Shown: positions 1-64,000 of the stretch, one piece after another | Layout of the letters: each line of letters opens with the position of its first letter | Position numbering within the stretch: position 1 is the first letter of the stretch | Translations under genes and position numbers: made by a program | The notes under the pieces: model-generated | Seen by the model: only the letters and a program-made list of their open reading frames with translations | What the model was told of the DNA's origin: nothing | Databases searched by the model: none | Source: Sipunculus nudus | Lineage: Eukaryota > Annelida > Sipuncula > Golfingiida > Sipunculidae | DNA length: 64,000 nucleotides | Direction: 5' to 3' | Assembly: GCA_026874595.1 (NCBI GenBank) | Contig: CM049322.1 | Span: 3,085,900 to 3,149,899 of the forward strand

Positions 1-3000
1 ACATACTGACATCAAGGTGTGTTGTTATAGATACATACTGACATCAAGGTGTGTTGTTATAGATACATACTGACAACAAGGTGTGTTGTTATAGATACAT
101 ACTGACATCAAGGTGTGTTGTTGAAGATACATACTGACATCAAGGTGTGTTGTTATAGATACATACTGACATCAAGGTGTGTTGTTATAGATACATACTG
201 ACATCAAGGTGTGTTGTTATAGATACATACTGACATCAAGGTGTGTTGTTATAGATACATACTGACATCAAGGTGTGTTGTTATAGATACATACTGACAT
301 CAAGGTGTGTTGTTATAGATACATACTGACATCAAGGTGTGTTGTTGAAGATACATACTGACATCAAGGTGTGTTGTTATAGATACATACTGACATCAAG
401 GTGTGTTGTTATAGATACATACTGACATCAAGGTGTGTTGTTATAGATACATACTGACATCAAGGTGTGTTGTTATAGATACATACTGACATCAAGGTGT
501 GTTGTTATAGATACATACTGACATCAAGGTGTGTTGTTATAGATACATACTGACATCAAGGTGTGTTGTTATAGATACATACTGACATCAAGGTGTGTTG
601 TTATAGATACATACTGACAACAAGGTGTGTTGTTATAGATACATACTGACATCAAGGTGTGTTGTTATAGATACATACTGACATCAAGGTGTGTTGTTAT
701 AGATACATACTGACATCAAGGTGTGTTGTTATAGATACATACTGACATCAAGGTGTGTTGTTATAGATACATACTGACATCAAGGTGTGTTGTTATAGAT
801 ACATACTGACATCAAGGTGTGTTGTTATAGATACATACTGACATCAAGGTGTGTTGTTATAGATACATACTGACATCAAGGTGTGTTGTTATAGATACAT
901 ACTGACATCAAGGTGTGTTGTTATAGATACATACTGACATCAAGGTGTGTTGTTATAGATACATACTGACATCAAGGTGTGTTGTTATAGATACATACTG
1001 ACATCAAGGTGTGTTGTTATAGATACATACTGACATCAAGGTGTGTTGTTATAGATACATACTGACATCAAGGTGTGTTGTTATAGATACATACTGACAT
1101 CAAGGTGTGTTGTTATAGATACATACTGACATCAAGGTGTGTTGTTATAGATACATACTGACATCAAGGTGTGTTGTTATAGATACATACTGACATCAAG
1201 GTGTGTTGTTATAGATACATACTGACATCAAGGTGTGTTGTTATAGATACATACTGACATCAAGGTGTGTTGTTATAGATACATACTGACATCAAGGTGT
1301 GTTGTTATAGATACATACTGACATCAAGGTGTGTTGTTATAGATACATACTGACATCAAGGTGTGTTGTTATAGATACATACTGACATCAAGGTGTGTTG
1401 TTATAGATACATACTGACATCAAGGTGTGTTGTTATAGATACATACTGACATCAAGGTGTGTTGTTATAGATACATACTGACATCAAGGTGTGTTGTTAT
1501 AGATACATACTGACATCAAGGTGTGTTGTTATAGATACATACTGACATCAAGGTGTGTTGTTATAGATACATACTGACATCAAGGTGTGTTGTTATAGAT
1601 ACATACTGACAACAAGGTGTGTTGTTATAGATACATACTGACAACAAGGTGTGTTGTTATAGATACATACTGACATCAAGGTGTGTTGTTATAGATACAT
1701 ACTGACATCAAGGTGTGTTGTTATAGATACATACTGACATCAAGGTGTGTTGTTATAGATACATACTGACAACAAGGTGTGTTGTTGAAGATACATACTG
1801 ACATCAAGGTGTGTTGTTATAGATACATACTGACATCAAGGTGTGTTGTTATAGATACATACTGACATCAAGGTGTGTTGTTATAGATACATACTGACAT
1901 CAAGGTGTGTTGTTATAGATACATACTGACATCAAGGTGTGTTGTTATAGATACATACTGACATCAAGGTGTGTTGTTATAGATACATACTGACATCAAG
2001 GTGTGTTGTTATAGATACATACTGACATCAAGGTGTGTTGTTGAAGATACATACTGACATCAAGGTGTGTTGTTATAGATACATACTGACATCAAGGTGT
2101 GTTGTTATAGATACATACTGACAACAAGGTGTGTTGTTATAGATACATACTGACATCAAGGTGTGTTGTTATAGATACATACTGACATCAAGGTGTGTTG
2201 TTATAGATACATACTGACATCAAGGTGTGTTGTTGAAGATACATACTGACATCAAGGTGTGTTGTTATAGATACATACTGACATCAAGGTGTGTTGTTAT
2301 AGATACATACTGACAACAAGGTGTGTTGTTGAAGATACATACTGACATCAAGGTGTGTTGTTATAGATACATACTGACATCAAGGTGTGTTGTTATAGAT
2401 ACATACTGACATCAAGGTGTGTTGTTATAGATACATACTGACATCAAGGTGTGTTGTTATAGATACATACTGACATCAAGGTGTGTTGTTATAGATACAT
2501 ACTGACATCAAGGTGTGTTGTTGAAGATACATACTGACATCAAGGTGTGTTGTTATAGATACATACTGACATCAAGGTGTGTTGTTATAGATACATACTG
2601 ACAACAAGGTGTGTTGTTGAAGATACATACTGACATCAAGGTGTGTTGTTATAGATACATACTGACATCAAGGTGTGTTGTTATAGATACATACTGACAA
2701 CAAGGTGTGTTGTTATAGATACATACTGACATCAAGGTGTGTTGTTATAGATACATACTGACATCAAGGTGTGTTGTTATAGATACATACTGACATCAAG
2801 GTGTGTTGTTATAGATACATACTGACATCAAGGTGTGTTGTTATAGATACATACTGACATCAAGGTGTGTTGTTATAGATACATACTGACAACAAGGTGT
2901 GTTGTTATAGATACATACTGACATCAAGGTGTGTTGTTGAAGATACATACTGACATCAAGGTGTGTTGTTATAGATACATACTGACATCAAGGTGTGTTG

Positions 3001-5936
3001 TTATAGATACATACTGACATCAAGGTGTGTTGTTGAAGATACATACTGACATCAAGGTGTGTTGTTATAGATACATACTGACATCAAGGTGTGTTGTTGA
3101 AGATACATACTGACATCAAGGTGTGTTGTTATAGATACATACTGACATCAAGGTGTGTTGTTGAAGATACATACTGACATCAAGGTGTGTTGTTATAGAT
3201 ACATACTGACATCAAGGTGTGTTGTTGAAGATACATACTGACATCAAGGTGTGTTGTTATAGATACATACTGACATCAAGGTGTGTTGTTATAGATACAT
3301 ACTGACATCAAGGTGTGTTGTTATAGATACATACTGACATCAAGGTGTGTTGTTGAAGATACATACTGACAACAAGGTGTGTTGTTATAGATACATACTG
3401 ACATCAAGGTGTGTTGTTGAAGATACATACTGACAACAAGGTGTGTTGTTATAGATACATACTGACATCAAGGTGTGTTGTTGAAGATACATACTGACAA
3501 CAAGGTGTGTTGTTATAGATACATACTGACATCAAGGTGTGTTGTTGAAGATACATACTGACAACAAGGTGTGTTGTTATAGATACATACTGACATCAAG
3601 GTGTGTTGTTGAAGATACATACTGACAACAAGGTGTGTTGTTATAGATACATACTGACATCAAGGTGTGTTGTTGAAGATACATACTGACAACAAGGTGT
3701 GTTGTTATAGATACATACTGACATCAAGGTGTGTTGTTGAAGATACATACTGACATCAAGGTGTGTTGTTATAGATACATACTGACAACAAGGTGTGTTG
3801 TTATAGATACATACTGACATCAAGGTGTGTTGTTATAGATACATACTGACATCAAGGTGTGTTGTTATAGATACATACTGACATCAAGGTGTGTTGTTAT
3901 AGATACATACTGACATCAAGGTGTGTTGTTATAGATACATACTGACAACAAGGTGTGTTGTTATAGATACATACTGACATCAAGGTGTGTTGTTATAGAT
4001 ACATACTGACAACAAGGTGTGTTGTTATAGATACATACTGACAACAAGGTGTGTTGTTATAGATACATACTGACAACAAGGTGTGTTGTTATAGATACAT
4101 ACTGACATCAAGGTGTGTTGTTATAGATACATACTGACATCAAGGTGTGTTGTTATAGATACATACTGACATCAAGGTGTGTTGTTATAGATACATACTG
4201 ACATCAAGGTGTGTTGTTGAAGATACATACTGACAACAAGGTGTGTTGTTATAGATACATACTGACATCAAGGTGTGTTGTTGAAGATACATACTGACAT
4301 CAAGGTGTGTTGTTGAAGATACATACTGACAACAAGGTGTGTTGTTATAGATACATACTGACATCAAGGTGTGTTGTTGAAGATACATACTGACAACAAG
4401 GTGTGTTGTTGAAGATACATACTGACAACAAGGTGTGTTGTTGAAGATACATACTGACAACAAGGTGTGTTGTTATAGATACATACTGGCATCAAGGTGT
4501 GTTGTTGAAGATACATACTGACAACAAGGTGTGTTGTTGAAGATACATACTGACAACAAGGTGTGTTGTTGAAGATACATACTGACAACAAGGTGTGTTG
4601 TTATAGATACATACTGACAACAAGGTGTGTTGTTATAGATACATACTGACATCAAGGTGTGTTGTTGAAGATACATACTGACAACAAGGTGTGTTGTTAT
4701 AGATACATACTGACAACAAGGTGTGTTGTTGAAGATACATACTGACAACAAGGTGTGTTGTTATAGATACATACTGACATCAAGGTGTGTTGTTGAAGAT
4801 ACATACTGACAACAAGGTGTGTTGTTGAAGATACATACTGACAACAAGGTGTGTTGTTTTAGATACATACTGACATCAAGGTGTGTTGTTATAGATACAT
4901 ACTGACAACAAGGTGTGTTGTTATAGATACATACTGACAACAAGGTGTGTTGTTTTAGATACATACTGACATCAAGGTGTGTTGTTATAGATACATACTG
5001 ACAACAAGGTGTGTTGTTATAGATACATACTGACAACAAGGTGTGTTGTTATAGATACATACTGACAACAAGGTGTGTTGTTTTAGATACATACTGACAT
5101 CAAGGTGTGTTGTTATAGATACATACTGACAACAAGGTGTGTTGGTTTAGATACATACTGACATCAAGGTGTGTTGTTATAGATACATACTGACAACAAG
5201 GTGTGTTGTTATAGATACATACTGACAACAAGGTGTGTTGTTATAGATACATACTGACAACAAGGTGTGTTGTTATAGATACATACTGACAACAAGGTGT
5301 GTTGTTTTAGATACATACTGACATCAAGGTGTGTTGTTATAGATACATACTGACAACAAGGTGTGTTGTTTTAGATACATACTGACATCAAGGTGTGTTG
5401 TTATAGATACATACTGACAACAAGGTGTGTTGTTATAGATACATACTGACAACAAGGTGTGTTGTTATAGATACATACTGACAACAAGGTGTGTTGTTAT
5501 AGATACATACTGACATCAAGGTGTGTTGTTATAGATACATACTGACAACAAGGTGTGTTGTTATAGATACATACTGACAACAAGGTGTGTTGTTATAGAT
5601 ACATACTGACATCAAGGTGTGTTGTTATAGATACATACTGACATCAAGGTGTGTTGTTGAAGATACATACTGACATCAAGGTGTGTTGTTATAGATACAT
5701 ACTGACATCAAGGTGTGTTGTTATAGATACATACTGACAACAAGGTGTGTTGTTATAGATACATACTGACATCAAGGTGTGTTGTTATAGATACATACTG
5801 ACATCAAGGTGTGTTGTTATAGATACATACTGACATCAAGGTGTGTTGTTGAAGATACATACTGACAACAAGTTTTGTTGTTGAAGGTACATACTGACAA
5901 CAAGGTGTGTTGTTGAAGGCATATACTGACAACGGT
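1..5936. repeat. 32-bp minisatellite, about 185 copies, truncated by the window edge
   Basis: Tandem 32-bp unit; it starts ACATACTGACATCAAGGTGT and continues GTTGTTATAGAT. Copies are head to tail with almost no indels. Two variable sites define most unit types: ACATC or ACAAC at positions 10-12, and TTATAG, TTGAAG or TTTTAG near the end. The left part (1 to about 1,600) is nearly all ATC/TTATAG. The right part is a mixture, including an alternating two-unit (64-bp) pattern at about 3,361-3,730 and a cluster of TTTTAG units at about 4,850-5,380. The last units before 5,936 are degenerate. Short minus-strand ORFs here arise only where TTGAAG or TTTTAG replaces TTATAG, because CTATAA supplies the stop. 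No coding role is inferred. Confidence 0.98.
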
Positions 5937-7317
5937 AGCACAACACTGGATACATTAGTATGTATGTCATATGGGACTGTGTATTTTGCCGTTAAGCAAA
6001 TATATACGGGACTCTCCGTAATGCACATTATAAATCCATTATGTCCATTAAGAACTCTCCGCTGTGTTGGGCAATTTCATTATTCTTTCTTTTAATTATT
6101 AACATCAGCTGAGCGAATTAAAGACTATCCAATTATATCCATTAATATTTCTGTACTTTGGCCATAAAGAATTCTCCAAAGCCGATTGTGTTTATGATGT
6201 ATTTAATTTACTCCCTGACAGTTCAGCTTTACTACCTGTTATAGCCGATCAGATTTCCCAAACATGCGCATTATGTAGCCTTCTCTATTTTCTTTATTTT
6301 ATAAGTATGTCCATAATTGCCGCGGCAAGAAAGGCATGCGTTCATCCCTGTTTGTGCGTGCGTTTGTGTTTGTTCACAGCAAAACTAACGCACAACACAA
6401 CTCACGCAATCATGAACGGAATCTCATGAAATCTTCCGGGCATTTCGGGGATGGGAAAAAGCAACGATTTGATTTTGGTGTGGACCCGGCACATGATCCG
6501 TATAAAAGGGTCGTCATCAAGGATTGTTCACCAAAGTACAGTCACTTATGCACGATTGAACTAGAAATATGAACCGAATAAATGAATGGTAACACGTGTT
6601 TGATAGCTTCACACAATAGGGACCCCCACATGGCGGAGGCTTGCATTTCTCTCATAACAAATTTCTATTAAATGCTACTTCTATTTTCTTATGATTGTTC
6701 ACTCTGTTAATTACTTTAACCATTACAGATACTCCAAATATACTCAGGACTCCACAACTTGTGTTTCCAGACCACATATGTTTGAATTCGTGGGTCAATT
6801 TGAGCAAGGAAATACCAGTCTCAATTGCACGGGGCCGGATATGTTGTTTGCACATGCATACATGTGTTACCACGAAAGGGACTCTACCAAGTGTTGAACA
6901 CCAACACGTACACACTCCAGAAATATTCATCTGTATCAATAGCCAAACACCCTGGAAGTGATTCCCGTATCTTACTTTTACACAACGTCACTTGTATTGC
7001 ACGCCCTCCGAGGACAAATAAAACAACAAATAACCAAGAATTTGGATTTATAACAAAGTTAAATTTAATCAGACATCTAGACAAGTCTAAGTTATATTGA
7101 CAACTCAATGATCAGTATTCGTAGATAATGATTTGAATGTAGGCCATATTGCTAAGCGGTTGTGGTAGATGTAATTTTAATGATATCATCGGCAGAACTT
7201 GGTTACACCTACATATAATTAGTTTTCTTAATAAATGACCTCATACCGAGTATTTCAAAAATGTTTTTTCCCCATTAAGATTCCTTAATTTGCTCAGATT
7301 CCTTTGATCCAAAACGT
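5937..7317. other. Single-copy spacer between two minisatellites
   Basis: Non-repetitive DNA. ORFs are under 100 codons, overlap on both strands and resemble no family I recognise, so no gene is called. A 26-bp stretch at 6,978-7,003 recurs at 12,291-12,316 on the far side of the next array. Confidence 0.6.
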
Positions 7318-10300
7318 TCCAATACGCGAGGCAGATACACTGTGAGGCTGATACCATGTGAGGTTGATACATTGTGAAGCTGATACACTCTAAGGCTGAA
7401 AAATTGTGAGGCTGATAATCTGTTAGGCTGATAAACCGTGAAGCTGATACACTTTGAGGCTGATACACTGTGAGGCTGATACACTGTGAAGCTGATTCAC
7501 CGTGAGGCTGATACACTGTGAGGCTAATACACTCTGAAGCTGATGCTCTCTGAAGCTGATACACTGTGAGGCTGATACACTGTGAAGCTGATACACTGTG
7601 AAGCTGATACCCTGTGCGCCTGATACCCTGTGAGGCTGATACACTGTGAAACTGATACACTATGAAGCTGATACCCTGTGAAGCTGATACCCTGTGAAGC
7701 TGATACACTGTGAAGCTGATACACTGTGAGGCTGATACACTGTGAGGCTGATACCCTGTGCGCCTGATACACTGTGCGCCTGATACACTGTGAAGCTGAT
7801 ACACTGTGAAGCTGATACACTGTGAGGCTGATACACTGTGAAGCTGATACCCTGTGCGCCTGATACCCTGTGCGCCTGATACACTGTGAGGCTGATACAC
7901 TGTGAAGCTGATACACTGTGAAGCTGATACACTGTGAAGCTGATACACTGTGAAGCTGATACAGTGTGAAGCTGATACACTGTGAAGCTGATACACTGTG
8001 AAGCTGATACACTGTGAAGCTGATACACTGTGAGGCTGATACACTGTGAAGCTGATACCCTGTGCGCCTGATACACTGTGCGCCTGATACACTGTGAGGC
8101 TGATACCATGTGAAGCTGATACACTGTGAGGCTGATACACTGTGAAGCTGATACACTGTGAAGCTGATACACTGTGAAGCTGATACACTGTGAGGCTGAT
8201 ACACTGTGAAGCTGATACACTGTGAAGCTGATACACTGTGAAGCTGATACACTGTGAAGCTGATACACTGTGAAGCTGATACCCTGTGCGCCTGATACCC
8301 TGTGTGGCTGATACCCTGTGTGGCTGATACACTGTGAAGCTGATACACTGTGAGGCTGATACACTGTGAAGCTGATACACTGTGAGGCTGATACACTGTG
8401 AGGCTGATACCCTGTGCGCCTGATACCCTGTGAAGCTGATACACTGTGAAGCTGATACACTGTGAAGCTGATACACTGTGAGGCTGATACACTGTGAAGC
8501 TGATACAATGTGAAGCTGATACACTGTGAAGCTGATACACTGTGAAGCTGATACCCTGTGAAGCTGATACACTGTGAAGCTGATACACTGTGAAGCTGAC
8601 ACACTGTGAGGCTGATACACTGTGAGGCTGATACCCTGTGAAGCTGATACACTGTGAAGCTGATACACTGTGAAGCTGATACACTGTGAAGCTGATACAC
8701 TGTGAGGCTGATACACTGTGAAGCTGATACACTGTGAAGCTGATACACTGTGAGGCTGATACACTGTGAAGCTGATACACTGTGAGGCTGATACACTGTG
8801 AGGCTGATACCCTGTGAAGCTGATACACTGTGAAGCTGATACACTGTGAAGCTGATACACCGTGAAGCTGATACACTGTGAAGCTGATACACTGTGAGGC
8901 TGATACACTGTGAAGCTGATACAGTGTGAGGCTGATACACTGTGAGGCTGATACCCTGTGAGGCTGATACACTGTGAAGCTGATACACCGTGAAGCTGAT
9001 ACACTGTGAAGCTGATACACTGTGAAGCTGATACACTGTGAAGCTGATACACAGTGAAGCTGATACACTGTGAAGCTGATACACTGTGAAGCTGATACAC
9101 TGTGAAGCTGATACCCTGGAAGCTGATATCCTGTGAAGCTGATACACTGTGAAGCTGATACAGTGTGAGGCTGATACCCTGTGAAGCTGATACCCTGTGA
9201 AGCTGATACCCTGTGCGCCTGATACCCTGTGTGGCTGATACACTGTGAAGCTGATACACTGTTAGGCTGATACACTGTGAGGCTGATACCCTGTGAAGCT
9301 GATACCCTGTGAAGCTGATACACTGTGAAGCTGATACACTGTGAGGCTAATACCCTGTGAAGCTGATACCCTGTGAAGCTGATACACTGTGAGGCTGATA
9401 CACTGTGAAGCTGATACACTGTGAAGCTGATACCCTGTGAAGCTGATACACTGTGAAGCTGATACACTGTGAGGCTGATACACTGTGAGGCTGATACCCT
9501 GTGAAGCTGATACCCTGTGAAGCTGATACACTGTGAAGCTGATATACTGTGAAACTGATACACTGTGAAGCTGATACACTGTGAAGCTAATACACTGTGA
9601 AGCTGATACACTGTGAAGCTGATACACTGTGAGGCTGATACACTGTGAAGCTGATACCCTGTGCGCCTGATACACTGTGAGGCTGATACACTGTGAAGCT
9701 GATACACTGTGAAGCTGATACAATGTGAAGCTGATACACTGTGAGGCTGATACACTGTGAGGCTGATACCCTGTGAAGCTGATAGACTGTGAAGCTGATA
9801 CACTGTGAAGCTGATACCCTGTGCGCCTGATACCCTGTGAAGCTGATACACTGTGAGGCTGATACACTGTGAAGCTGATACCCTGTGCGCCTGATACCCT
9901 GTGTGGCTGATACACTGTGAAGCTGATACACTGTGAAGCTGATACAATGTGAAGCTGATACACTGTGAAGCTGATACACTGTGAAGCTGATACCCTGTGA
10001 AGCTGATACACTGTGAAGCTGATACACTGTGAAGCTGATACACTGTGAGGCTGATACACTGTGAGGCTGATACCCTGTGAAGCTGATACACTGTGAAGCT
10101 GATACACTGTGAAGCTGATACACTGTGAAGCTGATACACTGTGAGGCTGATACACTGTGAAGCTGATACACTGTGAAGCTGATACCCTGTGCGCCTGATA
10201 CCCTGTGAAGCTGATACACTGTGAGGCTGATACACTGTGAAGCTGATACCCTGTGCGCCTGATACCCTGTGTGGCTGATACACTGTGAAGCTGATACACT

Positions 10301-11820
10301 GTGAAGCTGATACCCTGTGCGCCTGATACCCTGTGAAGCTGATACACTGTGAAGCTGATACACTGTGAGGCTGATACACTGTGAGGCTGATACCCTGTGA
10401 AGCTGATACCCTGTGAAGCTAATACACTGTGAAGCTGATACACTGTGAGGCTGATACACTGTGAAGCTGATACACTGTGAAGCTGATACACTGTGAGGCT
10501 GATACACTGTGAAGCTGATACACTGTGAGGCTGATACACTGTGAGGCTGATACCCTGTGAGGCTGATACACTGTGAAGCTGATACACTGTGAAGCTGATA
10601 CACTGTGAAGCTGATACACTGTGAGGCTGATACACTGTGAAGCTGATACACTGTGAAGCTGATACACTGTGAAGCTGATACACTGTGAAGCTGATACACC
10701 GTGAAGCTGATACCCTGTGAAGCTGGTACCCTGTGAAGCTGATACACTGTGAAGCTGATACAGTGTGAGGCTGATACCCTGTAAAGCTGATACCCTGTGA
10801 AGCTGATACCCTGTGCGCCTGATACCCTGTGTGGCTGATACACTGTGAAGCTGATACACTGTGAGGCTGATACACTGTGAGGCTGATACCCTGTAAAGCT
10901 GATACCCTGTGAAGCTGATACACTGTGAAGCTGATACACTGTGAGGCTGATACCCTGTGAAGCTGATACCCTGTGAAGCTGATACACTGTGAGGCTGATA
11001 CACTGTGAAGCTGATACACTGTGAAGCTGATACCCTGTGAGGCTGATACACTGTGAGGCTGATACCCTGTGAAGCTGATACCCTGTGAAGCTGATACACT
11101 GTGAAGCTGATATACTGTGAAGCTGATACACTGTGAAGCTGATACACTGTGAAGCTGATACCCTGTGAAGCTGATACACTGTGAAGCTGATACACTGTGA
11201 GGCTGATACACTGTGAAGCTGATACCCTGTGCGCCTGATACACTGTGAGGCTGATACACTGTGAAGCTGATACACTGTGAAGCTGATACACTGTGAATCT
11301 GATACACTGTGAAGCTGATACCCTGTGCGCCTGATACCCTGTGTGGCTGATAGACTGTGAAGCTGATACACTGTGAAGCTGATACCCTGTGCGCCTGATA
11401 CCCTGTGAAGCTGATACACTGTGAGGCTGATACACTGTGAAGCTGATACCCTGTGCGCCTGATACCCTGTGTGGCTGATACACTGTGAAGCTGATACACT
11501 GTGAAGCTGATACCCTGTGCGCCTAATACCCTGTGAAGCTGATACACTGTGAAGCTGATACACTGTGAGGCTGATACACTGTGAAGCTGATACCCTGTGC
11601 GCCTGATACACTGTGAGGCTGATACACTGTGAGGCTGATACACTGTGAAGCTGATACACTGTGAAGCTGATACACTGTGAAGCTGATACCCTGTGCGCCT
11701 GATACCCTGTGTGGCTGATAGACTGTGAGGCCAATATACTCTCAGGTTGATACACTGTGAGGCTGATGTGATGTCAGGCTCATACACGGCGGGCCAAATC
11801 CCTGCGAGGCTAATTCTGTG
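7318..11820. repeat. 16-bp minisatellite, about 280 copies, with long-range internal duplication
   Basis: Unit GCTGATACACTGTGAA (16 bp), with variants GAGGC, CGCC or TGTGGC in place of GAAGC, and ACCC in place of ACAC. Units hold length almost perfectly. Edges degenerate at 7,318-7,560 and 11,730-11,820. A block around 9,128-9,560 recurs around 10,731-11,130: the marker CAGTGTGAGG is at 9,161 and 10,761, exactly 1,600 bp (100 units) apart. The minus strand of the unit has no stop codon in any frame, so overlapping ORFs of up to 951 codons appear. They translate to a 16-residue YQLHSVSASQCISFTV-type repeat and have no unique domain or splice context. Confidence 0.98.
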
Positions 11821-12098
11821 AAGTTATGTGGAAGTATTATTTATTCATTTATATTTGTTTGCAAGTCTATTAGAGGAAGCGTGTGATACTGCCCTGTCAC
11901 GCTGTCAGAAACCGGAATGGAATTCTGCGGATGTACATATACGTAGTTAAGTTACCGAAAAAAAAATATGTGCCTTAGATGATTTCCACGTGTGGACATT
12001 TTCATTTACACCCTTTAAAATGACTACGGAATTCACGTGTTTTACTTGTGGCTCTGTGCTACAAGACGGCAAACTTGTGTGAGCGTAGATTTAAGATG
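11821..12098. other. Spacer, no feature seen
   Basis: AT-rich single-copy sequence between the 16-bp array and the next element. No ORF or RNA gene is recognisable. Confidence 0.5.
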
Positions 12099-12810
12099 GT
12101 TTTCCATAAGTGCGTAGTTCGTATGCGTAGTATGTATCCGCAAAGTTCATTTTCCGTAAGTAGGCCTACGTACGCGTAGTCTGTACTCCGTGTTGATAGA
12201 TTCTCGATGGCTGGGGATTTTACCATATATTTATTGTACATTTCTAAATATTAGCAATAAAAGTTAGACGTAGTAGTAGTTTCGGTTCTGTTACACAACG
12301 TCACTTGTATTGCACGAAGTAGGCCTACGTACGCGTAGTCCGTACTCCGTGTTGATAGATTCTCGATGGCTGGGGATTTCACCATATATATTAATTGTAC
12401 ATTTCTAAATATTAGCAACAAAGGTTTTTCTTTTATTTAGATTAAAATGCTATATATTTTCAAAATGGATCTTAATTATTATTTTATCATTTCTGATGCT
12501 TTAACTGCTCAAGCATATGAAAAACACGTGTATGTTAAAGAGAGGACAACAAAAATTCAACCAAATGCCAAAATGTTTGTTTTACGAAAGACTGATGTTA
12601 TAAATAACATTTAAACCAATGGAAATAGAGACTGTTCATATCAGCATGGCCTGTGTGGGAGAACTCTTTGATAAACGATTTGATAAATTGACAAGTTGAT
12701 TGGTATGCGTAGTGGGCAAAAATAGCTCCCGACAGCGTGCGGACACGGACTACAAAAATGGATAACTCATGCGAACTGTACAGATACGGACTACGCAGTT
12801 ATGGAAAAGC
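12099..12810. mobile_element. Candidate non-autonomous DNA transposon, about 0.71 kb, with imperfect TIRs
   Basis: The left end (12,099-12,124) reads TTTTCCATAAGTGCGTAGTT and then CGTAT. The reverse complement of the right end (12,784-12,810) reads TTTTCCATAACTGCGTAGTC and then CGTAT, so 23 of 25 bases match. Inside, a segment of about 85 bp at 12,159-12,241 is directly duplicated at 12,318-12,405. There is no coding capacity. No clean target-site duplication is visible, so superfamily and exact ends are uncertain. Confidence 0.5.
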
Positions 12811-12956
12811 ACCTTTACGGGACAAGACAGGGCGGGGGCAGGGGGGGTGTGACGTGGTAGTGGTTTCGGTTTATTTTTTTTAAGCGGCTCACCACACTGC
12901 GTGCCTGGGATTTACTCCCATACTTGTCATAATGAAATTGCGGTTTATATATTCAT

Positions 12957-13096
12957 CGGCGGATCCAGGTATTTTTGAAAGGGGAGGGTTCAGTCCAGGA
13001 AATTTCATAAGAAACCCTAAAAATACCTAGATGTAGAAAGGTCCAGGTCGTAAAAATTGGTTTAAATCCCCCCCCCCCCCCCGGATCCGCCACTGG
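12957..13096. mobile_element. 140-bp MITE-like element with GGCGGATCC ends
   Basis: It begins CGGCGGATCC and ends GGATCCGCCACTGG. It is flanked by TATTCAT at 12,950-12,956 and 13,097-13,103, a 7-bp target-site duplication (8 bp with one mismatch), which would suit a hAT-type insertion. The interior has a C14 run. A second element with the same ends lies at 55,590-55,795. Confidence 0.6.
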
Positions 13097-13103
13097 TATT
13101 CAT

Positions 13104-13903
13104 ATAATTATCTTAGAAGATAATTGCTCGGTATCAAATAACTTAAAAAAAAAACACTTGCACATTCCATGTGTTACTACTGTTTTTATATATATCCTGT
13201 ATATCGAGTTATAAATATAGTTTTGTTATTGTTAAGTCGCCGATGATTTTAGCTTTTCAATTTGATACTGAGAAGTCGCGAGATAAAGTTTTCTATATTA
13301 ACAACATTTTATGGGTAGTACTCCCTTCCCTTAATGCGTGGCCATTATATGTATATTATATACATAAAATTATATACATGCAAATAATAAATATAGCCCC
13401 TCCCCCTACACATACACATACAGACACACACCCATCCCGGTATAAAATCCTGGATACGCGCCATGTGTGAAGAACAATAAAAAGTAGAATCTTGCTAAAA
13501 TAACAGAACTTTAAATATTTCTCAGTCACAAGACCATGATTGATACCACATAACACATGGCTCAAACGCATAACTATCAAACAGATAAGACAAAATTCAA
13601 TATTTTTTTTTGCATTTATGGGTGTCCGCAGCCCGGGGTTTCACTGTATCTAATTATCTCGATAGACAGACTTTTTCTATATTTAATACACACAAAGAAG
13701 AAAACATATGTAAATATTTTCCCCATTGACAAAACTTAACAAATATATGGAAGTAATGTTAAAATCAGTCCCTGATCCTCGGGTCCCAGTTTTACAACCC
13801 TACACAGAAACGTCGAATACCGGTGGTAATAATTGGATCGACGATGTTGACTCAGTGGTTGAAGCCAGGGAATTAAAGACTATTCTGTGGTTAAATATAT
13901 GTG

Positions 13904-13969
<66 letters not shown>

Positions 13970-15740
13970 TAATGTACAACATTATGAAGCATAAAGGACA
14001 TATATACTCAACCAGTACAATTGATTCCAAGTCAGTACATTATGACAATAGTTATAAATAGGTATTTCTACAGAAAACATCGCATTTCAAGGGTTTTCTT
14101 GGTGATTTTTTAAATCTTGTTTTCATATAAAAAAAAACTGAATTTGTATTTTCGACACTGTGAATTTGTATTAAAATATCTTTAGAATTTTAGAATAATG
14201 CCAGTCGTGCACTTTTCAGTTTTCCTTTGTTTTAAAAGTCCAGGTAAGGGAAAATATGAACCTTTTTTCTCGACAACGTAACAGGAAGTAAAATCTCACT
14301 CGCACATTAAAGAAATTGTTTTCATTTGATTATTTATGATTTTCAATAAAAAATATACATTAATAGCCCTTGATACAATAAATACATAAATAATAGTGAT
14401 AAATTGAACAAAAAAGTGTGTAAAAAAGAACATATTTGCTTCTTTTTAATTTAACTTTTGAAAACAAAAATTGTCTTTAATCTTTTTTCGCTTCAATAGG
14501 GGTGCATTAACAGGAATTTACCGGACAAAGTACTTGGGTACATCTACCGTCAGAATTGGGTCAAATACTTTGTTATTTTTTTTGTATGCACAGAAAATAA
14601 AATAAAAACATGGTTTTAAATGCTCAAGGTAACGGTGTTAAGCTTCTGAAATAAAAATAACCGTGGTGACTACTGGAATACCAGTTTATGTACATTGAAA
14701 CAAGCAAATACCTGATTTAATAGAAGAAACGCAAATGTATGAACTTTTAACGCAAAATATGTTTCATATTCTATTGCACATATTGGATTTAATACCAAGT
14801 TCTCTACACGTTACCTTGCTCTCGACACCGTTACCATGCAGGTAGAGGATTCGAGTGGTAAAGGTGCAGAGATTCTTTCATCTTTACATCAGATGCAGGA
14901 CAATAAATAACTTCCATACCGTCCATCAGAGGGCAGCACGAGTTATCACTATACATGAGCAAGAAGAGAAGGCCATGTTCGAGGAGTTTTATGTGTCGGT
15001 TAATCTTTTGCAAGTGAAACGGTGTCGAGTCCAAATAAACACATTTTTTTAACCATTTAATTATTAACAGACAGCATAGATACGACAGTTACTCAATTTA
15101 ATTTTGGTTTATGTGTAAACAAATTTCCTGAAGTCTAATTAACGCGCTGCTCCCTGCATCAGCAAAGTGATTTCTGTTCACGTGCTGCGAGGTCAAAAGG
15201 TGAGGCAACGGTGCCGAGTATATTTTTCGGGACATGCTTTTTATATCCGAATTTTGGTAATAAAAACAAAACGGTCAGGGAAAAAAAGCAAAAATATCAT
15301 CTTCATAAACTTTCACCGCTGTGACCACGTGGAAAGCAAAATCGTTATAAATGGAAAAGTGGTTAAAGAATAACGCTGTTTTTAATTTAAGATACGAGAA
15401 AAAGGGACAACGGAAATTTAAGGGTATTGTCACATTTGCAGATTTTTTTTTCTGTATCTATTTCTGCCCCGATTTGAATTATTTTATCTCATAATAATGG
15501 TTATAGCATTAGCAACAACTTGAATGGTTATTTATGCCATTTTTAGCATTCGCTAATTTCTCAGTAACAAAAACATAGTTTCGGGACATGAAATGAGAAT
15601 TTTTTTTGGTGGAAATACCCAAATTACTTTATATATATACGTATTATTACTGCTTATCTTGCTTTTTTGTCCATTGGTGTCGGTTGGTTTGACTGTTAGC
15701 AAATGTATATAAAAAATAGTCGGGGGGAGGGGGGGGGGGG
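13104..15740. other. Gene-poor AT-rich region with (TA)n tract
   Basis: No convincing coding sequence. A (TA)n microsatellite occupies about 13,908-13,967. ORFs here are under 112 codons, run through simple repeats or overlap on both strands, and match no known family. Confidence 0.5.
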
Positions 15741-15832
15741 GGCATACTGTGGTTGCCTTTTTGTTCGCGAGGGTTTTAATTTCGCGATATTCGCGAATGG
15801 GAAATAATCGCGAAAATGAAACCCTCGGGATT
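15722..15832. repeat. G-run followed by imperfect hairpin rich in TCGCGA
   Basis: A G-rich tract at 15,722-15,742 is followed by an imperfect palindrome at 15,767-15,830. CGAGGGTTT on the left pairs with AAACCCTCG on the right, and TTTCGCGA pairs with TCGCGAAA. This is the end structure of a miniature interspersed element, but I cannot fix its limits. Confidence 0.45.
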
Positions 15833-17874
15833 AATCGTATTTCCACCTAAACAGGAAGATATTTCATTAGAATATTCCAGGGTGAATGCAGCGCCATCTA
15901 TCGAAGTAAGTCGGATGTGTCAAGAACTAGCTGTAGTACACTGTTTTACCAGTAGAGTACAGAGCGTCATCATTTTGCGGGACACCTATTTACGATCCAC
16001 AAACAAAATAAATTCTGATATATTTTTCATGTTTATCTCAACGTGTATCTCCTCTCCATGCAATCTGGTCTGAATGCAGTGAAACCAAAATACTGTATTG
16101 TAAGTTCTGTGATCTAAGGCCATTGACTCCTGTTGGCCCATGTCAACTTACCCTTCGAAAGCCCGTCTTGGCAGTAAAAGTCCGCTGACACGTCTAAAGG
16201 AGGGCTGGGTAATATTTTTATTGTATAATCAGTAAAAACCGAGCTGACAATATATATTTTCAATAAAAGATATGACTGGCAGTAACTGAAAAGATAAATA
16301 AACAAGACAGGACACATAACTTTCATTTTTCATATTAATGGTGGTGGCACTAAATCGTTGCCACGCAATTTCTTTAAGGTCACGTGCCATAACTTTCCAT
16401 TAGTGGTCTTGAGGTTACGTTAGCGCATTAGCGCGTGGTTGGATCATTTGCAGTGCGTTGTATTTCAAAGATAGGGCGGACTATGATGTGATTGGCTGGG
16501 GACGTCACAAGCAAAATGGAAATGACAAATACAGGTTGTTTTTATTCTTCTCAGAAAATACGGGGCTGACATTGTGAGAAATACTAGTTTTTGATGAGAT
16601 CTAGAATTTTTGGCTGAGTTCAAAGTGCTCATAGATGTGTCAATAGCTTATTAACTGTACATAACAACCTCGTTATTTTTTTCTCTGTGGAAAAAAAATT
16701 AAAGTTATTTTTCCGAGAATTGGCTTAAGTTTATGTTAAATCTTTATTTATAAGATTTTATATGCAATGTTTTATACGACAATATAATGAGACCCTGAAT
16801 ACGTTTGTTTGACTTTGAAGTGGCGGGAACGATGCCAAGTGTGTCCCAAGGGGGCATTTCCAATTTTATCTTCTATCTTGCAAAAAAAAAAAAATTTATG
16901 AAACTCTATATTAGGAAAATTTATCACAGACTAAAACATCTGCGCGGCGAGTTCCTGCATGTGGACCTGTCCCAGCTTAATAACGAGTGCTCTGCTGGTA
17001 GTTTTAATCCCGATTAAATGACACAAGGATGATGAAATGTAAAAAAAACCCCAATTTTTAGGTAAGATTGTTTTAATATGATGCCATAATCACCCGGAAA
17101 CGCACAGAGCGGCCGCACGTACTGCTCCCGAAGCGCCTGCTCTACAAGATCGGTTATACACATTTACCTCGCTATAACAATATGAATATACTACACATTT
17201 TACACTGGATACATGGTCACACAGCTGTACATGATCCGTTTCCCATATTACCTTGTCACAAAAATCTGAATATACAACACAATATACACTGGTTACATGG
17301 TAACATAGCTCTAGTTGATGTGTTTATAACACATTTACCGAAATATAAAACATGGACATACAAAACAATATAAAGACATTTAATTAGTATACTTATTGTT
17401 ATAAATACTGAAATGGCTTGAATTTTACTTCTTGTACAAAAATTTATTTTAACAGTTTGAACGTAAATATTCTCACATCCGTGAAATTTTATATATTATG
17501 CCGAATCATTAAAAAAAGAAGGAAACATCGACCGTGTACATTAAAAAGTTAAGCCAATGTTTTCAGGAAAAATGAGTATAATTCGGATTATTGAAACATA
17601 GATTTATGCACTCACCATAAACTATTATGTATATAAGAAAAAAATAATTTAAAACAAAATATGACCTTGATATTAACTTATTAATTATGTGCCCCATAAT
17701 GTACATGGTGACCTTTTACAAAAATGGGATGTCCAAGTATCCCTGATAAAATGCAAATATACACTACACTTGGCATGTTTTAGTGTCCGATAATGTCCGA
17801 TGATATTAGACAGCTGGCTTCATTTCCTCTCACGAGTCAGGCTGAGCCTTTAATCTAGGTTTTTTTTTTATCAG
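15833..17874. other. Gene-poor region
   Basis: No supported gene. At 17,179-17,345 two diverged direct copies of about 96 bp are visible (both contain ACACTGG-TACATGGT). Nothing else is recognisable. Confidence 0.45.
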
Positions 17875-18085
17875 TGGTCGTTACCCGGTGGCCTGAGGCC
17901 CCTATTCAGAGTACTCCACGCGAAGCCGAAAAAGTGTTAGAAGCAGAGGTCATCAGGTGCATGTTGCCTGTGTACAGACGACCTGAACGTAAACATCAGA
18001 CTGGTCATGTTTATGTCAGGATTATTACTGTTACCGGGATTTATAATGGATTACGATTTGAACAGTTCTGTCATGGCGGTCTGAG
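17875..18085 (+). CDS. Exon-like open segment, possible retrotransposon integrase fragment
   Basis: A 211-nt open segment is preceded by a pyrimidine tract and acceptor (TTTTTTTTTATCAG ending at 17,874) and followed by a strong donor (GAG|GTAAGT at 18,086). The frame gives a peptide starting VVTRWPEAP and later GLRFEQFC. RWPEA is typical of Ty3/gypsy-type integrase cores, and a G-x-x-FE stretch could be the region after the second catalytic Asp, but the catalytic residues are not clear. It could instead be an isolated internal exon of an unrecognised plus-strand gene. No partner exons were identified. Confidence 0.25.
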
Positions 18086-18826
18086 GTAAGTTAAAGTGTT
18101 GTTTAATCTCCAGCTTCAGATCAGGACATTTTATTGTCAGCGTCTCACAATCAAACATGCTGTGCAGATTTACCCACGCATAATTAGCCGTTTCAAACTT
18201 CTACCACTAGGCGGCGTGCATGTTGGCGAAGATCGCTTCAGTGTTAGAATGAGTATTTATCTTAATTAATCAAAGTTTTTTCATCAAACTGTTACATTTA
18301 ATGATGTCCTGAGTGGTTATTTACATGAAATGACCAGTAAGAGATCGTTACTAGCGAAAACAATTGAAGAATTCAACCCTTGTTCATGACGCCGCTTCAT
18401 GTCAGAGTTGGCATGTCAGCATCAACAAGCTTCATTTCACTGATTAAAAACAGCCAATCCCGGTCACATCAGGAGAAAAAGTATAAATAATCGTATTCTA
18501 CAAGTGTTGCCCTTCACACTAGTATATGTAAATAGGTTGCCCATTGTTATTTTTTAATTATTTTTGTATGATTTATATAGCTTAACTAGGGTTTTGTCAA
18601 TCATTAATTGTGCAGGGTACCAGTCTAGTCCTGCTATATCTACAGAGATTTAAGGGCATTTTAGTTACATTTTCACATTTCATGTTCATTTAATTCAGGC
18701 TTTTCAATACTTATGCATATAAACACATCAGAGTATATATGTAATGGTATATACAGTATTTTAATTCTTATATTATACTATATTATATTTTTTTATTATA
18801 TTGTTATGAAATATTAATGTATAATA

Positions 18827-18887
<61 letters not shown>

Positions 18888-18976
18888 TGTATATATATAT
18901 ATATAATATGTAACTTTAATATGTCAAAAATAAAAAAATAACATACAATTTATATGTAAACAATATATGTCTGTAA

Positions 18977-19015
<39 letters not shown>

Positions 19016-19142
19016 TTAAAAATCATATATAGATGTAAATGTGCTTTATGTTATTCAAAATTCAGTGTGTGTGTGTGTTGTGTGTAAACATACTTTGGTT
19101 CTATACAGACAAATTTTACAGTATGCAATCCCAGGCAATAAC
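18086..19142. other. AT-rich region with (TA)n tracts
   Basis: No gene seen. TA/AT microsatellites lie at about 18,831-18,904 and 18,981-19,008, with a short GT run near 19,067-19,084. Confidence 0.6.
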
Positions 19143-19898
19143 ATGTCTGATCCACTTGAGGGTGGTGGTTACATGGTGGCCAACCTCATTAGCAGCTAGT
19201 TAAAATAGCACCAAGTCTAGAGCTATGGCAGACATCAAAGTATCAATGAGGGGTCAGTCAGTCATGTATAATGTAACAACAGATGTCTGGGCAGGTAGGT
19301 GACCAGCTTTTGCTCTATGTTTGCTGCCTCATCATTAGGTCAATAATTGCCAAAACTGAAGATGGTTGTACACCACTCAGCTTTGTTAGGCCTGGTCAGT
19401 TTATAAATGTGAGATGAATCTCCAATCATGAGTGATATCTTCTGTGACTGAAGCAGCAACATCAACTTGAAAAGCAAGCATTGAAGCAATATTTGGCTGA
19501 AAATTCAACATGACCCTTACATAAGAAGAAAAAAAAGGTAAATGAATTTATTGTCTTATATAACTTTATTTGTATAATCAATTTTATGTTAATTATTTTC
19601 AAAAATAAAGATTACACATAATGTGGTCATATAAAATTATTTAATTATTATATCTTTCATTTGTACACACATAATGAAATTCTAGGGTATTGTAGGATGA
19701 TACTTAGATTATTTCAAATTCATTACATAAAATGATACTAAAAGATTTGACATAAAACTTTTGGTATGAAGAACACTAATGTTTTTATGGGTTTTTAATA
19801 GGTGTAGGACTAAAGTACCCCTGGACAAAATGATTCCTTGGGAAAAGGCCACCTACCTTAATGATAAAGAGGACAAAAGCCCCCCCCCCCCCCCCGAA

Positions 19899-19946
<48 letters not shown>

Positions 19947-20572
19947 ATGTTTTATACATTTTACATTTGTACATATGTGATGTCTTTAACTGCTTAATCC
20001 AAAACATTCTTGAAAATCAATTATGCTGAATATGTGTATATTTTGGGTTAGATATCCAAAAGCGGCATCAAATTTTACATCACATAGTTACATTAACAAC
20101 AATAATAAAGTTATGAGAAAATTCAGCGTTATGTATTATTATCCGTGAAAATAATAATGTATATTAGGTGTTGTTATTTATAATGTTGATATCAGGGGAC
20201 TCATTAATTATGTAAATATACAATAATTTTTACTATGTTACTTGTGCAGTCTAACAGGTTTTTATTTATGATAAAAAAGTTATACGTAAAAATGGATGAT
20301 TATTTTACATTACAGGTAACCAATTTTAAAACAAGAAAAAGGAAAAAAACTTAAAAAAAAACTGTACCTGGAGTACCTTGTTCCAGGTACAGGTATTTTA
20401 ATTCTGGGTATAGGTACAGGTACAAGGTACTTCCTACTCATGACCTGCAGGTACATATACTCTGAAATGTGTATCTAGGTACAGGTACAAGTACCTGGCC
20501 CCTACCCTAATAAATATATATTTATATATACACATATTTATATTGTATATATACATATATATATATATATAT

Positions 20573-20627
<55 letters not shown>

Positions 20628-20760
20628 GATGTGCAAAATCAGTGAATGTGATTCACTCAGGCATTTCACAAAATGACTAGCTCTAGACTTGGTGCTATTT
20701 TAACTAGCTGCTAATGAGGTTGGCCACCATGTTACCACCACCCTCAAGTGGATCAAACAT
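19143..20760. repeat. 1.6-kb inverted-repeat structure with 82-bp arms
   Basis: The left arm 19,143-19,224 and the right arm 20,679-20,760 are reverse complements over 82 bp with only two mismatches. The shared core includes TGATCCACTTGAGGGTGGTG. The roughly 1.45-kb interior has a C14 run at about 19,880, (TA)n at about 19,904-19,940 and 20,561-20,624, and a GGTACAGGTAC-rich stretch at 20,366-20,510. It has no meaningful ORF. It may be a non-autonomous transposon or two opposed copies of one repeat. No clear target-site duplication is visible. Confidence 0.6.
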
Positions 20761-21618
20761 CCTAGAGCTGTAGAATGAGTTGTTGAGATTTGCATCTTAG
20801 TTGTAGGGTAAAACTGATCATTCATAAAATGCTCTATATTAACACTTATTGAATGTGCATATTTCTATGTCAAAACAAGGGAAATCAACCTTAATGAATA
20901 GTGCAAGACAATAATTGTAAATATAACAAAGGTGACAGCAGTAATATTGGTTGTTTATTTTAATATAACACATTCAGCACTATATTCTGGTGTATGTGTG
21001 CTTGTTATGTGTGGGTGATCAAGTGTGTGACCATTTAAACTAGTGATCAGTATTTATCACTTCAATTATATAATACAGGTAAATACTCCTATTTAAATTT
21101 AAGTTTTTGATGCACTTCTGAAAACTTACAGAAAGAAAATATTTAAGTTGCATAACCAGACAGCCCGCACATATTCCGAGCATGGAATCAACTAGGCCAG
21201 TGTTTGCATTTAATAACAAATGGATCCTGGAAACGCCTTAAAAGTTAAAACATATGTTAAGTATATGAATGGTATAAATAATTGATATAAAAACCTAGAT
21301 TGATATAAATCAAACATATACATTTCAGCACACACACACCTTTATGTATTTACTCAAGTGTTACATAACTAAACCAGTTTAATTTAAGAGGTGATTTATA
21401 AATATAAAAAAAATAAATTATTAAAAATGCACAACATATTGGCACTCACACACACATGATATATGAAATTTGTAAGATATTTAATAATCACACACACAAA
21501 ACATATGTACACTCATGTGTATTTGGAAAATAATATTGGTTTAGCTGTATGAACCAATAATCCTTTTAAAATTATTTTACAATTTGCTTAAACCATTAGA
21601 AATGTCATTGAAATTATT

Positions 21619-21660
<42 letters not shown>

Positions 21661-21925
21661 CATACAACAAATGAGGTACAAAAGTATCTAGTATTATTAT
21701 TCTAATACAAATACTTAATAGGCCTACATATCTGAAAGTTAGCTAACATTATCACTGGTACATATGGCCATGCATAAAAATTGAAACAATGTATACTTAA
21801 ATATTTTCAAAACAAATATGCACGTATAACTGAACATAATGGTGATTTCAGTCAAATAGCTGATATTTGAATAAAGAAAAAAATAAAATATAATTATTAT
21901 AAAGAATTATATCTCAAAATCACAC

Positions 21926-21981
<56 letters not shown>

Positions 21982-22073
21982 AAATTAAAATATTTGTATA
22001 TGTGCACTGGAAAACACTTTTAATATAGCAATACATATATATAATTTGAAAGCATGTTTAATTTTTCAAGTTT

Positions 22074-22106
<33 letters not shown>

Positions 22107-22483
22107 TATTGATACAGGTGTAAATAAACTATGACAATAGATATAGAATTTTCCATATGATACACACAAAGATTATATACCTTAAACATTTTAAAAATAT
22201 TTTCAAATTCAGTTGAAATTAGTTGTATTTTAAACATAATAAAATAATAAATAAACCCTTAAATAAAACTTATATTATAACTTCTTATTAAAATCATTTG
22301 AAAAAGTATTTGAAAATATATGTTGTTAGGGTTTTGTGAGGCAATAAGAAGTGTATGAGGGCTTTAGGCCTTTTAATATGGGTTAACTTGATGTGTCATG
22401 ACAGCTAGTGATAAGCTCATGAGCAGGTTACAAGTCTATGAGTGATGTCATTTGTCCTTATCTCCTATTGGTTCTCTGCTGGG
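20761..22483. other. AT-rich region 3' of the NLR exon, (TA)n tracts
   Basis: No coding sequence seen. (TA)n tracts lie at about 21,622-21,655, 21,930-21,979 and 22,073-22,098. The 3' UTR of the minus-strand NLR gene would begin at 22,483, but I could not assign its polyadenylation site. Confidence 0.5.
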
Positions 22484-24469
22484 TCATGCCATATTCATGA
22501 GCTGATCATGTGATAGGCAAACAAATGCAGCCCCCATAGGAAAGTTTTGTATGTGCGTCTGTTTTATTTTCTCCCTCACACGGTCAGATATTTTATAGTT
22601 CCCTGACAGATCTAGTGTCCTGAGACCTGACAGTTTTTCTGTTCTGTTTACCAGATCCTCCATGTTGTCATCCAGACGGTTACCTGGTACCTCGAGGTTG
22701 ATGAGTTTATGACAGTCTGGTAGTTTGTCCAGCACTGACCAGAACTTCTGTGATGTGAGGCCGCAGTCCCAAAGTGTGAGAGTAATGAGATGTGTGTCAG
22801 ACAGACATTCTGTTAGTGAGTTGACAGACATCATGGTCAGGGGGGTCCACTTAAACTCTAAATGATGTAGAGTCTTTATATGTCTGACTGCTCTTATTAC
22901 AGCCAGCAGGTCAGGAGAAGTGTCATCATCATCATCATCACCAACACCACCATCTATCAGTCTCTGTCCAGATCTAGTCTTCCAGTTAAACTGCCACACT
23001 TTGAGTGTTTGTATCGGGAAGTTTGTGAGTGTCAGGTCAAGTTCCTGTGTCATGTAACTCTCATCAACAGAACAAGGTGAACCAGGCGACCTGCCCAACC
23101 TGAGCCATGTTAATGATGGAGCGTTTAAATGTTGTAGTAGACGGAGAAGTCTCTCATCAGGTGACCCCAGTGTAAGCTTGTTAAGGTGGTCAGCTTTCAT
23201 GGACAGATATTTAACATAAACCTGGGCAGGATATTTGTGTGTGATGTCTAACTCCATCACTTCAGGTAGGACCAGGTCAGCCTCACGATGTTCTGATAAA
23301 TAACTTATCTGTAGTGAGGTGTACATCTCCGCCATGTTGTCCTTATCACCACTTATTATATTTTCTATTTGTTCCTTTATGTCCTCTCCTCCCAGACCAG
23401 ATACAAATGTGATGAGCATGGCCGACTCTCTGAATGCCTGGGGCGAGCCACAGAAATGAAGTAAAAGTTCATTTTGTTTTGTTTCATCACAATTTACAAT
23501 AAAAAAAGCAACAAACCACTCTTGTACAGTTTTATGTACAAATGAAACAAGTCTCTCTCCTGTTGTTGATGGCTCATCTTTCAGGAAGCCAAGTTTCCAG
23601 GTTGTGCCATCTAAATGTTTGATATTTTCATAAGGGAATGTCAGTTCAAATCTTTCTCTCATCATTCCTTTTGTTGCTATTTCTCCTATTTCCATCAAAT
23701 TTTTGTGATAATATTTTATTATATGTACATGTTTATGCCTGTGTTTGGTGGCAACATGTTTCTTTTCATATCTACAACACGAGTATTTAATAAAATCATA
23801 ATAAAATCCTGAGATTGTTTAAGCAAGTCGTTTTGTCTCCTTCCATAAACAACACATCAACAACAACACGGCCGGGTACCTACTGAGATGCCGGAGATCA
23901 TCTGACTGATCTATTTTCTGTAACAGTTTATCTCCATCGCCACTGATCTCATCAAATGATATATGTACATACTCAGTGACGCCCTCTGGTGAGAATCCCC
24001 GGAGAGACACCTCAGTCTCAGGAACATCAGTTTGTTCAGTAAAATGTGAGTCTGATGAATGTCTGGATGTTATGAAGATATGAGAGTATTTGAGAAGTCT
24101 TCTGTGTGCGAGGCGTGTTATTTCATCTGATGTTGTCTCCCTGTACTCGTCATATCCATCTAATATAAAAAATGTTGAGGGCTGATTGTCATTAATCAAT
24201 TCACATAATTTGTTGGCATCTTTCTTTTCTAGCTGTAATTGCTCTTCTAATACATCAGCCAATTTTTGGTTTACCTTGACATCCCTAAGTATTATAGGAA
24301 TCACATATTTGAATTTTCTGAGTACCTCCCCCTGTTTTTTGGTCAAGTCTGTTTTCTTGTCCAGGATGATGTTACTCCAGTCCACACAGATTCTACGTGA
24401 GATGGTAGACTTCCCGACTCCTGGCTCTCCTGACAGATAGATCAGGTGACCCCTCTGACCAATTATAAC
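22484..24469 (-). CDS. NLR-like NACHT-LRR protein, 3' coding exon with one in-frame stop (possible pseudogene)
   Basis: One minus-strand reading frame of 662 codons follows a splice acceptor (TTATTTTCAG, AG at 24,471-24,470). In exon numbering, the Walker A loop GEPGVGKST is at 14-22, the Walker B/DGYDE block FFILDGYDEY at about 100-109, and the sensor-1-like FITSRH at about 140. The NLR post-NACHT motif SFVHKTVQEW lies near 309-318, followed by leucine-rich repeats of ribonuclease-inhibitor type to the end (e.g. LRTLDLSGN) and a run of six Asp at about 509-514. The family (STAND ATPases, animal NLRs) acts as cytosolic immune sensors or regulators. The N-terminal effector exon upstream of 24,470 was not found. 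Codon 217 is TAA (23,821-23,819). The frame is open and homologous-looking on both sides, so this is either a recent nonsense allele, a sequencing error, or an early pseudogene. Confidence 0.85.
23819..23821 (-). other. In-frame TAA interrupting the NACHT-LRR frame
   Basis: The codon after ...KETKRLA is TAA. The 40 codons between it and the next start-type codon at 23,698 are open and in the same frame as the LRR half. A skipping intron from AG|GTACCC (near 23,877) to TCTCAG|GAT (near 23,808) would remove the stop but also conserved NACHT-end sequence, so it is less likely. Confidence 0.85.
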
Positions 24470-25223
24470 CTGAAAATAATTAAAACAATAACATTGATAT
24501 GGTTTTATTTTTATTTAGTAAATGTTGTGATATAGGCACAGCACACAATAGGGATTTGACCAGACAGTCTTTAGTGTCAGCTAGCAGACAGCACATAAAC
24601 AATTAGATGAGGAGTCCATTTTAGGCTCTGTGCAGTTCCAAGGCAGTTGAGTCACCTACAGAGCCAGCTGTAGCCACACACTGTCTATTAAAGATCAAAG
24701 GTAATCAAGCCCTTGCTTCACTCCCAGCCATATTATGTAATATGTGATACCTGACACAAGTAAAGGGTTATAGTCCATATACAACATCACGCCAGGTAAC
24801 TTTTTACAAAGTTATGACCAGCTTCAAATGCAAAGACTATTAAAATCTAGATTTCAGGTTAATGATGCATCATCTATTTTGTATAACAAATTGAAGTTAT
24901 TCCGAGAAAAAAAAAACATTTGCATAGTGTTGTTACAACTCCCAGTCAATGTAAGAGGGTAACAGGAATAAATTAAAATTTATTGGTCAACATTTATCTG
25001 TTCATATTACTATTTTTACATTGTAAAATTTACAACACCTGAAGACATTTTATACAAAAATATATATCTTCAAATTAAAATTTAAGTACCGTATAATTTT
25101 ATATTCATGTTCTTCTGAACTGCCATATCATCAACCTGCAGCCGGCCCCCACCCCGCACAAAATTTATTTCAGCCCGCCCCACACTTTCTTAGATGTAAC
25201 CAAGCCTACCTCGCACAGAATCT
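24470..25223. other. Intron or upstream region of the NLR gene
   Basis: No exon could be recognised. It probably contains the intron preceding the NACHT exon. AT-rich, without long repeats. Confidence 0.4.
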
Positions 25224-25701
25224 AGACCCTGTTGTGGCTATGTTGTAAACACAGAGCCACAGGTCCCTGCCTTCATTTATCTAGCGGACAGGAGCTCATG
25301 CATGCAGGTGACAATGTTGTACCCACTTTAGGTACATTTAGCCTGTGGTTAAGCCCTGGGTGATTGGCTGATGATTGTTTCAGGCTAGCATTGCACATGT
25401 TACATCATCACTGCCAACTTACTGGAGCACCCAGCTGAAATGTGATACATGCGCCTGGCCAGCTGAAACAATCCACTGTGTTACCTGGGTCACAACAGCT
25501 GCCTGTAGGCAGTGGTCCAGTTTCAGGACACTCACACCATGCACCTGTGTTGATGTACACATGCATGTACTGCTTGAAACAATCCCACAGGGTCACTGAG
25601 ATAGGCAACATTAGTTGTAGTAGCCTACTCCTGTCTGCAAGATAAATGAAGACAGGGACCTGTGGCTCTGTGTTTACAACAGAGGCACAACTGGGTCTAG
25701 C
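25224..25701. repeat. Fold-back element, about 0.48 kb, with about 70-bp arms
   Basis: The left arm at about 25,224-25,294 and the right arm at about 25,629-25,701 are reverse complements with scattered mismatches. Both contain TTGTAAACACAGAGCCACAG and then GTCCCTG. The interior of about 330 bp has short ORFs on both strands that are side effects of the structure. Further out, GCCCGCCCCAC (left, near 25,173) and the matching GTGGGGCGGG (right, near 25,742) suggest the element may be larger. Confidence 0.55.
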
Positions 25702-26320
25702 ACAGAATCCTAAGTGAGGGCCCGCGGGGGGCCTGCAGTCCGTGGGGCGGGTTTTGACGCAGGGCAGTCACTTGTAAAGTTTGGCATTTGTTACTTTGCA
25801 TTGATATGTATGGACAGGCATGGATCATGCATTGGTAGAAAACTTTAGATTTTTTTACAAAGGCCTTGACTGGACTTGCCTGGAACAATAGTCACATATA
25901 AAATTAGGGGTTTATAAATTAGTACTTTGCATAGATATGCATGGGGAACTGAAAATTTTCCGTTTTTTGCGTTTGCTTAAACTTGCTCAAGTGTTTCTAA
26001 ATTTTCAAATAGTCAGTTTTATGTTCTGTATAGAGGATGTGTGTAGGACTGAATATTTGACATTAGCAAAGCCTTGTTTTTTATGCCTGCAGCAAAGATC
26101 ACAGCATAACTTCTTGAAATTTTCAATGGAGAGTGTTCACATGAACAATACACTTATACAGCAGGCCCAAGGAATTATAACATAGCTCTTGGTACATTGA
26201 ACCATTTATTTTGAAACATGGAAATTTTCTTTTTGAGTAAAACTATGCTTGGTTCTAATTGCCTAACCTTCAGGCTCTAAAGATATACATTTTAAATAAA
26301 AAATAAGTCTGTGTTCAATT
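25702..26320. other. Spacer, no gene seen
   Basis: Single-copy-looking sequence. The only ORFs are short and of no recognised family. Confidence 0.4.
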
Positions 26321-27880
26321 TTTAGCTCAGCTGACTGTAAGTCATCTGAGCTAATAGTGATAACTTTTTGTCCATCGTCCATCTGTCTATCTGTCCGTCC
26401 GTCCGTCTGTCCCTTTACCTGGCACAAATCGTAACCGCTTGACCTAGAATCTTGTAGCTTTACATTCTGAGAGGTCCATGAAAAATCTCCTTGGAAACCA
26501 GATATTAGGTCTCTGTTACCCATATCCTTTGAGCTATGGGGCCTCAAAGTACCCCCCAGAATATATCTCATTAACTTCATCACTGATGGTCATGATTTTT
26601 GCATACATATTGATCATGAGAAGTTTCATCACTTCCTGCAGACTGGTGGCGCCACCTGTATTTTTCGATTTTTTACACATTTTATTCTCTATTTTTTAGA
26701 CCTTTAAAAATGTGAACATCTGTTAACAGGGCACAAATCGTAAAGACTGGACCTTGAATCTTAATTCTTGACACACTGAGAGACCTATGAAAAGTCTCCA
26801 TGGAAACCAGAAATTAGGTCTCTGTTAACCGTATCTTTTAAGCTATGGGGCTCCCAATTATCCCCCCCCCCCCCCCAGAATAATGAAAAATTTGATAAAA
26901 ACAAACTGCAACATCTCAATAACTACAAAACTGATGGTCATGATTTTTGGCATACATATTAATCAAGAGATGTTCCATCAGTTCCTGCAAACTGGTGATG
27001 CCACTTGTATTTTTTCAAATTTTTACAATTTTTTTCTCTATTTTTGAGACCTTTAAGGATGTAGTTATCTGTCAACAGGGTTCAAATATGAACGACTGGA
27101 CCTAGAATCTTCATTCTTGATACACAGGGAGACCCATGAAAAGTCTACATGGAAACCTGAAATTAGGTCTCTGTTACCCATATCCTTTGAGCTATGGCAC
27201 TCCAAAGTAAAGCTCAGAATAATGGAAAAATTGATACAAAAGCTGAAGTATCTGAACAACTATTGCAGCGATCACCATAATTGTTTGTATTGATATTGAT
27301 CATGGAGTGTTTCATCAGTTTCTGCAGACTGGTGGCACCACCTGTATTTGTTCGGTTTTTTTTTACGAATTTTTTTCTCTATTTTTGAGACCTATAAAGA
27401 TATGAACATCTGTTAAAAGGGCACAAATCATAACAACTGGACCTAGAATCTTTATTCCTGACACACTAGGAGACCCAAGAAAAGTCTCCATGGAAACTTG
27501 AAATTAGATCTCTGTTACCCATATCCTTCAAGCTATAGGACTCTGAAGTATCCCTCAGAATAATGGACAATTTGATACAAAAGCTGAAGTATCTGAACAA
27601 CTAATGCAGAGTTCACCATGATTCTTTGCATGGATATTGACCATTAAGTGTTTTTTTTTTAGTTTCTGCAGAATGGTGGAACCACCTGTATTTTTTTTAA
27701 AGTTTATGCATTTTTTCTCTATTTTTGAGATATATAAATACAGTCACAATCTTGGCCTGTTGGTTAATCTGTTTGATGCTTTAGTTGAATGGGTATATAT
27801 TACCATTCAGATGATAAAATTTCCTTTGGCAAATCTCTTCCCAGTCAGCTGAGCGTCATGACCCATGGGTCACTTGTTTT
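26321..27880 (+). mobile_element. Interspersed element A: hairpin head, four internal tandem copies, conserved tail
   Basis: The head is a hairpin at 26,324-26,352 (AGCTCAGCTGAC paired with GTCATCTGAGCT), followed by a CCGT/GTCT simple repeat. Four diverged tandem copies of about 310-350 bp start near 26,422, 26,731, 27,081 and 27,421. Each holds a GCACAAATCRTAA-like start, a GAAACCNGANATTAGGTCTC stretch and a GGTGGCGCCACCTGTA-like end. The tail GTCATGACCCATGGGTCACT ends at 27,880. Head and tail recur elsewhere in the window. There is no coding capacity. The layout resembles non-autonomous tandem-repeat-carrying elements known from bivalves, but I cannot assign a family. Confidence 0.65.
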
Positions 27881-28265
27881 AATAGATTGAGACAAATTTA
27901 AATTTCTCAATCACCAATTCTGCTTAGTTGAATTCAGTGGTATATCAAAGTAAGCTCTTCTGATGTTTAATAAAAATAAAAACAATTTAATGTAAACAGT
28001 GAGATAACCATATATATTGGACATTGATTGGACCTCAACTGTGAAAACCTGTATTTTAATTATCTTTCCACTTCTGGTTTCCAGTTATATTCTGTTTTTT
28101 TTTTAGAAGTACTAATTAAATAAAGACCCCTTCATGACTGACAATATTTTACCAGGTGTACATCAAAAAGTAAAATGTTTGAAGGCAATACTTTTAATTA
28201 AATGAATTCCAGAATATTAACATTTAACATCTAAGGACATTAATGGTTAACACTTACAGGTTGTT
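27881..28265. other. Spacer, no feature seen
   Basis: AT-rich sequence between element A and the 29-bp array, with nothing recognisable. Confidence 0.4.
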
Positions 28266-29672
28266 AACAATAAATCAGGTAAAAACTTACAGCCTGTGTA
28301 CAGTCAGGTAAACAATTGCAGCCAGTGTACAGTCAGGTAAACACTCCCAGCCTGTGTACAGTCAGATAAACACTTGCATCCTGTGTACAGTCAGGTAAAC
28401 ACTTGCATCCTGTGTACAGTCAGGTAAACACTTGCATCCTGTGTACAGTCAGGTTAACACTTGCATCCTGTGTACAGTCAGGTAAACACTTGCATCCTGT
28501 GTACAGTCAGGTTAACACTTGCATCCTGTGTACAGTCAGGTAAGCACTTGCATCCGTGTACAGTCAGGTTAACACTTCCATCCTGTGTACAGTCAGGTTA
28601 ACACTTGCATCTGTGTACAGTCAGGTAAGCGCTTGCATCCTGTGGACAGTCAGGTACACATGCATCATGTTTGAAGTCAGGTAAACACTTGTATCCTGTG
28701 TACAATCAGGTTAACACTTGCATCCTGTGTACAGTCAGGTAAACACTTGCATCTGTGTACAGTCAGGAAGACACTTGCATCCTGTGGACAGTCAGGTACA
28801 CATGCATATCCTGTTTGAAGTCAGGTAAACACTTGCATCCTGTGTACAGTCAGAGAACCTGCATCTGTGTACAGTCAGGTAAACACGTGCATCCTGTGTA
28901 CAGTCAGGTTAACACGTGCATCCTGTGTACAGTCAGGTAAACACTTGCATCCTGTGTCCATTCAGGTTAACACTTGCATCCTGTGTACAGTAAGGTGAAC
29001 ACTTGCAGCCAGTGTACAGTCAGGTAAACACTAGCAGCCTGTGTACAGTCAGATGAACACTTGCATCCTGTCTACAGTCAGGTTAACACTTGCAGCCTGT
29101 GTACAATCAGGTAAACACTTGCATCCTGTGTACAGTCAGGTTAACACTTGTATCCTGTGTACAGTCAGAGAACCTGCATCTGTGTACAGTCAGGTTAACA
29201 CTTGCATCCTGTCTACAGTCAAGTTAACACTTGCATCCTGTGTACAGTCAGGTAAACACTTGCATCCTGTGTACAGTCAGGTAAACACTTGCATCCTGTG
29301 TACCGTCAGGTAAACATTTGCATCCTGTGTCCAGTCAGGTTAACACTTGCATCCTGTGTACAGTCAGGTTAACACTTGCATCCTGTGTACAGTCAGGTAA
29401 ACACTTGCATCCTGTGTCCAGTCAGGTTAACACTTGCATCCTGTGTACAGTCAGGTAAACACCTGCATCCTGTGTCCAGTCAGGTTAACACTTCCATCCT
29501 GTCTACAGTCAGGTTAACACTTGCATCCTGTGTACAGTCAGGTGAACACTTGCATCCTGTCTACAGTCAGGTAAACACCTGCATCCTGTCTACAGTCAGG
29601 TTAACATTTGTATCCTGTGTACAGTCAGGTTAACACTTGCATCCTGTGTACAGTCAGGTAAACACTTGTTAT
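28266..29672. repeat. 29-bp minisatellite, about 48 copies
   Basis: The unit contains ACTTGCATCCTGTGTACAGT followed by CAGGTAAAC or CAGGTTAAC. Several units carry 1-2 bp deletions (ATCTGTG, ATCCGTG) or shortened forms. The plus-strand ORFs of up to 90 codons arise because three 29-bp units keep one frame open. Many units contain CAGGTAAAC, which matches a 5' splice-site consensus on the plus strand. Confidence 0.95.
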
Positions 29673-29951
29673 TTTTTTCTCAAAAATCACTTTCATTCTT
29701 GACCCATGTTTATGGATTGAATAGGTATGATTTACTTGTACCAAAGTATGGATATTTTTTGGAAAGAAAATAGACATCCTGCATGAAAACCAACATCTTA
29801 AACAAGAAAAAAAACTTATATTAAATGGCATAAAAATCACCATTTAACATTAATTAAATTATATAAAAAATAGAAAGAAAGATATTTTGTATTTGCTGTA
29901 TTGAAAAAAAAAATCTAGATCTTGTATAAAATTTGCTAAAATTTTAAAAAT
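29673..29951. other. Spacer, AT-rich
   Basis: No gene. It leads into a copy of the interspersed element tail at 29,954. Confidence 0.4.
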
Positions 29952-29986
29952 ATCAGCTAAGTGCCATGACCCATGGGTCCCTTGTT
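29952..29986 (+). mobile_element. Second copy of the conserved element tail
   Basis: It contains GCCATGACCCATGGGTCCCT, nearly the same as the tail of element A at 27,846-27,880. The 29-bp array therefore lies between two tail copies. Confidence 0.6.
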
Positions 29987-30269
29987 ATTACCCCACCAAA
30001 GAGGTTATATTTTTGCCAGTTGGTTCGTTTGCCTGTAATTAAGATACATAACACCATAAGTTATTAACTGATTTTAATAAAATTTCAGGATAGCTCAGCA
30101 ATTTTACAAGGATCTAGTGATTTAATTGTGGCATGGATCCAGATCACCATCCAGATTGAAGAAGGTTTTTGTCTACAAAATGCTGCACTTCCAACAATGC
30201 AATATTAAGGCTGAGGTCAGTGCTCTCTGAGTGCCATACTATTTTGGATTTAATGTGATGTGGTTGGTG
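29987..30269. other. Spacer, no feature seen
   Basis: Short single-copy region before the 28-bp array. Confidence 0.4.
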
Positions 30270-33200
30270 TTAAGAAGTTAGGGTGAAAGCTGAAGTGAAG
30301 AAGTAACTGTGAGGATATTGATGTGACAAAGTAAAAGTGATGATGTGGGTATGATACAGTGACAGTGATGATGTTTGTATGTTACAGTGACAGTGATGAT
30401 GTTGATGTGATACAGTGACAGTGATGATGTAGGAGTGATACAGTGACAGTGATGATGTTTGGATGTTACAGTGACAGTGATGATGTTGATGTGATGTAGT
30501 GACAGTGATGATGTTGGTGTGATGTAGTGACAGTGATGATGCCGGTGTGATGTAGTGACAGTGATGATGTTGATGTGATACAGTGACAGTGATGATGTAG
30601 GAGTGATACAGTGACAGTGATGATGTTTGTATGTTACAGTGACAGTGATGATGTTGATGTGATACAGTGACAGTGATGATGTTTGTATGTTACAGTGACA
30701 GTGATGATGTTGATGTGATACAGTGACAGTGGTGATGTGAGTATGATACAGTGACAGTGATGATGTTGGTGTGATACAGTGACAGTGATGATGTGAGTAT
30801 GATACAGTGACAGTGATGATGTTGATGTGATACAGTGACAGTGATGATGTAGGAGTGATACAGTGACAGTGATGATGTTTGTATGTTACAGTGACAGTGA
30901 TGATGTTGATGTGATACAGTGACAGTGATGATGTTTGTATGTTACAGTGACAGTGATGATGTTGATGTGATACAGTGACAGTGGTGATGTGAGTATGATA
31001 CAGTGACAGTGATGATGTTTGTGTGATACAGTGACAGTGATGATGTGAGTATGATACAGTGACAGTGATGATGTTGATGTGATACAGTGACATTGATGAT
31101 GTAGGAGTGATACAGTGACAGTAATGATGTTTGTATGTTACAGTGACAGTGATGATGTTGATGTGATACAGTGACAGTGGTGATGTGAGTATGATACAGT
31201 GACAGTGATGATGTTGGTGTGATACAGTGACAGTGATGATGTGAGTATGATACAGTGACAATGATGATGTTGATGTGATACAGTGACAGTGATGATGTAG
31301 GAGTGATACAGTGACAGTGATGATGTTGATGTGATACAATGACAGTGATGATGTTTGTATGTTACAGTGACAGTGATGATGTTGATGTGATACAGTGACA
31401 ATGTTTGTATGTTACAGTGACAGTGATGATGTTGATGTGATACAGTGACAGTGGTGATGTGAGTATGATACAGTGACAGTGATGATGTCGGTGTGATACA
31501 GTGACAGTGATGATTTGAGAATGATACAGTGACAATGATGATGTTGATGTGATACAGTGACAGTGATGATGTTTGTATGTTACAGTGACAGTGATGATGT
31601 TGATGTTATACAGTGACAGTGGTGATGTGAGTATGATACAGGGACAGTGATGATGTTGGTGTGATACAGTGACAATGGTGATGTGAATATGATACAGTGA
31701 CAGTGATGATGTGAGTATGATACAGTGACAGTGATGATGTTGATGTGATACAGTGACAGTGATGATGTAGGAGTGATACAGTGACAGTGATGATGTTTGT
31801 ATGTTACAGTGACAGTGATGATGTTGATGTGATACAGTGACAGTGATGATGTTTGTATGTTACAGTGACAGTGATGATGTTGATGTGATACAGTGACAGT
31901 GGTGATGTGAGTATGATACAGTGACAGTGATGATGTTTGTGTGATACAGTGACAGTGATGATGTGAGTATGATACAGTGACAGTGATGATTTGAGTATGA
32001 TACAGTGACAATGATGATGTTGATGTGATACAGTGACAGTGATGATGTTTGTATGTTACAGTGACAGTGATGATGTTGATGTTATACAGTGACAGTGGTG
32101 ATGTGAGTATGATACAGGGACAGTGATGATGTTGGTGTGATACAGTGACAATGGTGATGTGAATATGATACAGTGACAGTGATGATGTTTGTATGTTACA
32201 GTGACAGTGATGATGTTGATATGATACAGTGACATTGATGATGTGGGTGTGATACAGTGACAGTGATGATGTTTGTGTGATACAGTGACAGTGATGATGT
32301 GAGTATGATACAGTGACAGTGATGATGTTGGTGTGATACAGTGACAATGGTGATGTGAATATGATACAGTGACAGTGATGATGTTTGTATGTTACAGTGA
32401 CAGTGATGATGTGGGTGTGATGCAGTGACAGTGATGATGTGGGTGTGATACAGTGACAGTGATGATGTGGGTGTGATACAGTGACAGTGATGATGTTGGT
32501 GTGATACAGTGACAGTGATGATGTGGGTGTGATACAGTGACAGTGATGATGTGGGTGTGATGCAGTGACAGTGATGATGTGGGTGTGATACAGTGACAGT
32601 GATGATGTGGGTGTGATACAGTGACAGTGATGATGTGGGTGTGATACAGTGACAGTGATGATGTGGTTGTGATACAGTGACAGTGATGATGTGGGTGTGA
32701 TACAGTGACAGTGATGATGTGGGTGTGATATAGTGACAGTGATGATGTTTGTGTGATACAGTGACAGTGATGATGTGGGTGTGATACAGTGACAGTGATG
32801 ATGTTTGTGTGATACAGTGACAGTGATGATGTGGGTGTGATACAGTGACAGTGATGATGTTTGTGTGATACAGTGACAGTGATGATGTTTGTGTGATACA
32901 GTGACAGTGATGATGTTTGTTTGATACAGTGACAGTGATGATGTAGGTGTGATACAGTGACAGTGGTGTTGTTTGTGTGATATAGTGACAGTGGTGATGT
33001 TTGTGTGATACAGTGACAGTGATGATGTTTGTTTGATACAGTGACAGTGATGATGTGGGTGTGATACAGTGACAGTGGTGTTGTTTGTGTGATATAGTGA
33101 CAGTGGTGATGTTTGTGTGATACAGTGACAGTGATGATGTAGGAGTGATACAGTGACAGTGATGATGTTTGTATGTTACAGTGACAGTGATGATGTTGAT

Positions 33201-35080
33201 GTGATACAGTGACAGTGATGATGTTTGTATGTTACAGTGACAGTGATGATGTTGATGTGATACGGTGACAGTGGTGATGTGAGTATGATACAGTGACAGT
33301 GATGATGTTGGTGTGATACAGTGACAGTGATGATGTGAGTATGATACAGTGACAGTGATGATGTTGATGTGATACAGTGACAGTGATGATGTAGGAGTGA
33401 TACAGTGACAGTGATGATGTTTGTATGTTACAGTGACAGTGATGATGTTGATGTGATACAGTGACAGTGATGATGTTTGTATGTTACAGTGACAGTGATG
33501 ATGTTGATGTGATACAGTGACAGTGGTGATGTGAGTATGATACAGTGACAGTGATGATGTTTGTGTGATACAGTGACAGTGATGATGTGAGTATGATACA
33601 GTGACAGTGATGATGTTGATGTGATACAGTGACATTGATGATGTAGGAGTGATACAGTGACAGTAATGATGTTTGTATGTTACAGTGACAGTGATGATGT
33701 TGATGTGATACAGTGACAGTGGTGATGTGAGTATGATACAGTGACAGTGATGATGTTGGTGTGATACAGTGAAAGTGATGATGTGAGTATGATACAGTGA
33801 CAATGATGATGTTGATGTGATACAGTGACAGTGATGATGTAGGAGTGATACAGTGACAGTGATGATGTTGATGTGATACAATGACAGTGATGATGTTTGT
33901 ATGTTACAGTGACAGTGATGATGTTGATGTGATACAGTGACAATGTTTGTATGTTACAGTGACAGTGATGATGTGGGTGTGATGCAGTGACAGTGATGAT
34001 GTGGGTGTGATGCAGTGACAGTGATGATGTTGATGTGATACAGTGACAGTGATGATGTAGGAGTGATACAGTGACAGTGATGATGTTTGTATGTTACAGT
34101 GACAGTGATGATGTTGATGTGATACAGTGACAGTGATGATGTGGGTGTGATACAGTGACAGTGATGATGTTTGTGTGATACAGTGACAGTGATGATGTGA
34201 GTATGATACAGTGACAGTGATGATGTTGGTGTGATACAGTGACAATGGTGATGTGAATATGATACAGTGACAGTGATGATGTTTGTATGTTACAGTGACA
34301 GTGATGATGTGGGTGTGATGCAGTGACAGTGATGATGTGGGTGTGATACAGTGACAGTGATGATGTGGGTGTGATACAGTGACAGTGATGATGTTGGTGT
34401 GATACAGTGACAGTGATGATGTGGGTGTGATACAGTGACAGTGATGATGTGGGTGTGATGCAGTGACAGTGATGATGTGGGTGTGATACAGTGACAGTGA
34501 TGATGTGGGTGTGATACAGTGACAGTGATGATGTAGGAGTGATACAGTGACAGTGATGATGTTGATGTGATACAATGACAGTGATGATGTTTGTATGTTA
34601 CAGTGACAGTGATGATGTTGATGTGATACAGTGACAATGTTTGTATGTTACAGTGACAGTGATGATGTGGGTGTGATACAGTGACAGTGATGATGTGGGT
34701 GTGATACAGTGACAGTGATGATGTGGGTGTGATACAGTGACAGTGATGATGTGGGTGTGATACAGTGACAGTGATGATGTGGGTGTGATACAGTGACAGT
34801 GATGATGTGGGTGTGATACAGTGACAGTGATGATGTGGGGGTGATACAGTGACAGTGCTGATGTTGGTGTGATACAGTGACAGTGATGATGTGGGTGTGA
34901 TACAGTGACAGTGATGATGTGGGTGTGATACAGTGACAGTGCTGATGTGGGTGTGATACAGTGACAGTTCTGATGTGGGTGTGATACAGTGACAGTGGTG
35001 ATGTTGGTTTGATACAGTGACCTTGGTGTTTTTGGTTTGATGCAGTGACAGTGGTGACGTTGATGTGGTGCAGTGTCCCC
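30270..35080. repeat. 28-bp minisatellite, about 170 copies, with nested higher-order repeats
   Basis: The unit contains GATACAGTGACAGTGATGAT followed by an eight-base variable part (GTGGGTGT, GTTTGTGT, GTTGATGT, GTAGGAGT, GTGAGTAT, or GTTTGTAT leading into GTTACAG). Variant order repeats at several scales. A nine-unit (252-bp) block recurs with GTAGGAG at 30,597, 30,849 and 31,101. A 17-unit (476-bp) block recurs with GTTATAC at 31,605 and 32,081. A block of about 0.8 kb around 30,597-31,420 recurs at an offset of 2,542 bp. Minus-strand ORFs (up to 561 codons, HHHCHC-type repeats) reflect a stop-free unit, not a gene. Confidence 0.97.
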
Positions 35081-36084
35081 TACAGTAGTTTTCACATAGC
35101 ATCCATCAATAAGTGAGCTTTTGGTGAAATATCTTAGGGATAGATGTTTGTATCAGCCTTAAACTATCCATGATTTTACCCCTTGGATAGCTTTGTTGCA
35201 GACAAGACAGGAGGCACCACTTCCTGAATATTATCCTAGAATACATATTTGCCTTTTCATCAGGAGTTTTTTCTATGTGTCCGAGTGAAATTTTGCATGT
35301 CCATATATCGTGGAATTATTTCATTCTTTGTACAAGACTGATGATGCCACATACATTAATCTTTATAATTTCATAAATATATGTCTTGGGATACTTGGGT
35401 TTCTCTGATGGGTTTCAACAAATGTGGAGGGTTGTCTCGTAAGGAAGGATTCCATGCATCACTTTATCCGTGCCTGTGTGATTTGGCAGATCCCTGCAGT
35501 TGCTTGTCCACTGCCTTTATTCCAGTTTTTGCACAGTCTGTGTTCCTGCTTATTTTTCAAAAGTAATTTTACATATCAGCTTGAATTCGTGCATGTTTAT
35601 ACATCTTGAATAGTTTCTTAGTATAAAACACTAGTGGCATATTGATTTTGGGTTACTTGCAACTGTGCACATAGGTCAAGATTGGTTGACATTTCTGCCC
35701 GCAGTTTTACATGTCCATACATTTATGACAGGTTTCTCATAAACAAAACCTATGGCACCACCTATGATAGTTTATTTTTTAGTTTACATAAATCACAGTA
35801 AATCAGGTGTGATTTGACATATCATCCTGAAATTGTGCATCTCCATACATCTCAGATAGCTGTGTCATATGTACAGGACTGATGGTGCAAACCTACAGTT
35901 GCTTTTGCCTTGCATGTATCTGTGATAATAATGCCAAAGTAGTTTGATACATCTGCATGAAATTTTATAATGTCCCTGCATACATCTCCAGTGGCTTTCT
36001 TGTACAAAAGAAAGGTGTTGACACCTATAATCATTTCTGCATAATGCACATCCATGTAATTATCTCAGGAGTATTTTTATACTC
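35081..36084. repeat. Degenerate interspersed repeat, loosely periodic
   Basis: Diverged copies about 160-190 bp apart share a TGCATGTCCATA(C/T)AT-like start and a TGGYRCCACC-like part (near 35,290, 35,590, 35,705, 35,835, 35,960). The phrases resemble those in element A and the 43-44.7 kb block. No gene seen. Confidence 0.4.
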
Positions 36085-36625
36085 AGGTTTAAAATATGTA
36101 GTACTTGTTTTGCGCATGTATATGTCAGACATGTAGTGCTTGTCTTGTGCATGTACATGTCGAGGGAAGAATGAGAATCTGGGAAGATCCAGAATCCTCC
36201 CGGGAAAAATCAGAAATTTCCCGGGAGAGACTGGAATTCTCATTTGTCCCAGGAAGAATGAGAATTCTCATTCTTCCTGGGAAGAATGAGATTCCCTTCA
36301 TACCATCTCATACCCATTATTCCCAGGAAAAATCAGAATTCTCATTTTTCCCGGGAGGATTCCGGATCTTCCAAGATTTTCATTCTCCTCTGGACATATA
36401 TGTCAGACATGTAGTGCTTGCCTGGTGCATGTACATATGTCAGACATGTAGTGCTTGCCTTGTGCATGTATATGTCAAACATGTAGTGCTTGCCTTGTCC
36501 ATGTATATGTCAGACATGTAGTGCTTGCCTTGTGCATGTATATGTCAAACATGTAGTGCTTGCCTTATGCATGTATATGTCAGACATGTAGTGCTTGCCT
36601 TGTGCATGTATATGTCAGACATGTA
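36085..36625. repeat. 35-bp minisatellite split by an insertion
   Basis: The unit contains CAGACATGTAGTGCTTGCCT and then TGTGCATGTATATGT. About two copies lie at 36,095-36,163 and about six at 36,396-36,625. The sequence between them is an unrelated palindromic insertion. Confidence 0.85.
36164..36395. mobile_element. Palindromic insertion inside the 35-bp array
   Basis: About 230 bp. The ends are imperfect inverted repeats: GAAGATCCAGAATCCTCCCG on the left, GAAGATCCGGAATCCTCCCG as the complement of the right end. At 36,247-36,282 there is a perfect 36-bp palindrome centred on GAGAATTCTC. The element is built of repeated GGGAAAAATCAGAATT / GAAGAATGAGAATTCTC modules in both orientations. Flanking bases (ACATGTC / ACATATATGTC) are array sequence, so a target duplication cannot be separated. 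Confidence 0.65.
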
Positions 36626-36849
36626 CTTGAAAAGTAATGGTCAAATAAGGGAAGGATTATAATTATTGTTTATCAAATTGCACAAGATTGCGTTATTTTC
36701 TATGGAGGATCAAGGGGGGGGGGGGCGGTATGGGAGGGGGGGGGGGGTGTCTCTGGGTGTCATGTCAGCATTCCTGGTTTTCCTGATTGGTGGAGAATGC
36801 GGGCTGAGGCTTATTTTCTAAGAGGCTCTGAATATCAGTGCAATGTTGA
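36626..36849. other. Spacer with G-runs
   Basis: Two poly-G tracts lie at about 36,714-36,747. No gene. Confidence 0.5.
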
Positions 36850-37715
36850 CATCATCATTATGATGGAGTGACAGGGATTATGTATGTGTGATTCAGTGAC
36901 AGGGATAATGTAGGTGTAATGTAGGGACAGGGATTATCTTGATGTGATGCAGTGAAAGGGATTATGTAGGTGTAATGCAGTAACAGGAATAATGAACGTG
37001 TAATGCAGTGACAGGGATTAAGTAGGTGTAATGCAGTGAAAGGGATTATGTAGGTGTAATGTAGGGACAGGGATTATGTTTGCGTGATAAGATGACAGGG
37101 ATTATGTAGGTGTAATGCAAATACAGAGATTATATAGGTGTAATGAAGTGACAGGGACTATGTAGGTGTAATGCAGTGACAGGGATTATGTATTTGTAAT
37201 GCAGTGAAAGGGATTATGTATGTGTAATACAGAGACAGGGATTATGTTGAAGTCAAAAGGTGACAGGGATTATGTGGGTGTAATGCAGTGACAGAGATTA
37301 TGTAGGTGTAATTAAGTGATAGGGACTCTGTAGGTGTAGTTCAGGGACAGGGATTATGTTAGTGTGATAAGGTGACAGGGATTTTGTTGGTGTACTGCAG
37401 TGACAGGGAATATGTAGGTGTAATGCAGTGACAGGGACTATGTAGGTGTAATACAGTGACAGGAATCATTTAGGTGTAATGCAGTGACAAGGATTATGCA
37501 GGTGTGATGCAGTGACAGGGATTATGTAGGTGTGATGCAGTGACAGGGATTATGTAGGTGTGGTGCAGTGACCAGGATTATGTAGGTGTGATCCTGCGAC
37601 GGGGATTATGTAGGTGTGATAGAGTAACAGTGATGTTGTTGGTGTGATGAAGTTACAGTGATGATGTTGGTGTGATGAAGTTACAGTGATGTTGTTGGTG
37701 TGATGAAGTATGAAA
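36850..37715. repeat. Diverged 28-bp minisatellite, about 31 copies
   Basis: The typical unit has GTGATGCAGTGACAGGGATT followed by ATGTAGGT. It aligns base for base with the 30.3-35.1 kb unit (GTGATACAGTGACAGTGATG then ATGTGGGT), differing at about five positions. Copies are much more heterogeneous than in the larger array. The last three units (37,621-37,710) revert to the GTGATGTTG type. Confidence 0.9.
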
Positions 37716-39278
37716 TATGGTTATCCTTTGCAATAATATTTTGATGTTAAAGAGACACAATCACCTGTCTGACTTTAATAAACAATAATAAACATAAGGT
37801 AATCCCTCGTAGCTTTTGTAAAAATAGTCCAGAAAACGTGGATAACACCGCACACAGGCTGCTCGTTTTGTCTATAACAACATGTTTCTAATATATGGAG
37901 GCCCACCAAAATAAGTAACACAAATTCAATGATCAACACCAAATTCTGGTGGTATATTAGATAATCTAGAGCTTTGCAAATGGGATTTTGCAACATGTTA
38001 AATTTGTACCTTTCCAGATTGTCAACTATGCTGTTTTCACAAACATGGTGTTGATAAAGAAGTTCATACATCCTTAATGGAGATGATTTAAGAAGTTTTC
38101 ATAACTAGAATAACCTTTAGGCCTTTAATATATACACAGAGGAAGCCATAAATCACATATATTATTTTCCAATAGTTAGGTGATTGGGCACCTTTAAACA
38201 GTTAAAATACAGTATCCAACATTTCTCCTGTTGTATTATACAGCATTGTACATCATTGTGCCATGCCGTCTTATGTGTCTTTTTTTCCAGGTCAGAGAAG
38301 AGGCTAAATCAAGTGCTGAGATTTGTGCAGAACAGAGCAAATGACTGGAGGAAATAAGCAATAAAATCAAGAGAAAATAGATAAGCAAGCGAAGGTGATG
38401 TTAACAATCAGCACAGAATTTACAGACAAAATACCTTTCTATTTTGGAATGTGTTGGTCATGGTAATGACGTTTACTGATATTATAGAAGATCGAGTGAT
38501 CAAGGTTTTGTGAAATATATATTCAACACAGCATGGCTGTTATTACATTTTCCACAATATTCGCTGAGTCATTGTGGCAGATTGCTGCATGTTGTTATGT
38601 AGATATAACCTGTGGACGTTACTTGTGCAATAAACTTTGTTGCCCTTGGTCCTTAAACTTTTAATACATTGAATGTAAGGAACACGAATATATATATATA
38701 TATCATTGTGAAACTTTGATGAGAGAGATAAGTAAGAGTGGTTGTAAATAAGTAATCTCAATGATGGCTGTGTCAAAAGAGGGTGATACTGATGTTAGAG
38801 ATGATGACAGTGATTATGTTAATGAAAAATGAAGACAGTGTGGACTATTGTGATAACATGGCTGGGGTGTTAGTGCCAGATAGTGACAGAGTTTATGTGG
38901 TTTCGGACGGAGAGAGTAATGACATTAACCCCTAAGCGAGAGCAGAGTTTCTTAAGAAGGATATATGTTGATTGATGTGCGTAAAAGAAACATAGATGAA
39001 AGCAATGATGAGGTAGGTGTGAGTTAAGAAGTGCTATGATGATGCTGGGGGTTCATGGGTCGGATAATTTGCTCTTGTTCGAAGGTTTGGGTATTTTATG
39101 TTGGTAAGAATAAAGAAACATACTTGATAAATGATGACAAAGACATTACGGCTAAAGGCTGATACAAAAAACTATATTTAATAAATGGAAGTTACAGAAC
39201 TAATACAGATATGATTTTTATATGAGGATAGGTGTCGATGAATATTATTTGTGATGAATATATATCGGTCATGCTGGT
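37716..39278. other. Intergenic region between the 28-bp array and the lectin gene
   Basis: No confident gene. A 98-codon ATG ORF on the minus strand at 37,775-38,071 contains one hydrophobic stretch but has no recognised family. A possible 3'-terminal exon on the plus strand is listed separately. Confidence 0.35.
38291..38357 (+). CDS. Possible small terminal exon, unknown gene
   Basis: A strong pyrimidine tract and acceptor (TCTTTTTTTTCCAG) is followed by an open stretch. In one phase it reads SEKRLNQVLRFVQNRAND then WRK and TAA at 38,355. AATAAA follows at 38,360-38,365. A second phase is also open but ends earlier (TGA at 38,342). No upstream exon was found, so this may be chance. Confidence 0.15.
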
Positions 39279-39284
39279 TTTATT
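39279..39284 (-). promoter_or_regulatory. Candidate polyadenylation signal of the lectin receptor
   Basis: AATAAA on the minus strand, about 70 nt past the stop. Another AATAAA overlaps the stop codon itself (39,356-39,351). Confidence 0.35.
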
Positions 39285-39351
39285 ATTTCAGTTTAAAAAA
39301 AAATGTAGTGTCAGCCAAGCAAGTCTCTAATGAATGTTGCAGCCAAAATTT

Positions 39352-39593
39352 TTATTCCAGTATTCTCACCGTAGGTAACATCTCTGTATAGCTGGCCAAT
39401 CGGTGATGTTTCTGACCGTGGCGTCCATGCTCTGTACGCACCCAGACCAGGTCCACATAGACCTCATCCATGGGGACCGTCACGTGCTTGTCGTGCCAAC
39501 TCCACAGGTCTATTTTGTCGTATAACTTGAGGAGAGTTCCAGTCAACAGTAGCTGCAGATTGCCACTATGAGGGTGCTGCCTCTCACCAACAT
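39352..39593 (-). CDS. Lectin-receptor exon 8: cytoplasmic tail and stop
   Basis: Acceptor TTCTGTTTAG|AT. 79 codons and TAA at 39,354-39,352. It contains the three tyrosine motifs YDKI, YVDL and YTEM. Confidence 0.75.
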
Positions 39594-39969
39594 CTAAACA
39601 GAAACCACAACACTCAGAGGCAGCCAGTTTGTCCAGTGATTACCAAAAACTAAATGCGGGGTCAGGGTTTTTTTCAGTGAGGATTTATAGACCTTACTTT
39701 TACACCATTTTCATGTAGAAATATTCTACAGAATCTTAGTTACATATCTATTTAATCAAACATTTAATGAAACCGTAAGATATTAATATTTGACTGCGGT
39801 ATAATCTTCCAACTTCCTGAACGAGGGTGTTTAACTGCATCTCACATTCGGTACTAATTGAATGAGAATAACAATGATTCAATTAAACTATGAGCTTTAA
39901 GTCCATAGATACCGATACACAGACAGACATGTATGTTTTTAACTTTACTAAAATAACTCGGAACTGGAT

Positions 39970-40017
<48 letters not shown>

Positions 40018-43000
40018 CAATTATCCTTCATAGCGAATATCTTCAGATATTTATTTAGATATGTATTACATAACAATCTGGCAACTTGCCTATTCGTTGT
40101 AATGGGGTGTTCTCTTCTTTTGCTGTCTCACCTAGCGTATTACTTGGTCTCCCTCTATGCTGATGTAATATAAAAAAATGTACTCACAGATATTTGTACC
40201 TTGTGCAATAAATGGAAATATTAAAGTTTGTTCATATTATATTCTACTCTGTCTAACATAATAAAGACTTACTCTCTTTAGTCGACATAGTAACGCGCCG
40301 ATCAGGATACCAACCAGGATTGCCACAGCCCAAACAGAACAGCTCACAATTAGTATTGTTCCGTGTGTTGTCTTGTTTTGAACTATTGTATCTTCATCTA
40401 AAATATTTAAAGTTTTCTTACTCGAATAAGCTTCGGTAAATTAAACAAAAAAATAGGAAATTGTAAATAATTTTGTCCTTGTACACGCAAATATGGAACA
40501 AATAATATTTAGAATTTAAGGTAAATAACTTTAAGAGAGGGTTCGGATATGTATTCTTGACAGCGATGTGAAACTTTATATTTTACCCCTAATAGAGGCA
40601 TTCCACCTGGAGGTTCGTCAAGTTGATTAAACCTATTTTGTGTATTATACTGCCAGATTAATTATCATGTTCTAATAAATTAACTATGGAAGTGCGTCAA
40701 AGCAAATTGAACGTAAATACATATATACGTACTCTCCACGAACGTGCGTATGTTTGGCAAAGCACTCGGATCTATATTCATTGATTTCAGAATAAATATA
40801 ATTCTTCACAAATCGCTTACTATTGTGTGACAGCTTGAATATGTTGGAATTACCTATTTGCAGGTTTAGACACACAAAATTGAGCTCATAGTGACAAGGC
40901 TTTGGTTCGAATATCAGAGATGATTGTTGCATCTTGACCTGTCCACAGCGCCCGGTGTCTTTCATGTGATGAGGATCCCAGTTTCTGTATACCCTATCAA
41001 CTGCAAATAGCCAACAATCATCTAATAGTTTAGTTCTGCCAAAATATGAACCCAGAGATAGTAATTTCTATCATACACATTCGTCCAAAATGAAGTTTTT
41101 CACCACATGCGTCATATTGCATACAGTTTCACAAGATTCCCACTTTGTATAATTTCCCCTCACCCAATAACCGTTGGGAGTTTCAAACTTGTATTGTAAA
41201 ATATATGAATAAACTATTGATTCATACTGATACATACCTGGTTCATCATACTCATCCAGCCATTCCTCTTTCCTTAATCCAACCCAGAATCTGTCACAGG
41301 TCCACTTGTGTTTCGCTAGTTCTTCCATTGTGTCCCTGCGTTTGACCTGAGCCATGGTATATCCCCAGAAGTGACAGTACGACCGGGATTCATGCCAAGT
41401 CAGTCCTTCACAGTAATGCATGTAGCAGGTACCATTGTGTTCACGTCCAATCCATCTTCGATGAAATTCCTCGCAAATTGGATCTGAGAACAAATCACAG
41501 ACTGTATACTTTGAAGCTTTATTACCATAATTTTATACATCAATCCTTAGGCTGTACAGACATCCTTGTATTATATCTGACAATTTATAATGTTCATGAT
41601 ACATAAACATTTGGTTAAACAGCCAGAAAAATCCGTTCTGACCTACTATCAAGCTTAATGTTTATGTTTTCGCCGATCACACTGCGACTAACAACATGGA
41701 TTCATCAAACTTTAATAAAGGTTTAACCTTTTATCTGGCACATGACTCCTGCGGTCGTTTCAGAGCACTGTCCTGGTTCCAGACGCAGCGTTTTCTGATT
41801 AAACCAGACACACATTTTATTGGGATGAATGTTCTCAAAGGAACCTACAAAATCCCAAACTCAGTTTTATTAATAATCATTATATATACTGTATATAGAA
41901 TAAACCAGTTTAAGAATCCTATAATCGACTGCGCATTTTGAAAAAAAAAAAAAAAAATATAGGAGATGCAGTGAGCTGGTGCGAACCTAATATGCTATAA
42001 GTTTGTATGCATTGAGCTTCTAAAATATTTCAAACATAAATAGTTTGCTGCCACAGTTGTATCTCTCAAACCTTGATGATTACATAGCCTTGATATGTCT
42101 GATTCAACATACGCCATTTTGCTATAATATTGGTAGATACGATATCCCCTTGACCATATATCGTTTACCTTTTAGCTCTCCATCAATCCATCTCCACTGG
42201 TCCATGTTTCTTCTCTTCAGGTTCACCCACGATGACGTCATGTTGTATTGATTCATATACTCAAAGACCTGACTCATTTCGCTTTCATTCCCAAACGACC
42301 CCAGTTTACTACCGTTCAGTTTGCAGCAGTGTTCAGCACGGAACCACGTTGCTGCTCCGTCACAGTTATAATCAGCTGACGCATTATCTATTTTAACAAA
42401 AATACATCAGAACATTGAGCATCTCAAACAATTAAAATCAGTGTTTTTGCATCTTGTATGCAAAATTATAATTTACAGCGACTATGTAACCAGGGGATCG
42501 ATAGGCTATACACCATATAGCTGACGGCCTGTAAATGTTACATCAAGTGTGAATCTCTAAACGATATACTGACAGGTTCTTCCACGGAAACGCTGCATAA
42601 TAAACAAGCAGTCATAAAATGGGTCGTATAAAATAATATATCAATAAACGCCAGGCACCTGTCAAGTATTATCTTGTAGACTTTATATATGGAATTAGAG
42701 AGTGCAGAACGGAGTTCCATATAAAATGTTCGTGAGGGATGGCACTGCATCCTATTGATGTGAGAAGGGGATTAACGGGTGGACATCATCGTTTGTAGAC
42801 TAAGAATGTGAATTCCCCGACCCCAAACACCTAGTAACTGCATAGTATTTCAGACAGAATCACTGAAAGATAATTGTATCCCCAGACAAAGTTGGGATAC
42901 TATGCTTTCACGACGGTCCAGCCGACGCTGCAGAAAAATCTTGTGAGCGGGATAACTCAAAAAGATATTTCACTGATCTTTTTCAAACATTACATATGTA

Positions 43001-46000
43001 TAGATATAGGTAAGAGGACGAAGCCAATTTTAAAATGGGGTCATGATCTTTATTTGGAGAGTGACCTAGACCTAAAATAAGTCCATTTTTGCTGAAAATA
43101 ACACAGATTCAATATCTCAAGTAAGCTTGCATGGACTGGTCCAAAAATCAAGGTGACCGAAGATTTTGAATAGCCTTGTGATATGCCGGAAATTGGTGGC
43201 GCCACCTTTTATGCTTTTCTTGTTGTTACGTCTTTTAATATCCCGACAATTGCCACTTGACAGTACTGTGAGCATTGTAAGTAAAAAATTAATGGACAGA
43301 TTTCTTTCATATTATGAACATGTAGAGAGATGGGTTATGGGATTAGGTCCATTTAAATTTGGGTCATGACCTTTACCATGAGAGTGGCCTTGACCTTTAA
43401 TATTTACATATTTGGTGAAAATCACACACCTCTTATGACATCTCAAGTGTTGATAGCCATATGGATTTCAAACGTGACTTATCTATGGCTAATCACTAAA
43501 GTAAGAACCCTATAGGTTCTAGGGTCATGAGGTCAAAGGTCAAGGACACTGGATTCTTATCTTTAAAGATGTTGTGGATGCATCTTGAACATATAGCTCC
43601 TTTGCCAATAGTGGATGATCCATATAAATTTTCTAATCACAAGGTCAAAGGTCTAGGCCACAGAAGCTTTTTGTAAAAAAATTAGTTTCCGAATGATAAT
43701 TCCAGGTTTTTAATGTATGGATTTCAAATTTGACTTATATATGTCCCATTAAAAAGATCCCAATAGATTTTGAGGTCATGAGGCCAATAGTCAAGGTCAT
43801 AGGACAAACATCTTTAAAATGATTGTGGATGCATTTTCAGCCAAACTTTTCATCTCAGACCTTTTATCTTGCACATATAGTTCACCTGCCAATAGAGGAA
43901 GACCCCTATCCATTGTTTAGGTCACAAGGTCAAAGGTAAAGGTCACAGGAGCCATTTGTCCAAAATTTCATTTCCTGATGATAACTCCAGCTTGGGTTGA
44001 TATATGGGTTTCAAATTTGACATATATTTCCATCCATCTTGGAAAGTTTTCTCATAAACCATACAGGTTGCGCCACCTGCCTTGCCTTTTTGTTGAATAA
44101 ATTAACATAAATTACCTCTTTTCTGAGGAGTGATTTGCCTTATTGGCCTGAAAATGTGCATATCCATAAATCGTGGATTCCTACATTTTGTACTCAAGAC
44201 TGGTGGCGCCATCAGCAATCGTTTTAGCGTGGCGTCCATCTGTACGTGTGCTTTGGGTGAAAATTGCTCATATCTCCGGATTGGTTCAAGGTAATGGTCT
44301 GAATTTTGGCACGTCAATCCATCTTGGAAAGTTTTCTCGTAAACCAGACAGGTGGAGCCACCTACCTTCCGTTTTTGTAGAATAAATAAATTTTCTTTTC
44401 TGAGGAGTGATTTGCACTATTGGCCTTAAATCGTGCATATCCATAGATCCGAGACTCCTCCATCTCATACTCAAGACTGGTGGCGCCATCTGCTATCGTT
44501 TTGCCGTGATTTCCATCTGTTCATGTGCTTTTGGTGAAAATTGCTCATATCTCTGGAGTGGTTCAAGGTATTGGTCTTAAATTTGGCATGTCTATCAATC
44601 TTGGAAAATTTCTTAAAAACCAGACAGGTGGCAACACTTACCTTCCTGTTTCTGTAAATTAAATTAATTAATGCTCTTTTCTCAAGAGAGATTCAACATA
44701 TTGGCCCCCATATTTGGAGAAAAATATTGTTTCTTAAGTTGGAAGATTGAAGAAACCATAGTCGCTTGCTAAGTGTCAGTATATGCTGCTGAAGACGGGG
44801 AGCCTATTCTCAAGAAAAAAAAGGGGGGGGGGGGGAGTAATTGTCTGCGGATATAATGGCACCTGCGATGCTAAGAAATATCTAGTTTTTAAAATGGAGG
44901 ACAGTGACCATCTAGGCGACCGTGATCTTACGGTTTCCTTCATCACTTTTGAGAAAAGATTCTTTAATCAAAACTCAGTAAAAATAAATCTGATAAATGA
45001 ACAACTAAAGCCCATTATGGGGGTCGTTCGACATGTATAAGAGGATATAGCCTTTTGAGGCTGCAAATCGTCGGCCATCTCCGATTTTAACGTCAGGATA
45101 GGTCGGTTCATAAATTTGACATCAAATATGAATTATTCGACTCCCAGAATCCATATTCATACGTTAAACAGTATTACAGGTAAAACTACTGAAAAATAAA
45201 TTTCAAAAGGGCGCATGGCTGCCATTTTGAAATACGCTCTTTCACGTATTCCTCCCAGACTTTTTCAAGAGACACCGTATTTTTTATTCTACCTTCATAG
45301 AAGACAAATCAACTGAGAATCCAACCATCTCTCCCCGGTCACTGAATTTCCCCCGATGACCCAGCTAGAGCGGGACTGTGACGTCTGTTGTTTAGTATAA
45401 GACGCTCTCTCTGCTACATGAATAAATGATATATTATGATAATCTGCACGTCACTTTTATCCATAAATAAAGAGTCGGCCTTGTTAATGATCGGACATAT
45501 TGACGAGACGATAACGCAAGCCCAATTTCATTAATTTATATCCCTCCATATATCGACGATAAGGCTGCACTATTAATGGAGTGGACCCTTATGATATTAA
45601 TTTGCGTCATCATGTACCATGTGGCATGTAATGTTTTTGATAAAAAGAACTATTACGTTCGATGCACATATATTATCTTCAGTTTCCGGAAACAAGTATA
45701 TTAGAATATGTGTCAGGGTAAAGAGCTGAACCGTTTATAGGATGTGTTCTACTGTTTCAAATAGTACGAAGTTTCATGATGAAAAGCCTCTTTGAGGGAC
45801 CAAAAACTTTTCATGATGTATCTGCATGAGCCAGTTTTCATAGTCATAACTTTTCAGAATGGCCCATGGCTCCCTGAACAAACTTTCTCACTAGAATAGA
45901 GGTTTCTTTCTATGTAGGTACTTGTTTCATGTACATAAGACGGTTTTTGCATGTTAGGCATACTGGGCGAACAGCACTTCCAGGCAATTTGTCTCTGAAA

Positions 46001-49000
46001 TTACAGCTACGTGTCTGGATCACAGGTAACTATGTTGACTAGCGGAAAGGCGGTCCCTAACACCGATTTATCACAGACCTTAAATCAATTAAACGTACTT
46101 TGAAAAAAATACTCTGGCGATTCTGCTTACCGAAGAGATTTATGGATTTTTTTGCTCCCACCTAATACATATACGGAACATATCCTCGGAAACCGTTTTT
46201 GTTTCCCTTTTTAGCTCAGCTGACTATAAGTCATCTGAGCTATAGTCATGGTCCATTGTCCGTCGTCCGTCCGTCTGTCTGTCCGTCCGTCCGTCCGTCC
46301 GTCTGGATGTCCGTCCGTAAGACTGGCACGTTTCGACACCGTTGGACCTACGAATCTGAATTTCGGCATACAGTTAGATGTCCCCATAATCTCCTACCAT
46401 GTCAAACATTGGGTCAATAAGACTTCGTTCCTCTGAGATATTAAGGAAAAACCTCAATTTGTTATTAGAAATCTATTTTCACACTTCAGGACTGCCTAAT
46501 ATCAAAACCACTCATCTGGTTTTCTTCATATTTACCATAACTATTCCTCTATAAAGTTCCTATGTACATGCCAGATATTAAGTCAGTATTATATAATTTA
46601 AAAACGTTATGGTCCCAAACAAAATGGACTTTGTAAAAAAATCAGGAAGATATTTGGTCACTTAAGACCAAAAGTGTAAAAGGTAGGGACTTTTTTCCAG
46701 TAATACAACTTTAATTAATCAAAATTTAATTGTATACCAAAAATTAGATCAAAATTTGTTAATTTTTTTTAAATATTGGAAAAATATAAAATTGGTACCT
46801 TAAATTTTGCCCAACTTTGGCCATGGCACGTTTTCTTCCTGTTAGTACTGTGGATTTAATTTTCACACCATGTATACATAAGGATTTAATCTGTTAAAAT
46901 CTGAAATTTGAAAATAAAAGCTGCAAAATTAGGCTAGTTATTGAATTTTTTTGGAGGCTCTTGTTGTATTCCCTTACATTGTCAAGCAGTCCACTTTGAT
47001 GACTGTAGGTCATTCAGTGCACATCTCTATGCTCCCAAGGCTGTTGACATAATTTTAGATGTCCCCAAAATCTCCTACCATACCGAAAATTGGGTCATTA
47101 GGACTTTGTTCCTTCGAGATATTAAGGGAAAAAAACTCTGTTTTCCCTAAAAAAAAAGCCATTGTTACACTTCAAGGCTGCCTAATATCAAAACCACTGA
47201 TCTGTTTTTGATCGTATTTAGTATTCACATTCTTTTATACATTTTCTATGAACATACCAAAAATTAGGTCAGTATTGGGTATTATTTTGAAGTTATAGGC
47301 CAAAACATAATGCACTTTTTTAAAAAAATCAGGAAATATATTTACTCACCTAACATGAGAATTGCTGAACCTAGAGACTTTTTTTCAGGAATATAACTTT
47401 ATTTAATCAAGATTCAATTGTTTACCCAAAATTAGATCTGAATTTTGCAAATTTTTCAAGTTATTAGCATAAATAAAAAAATCAATACCTTAAATTTTGT
47501 CCAACTTTGGCACTGTTGATTTAATTTTTCCAGCATATATGCATAAGGATTTAATCTTTTAAAATCTGAACTTTCAAAAGAAAATTGATTGGAATGAATA
47601 GCTTTTATTCATGTTTTCATACACCATGTCAAGTGTTGTTCACATCTAGCCCACCTAGTAGTACAGCCTTCACTTGCATTATGTAACCCACCCCAGGCAG
47701 CTTACCTTGGCCCAGCTTGGCCACTACTAGCAGGCTTCCCCTCTGCCCTGCACTGATCCCCCCCAGCTGGTGCATAAACTAGATGAATGTTATAATTTTT
47801 CTGTATTTTATTTTATTCTTGGGCATGCTACATTTTAGATTTTGTATTGAACCACCAGGGTTACAATGATTAAAGTGTACATTTAATTGTGTCCACAAAG
47901 TGGTGTATTGCTGTGAAAGTGTGGATGTTCATGAGATAAGTAATTCCTTACTTCAGAAGAGTAAAAACTTCACCAGGTGTGAAATTGACTATTAATTCCA
48001 GTAATTAATTAAAACTGGGATAGTAATTAGCTCAATGATATTGTTTGTCCCTCATTCAACCAACAGTGTGTATACTTTATTTGAAAAGATGTTTTATTTT
48101 ATCAAATTTACTTTTATTTTATTTTGGTGAATAAAATTAAGCATATCCTGAAAACTCCAATGTGCAAACTTTTTAATAGTGATTCAAGGAATATTCTTGT
48201 AGATGCCATGTTGTGGCATTATTTTCTTTTAAAATCAGTTTAAACATTTATGATTTAAAAATAATAAAATATATGTGTATGCATAATATGACCCAATGTT
48301 TTTTACTCTGTATATATAATGATTGCAACTTTGCAACAATTCTAACATTTTAACTTATATTTTCAGGTTTTTTAATTAAAAATTTATAAACCTGTAAATA
48401 AAAAAATGATTCAGATAAAAACTTCTTAATGGAAAAAGTGGATCTGCTTAAAAAAATAGGATTATATATAAACTTAAATGCATTATTCTCTTGAAAGTGA
48501 AATAAAGGTATTAGTCCATTCTGTCCACTTGCCTGTCCATCTGTAAATTTTCGTATGCAACACAGTATCTCAAAACTTTTACTGTTTTTCTTCATGACAG
48601 TCTTGTCAGAGTATTTGTTTGCAATCATATATTTAGAACTTTACTATAACCAAGTAGGAGGGCCCCTTTCCTCTTAGCTTTTCATATTCTTATATAAATG
48701 AAAAACATTACAATAGAATATTTCTACATCCACCTTTGTGCTGCCCTCACTTTTCCCTTCTCCGAACCCCATCCCAAAGTCAGCCTCAGTAAGCAAGAAC
48801 AAGATGAATCAGATATATTCATACTTTAATATTTTGTATAACTATTCGTCCATAGGTACCTATGTACATGCCAGAAATTATGTCAATATTGTGTAATATG
48901 TAGACATAGTGGGCATCACAATAATGTACCTTGTCAAGAATAAAGAGATATTGTGTCATACAGTCACATATTCATAAATCACTTCATCAGCATAGTTAAT

Positions 49001-49561
49001 CATAACATCATATCTGTCAAATTGAACGCTTGCAGACTACCATACACTTTAGATCCTTCAACAAAAAGCCTTATCATCATTCTACTACTGCTTATTACTG
49101 CTGTCATTGCATTCATATTTACTCAAATATATCACAATTTTCAACCCCTCCTAAATAAATAAAAATAAACCACTTTATTTGACACTATTAATCCATCAGT
49201 CAGGTAATTTCATTTATCATTTACTCACATATTACAATTCCTTTATAATAGCCCAACATGTACATGATGTTCATAAGCTTTATCGCACGATATAGTATCA
49301 CAGTGGAGAAACATTTATAGTCCAATCACGATCAGCTGAACGCCGTGACCCATGGGTCCCTTGTTTTATTTAACGCACCGATTAATGACAAAAAAAAATA
49401 TTTCGTAGCTTTCGTATCTATAGAATGCATTTATCCTATATGTTATACCTTGCATAAAGCATGATTTTTACAGTTGTTAAGCTGCTAAGTAAAGGTTGCC
49501 TGAGTAACAGTAACCTGGGGTGTACATTTTAATTCATTTTAAAAGAGAAGCTGCAATGGCC

Positions 49562-49597
<36 letters not shown>

Positions 49598-49960
49598 TTA
49601 CAGGTTAAGGTGTCACTGCCTTACTTGTAACACTCAGGCCCAAGCACTGAGGCATTATCTTGGCACGTCTTATCGAAGGAAAAAATGGTAGTCCTCGGTT
49701 TTACGTGGAGCCTTAATTGTGATCATATTTATAGGTGACAGGAGAGAGCATTAGCGTACATGCTTATGATAAGGTTTGCAATGAATCGGAGGGCATTGTC
49801 CATATTGACGGGGAGGGGGCGTTCATGAAAGACCGAACTTTACTCGAGTAGAATGGTGCACAATAGTATAATAGCTATTAAGTGTAACCTGATCTGTTTT
49901 TCTCGTCGTGTGACCCACCTTATAACATAATATTGAGAAACCTCCTCGATCATGTGTTAG

Positions 49961-50011
<51 letters not shown>

Positions 50012-51242
50012 CACAGGCCAGATCTAAATCCAGTCCAATTTAGAACTGGCCTAGGCCAGGTCTCGATTGGGATCTGGTCTAGGCCAGATCACCATTGGGA
50101 TCTAGTCTAGGCCAGAACAAAACTCACCATCTCAAAACAAAATCTATGACCAGATTGAACTGTGAATGTTCTCAGTTCAATATGGTCATAAGGTGTATAA
50201 TATACGGGTATATTTATATTTTATATACTTTTTAAATATTAACAGTATATTTTGTCCATATATTAAGCATTTCCTATCTGCAATGTGGTAACAGATATAA
50301 AATTCTTAATTCTAGCTTTTTAATGAGACAATTATTTTTACATAATATTTAGATATAAGTAATATTATTGTGATATAAAATCAGAATCATGTCAGGTTAC
50401 ATCAGAAGCACAAAGTGATATGAAGTAACGATGACTAATGAAAATGTTAAATTTAAACACAACGGCACATATGTTTTGTGCTTTTAAATAGATTCACCTA
50501 CAAATTACCAGAATCACATACACTGTTAGACATCACACAATCAATATTTAACCCAGCTGACTTTAAGCCATCTGAGCATTAGCGGAGGAAAATAGGAAAA
50601 CATTTTTAGACTGATATGAAAATGTAATCAACAATGTTTCAGGACAAAAATGTGCCATGATTAAAGTAGCACAAAATTTAAGGTGGAATTTTAATTATAT
50701 TACCAATAACTAAATAAATTATATTATTTGCATACATTTTCTCGAATATATAAATCAAGTTATATATTCTGGAAATACACCGGTCTATATTCAGCAGTTA
50801 ACATATTAATCATATGTAAATCTGTCCTGCTGCTGTGGCTTACCAGATATATTAGTTCCAAGCCCATACTTCTCTAAACAGTACCCAAAATTGACTTAAT
50901 TCCAAATTTGTGCAACATTGGTATTTCAGTTATTAAGCAGATTCTAAAATATACAAAGATAGTCAGTGTAAACACCACCCAAGTTGCTCAATTTCTCAAA
51001 GGGAGGAGGTCATCATGACCTAGTATAAGGTATTGAAATATTAATGCCTCTAACCATCTGTATGCAAAATTTCAGGTTGGTAACCTAAACGGTTTTGTCA
51101 ATTTAACATAAAAATCAAGACAGGTAGGTAGCTGGACAGACAGACATGACAGACGAAGAGCCATTGCTATAGCTCAAATGTTTATGAGTCAGCAGAGCTT
51201 AAAATTTATTGTATATAATAAGGAATATATATATAAATATAA

Positions 51243-51279
<37 letters not shown>

Positions 51280-51901
51280 AGCATATAGAATACTTTAAAC
51301 TTTATTTAAATTAGTTAAGCTTACACTGGGTCATAGTTAAGATATATGAAACTGGACTAATACCAGTGTCAAATATGTTTCTTAAACAATAAAATGTAAT
51401 AATAAAAAAAATGAGTAATATAATATATCACCGTAAAATAGCTTGACTGAATAATTATGTAAAAAAATATTAATGTCTTATTCAAAAGATAGATTAAAGA
51501 ATTTTATATCTCTTACCACATAGCAGATATAAAGAGCATAATGTTTTGACAAGATACTTCTAATATTAAAAAAAATCATTATATATATATATATAAACAT
51601 GAAATATACTTCTAATAGTCATTTTACACTGAGAACATTTTGAGATGGTGAATTTTGATCTGGCCTAGTCCGAGTCCAAATCGCCATCTGGCTTGGTATA
51701 GTTTAGAACTGGCCGAGACCAGATCTAAATTGAGAAGCTTGATTTTGATCTGGCCTAGCCCAGATCCCAATCGTTATCTGGCCTCGTCCAGTTTAAAACT
51801 GGCCTAGACTAGATCCCAATAGTGATCTGGCCTAGACCAGATCCCAATCGAGACCTGGCCTAGGCCAGTTCTAAACTTGGCTCGATTTAGATCTGGCTTG
51901 T

Positions 51902-51941
<40 letters not shown>

Positions 51942-52317
51942 GGGAGAGAGAAAGAGAGGAATAGGATGATCCATTTGGTTAAAAAAATTACTATTTATGG
52001 AAAATATTGTGTTGCCCTCATCAGCAGAAACCTATTGTTGTTTCTAGTGACACTTGTCTTTGATTTTATTCAATCTAATATATAAGAAAATTAATCTTTG
52101 AAATTATGTTTGACCAGGGCAAACGAGCAGTTTAATCACATATAAAAACAATAGATCGCTTAATACAGGGTAATGGTACAGGGTATTATCCCATGACAAA
52201 TTATGAAAAGCTCCTTTTGTAATTATTAAGCTGATAAATAAGATCAGACTTACCGCTGATTTGGACCAGACGGCATATAAAGATGTAGAACAAGAGAGAA
52301 GTTGCCATGGCTGTCAT
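39352..52317 (-). CDS. Transmembrane receptor with two C-type-lectin-like domains (eight exons, 395 aa)
   Basis: Exons (minus): 52,317-52,254; 42,387-42,169; 41,844-41,728; 41,483-41,238; 41,000-40,854; 40,397-40,273; 40,159-40,132; 39,593-39,352. All have AG/GT borders, phases agree (phase 1 except phase 0 before exon 7), and the 1,188 nt form one frame. Residues 1-21 are a signal peptide, about 30-133 CTLD 1, about 137-260 CTLD 2 (WVGL 200-203; Cys 170/259 and 234/251 fit the conserved bridges), 278-302 transmembrane, and 303-395 cytoplasmic. Neither CTLD has a clear EPN/QPD plus WND calcium-sugar site, so binding may be calcium-independent or to protein. The tail has YDKI (340), YVDL (361, after DE) and YTEM (384). 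The family acts in cell-surface recognition; signalling through the tail is inference. Exon 1 joins across 9.9 kb by phase and signal-peptide logic only; extra exons are possible. Confidence 0.75.
39975..40014. repeat. (TA)n microsatellite in intron 7
   Basis: About 20 TA units in the intron between exon 7 and exon 8 of the lectin receptor. Confidence 0.9.
40132..40159 (-). CDS. Lectin-receptor exon 7: 28-nt micro-exon
   Basis: Acceptor TTACATCAG|CAT, donor CTAG|GTGAGA. Encodes HRGRPSNTL plus one nucleotide. It is needed to change phase from 0 to 1 between exons 6 and 8, which supports it despite its size. Confidence 0.65.
40273..40397 (-). CDS. Lectin-receptor exon 6: transmembrane segment
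   Basis: Acceptor TATTTTAG|AT, donor AGA|GTAAGT (phase 0). 41 codons. A hydrophobic stretch from TILIVSCSVW to GALLC is followed by the basic stop-transfer RLKR. Confidence 0.85.
40854..41000 (-). CDS. Lectin-receptor exon 5: second half of CTLD 2
   Basis: Acceptor TATTTGCAG|TT, donor ATAG|GTAATT. 48 codons. RNWDPHH stands where a W-x-EPN motif would be, GRCGQV gives the inner cysteine, and PCHYELNFVC closes the domain. Confidence 0.85.
41238..41483 (-). CDS. Lectin-receptor exon 4: first half of CTLD 2
   Basis: Acceptor TTCTCAG|AT, donor CCAG|GTATGT. 81 codons. NGTCYMHYCEGLTWHESRSY is the CTLD entry and helix, and DRFWVGLRKEEWLDE covers the WIGL and following strand. There is one N-glycosylation sequon (NGT). 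Confidence 0.85.
41728..41844 (-). CDS. Lectin-receptor exon 3: second half of CTLD 1
   Basis: Acceptor TTTTTGTAG|GT, donor AAAAG|GTTAAA. 38 codons with MCVWFNQ, then C121 and GVMCQIK, the standard C-terminal cysteine pattern of a CTLD. Confidence 0.75.
42169..42387 (-). CDS. Lectin-receptor exon 2: first half of CTLD 1
   Basis: Acceptor GTTAAAATAG|AT, donor AAAG|GTAAAC. 72 codons with TWFRAEHCCKLNGSKLGSF (loop typical of CTLD helix 1), SSWVNLKR (WIGL position) and QWRWIDG. Confidence 0.8.
42388..43100. other. Start of lectin-receptor intron 1
   Basis: No exon or repeat recognised. The first intron runs to 52,253 and is mostly interspersed repeats. Confidence 0.5.
43101..44720 (+). repeat. 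Interspersed repeat block with about 287-bp tandem copies
   Basis: At 44,050-44,650 a unit of about 287 bp repeats roughly twice. Each copy has AAGACTGGTGGCGCCATC, TGAAAATTGCTCATATCTC and a GACAGGTGG-GCCACCTACCTTCC-like stretch. Upstream, related diverged phrases (GGTGGCGCCACCTTTTA near 43,195, AGGTCAAAGGTCAAGG near 43,530) repeat irregularly. Same vocabulary as element A at 26.3 kb. Confidence 0.55.
44721..46211. other. Intronic single-copy region
   Basis: No gene or clear repeat, apart from a G-run near 44,823-44,835. A plus-strand ORF of 85 codons at 44,783-45,040 runs through the G-run and has no recognised family. Confidence 0.4.
46212..49368 (+). mobile_element. Interspersed element B, about 3.2 kb, same head and tail as element A
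   Basis: Head hairpin at 46,213-46,241 (AGCTCAGCTGAC / GTCATCTGAGCT), then CCGT/GTCC simple repeat at 46,258-46,318, then diverged direct copies about 690 bp apart (GCCTAATATCAAAACCACT at about 46,493 and 47,181). The tail CGTGACCCATGGGTCCCT lies at 49,333-49,368. It is longer than element A with a different internal repeat. No coding capacity. It lies inside lectin-receptor intron 1. Confidence 0.6.
49369..50008. other. Intronic sequence with (TA)n tracts
   Basis: (TA)n at 49,565-49,593 and 49,964-50,007. The second abuts the left end of the next element. Confidence 0.7.
50009..51905. mobile_element. 1.9-kb non-autonomous transposon-like element with 107-bp TIRs
   Basis: The left terminal repeat 50,009-50,115 and right terminal repeat 51,799-51,905 are reverse complements at about 94% over 107 bp and start TGTCACARGCCAGATCTAAA. 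The TIRs consist of a repeated module of about 30 bp built on CTGGCCTAGRCCAGATC and CCCAATCG. The right side continues into further diverged modules to about 51,650. (TA)n lies directly outside both ends, consistent with insertion at TA. The interior is AT-rich with no transposase ORF. It includes a partial head of the element A/B type at 50,554-50,577. Confidence 0.75.
51906..52253. other. Intronic sequence next to exon 1, with (TA)n
   Basis: (TA)n to about 51,937, then an AG-rich patch. Nothing else is recognised up to the exon 1 donor. Confidence 0.6.
52254..52317 (-). CDS. Lectin-receptor exon 1: start and signal peptide
   Basis: ATG at 52,317, with a second in-frame ATG at 52,308 in better context (GCCATGG). 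It encodes MTAMATSLLFYIFICRLVQI then S, a short hydrophobic signal peptide, and ends in the donor G|GTAAGT (phase 1). The next codon G|AT is completed by exon 2. Confidence 0.65.
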
Positions 52318-54143
52318 ACCGGCAAAACTCTGGACAACTGATCTAGGACACTCTGCGTGGCCACAGCGACTATGCCTGATTTACTGGTACCCAATTGTTC
52401 ATGGTACTAATACGTTATCATGTCATACAAATCCCCTTATCAATGACTGATGAGAACCTTGTTTTACAAATTCGAATGTCTTTGAAAGGTCATGTTTGCG
52501 TGCTGTGCGTGCCTTGATAACTATAGGATAGTTGGTATGCATGTAAAAAATAAGATCTTTTTTATAAATACTACATCAATGTCTATACTAGCCGGGGCGT
52601 ACATCATAGGCCCATGACTACTTTAATAATATTACAATGTACTGACCTGTTTAACGTAAAGGGAACGTATCGGACCATATTTTGTAGAGTAGAGGCTCAT
52701 AGTATACTGAGAAGCTCTATACGATACTATAACTTTAAAGGGAACACAGTGGTAATTCGCCTTTGTTGGAAATTGATGAGTAAAGGTTATAACAAAATAT
52801 TATACGAAACTAATTGTAAATCACGTACCTGTGTCCATGTAATGATTTTTTAATAATGAGGATAATATTCAAGTTCTAAGCTAACTGCCCATTAAATCCA
52901 TGTATTATGCTTTCCATGTTAATCCCTTTATTCAACGATAATAAAACCATGTGTTTTCGCAAATAACTAAATGTGGGATATGTAGCTAACACTAACAAAT
53001 ACAAAATTTACCTCCGTCGGAGCATACGACATCATTCTTTTGCAGCTGCTCGATGAGTCACGTGATTATGTTTCAAGCTTTTCTGTAAATGATAATGCAT
53101 TTACAGTTGTAAGGGCATGAACTGTTTCAAGACTATGATATATAGGACGTGACTGGTACCTACGTTTCTATCAGCGAATATTATTATTGGTAATGCATTT
53201 TATTGCTCTTTGAATTGAGGACACGGAGCTTAACGCTTAACGCAAATAACTTAACGTCATGGTAGCATGCTTACTGTCGCGCCCTATTGATATGTAATTA
53301 AGTCTTATACCCAGCAGCATTTGTTTTTGTGTAAAGATTATCTCGAGCATCAGTGATGTTTCCAAAAGGAAGATCTACCAGTCCTACTTGTTCTGTTCAT
53401 TATTCCACATTTGGAACTATTTGATTTGCCTGAATGTCATTGGCCTAAGAAGTATAATACTGCAATTATATAACTCCCTCCCTGCATTTAATGTGATGCT
53501 TCGGTCGTTTTTATTGTCTTCTGACGTCAGTGACCGTGGACCCTTTAAACAAAAACAAGTGTTCTAACCAGCGTCATTGACCAGATTGCCAGTTGCGCAT
53601 TTACATGAAGAGAAGTATTGGATTAACATGTAAACAGCTTAAAATTGGTTTTAATAAAATTTAAAAGTTAAGGTAAATTACATATTAGGTATTGTGACTT
53701 CAAGACAGCAATGTTACAGTCCACAAAAAAATGCCACAATACCTATTCGAGAAAATGCCAGAAACAAAGCTCCCTACACAATTCCTTTAAATAATTTAAT
53801 CCAGATCGAATTGTGTTTAGAAATTGAATTAACTTATCATGATAGATGCCACAGCTCTTTTGATTAACCCTGTAATTTGACGAGCAAAATATGTCTGGTA
53901 TGTTTGATCTTTTTAAACATATACATGATGTATTTTATTATCGAGACCATCGGTCGAAAACCAAAAAAGAATAACTGAAATATTTTTAATTAATTGCATT
54001 TAACAGTTCATGTATGATCAATTATTTTGTAAATAAGACGTAACTTCCTCGTTGCTCTAGAGTAACGATGCATGAAGTCAGCTTCAATTTCTTCCTCCTC
54101 CTCCCGTCGCAGACCGCATTTGCCATCTGACCAGCATGAGAGT
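52318..54143. other. Upstream region of the lectin receptor
   Basis: The promoter of the minus-strand gene should lie here, but no TATA box or other element can be named. No coding sequence recognised. Confidence 0.4.
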
Positions 54144-54204
54144 GACAGCAGCGCTTGGAAACTTCGCCGCTTTGGTGGTGGGACGAAGTGATGCAGGTGA
54201 GGAC
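54144..54204 (+). CDS. Possible first exon of a plus-strand gene
   Basis: ATG at 54,136-54,144 in fair context opens MRVTAALGNFAALVVGRSDA, followed by a good donor CAG|GTGAGG. Weakly signal-peptide-like. No downstream exons were identified, so this may be chance. Confidence 0.15.
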
Positions 54205-55589
54205 AAACTGGTAACTAGGTATAAATAGCTAGAGCTCTAAACTGCATTACTGCTTTTGACAACAGAGATTCTCACAAATAATATATCATAAGTCGTTTGT
54301 CCTTTTATATCTAATATCATCCTTATATATGGCACTATTGTATATGTATCCATTCATAACTTTAAGAAGGAATATCAGAAACTAATATAACACAGCAGAT
54401 ACACTGTCAGCAGAGACCATTTGCTAAGCACTGAACTTGCGAGAACATAATACTCTCGGTCCAGTAAGCTGAGCCGAGGGCAGGTCCCTGATGACCGATG
54501 GTGTGAAATTAATGTAAAATGTCTGTGGAATATAGAATATGGTGAATTATTGTTGCCATTTAATTCACAGAGATTGACCGAAAAGAAGAAACAAATTTAC
54601 ATTCTTTGGTAAAACGAATGTATATGTGTTAACCATGCATGTGAGGTAAATGAAGACGGTCCTCACGCTAAGCCTAGTGTAAATATGTAAACATAAATAT
54701 AAAAGATTTTGCGATATATGCATTTTATTAAATATAAGATAAATCACGTCTCGGCATCTTATTTATATACTCTTTAAACAACAACGTTGCACTTTGTCGT
54801 TTTGTATGCATTATATTTTCTCCCTAGATACACTTCTGTTTCACGTCGATGATAGGATTGTAAAGATCATTCCCCGGTACTGGCATTCATATATGACTTA
54901 GGTAGACGATAGGGAGTTCTTCTTGAAATAAACGTCTGTTACTTGAAATTAACAGGATAACTTGGTAGAAACAACATATCAATTAAACTAAGGTTATTCA
55001 TGCCGGTGTGGTTATTATCGTTAATATTGATATTTAGAATAAAGCTTTGACCATTAAAAAAATATTAATTTACAAGTCAAAACAGTCAGGTGTATATATA
55101 TTTGTTTTGTGTCTTTCGTGTAGTCCATGGCCCTGTATGGTTATAGGTACGGGGGGGTTACAGACTTAATTTTCTTTTACATAGTGGTCATTAGTTTGTG
55201 AACATGAATGATGGCGTTTGAAACAAGGCTGATATTTCGAGAAATGGCGTTTGTTACCAAGAACCAACTTTGCGACTGAAGGAAATCAGTTTAGAGTTAT
55301 AGTCATGAAATCGACTGTTACTTCATTAATATTAGGCCTATGGTGTAAACATACATCATTCTACTCCTCTTTTATTGATTGGGAAGACTCGCATTTGGAT
55401 AAATGACTTTTTTTAAGTGCAGTTGTAACCAATTCCCAAAATAATTTTGACTGTTTTATTTTTGCGCATATTTTTACCAAACGTTTGACACAATAAATTG
55501 CATCTATTTTCTTCGTATTCTGCCCTTTATTATGAAACTGATTGTTGGTGACTGGAACAGGGTCGATTTTTCGAGATATGGCCCTTCAG
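54205..55589. other. Intergenic, no feature seen
   Basis: AT-rich single-copy sequence. No supported ORF or RNA gene. Confidence 0.4.
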
Positions 55590-55795
55590 AAGCGGATCCA
55601 AGGGGGGGGGGGGGTCCAGGGGGTCCGGACCCCTCCTTTTTCATCAGAAACAACGTTTTTTTAAGGGCTTCAGACAAAATTTTGCAACCTGGACCCCCCT
55701 TTTCCAGACCTGCTGACATTTTTTTTAGGGGTTCATTAGTCCTCCTGGGTTGGACCCCCCCCCCCCCTTTTCCCAAATCCTGGATCCGCCCCTGC
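55590..55795. mobile_element. About 206-bp MITE-like element with GCGGATCC ends
   Basis: It starts near CAGAAGCGGATCC and ends GGATCCGCCCCTG. G- and C-runs mirror each other near the two ends, and CCCTT flanks both sides. Same end type as the 12,957-13,096 element. The ORFs of 100-132 codons crossing it on both strands are artefacts of the inverted structure. Confidence 0.6.
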
Positions 55796-57260
55796 CCTTT
55801 TATCAAACTGCGTCAAACCAAGTTTGTGGCTGATGAAATCTGCTCAGGTGTTTTATTCACAGAATCGACGGTGACCTCCTTAACACGGCCCCTATGGCAG
55901 GGAAATAGACAACGTTTTACTCCCTTCTAAATAATGTAGATATAACTGTTTATGCATTTTGAATACTTGCATGCTTATTAAGGGTATTTGTGTCCAATAA
56001 TTTTTTTTTTTTTCAATATGTGTTCATTTTAAACAAAATGTTTAGAAACAAACTTTTTAAATTTGCTACATAGTCTGAGTTATTTTTTTTCGTTTCCTTT
56101 GGTTCCTAGATTATGAAGAGGTAGTGTCGGTAGTTGGAACAAGGTGATTTTCTTTAGATATGGATTTGTGTATCAAGCTGCGTCAAAATGGCAAGTTCGT
56201 CGCTGAAAGAACTAATAACTTCTACAATATGTTTCTTCCTTTCATGAAATAAGTACCAATTTATTTCCATTAATACTGCTAAATAAAACACAAATAAGTT
56301 AAATAGTTTCTATTTGAAGGACACTTCAAACAAAGTCAAAATAAATCTATTAAAAAGACTTTAAGACAAAAAAAAAACATTTTACGAAACATGTTTTCCC
56401 CTAAGAACAAGGTTTTAAACTTAGAGTAAATTAAACAGGTCTCAGTGTTACATGTTCTCATGGACATGGGATACACTATCAATATGTCACATATAAGACA
56501 TATTTTAAGACATGTTTCATTTTTCATAAAACATGTTACTATTTAAAGCGTCTGTTCAGCCTAAAACGTGTAGTTGTCCCATTTTTCGCAACATGTTTTC
56601 CAAAGAAACATATTTTACTTTAAAGTATTAAATTCCAGTGTTACCTTGCTATATGAAACATTTTTTCATATGAAACATGCTTATGGAAACGATTATTTTT
56701 TTCAAGAAAAGGTATATAACGATTGCCCATCAAAGGCATATTAGCTTTTGAATCATATCTCAACAATGTTTACCATATAAAACATGTTTTAAAAATATTT
56801 AAAGTCCTAGAAAATGTTCTTTGTTCTTTGTCTTTTTCGTATGAACCAACCATTATGCAACCATTATGTTTACCTGACGAGGCACCTCTGGTGAAACTAC
56901 TCACCAATTTACTGAAAATATAAAATTTATTCCTTAGACAATTTGTAATTTGGAGGATTCACTGAACAGAAAACGTTTCTAGTTTAGGTTTTAACTTATG
57001 GGTTATTATATAAAGCTCTCAGGAACCCTCATTAAATGATTGTCTCCTTAAATTTACATGACACACCATGTTCAAGTAAGATCAGATTTATTTAGTATCT
57101 ATTTCAATATCTGTTGTGTGCATGTATTCATTATACTGAATGTACCAGTATTGGTAGAATGTTATCTTCCTCATAGCTGTATACACAAATAGTAAAAATT
57201 ATGAATTACTACAATAATCAATATAGCCAACCTAATCTGAATTGCCGCACAATGATTGGC
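55796..57260. other. Intergenic with scattered AAACATGT motifs
   Basis: Between 56,380 and 56,800, AAACATGTTTT-like words recur irregularly (near 56,377, 56,387, 56,510, 56,527, 56,588, 56,674, 56,780), an old degenerate repeat. No gene. Confidence 0.35.
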
Positions 57261-57289
57261 AAGGGACTTGTGGGTCATGGCACTCAGCT
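57261..57289 (-). mobile_element. Inverted copy of the element A/B tail
   Basis: The reverse complement of this stretch contains GCCATGACCCACAAGTCC, a diverged match to the tails at 27,846, 29,954 and 49,333. The body would lie to the right but is not recognisable. Confidence 0.45.
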
Positions 57290-60224
57290 AGAATTGGTAA
57301 CGAGACTATTTTTATAAAATCCTGGTGAATCGAAATGAGGCAATACTTTATTTTTTTTTGCTTATTAATATTTTAAAATTGTTAAGAATATAAATATACA
57401 CACAATATGCTCTACCGAGTTGTATTACTTACACATTTGATGAAAATGGTGTGGACTGTACAATTTTTTGGACAACATGAAAGATGCTGGAGCCTCTCAT
57501 GATCACACATTTGTAAAAGTATCAGTATTTCAACTAGCTCACTGAAATATATGCATGTTAAAAAATCCACTGGATCTGTATGAAACCCCTTTCAATATAT
57601 AATAAGGAAGAAAGTGAGCTAAAGTATAATAATACACATTTAATTTACTAACTGCAATAAATAGTGATGAAACGATCCAATTGATTAAGAAAAAACAAAT
57701 GTCTAAATCTTATTTAATATTTGTAAAAAACCGGTTAAACATATTGCCAATTCAACTAAAAATGAAATTATATCAACGATTACTCAGTATTCCTGATTGC
57801 GAGCACCAGTGTTATGCAGAGTAATGCCCACCCAGCTTAAGAGATTTGAATGAAATGCTATAATGTATACATCAATTTTCAAGTGTTTATTCAATATTTT
57901 ATTTAAGAAATTCCATTAATTTAGAAAATCAACTAATTGACAATTCAAGAGAAACAGATTCAAAACATTTAAATAATGGCTAAAAGGAGTTGCTCTCAAA
58001 GCTTTAATATATTATGTTTAAACCTATTACAATTTACAACTGAAAATTTAATATACAGAAAACTGGCATTTAATTATAGACACATATAGAATCCAAGGAG
58101 TCTTAGTCAGCGAGCTACAACTGTAAAGTGGAACAATTAATTGAAAAAAAAAATCTTAAAAAGTTGCTCTTGAATTTTCTAATAGAACATTTCAGTGTAT
58201 CCGTTTTAAACTGTTCTTAACATTAACATTTCTCTTCTTCCACAGAAAACTTGAAACACGCATTTATTTTTACGAGTGTTCAATTTTTATATGGAGTATA
58301 TTCTTTTGAGATATTTTTTTTTTCATCTAGGACAGTTTCTTAGAATCTGACCAAACACATCCTGAACAGAAAACAACCTAGGATAACCAGCATAATATCT
58401 TTTTGAAAAAAATGCAAATTTTTATGTAAAAATACATTAAATGTTTGCCTGCACTGTGTGTAACAATTGCAAATATCGCAATTATATTAAGGTGACTGTA
58501 TGATATTGTATAAGTTTTAGAAGGTAGCATCTCAGGTCATGATGGAGCATTTACATAATTCAAACATGCCACAATATTTACATTCCGTGTTTTTAGCTTC
58601 AGCCTGATTGCAGCCAATTTTTCACAGCCAAAAGGTGTAAAATTAAATACAGAAAAGACTGGCATCAACAAAGTTTCCCTTAACTGAAGTTTTTGCAGCA
58701 CTTCAGCATAGTTCAGCGCAATCCTCACAGTTATCCACATCAGCTGCTATTCAAATTAGCGTATCAAAAGAAACTATCAGAGCAATACCAAAAGCAGCCT
58801 AAATAAACGCCTCATATTTTCATAATACCAAATCCTTGGTTTGTATCACTTTGATAAAATGTTGAAAATTAGAATATTAAAACAAGGCCTCCTTCTGTAA
58901 ATACTGGAAGCTTCGTGAGGTTACAATTATGCAATCAACCATGACAATTAATTACTACAAATTACACATTTGCTATATATAGCCTGAACCATCACATTTG
59001 GAACTTTAACATAATCACAAGATCAGTGCAAATGAAGCCTCATACAAATAATGAAATACATGATAAATCAGCTAGATTGTACAAGATTAACGAAGTGCTG
59101 TTTGTTCACAGAGATTCATGAACCACTGTAACACTTAACTTTTCTAACAAATGGTAAAATTCAATTACCATGAGAAAGAGTGGAACATTGTTAATATGTG
59201 AATACTGAAATTCTAAAAACATTTCTCAGAAAATATGTAGAATACTGAGGATGAAACAAAAGCAGCAAATACAAAATTATTTTTATGCGGCCACAAACTG
59301 TATAAGAAGCTTGTAAGAAGTTGATTTGTCCTTGTTGGGCTTTTTTTTTTCAAGACACTCTTCGTGAAGTGGGTTAAGAAGTTGCATGTATTGTGCTGGT
59401 TAATTTATATTAGTAATAGAGAACCAGCCTAGAAGCAGGTACAAAGTTTTCCATACTGAACCATTCTCCAATAAACATATCTTCATGGAGTCACTCGAAA
59501 TATCACTTGTCTCCATTGTCTATGATAAAACAGGTGTTGGTTCTATGCCCTCCTCTGTACAAAATCTTCTTTGACATCTTTCTGAAAAAAAAGGTGTAGC
59601 AATTTACCAGAAGGTAACTTGTGTTAGTTCCACAATCATTTTCGGAGAAAAAAGAGAAAATAGTATTAACTATAAGCAACACAACTGACAGTTCTGACAT
59701 GCGGCTGCATGGAATACACTGACATCGACTAGATATTGACACAAGTCTAACGAGAATAAATAACAGTTATTTATATGGAGTTTTTGTTTTATAAATGAAA
59801 ATGTCTACTTATAACATTTTATTCAAAAAGTGTTTACACCTGGTAACATAATGATGATATTTAAAAATTAGGCCTCTAGTAGTTACGCCTCTCAAATGAA
59901 ATAATTTGAATGTTTTCAACAATTGAATCTAAATCCATTAATCAATCAATGAATGTAATCAGAGAGCCCTAAGGAATTTAAAGCTGCTGGTCAGCATCAT
60001 CTGTTGCAAATATCTGTCATTTAATTACTCAGTGGCGTTAACAGTGGCGTTGGCAATAACAAGATAAAGACATCACATGTACCATATATTTAATCGAGGA
60101 TTAAACATATATTACATGCAAATATGTACAACTAGAAAACTTCAACTATTATCAAAAATTGTACAAGTGAAAAACATTTGCATACTTGTGTAAAAATCCA
60201 AAATTTGGATAATGTGGAGCAAGA
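57290..60224. other. AT-rich intergenic region
   Basis: No supported gene. A 79-codon minus-strand ORF at 59,503-59,742 has a hydrophobic start at its second ATG (MSELSVVLLIVNTIFSFFS) but no recognised family or splice support. Confidence 0.4.
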
Positions 60225-61335
60225 ATGACTAATTTGAATATTCACTCTGCCCAAGTTCACTCCAACTTGGGTAAACTGGAAACCACTCTAAACCAGCATT
60301 ACCACCCATATACCCACATCGAGCGTTGGTACCCTGGAAACCATTCCACCACCAATAGGTACCCATCCAGCCTGGCTGTCCAGACCAATCCCACCACCAA
60401 CATCCCATGTACACACAACCAGCTTTGTTACCCTGGATCCTAGTCTACTAACACCCATGTACACACATCAAGCCTTGTTATCCTGGACCACATTCCACAA
60501 ACACCGATGAACATACATCAAGCCTTGGTACCTTGGACCCCAGTCCACCACCAGTCAAGTATTCACACATCCAACCTTGGTACCCTGGACCCCAGTCCAC
60601 CACCAGTCAAGTATTCACACATCCAACCTTGGTACACTGGACCCCAGTCCACCACCAGTCATGTATTCACACATCCAACCCTGGTACCCTATAACCAATT
60701 CCAACAACACCCAGGTACACATATCCTGTCTTTGTACGCTGGACCCCAATCCACCACCAGTCATGTATTCACACATCCCGCCCTGGTACCCTAGAGCCAA
60801 TTCCAACAACACCCATGTACACATATCCTGTCTTTGTACGCTGGACCCCAATCCACCACCAGTCATGTATTCACACATCCAGCCCTGGTACCCTAGAGCC
60901 AATTCCAACAACACCCATGTACACATATCCTGTCTTTGTACGCTGGACCCCAGTCCACCACCAGTCATGTTTTAACACATCCAGCCCTGATACCCTAGAA
61001 CCAATTCCAACAACACCCATGTACACATATCCTGTCTTTGTACGCTGGACCCCAGTCCACCACCAGTCATGTTTTTACACATCCAGACGTGGTACCCTGA
61101 ACCCCATTCCTCAAACACCACCCATATGCATGCATTCAGCACTTGTTCCCTTAGTCCTATTGCACCACCTCTACCAATGTGCACGCATCCAGCTTTGGAC
61201 CCCATTCCACAAGCACCGCACATGTTCACACATCAAGCATTTTTACCCTTGACTCTTTTCACACATCCGGCCTTGTTACCCTGGAACCCTTTCCACCACC
61301 ACCACCCATGTAAACGCATTCAGCCTTGATAAGAT
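60225..61335. repeat. About 51-bp minisatellite with a 102-bp higher-order unit
   Basis: Units contain CACATCCARCCYTGGTACCC then TGGACCCCAGTCCACCACCA. Between 60,665 and 61,080 two 51-bp subtypes alternate: one with CCTAGAGCCAATTCCAACAA, the other with ATATCCTGTCTTTGTACGCT. They form a 102-bp repeat with ATATCCTG at 60,721, 60,823, 60,925 and 61,027. Because 102 is a multiple of three, several frames stay open on both strands. Flanking copies are more degenerate. Confidence 0.9.
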
Positions 61336-63495
61336 GCATAAATTACTATTTTGTTAACTATGTGCCTATGAGGTAGTGTTTGAACAAGCTGCAGATTTTA
61401 ATCTACACAAATATGATACTGCATATAGATACAGTTTTTTTTTTTAATTTTCTTATTAATCATTCCGATCACAAATTACTTATGTCTTCCTTGATCATCT
61501 TCCCATTTGAGGTTTCCGTACAAATGCCATGGAAAATCTAACAAAATTATCTTTGCACAGCCTACTTTTAAAAAAAAGCAAAATTTTCATCAAACGTCTC
61601 ATTTGATCAGGTGCTGTTAAAATAAATACCTTACCTACTCAGCAGTCCGTACATATAAACTTTAGTCCACAATGCACCCTCTAGACTATATTTTTAAAGG
61701 ATTCTCGAAGATGTCTCTTGTTATGCCAAACTAAATGAAAAGCTGCTAATGATCAGCTGTTAATAAAAGACTGCTAATGGAACAAATCCGTTGCAATAGC
61801 TCACAGATTCTCTTAAAATGAGGCTTGCCTAAATTTTCATACACGTTTTACTAAGTTATAACATAACAGGGCATAAATCACTGTTCTGTACCAGAAATAC
61901 CCAGAACATGCAGCATGTTTTGCAGGCTTCTCTCAATACTGGGCAGTGCTGTCAGAGCCCCAAGCATAAGCCACTGGCAACTTGGAAAACTCTGATCAGA
62001 TACTAAAGTTTTGCTGAAATTTACCACCGAATCAGGATTATACCTGACCCCATATGAAGGATCTTTAACCTTAAAGCAGGGTTCAAACCTTCAGATAAAA
62101 CAAGTCAGATGTAAGGGTTGGCAAGTTAAAAAAGAAGCCAGCCCTGATATCCCAAGCCTTGCTAACACCATTTGGAATTTTGATTCTCCGTAATGTCTGT
62201 AAGATCCTTGGTATTCAGGCCAGGGGGAACCCGGCGAGATTCTTCTAAACTTGTGCAAAATTCTATCCCTGGTAAGGACTTTTAACTATTGCAATATGAG
62301 TTCACAGGAGGGACTTTTGCAAATAATGATGAAATTCGAGCCGTATTCAGGACTTCCTTAGACCTAAATATAAAGGCCCTGATGATTCTTAAAAAAGTTT
62401 TCCCCCCTCATTTTGGGTGGGCACTCCCCTGAACAACCAAATGAACCATCACTATTAAATAAGCTAGAAGAAAAAGGTCCAGCACGCCAAAGAAAACCTA
62501 GAGGGGTCTGGCCCAATGGACACCCAAATTACATGTTCCTGTTTCCCCAAGAATAGACCACATCCTTTTAAAATCATTTACACATCACGTGTGCTCAAAC
62601 TTGATAACAAACCCATTCACAGAACTTAAGACTTTGTTATCCTCAATATTCTCAAATATCACTCAGCCCACAACACACTTGTTTTACTTTGAAAATATAA
62701 AAAAAAAATCTATATAAAATGAACTTTTTTAAAGATAAAAACAACACTACAAATTTCAAAGACTGCTACAGTCATTAGCATTCCTGCTCACTTGATTGCC
62801 CCCTCCTAAATGTACTTACTTGCTTAGGCATCATTATGGGGGGGGGGGTCATCCCCCGTCCTTGAAGATAATTTTACGCCATTGCTTTCTTGTGTTCTGT
62901 ATTCGCGTGTAAAAACGTGCACTGGAAAGTCATATTCAGGGGCGTGTGTTCGCAGGGGGTTCCAAGGGGTCAAGACAGCCCCCCCCCCCTCTTTTTTTTT
63001 CACTGGCAACCAGGGAATTTTTGACCCTTCGGATGGCTTTACCCCACTTTATCCTGAAGCTCGTAATCATTACATACACCTTGCGCTTGGATGGAATGCC
63101 AAGGATGGCTGCCTACTGTGATGTAGGATTCGAGTTCGGTTTCGAGTCCACATTTTAGGATTTCGGATGGGGACTCGAAGGTTTTGGACAGGGACTTGTG
63201 CTCAGATGAAGAGACAAGGACCCGAGAAAACAGACCCAGTCCATCTCGAGTTTAGTAGAGAAAGGCTCTGTCACATAGTATAAGACTTTAACAACGAACC
63301 AAATATTAGGCATATAAATTTAGATTATATGTATATACAAAAGTATAGTTTGGCATTCGGAGATAGAAGTGTAATTCAACAGTATAACACGAATAATCTA
63401 ATGTAAAAATTAAAAATATCCATTTTAAATTTCTACTTAAATTTAGATTTGCATTGGACCCGGCTTTCAAGTGACTTCAAGAAGGTGTATTTGGA
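61336..63495. other. Intergenic, no gene seen
   Basis: Short ORFs only. G-run at about 62,838-62,848 and C-run at about 62,981-62,990 with T-run bracket about 150 bp that may be a small interspersed element like those with GGATCC ends, but no terminal repeats are clear. Confidence 0.35.
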
Positions 63496-63517
63496 TATAT
63501 ATATATATATATATATA

Positions 63518-63636
63518 TGAGATCGCATATCCGGTGTGTGTTGGTGGGCGCTTATTACGGGAGGGCGCTTATTACGACATAATAAGCGCCCTCCCGTAAT
63601 AAGCGCCCACCAACACACACCGGATATGGGATCTCA
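63518..63636. repeat. 119-bp near-perfect hairpin
   Basis: Left arm 63,518-63,574 and right arm 63,580-63,636 are reverse complements at 56 of 57 positions, with a 5-nt loop. Each arm contains GGTGTGTGTTGGTGGGCGCT and a direct repeat of GGGCGCTTATTACG. It sits directly after a (TA)n tract (63,496-63,518). Confidence 0.85.
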
Positions 63637-64000
63637 CTTTAAGAATACTAAGGGATGAGCCATCCTTACCTCACTTTTCTCCCTAGCCAATATAATATAG
63701 GCCAACGTAATGCTTTCATTTCTCTCCAACAAGTTCTCGGACAGTTCTTATTCTATCCTTATTAGGCTTTCTCATCTAATATAATAATAATATTAGTTAC
63801 AACAGAATCAGTGACAAGTGTGTCATAGATAGCATTGACTGACTGTGTCCGTGAAAGCCGACCTTGCAGGTGGCCACGTTGATCGGGTAACCTGAATTCA
63901 GGTACATATATGGATGTTTTATGCTATAATATATATATACTTACCGTATTTGTTCGTGTACAGAACGATAAATTTTATCCTAAATTTATTTGCCAAAGAA
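63637..64000. other. Right edge, no feature seen
   Basis: Single-copy-looking sequence. Nothing recognised. Confidence 0.4.

Follow-up and report, generated by a model that had tools for sequence, protein, structure and literature searches.

The 64,000-nucleotide window of the Sipunculus nudus genome analysed here carries eight minus-strand exons predicted to encode a membrane protein with two C-type lectin-like domains (CTLDs), and this raises the question of where the protein ends. A sequence-only reading had closed it at 395 residues with a tyrosine-signalling tail of its own. We find that the eighth exon ends at a splice donor and that a ninth exon, encoding a NACHT domain, lies downstream in the matching phase. 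The window locus very probably belongs to a family, spread across the genome, of single-pass lectin-transmembrane-NACHT-LRR receptors.

Exon structure and predicted domains

52254..52317, minus strand: exon 1, initiator codon and a sequence resembling a signal peptide; in-order counterpart in paralogue L039 at 95.3% identity
42169..42387, minus strand: exon 2, N-terminal half of CTLD 1 (Pfam and paralogue comparison)
41728..41844, minus strand: exon 3, C-terminal half of CTLD 1 (Pfam and paralogue comparison)
41238..41483, minus strand: exon 4, N-terminal half of CTLD 2 (Pfam, PDB match and paralogue comparison)
40854..41000, minus strand: exon 5, C-terminal half of CTLD 2 (Pfam and paralogue comparison)
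40273..40397, minus strand: exon 6, predicted transmembrane helix and the basic residues after it
40090..40159, minus strand: exon 7, 70-nt form of the juxtamembrane linker, ending at a GC donor
40132-40159, minus strand: exon 7, alternative 28-nt form chosen in the earlier reading
39370..39593, minus strand: exon 8, pre-NACHT module (the earlier 'tail'), ending in phase 0 at a GTGAGA donor
24470..39369, minus strand: intron 8, 14.9 kb, carrying minisatellite arrays
28275-29668, 30302-35075 and 36863-37709: minisatellite arrays in intron 8
22484..24469, minus strand: exon 9, NACHT (P-loop GEPGVGKST), post-NACHT region, weak LRRs and TGA stop
23819..23821, minus strand: in-frame TAA within exon 9

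The eight exons lie where the earlier reading had placed them and join in frame. A paralogue, L039 (C17:4121700-4129699), contains all eight in identical order with corresponding splice sites and an equal total length (1212 nt each), and its placement of exon 1 before exon 2 supports the long join from 52254 to 42387. The first 20 residues encoded by exon 1 are moderately hydrophobic (mean 1.66 in a hydrophobicity scan). Pfam matches Lectin_C in two stretches (56.8 bits), consistent with the CTLD fold, and this is the only family matched in the ectodomain, where no Ig domain was detected. As had been claimed, the window protein contains no EPN, QPD or WND motif, the closest in a motif scan being WIDG at residue 88. 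The best PDB match of CTLD 2 is to CLEC1B chains (E 0.0006). A single strong hydrophobic segment, the hydrophobicity maximum, spans residues 279-298 in exon 6, as expected for the one transmembrane helix of the earlier reading, and transmembrane exons homologous to it adjoin the pre-NACHT exon in five paralogues (L010, L012, L013, L014 and L016). For exon 7, the 28-nt form remains a candidate, with GT at its end also in L039 (GTGAGA) and L042 (GTAAGA), but the 70-nt form, whose end carries GT in L039 and GC in L040-L043, is possible too; the latter gives 404 residues up to the end of exon 8.

It is at exon 8 that the two gene models part. Its end reads ACG followed by GTGAGA, a phase 0 donor, and the acceptor of exon 9 has the matching phase. 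The 395 residues of the shorter protein comprise 390 from exons plus five codons (VRILE) from intron 8, and the stop that follows them most likely reflects intron read-through, judging from the conservation of the donor: GT is found in the homologous position, or no more than a few codons from it, in 29 of 30 loci (L009-L038, the window locus included), with L021 the sole exception and the L028 donor displaced by two codons. An isoform retaining the start of intron 8 is possible. Exon 8 itself looks constrained (dN/dS 0.08 over 75 codons, from 2 nonsynonymous and 6 synonymous changes).

The NACHT match in exon 9 scores 63.9 bits against a Pfam cut-off of 26.7, with an intact P-loop and with the in-frame TAA falling after the match. 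Further downstream the window copy is less clear, as LRR_4 (18.4 bits) and NLRC4_HD2 (14.7 bits) both fall below their curated cut-offs and the LRR matches lie behind the TAA. Two lectin-type paralogues provide a comparison: L074 and L075 have NACHT matches of 64.8 and 67.8 bits, and whilst LRR_14 in L074 is below its cut-off (24.2 bits against 40), L075 exceeds the cut-offs for both LRR_14 (40.1 bits against 40) and LRR_Zer-1 (39.4 bits against 27). Pfam detected no N-terminal Death-fold effector (CARD, PYD or DD) in the window protein, and no CARD exon match lies within 12 kb upstream of exon 8. Compared with the PDB, the tail plus NACHT gave a weak alignment, beginning in the tail, to entries 5irl/5irm (E 0.001; 0.06 for the best stretch alone), listed as 'Uncharacterized protein' and which we take to be rabbit NOD2. 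A profile of the pre-NACHT module, A1, had no PDB match at E up to 10; its members matched eight Pfam families at E up to 1, none of them associated with NACHT.

Taken with the gene order and the splice phases, these domains point to an ectodomain-transmembrane-NACHT arrangement. From the helix and the basic residues that follow it, the lectin domains would be expected on the outer face of the cell or in a vesicle lumen, with the NACHT-LRR portion in the cytosol. With a transmembrane exon present, and on this predicted topology, the product would not be an unanchored cytosolic NLR.

The pre-NACHT exon across the genome

At least 126 matches to the pre-NACHT module occur in the 1.43-Gb genome (126 of 148 matches taken, E < 0.01). 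Of the 126, 87 are followed on their own strand by a NACHT match no more than 12 kb away, compared with two preceded by one on that strand and none and one on the other; no such downstream match was found at the remaining 39, and the window's own exon 8-exon 9 pair, 14.9 kb apart, exceeds the limit used for these counts. Under the same 12-kb limit and again on their own strand, 43 of 56 CTLD loci are followed by a pre-NACHT or NACHT match and four are preceded by one; none has one on the other strand. All 99 NACHT and all 141 NACHT-C matches were used, together with 92 of 139 CTLD matches, the 47 dropped belonging to a dispersed 441-aa ORF (380 aa in one case).

The window copy sits in an array of about 2.6 Mb in which every pre-NACHT exon is followed by a NACHT match (24/24; 17/17 on the minus and 7/7 on the plus strand), and CTLD exons precede the pre-NACHT exon in 12 of 12 minus-strand and 2 of 2 plus-strand cases. 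These orders were equalled by 0 and 8 of 200000 shuffles. For these counts, same-strand NACHT matches were joined when under 8 kb separated them, and CTLD exons when the distance was under 6 kb. Among the 18 merged NACHT matches on the minus strand, one (3465141) has no pre-NACHT exon of its own, and some NACHT matches carry stops.

Could the lectin and NACHT exons nevertheless be separate genes that travel together through tandem duplication? The long introns of the array would fit, as would the five of its 24 units in which neither lectin nor CARD exons were detected. However, pre-NACHT/NACHT junction phases are compatible in six inspected loci of lower identity, and the association recurs on several contigs outside the array, so that we regard co-travelling genes as highly unlikely. 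The exon 8-NACHT junction itself recurs in paralogues with short introns (L024, L026, L035, L037, L074 and L075), although the NACHT exon of L024 meets a stop within its first few codons. The small linker exon expected between the transmembrane and pre-NACHT exons of L074 and L075 was not located, and the joins there are presumed.

The tyrosines of the supposed tail can be placed in the same framework. The three YxxPhi tyrosines are indeed conserved, in 29, 32 and 33 of 34 aligned pre-NACHT exons, but they are also kept in pre-NACHT exons that lie behind CARD exons and have no transmembrane-like exon within 1.5 kb upstream (for example L030-L032 and L035). Their conservation therefore points to the pre-NACHT/NLR module and not to a hemITAM- or ITAM-like tail, and we reject a phosphotyrosine tail as a receptor-specific device. 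The tyrosines may nonetheless bind SH2 domains. A short lectin receptor with a 93-residue phosphotyrosine-signalling tail, the downstream NACHT exon being a separate gene, would account for the stop reached soon after exon 8 and for the conserved motifs. Against it stand the donor conserved at the end of exon 8, the strict alternation with NACHT in the array, and the exon 8 homologues elsewhere that lie between CARD and NACHT; together these make a self-contained short receptor very improbable. Within this NLR-like family, the supposed signalling tail of the receptor is the exon lying ahead of NACHT, and we are confident of the family anatomy predicted from these comparisons, which runs from a signal-peptide-like start through CTLDs, transmembrane helix, linker and pre-NACHT module to NACHT and LRR. 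Gene finders and human annotators may cut such genes short at the long, repeat-filled intron before NACHT.

Alternative N-termini and possible modes of action

Lectin exons are not the only ones to precede this chassis. CTLD exons were found upstream of 33 of the 126 pre-NACHT exons and CARD exons upstream of 28, with none having both (0 observed against 7.3 expected, P 5.6e-5), although the two queries came from one locus each with best candidates scored, and divergent exons that escaped detection could make the exclusion look stronger than it is. A single NACHT-LRR chassis is thus predicted to carry either of two N-termini, a CARD in the cytosol or a lectin-transmembrane module. No CARD exon was found in the 12 kb upstream of any of the 33 lectin-type exons. 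The CARD query was the split CARD exon of L078 (the Pfam CARD mostly matched unsplit CARDs elsewhere and a dispersed element), and 110 of its 150 matches were taken, the 40 dropped forming one block at C15:22.69-22.75 Mb. Neither N-terminus was detected upstream of 65 of the 126 exons; divergence may explain some of these, as at 2390316, where a CTLD falls slightly below the Pfam cut-off.

Among the 30 loci for which 1.5 kb of DNA upstream was at hand, scored by eye, a transmembrane-like exon was present in 16 (12 CTLD type, 4 with neither N-terminus and none of CARD type), absent in 13 (8 CARD, 5 CTLD) and doubtful in one. A tree of 14 NACHT domains places the CARD member L035 within a clade of four that includes the window copy (support 99/98), with the lectin members L001, L074 and L075 outside it. 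This suggests swapping of N-termini, in a tree of few rows where N-terminus labels are lacking for 6 of the 14 and the CARD label of L007 combines a sub-cut-off match with a CARD-exon match. Of L079 and L080, inspected for their N-termini, L080 yielded nothing.

NLRs are cytosolic sensors, and C-type lectin receptors are surface sensors. If the proposed architecture is correct, both sensor classes would be combined in one chain, wiring surface recognition straight into NLR assembly in an animal, and the family with its CARD-bearing sisters would be a natural experiment in module swapping. Canonical CARD-NACHT-LRR NLRs share the NACHT-LRR chassis, and a CARD form exists within the S. nudus family; in the lectin form, a signal-peptide-like start, lectin domains and transmembrane helix replace the N-terminal effector. 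CLEC-2/Dectin-type myeloid receptors, which have type II topology and a hemITAM, likewise carry CTLDs on a single-pass membrane protein, whereas the S. nudus proteins have an N-terminal signal-like start, two CTLDs before the transmembrane helix, and NACHT-LRR in place of the hemITAM.

We found no description of a lectin-transmembrane-NACHT architecture in the literature searched. The closest published protein, AjNLRC4 of Apostichopus japonicus, has an Ig ectodomain, a transmembrane helix and an intracellular NACHT (PMC8699970). As far as the consulted parts of that report describe it, it resembles the S. nudus family in having extracellular recognition domains, a transmembrane helix, a NACHT that would here also be intracellular, and no CARD; it differs in its Ig domains, a second transmembrane segment after NACHT and the lack of LRRs, as against C-type lectin domains and a large multigene family in which CARD is an alternative N-terminus. 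Another membrane NLR, AjNLR-new, is reported in the text available to have its NACHT outside (PMC13133943), which counts against the orientation predicted here. Crassostrea virginica has an expanded family that joins an ectodomain and one transmembrane helix to intracellular death/STAND machinery, in the order Cys-rich ectodomain, transmembrane helix, DED and TRADD-N, followed by a C-terminus that varies and may include STAND NTPases; the sections consulted name no C-type lectin domain (PMC8195603), and Pfam showed no DED-TRADD-N dyad in the window protein. NACHT proteins predicted to be membrane-bound also occur in actiniarians, with 3-5 N-terminal transmembrane segments (PMC5094078), and in sponges, whose NLRs include forms with transmembrane domains (PMC12909245); the accessible portions of neither report mention a lectin ectodomain.

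How such a receptor might act can be sketched. Most probably, ligand binding or clustering outside would gather NACHT domains beneath the membrane, whereupon nucleotide exchange and NACHT-NACHT contact could assemble an NLR-type oligomer. As no CARD was found in lectin members, these may recruit CARD-bearing paralogues of the same chassis and array; a division into lectin sensors and CARD helpers is, overall, a doubtful assignment. Tentatively, an NLR family may have become paired receptors by an N-terminal swap within one expanding tandem array, with CARD forms as cytosolic executors and lectin-transmembrane forms holding NACHT-LRR beneath the cell surface, where an extracellular lectin would directly nucleate an inflammasome-like assembly. 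The same anatomy could instead serve phagocytosis, the lectins catching microbes and the intracellular part coupling to the cytoskeleton with no such oligomer. The intracellular part of AjNLRC4 is described as binding beta-actin (PMC8699970), AjNLR-new is also said to drive phagocytosis, albeit with its NACHT outside (PMC13133943), and the absence of nearby CARD exons from all 33 lectin-type loci would agree. Yet AjNLRC4 combines Ig domains with no reported LRRs, whereas L075 has LRRs above cut-off, and CARD-bearing kin share the chassis; we consider a phagocytic role of this kind unlikely.

The stop codon in the window copy

A nonsense codon interrupts the NACHT exon of the window copy and speaks against a functional full-length product. 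The copy is accordingly a pseudogene or null allele, owes its stop to an assembly error, or encodes a shortened lectin-transmembrane-NACHT form of about 620 residues. Inspecting the sequence by eye, we saw no convincing intron that would remove the TAA and spare the conserved NACHT residues around it. On the strength of this stop, the locus might be a dead gene making no product, with function residing in its paralogues only. Nevertheless, all 404 codons of exons 1-8 are open and the frame reopens for 444 codons after the TAA at 23821-23819, so that any inactivation would be recent, and a truncated form or a sequencing error fits equally well; we regard the chances of a dead gene as evenly balanced. 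The seven closest full-stretch paralogues (at least 88% identity) have no stop at this position, and stops are present in other copies of the family too.

The receptor exons and their probable continuation into a NACHT exon

The eight minus-strand exons at 52317–39352 carry splice sites and keep an open frame. The sequence-only reading took them for a complete 395-residue membrane receptor with two C-type-lectin-like domains (CTLDs) and a tyrosine-rich tail. Pfam places Lectin_C in two stretches of the product, and its one hydrophobic maximum lies at residues 279–298 with basic residues after it, so the two domains and the membrane segment stand. The protein end after VRILE probably does not: the stop there most likely sits in an intron, since exon 8 (39593–39370) terminates at ACG|GTGAGA and a GT donor is present at the homologous place or a few codons away in 29 of the 30 loci examined at pre-NACHT exons, the window locus among them (the exception is L021; in L028 the donor is shifted by two codons). 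Downstream, the gene probably continues with the following features.

Intron 8, 14.9 kb, minus strand: holds minisatellite arrays
Exon 9, 24469–22484, 1986 nt, minus strand: phase-0 opening at TTTTCAG|GTT
In-frame TAA, 23821–23819, minus strand: breaks exon 9, with 444 open codons beyond

The joined product of exons 8 and 9 reads SYTEMLPT|VIIGQRGHLIYLSGEPGVGKST. NACHT in exon 9 scores 63.9 bits against a Pfam cut-off of 26.7, and the HD2-like and LRR matches behind it all fall under theirs. Querying the PDB with the joined tail and NACHT sequence returned two weak matches, 5irl and 5irm, at E 0.001 (0.06 for the best stretch alone), the alignment beginning inside exon 8; they serve as no more than a pointer. 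The PDB listing names the entries 'Uncharacterized protein', and we take them to be rabbit NOD2.

No stop occurs in the compared stretch of the seven paralogues that are at least 88% identical over its whole length; some more distant paralogues have stops there. Intact copies of the gene exist, and the window copy may be a recently formed pseudogene, an allelic variant, a truncated form of about 620 residues, or an error. Very large minisatellites occupy 1–5914, 7334–11767, 28275–29668 and 30302–35075 (units of 32, 16, 29 and 28 bp), the last two within intron 8; the 28-bp unit is present in 171 copies.

All eight upstream exons recur in the same order, with equal total length and matching splice sites, in L039 (C17:4121700–4129699), a paralogue 1 Mb off. 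Between these two copies exon 8 differs by two non-synonymous and six synonymous changes (dN/dS 0.08), with ratios of 0.33 for the signal and first CTLD, 0.72 for the second CTLD and 1.59 for the TM-linker part; the substitution counts, though small, would agree with constraint on the intracellular module and greater freedom in the outer part. Exon 7 may be a 70-nt form with a GC donor, an end that carries GC in the window and in L040–L043 and GT in L039; either length is possible because the 28-nt end also carries GT in the window, L039 and L042. With two candidate exon 7 donors (window 40131–40089 and L039–L043), alternative splicing of the juxtamembrane linker is possible. On the reverse strand of L042, a second partial exon 4 match adjoins the main one (5556–5676 and 5723–5968), possibly a duplicated half-CTLD exon.

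A pre-NACHT module and its genomic array

We searched the animal's own genome (1.43 Gb, 153 contigs), and all family counts are lower bounds. The 75-residue tail query gave at least 148 matches, of which the 126 with E below 0.01 were used for counting. A same-strand NACHT match follows no more than 12 kb downstream in 87 of these, against 2, 0 and 1 for the other three orientations; the window copy falls outside the 87, its NACHT being 14.9 kb away. By this association the supposed receptor tail is a pre-NACHT exon. Its three YxxPhi tyrosines are kept in 29, 32 and 33 of 34 aligned copies, copies preceded by CARDs included, so their conservation is not specific evidence of a membrane receptor tail.

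The ectodomain query gave at least 139 matches; once a dispersed 441-aa ORF (47 copies) was set aside, 92 exons in 56 loci remained. On the same strand, a pre-NACHT or NACHT match lies up to 12 kb downstream in 43 of the 56 loci and upstream in four; on the other strand there is none. Homologues of the TM exon adjoin the pre-NACHT exon in five paralogues, and further paralogues have other TM-like exons.

The window is one unit of a tandem array at C17 2.30–4.87 Mb. With near matches merged and lectin loci, pre-NACHT and NACHT exons written C, P and N, the transcription order is CPNCPNCPNCPNCPNCPNCPNPNCPNPNNPNCPNCPNCPNCPNPNPN on the minus strand and PNPNPNPNCPNCPNPN on the plus strand: N comes after P in 24 of 24 cases and P after C in 14 of 14, and one minus-strand N has no P of its own. 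NACHT matches are concentrated on contig C17, where they form several clusters in addition to the array.

Outside the array, the compact copies L074 and L075 (38–39% identity in the NACHT-C stretch) each comprise one piece with CTLD 2 and TM and another with pre-NACHT, NACHT and LRR; phases are as in the window gene and no stop occurs within the stretch covered. Neither copy yielded the small linker exon between these pieces. LRRs exceed the Pfam cut-off in L075 and are seen only under it in L074. Pre-NACHT donor and NACHT acceptor phases agree in the four loci holding both exons (L024, L026, L035 and L037); the NACHT exon of L024 is interrupted by a stop within its first few codons.

CARD and lectin N-termini

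Two exons that together encode a CARD (47.8 bits for the joined sequence against a cut-off of 23.9) precede the pre-NACHT exon at C17:9300059; the second apparently ends in phase 1, like exon 7, and the pre-NACHT exon there opens in phase 1. A search with this split CARD was evaluated over 110 of 150 matches, the CTLD and CARD queries each coming from a single locus. Looking up to 12 kb upstream on the strand of each of the 126 pre-NACHT exons, we found a CARD exon for 28, a CTLD exon for 33 and neither for 65; none has both, against 7.3 expected (P 5.6e-5). The array comprises 14 lectin-type units, five CARD-type units, one of which (2815909) is assigned from a single half-exon at a distance of 9 kb, and five with neither exon detected, among them 2390316 with a CTLD match of 21.3 bits, just below the 22.6 cut-off. 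Upstream DNA of 1.5 kb was available for 30 loci: a TM-like exon, called by eye, is present in 16 (none of CARD type), absent from 13 (eight CARD, five CTLD) and doubtful in one (Fisher P 3e-4). L035, a CARD member, clusters with the window copy in a small tree and more distant lectin members fall outside, which suggests that N-terminal modules have been swapped in the family. At C15:22.69–22.75 Mb some 40 CARD-half-exon matches form a dense tandem block on a single strand.

Predicted topology, precedents and a dispersed element

Beyond the gene order, phases, domain content and family-wide association, which are directly observed, secretion and a single membrane pass are predicted, with the lectin part outside and NACHT-LRR inside. 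No EPN, QPD or WND occurs in the lectin domains, so sugars are no likelier as ligands than proteins or non-classical molecules. Clustering by ligand would trigger oligomerisation of NACHT, and CARD-type sisters might act as helpers of lectin-type members. The chief alternative for its function is phagocytic reception, the role reported for AjNLRC4, a sea-cucumber Ig-TM-NACHT membrane NLR (PMC8699970).

Further precedents for membrane NLRs are in print: a second sea-cucumber protein, AjNLR-new, whose authors place NACHT outside (PMC13133943), and examples from anemones (PMC5094078) and a sponge (PMC12909245). Another is a set of oyster (Crassostrea virginica) TM-DED-TRADD-N proteins, some with STAND NTPases (PMC8195603). 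A pearl-oyster study of more than 200 NACHT genes names Death, HEPN, LRR, TPR and WD40 among the partner domains, and the word lectin is absent from its main text. Searches of the main texts of open full-text papers turned up no description of a lectin-TM-NACHT protein.

The dispersed ORF set apart from the lectin counts occurs in 47 places, e.g. C17:45832–46479 (minus), C17:66585–66809 (plus) and L081:65–1390. Its product, encoded by one exon, is 441 aa long (one copy has 380), begins with a hydrophobic stretch and contains a C-type lectin domain; the single copy examined scored 40.9 bits for Lectin_C. In 44 of the 47 places an opposite-strand CARD ORF of roughly 230 aa lies within 40 kb (at 14–21 kb in 43 and 36 kb in one), and many of these have 275-aa CARD ORFs nearby. 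The whole resembles a large mobile element, or an endogenous large DNA virus, with host-like immune domains.
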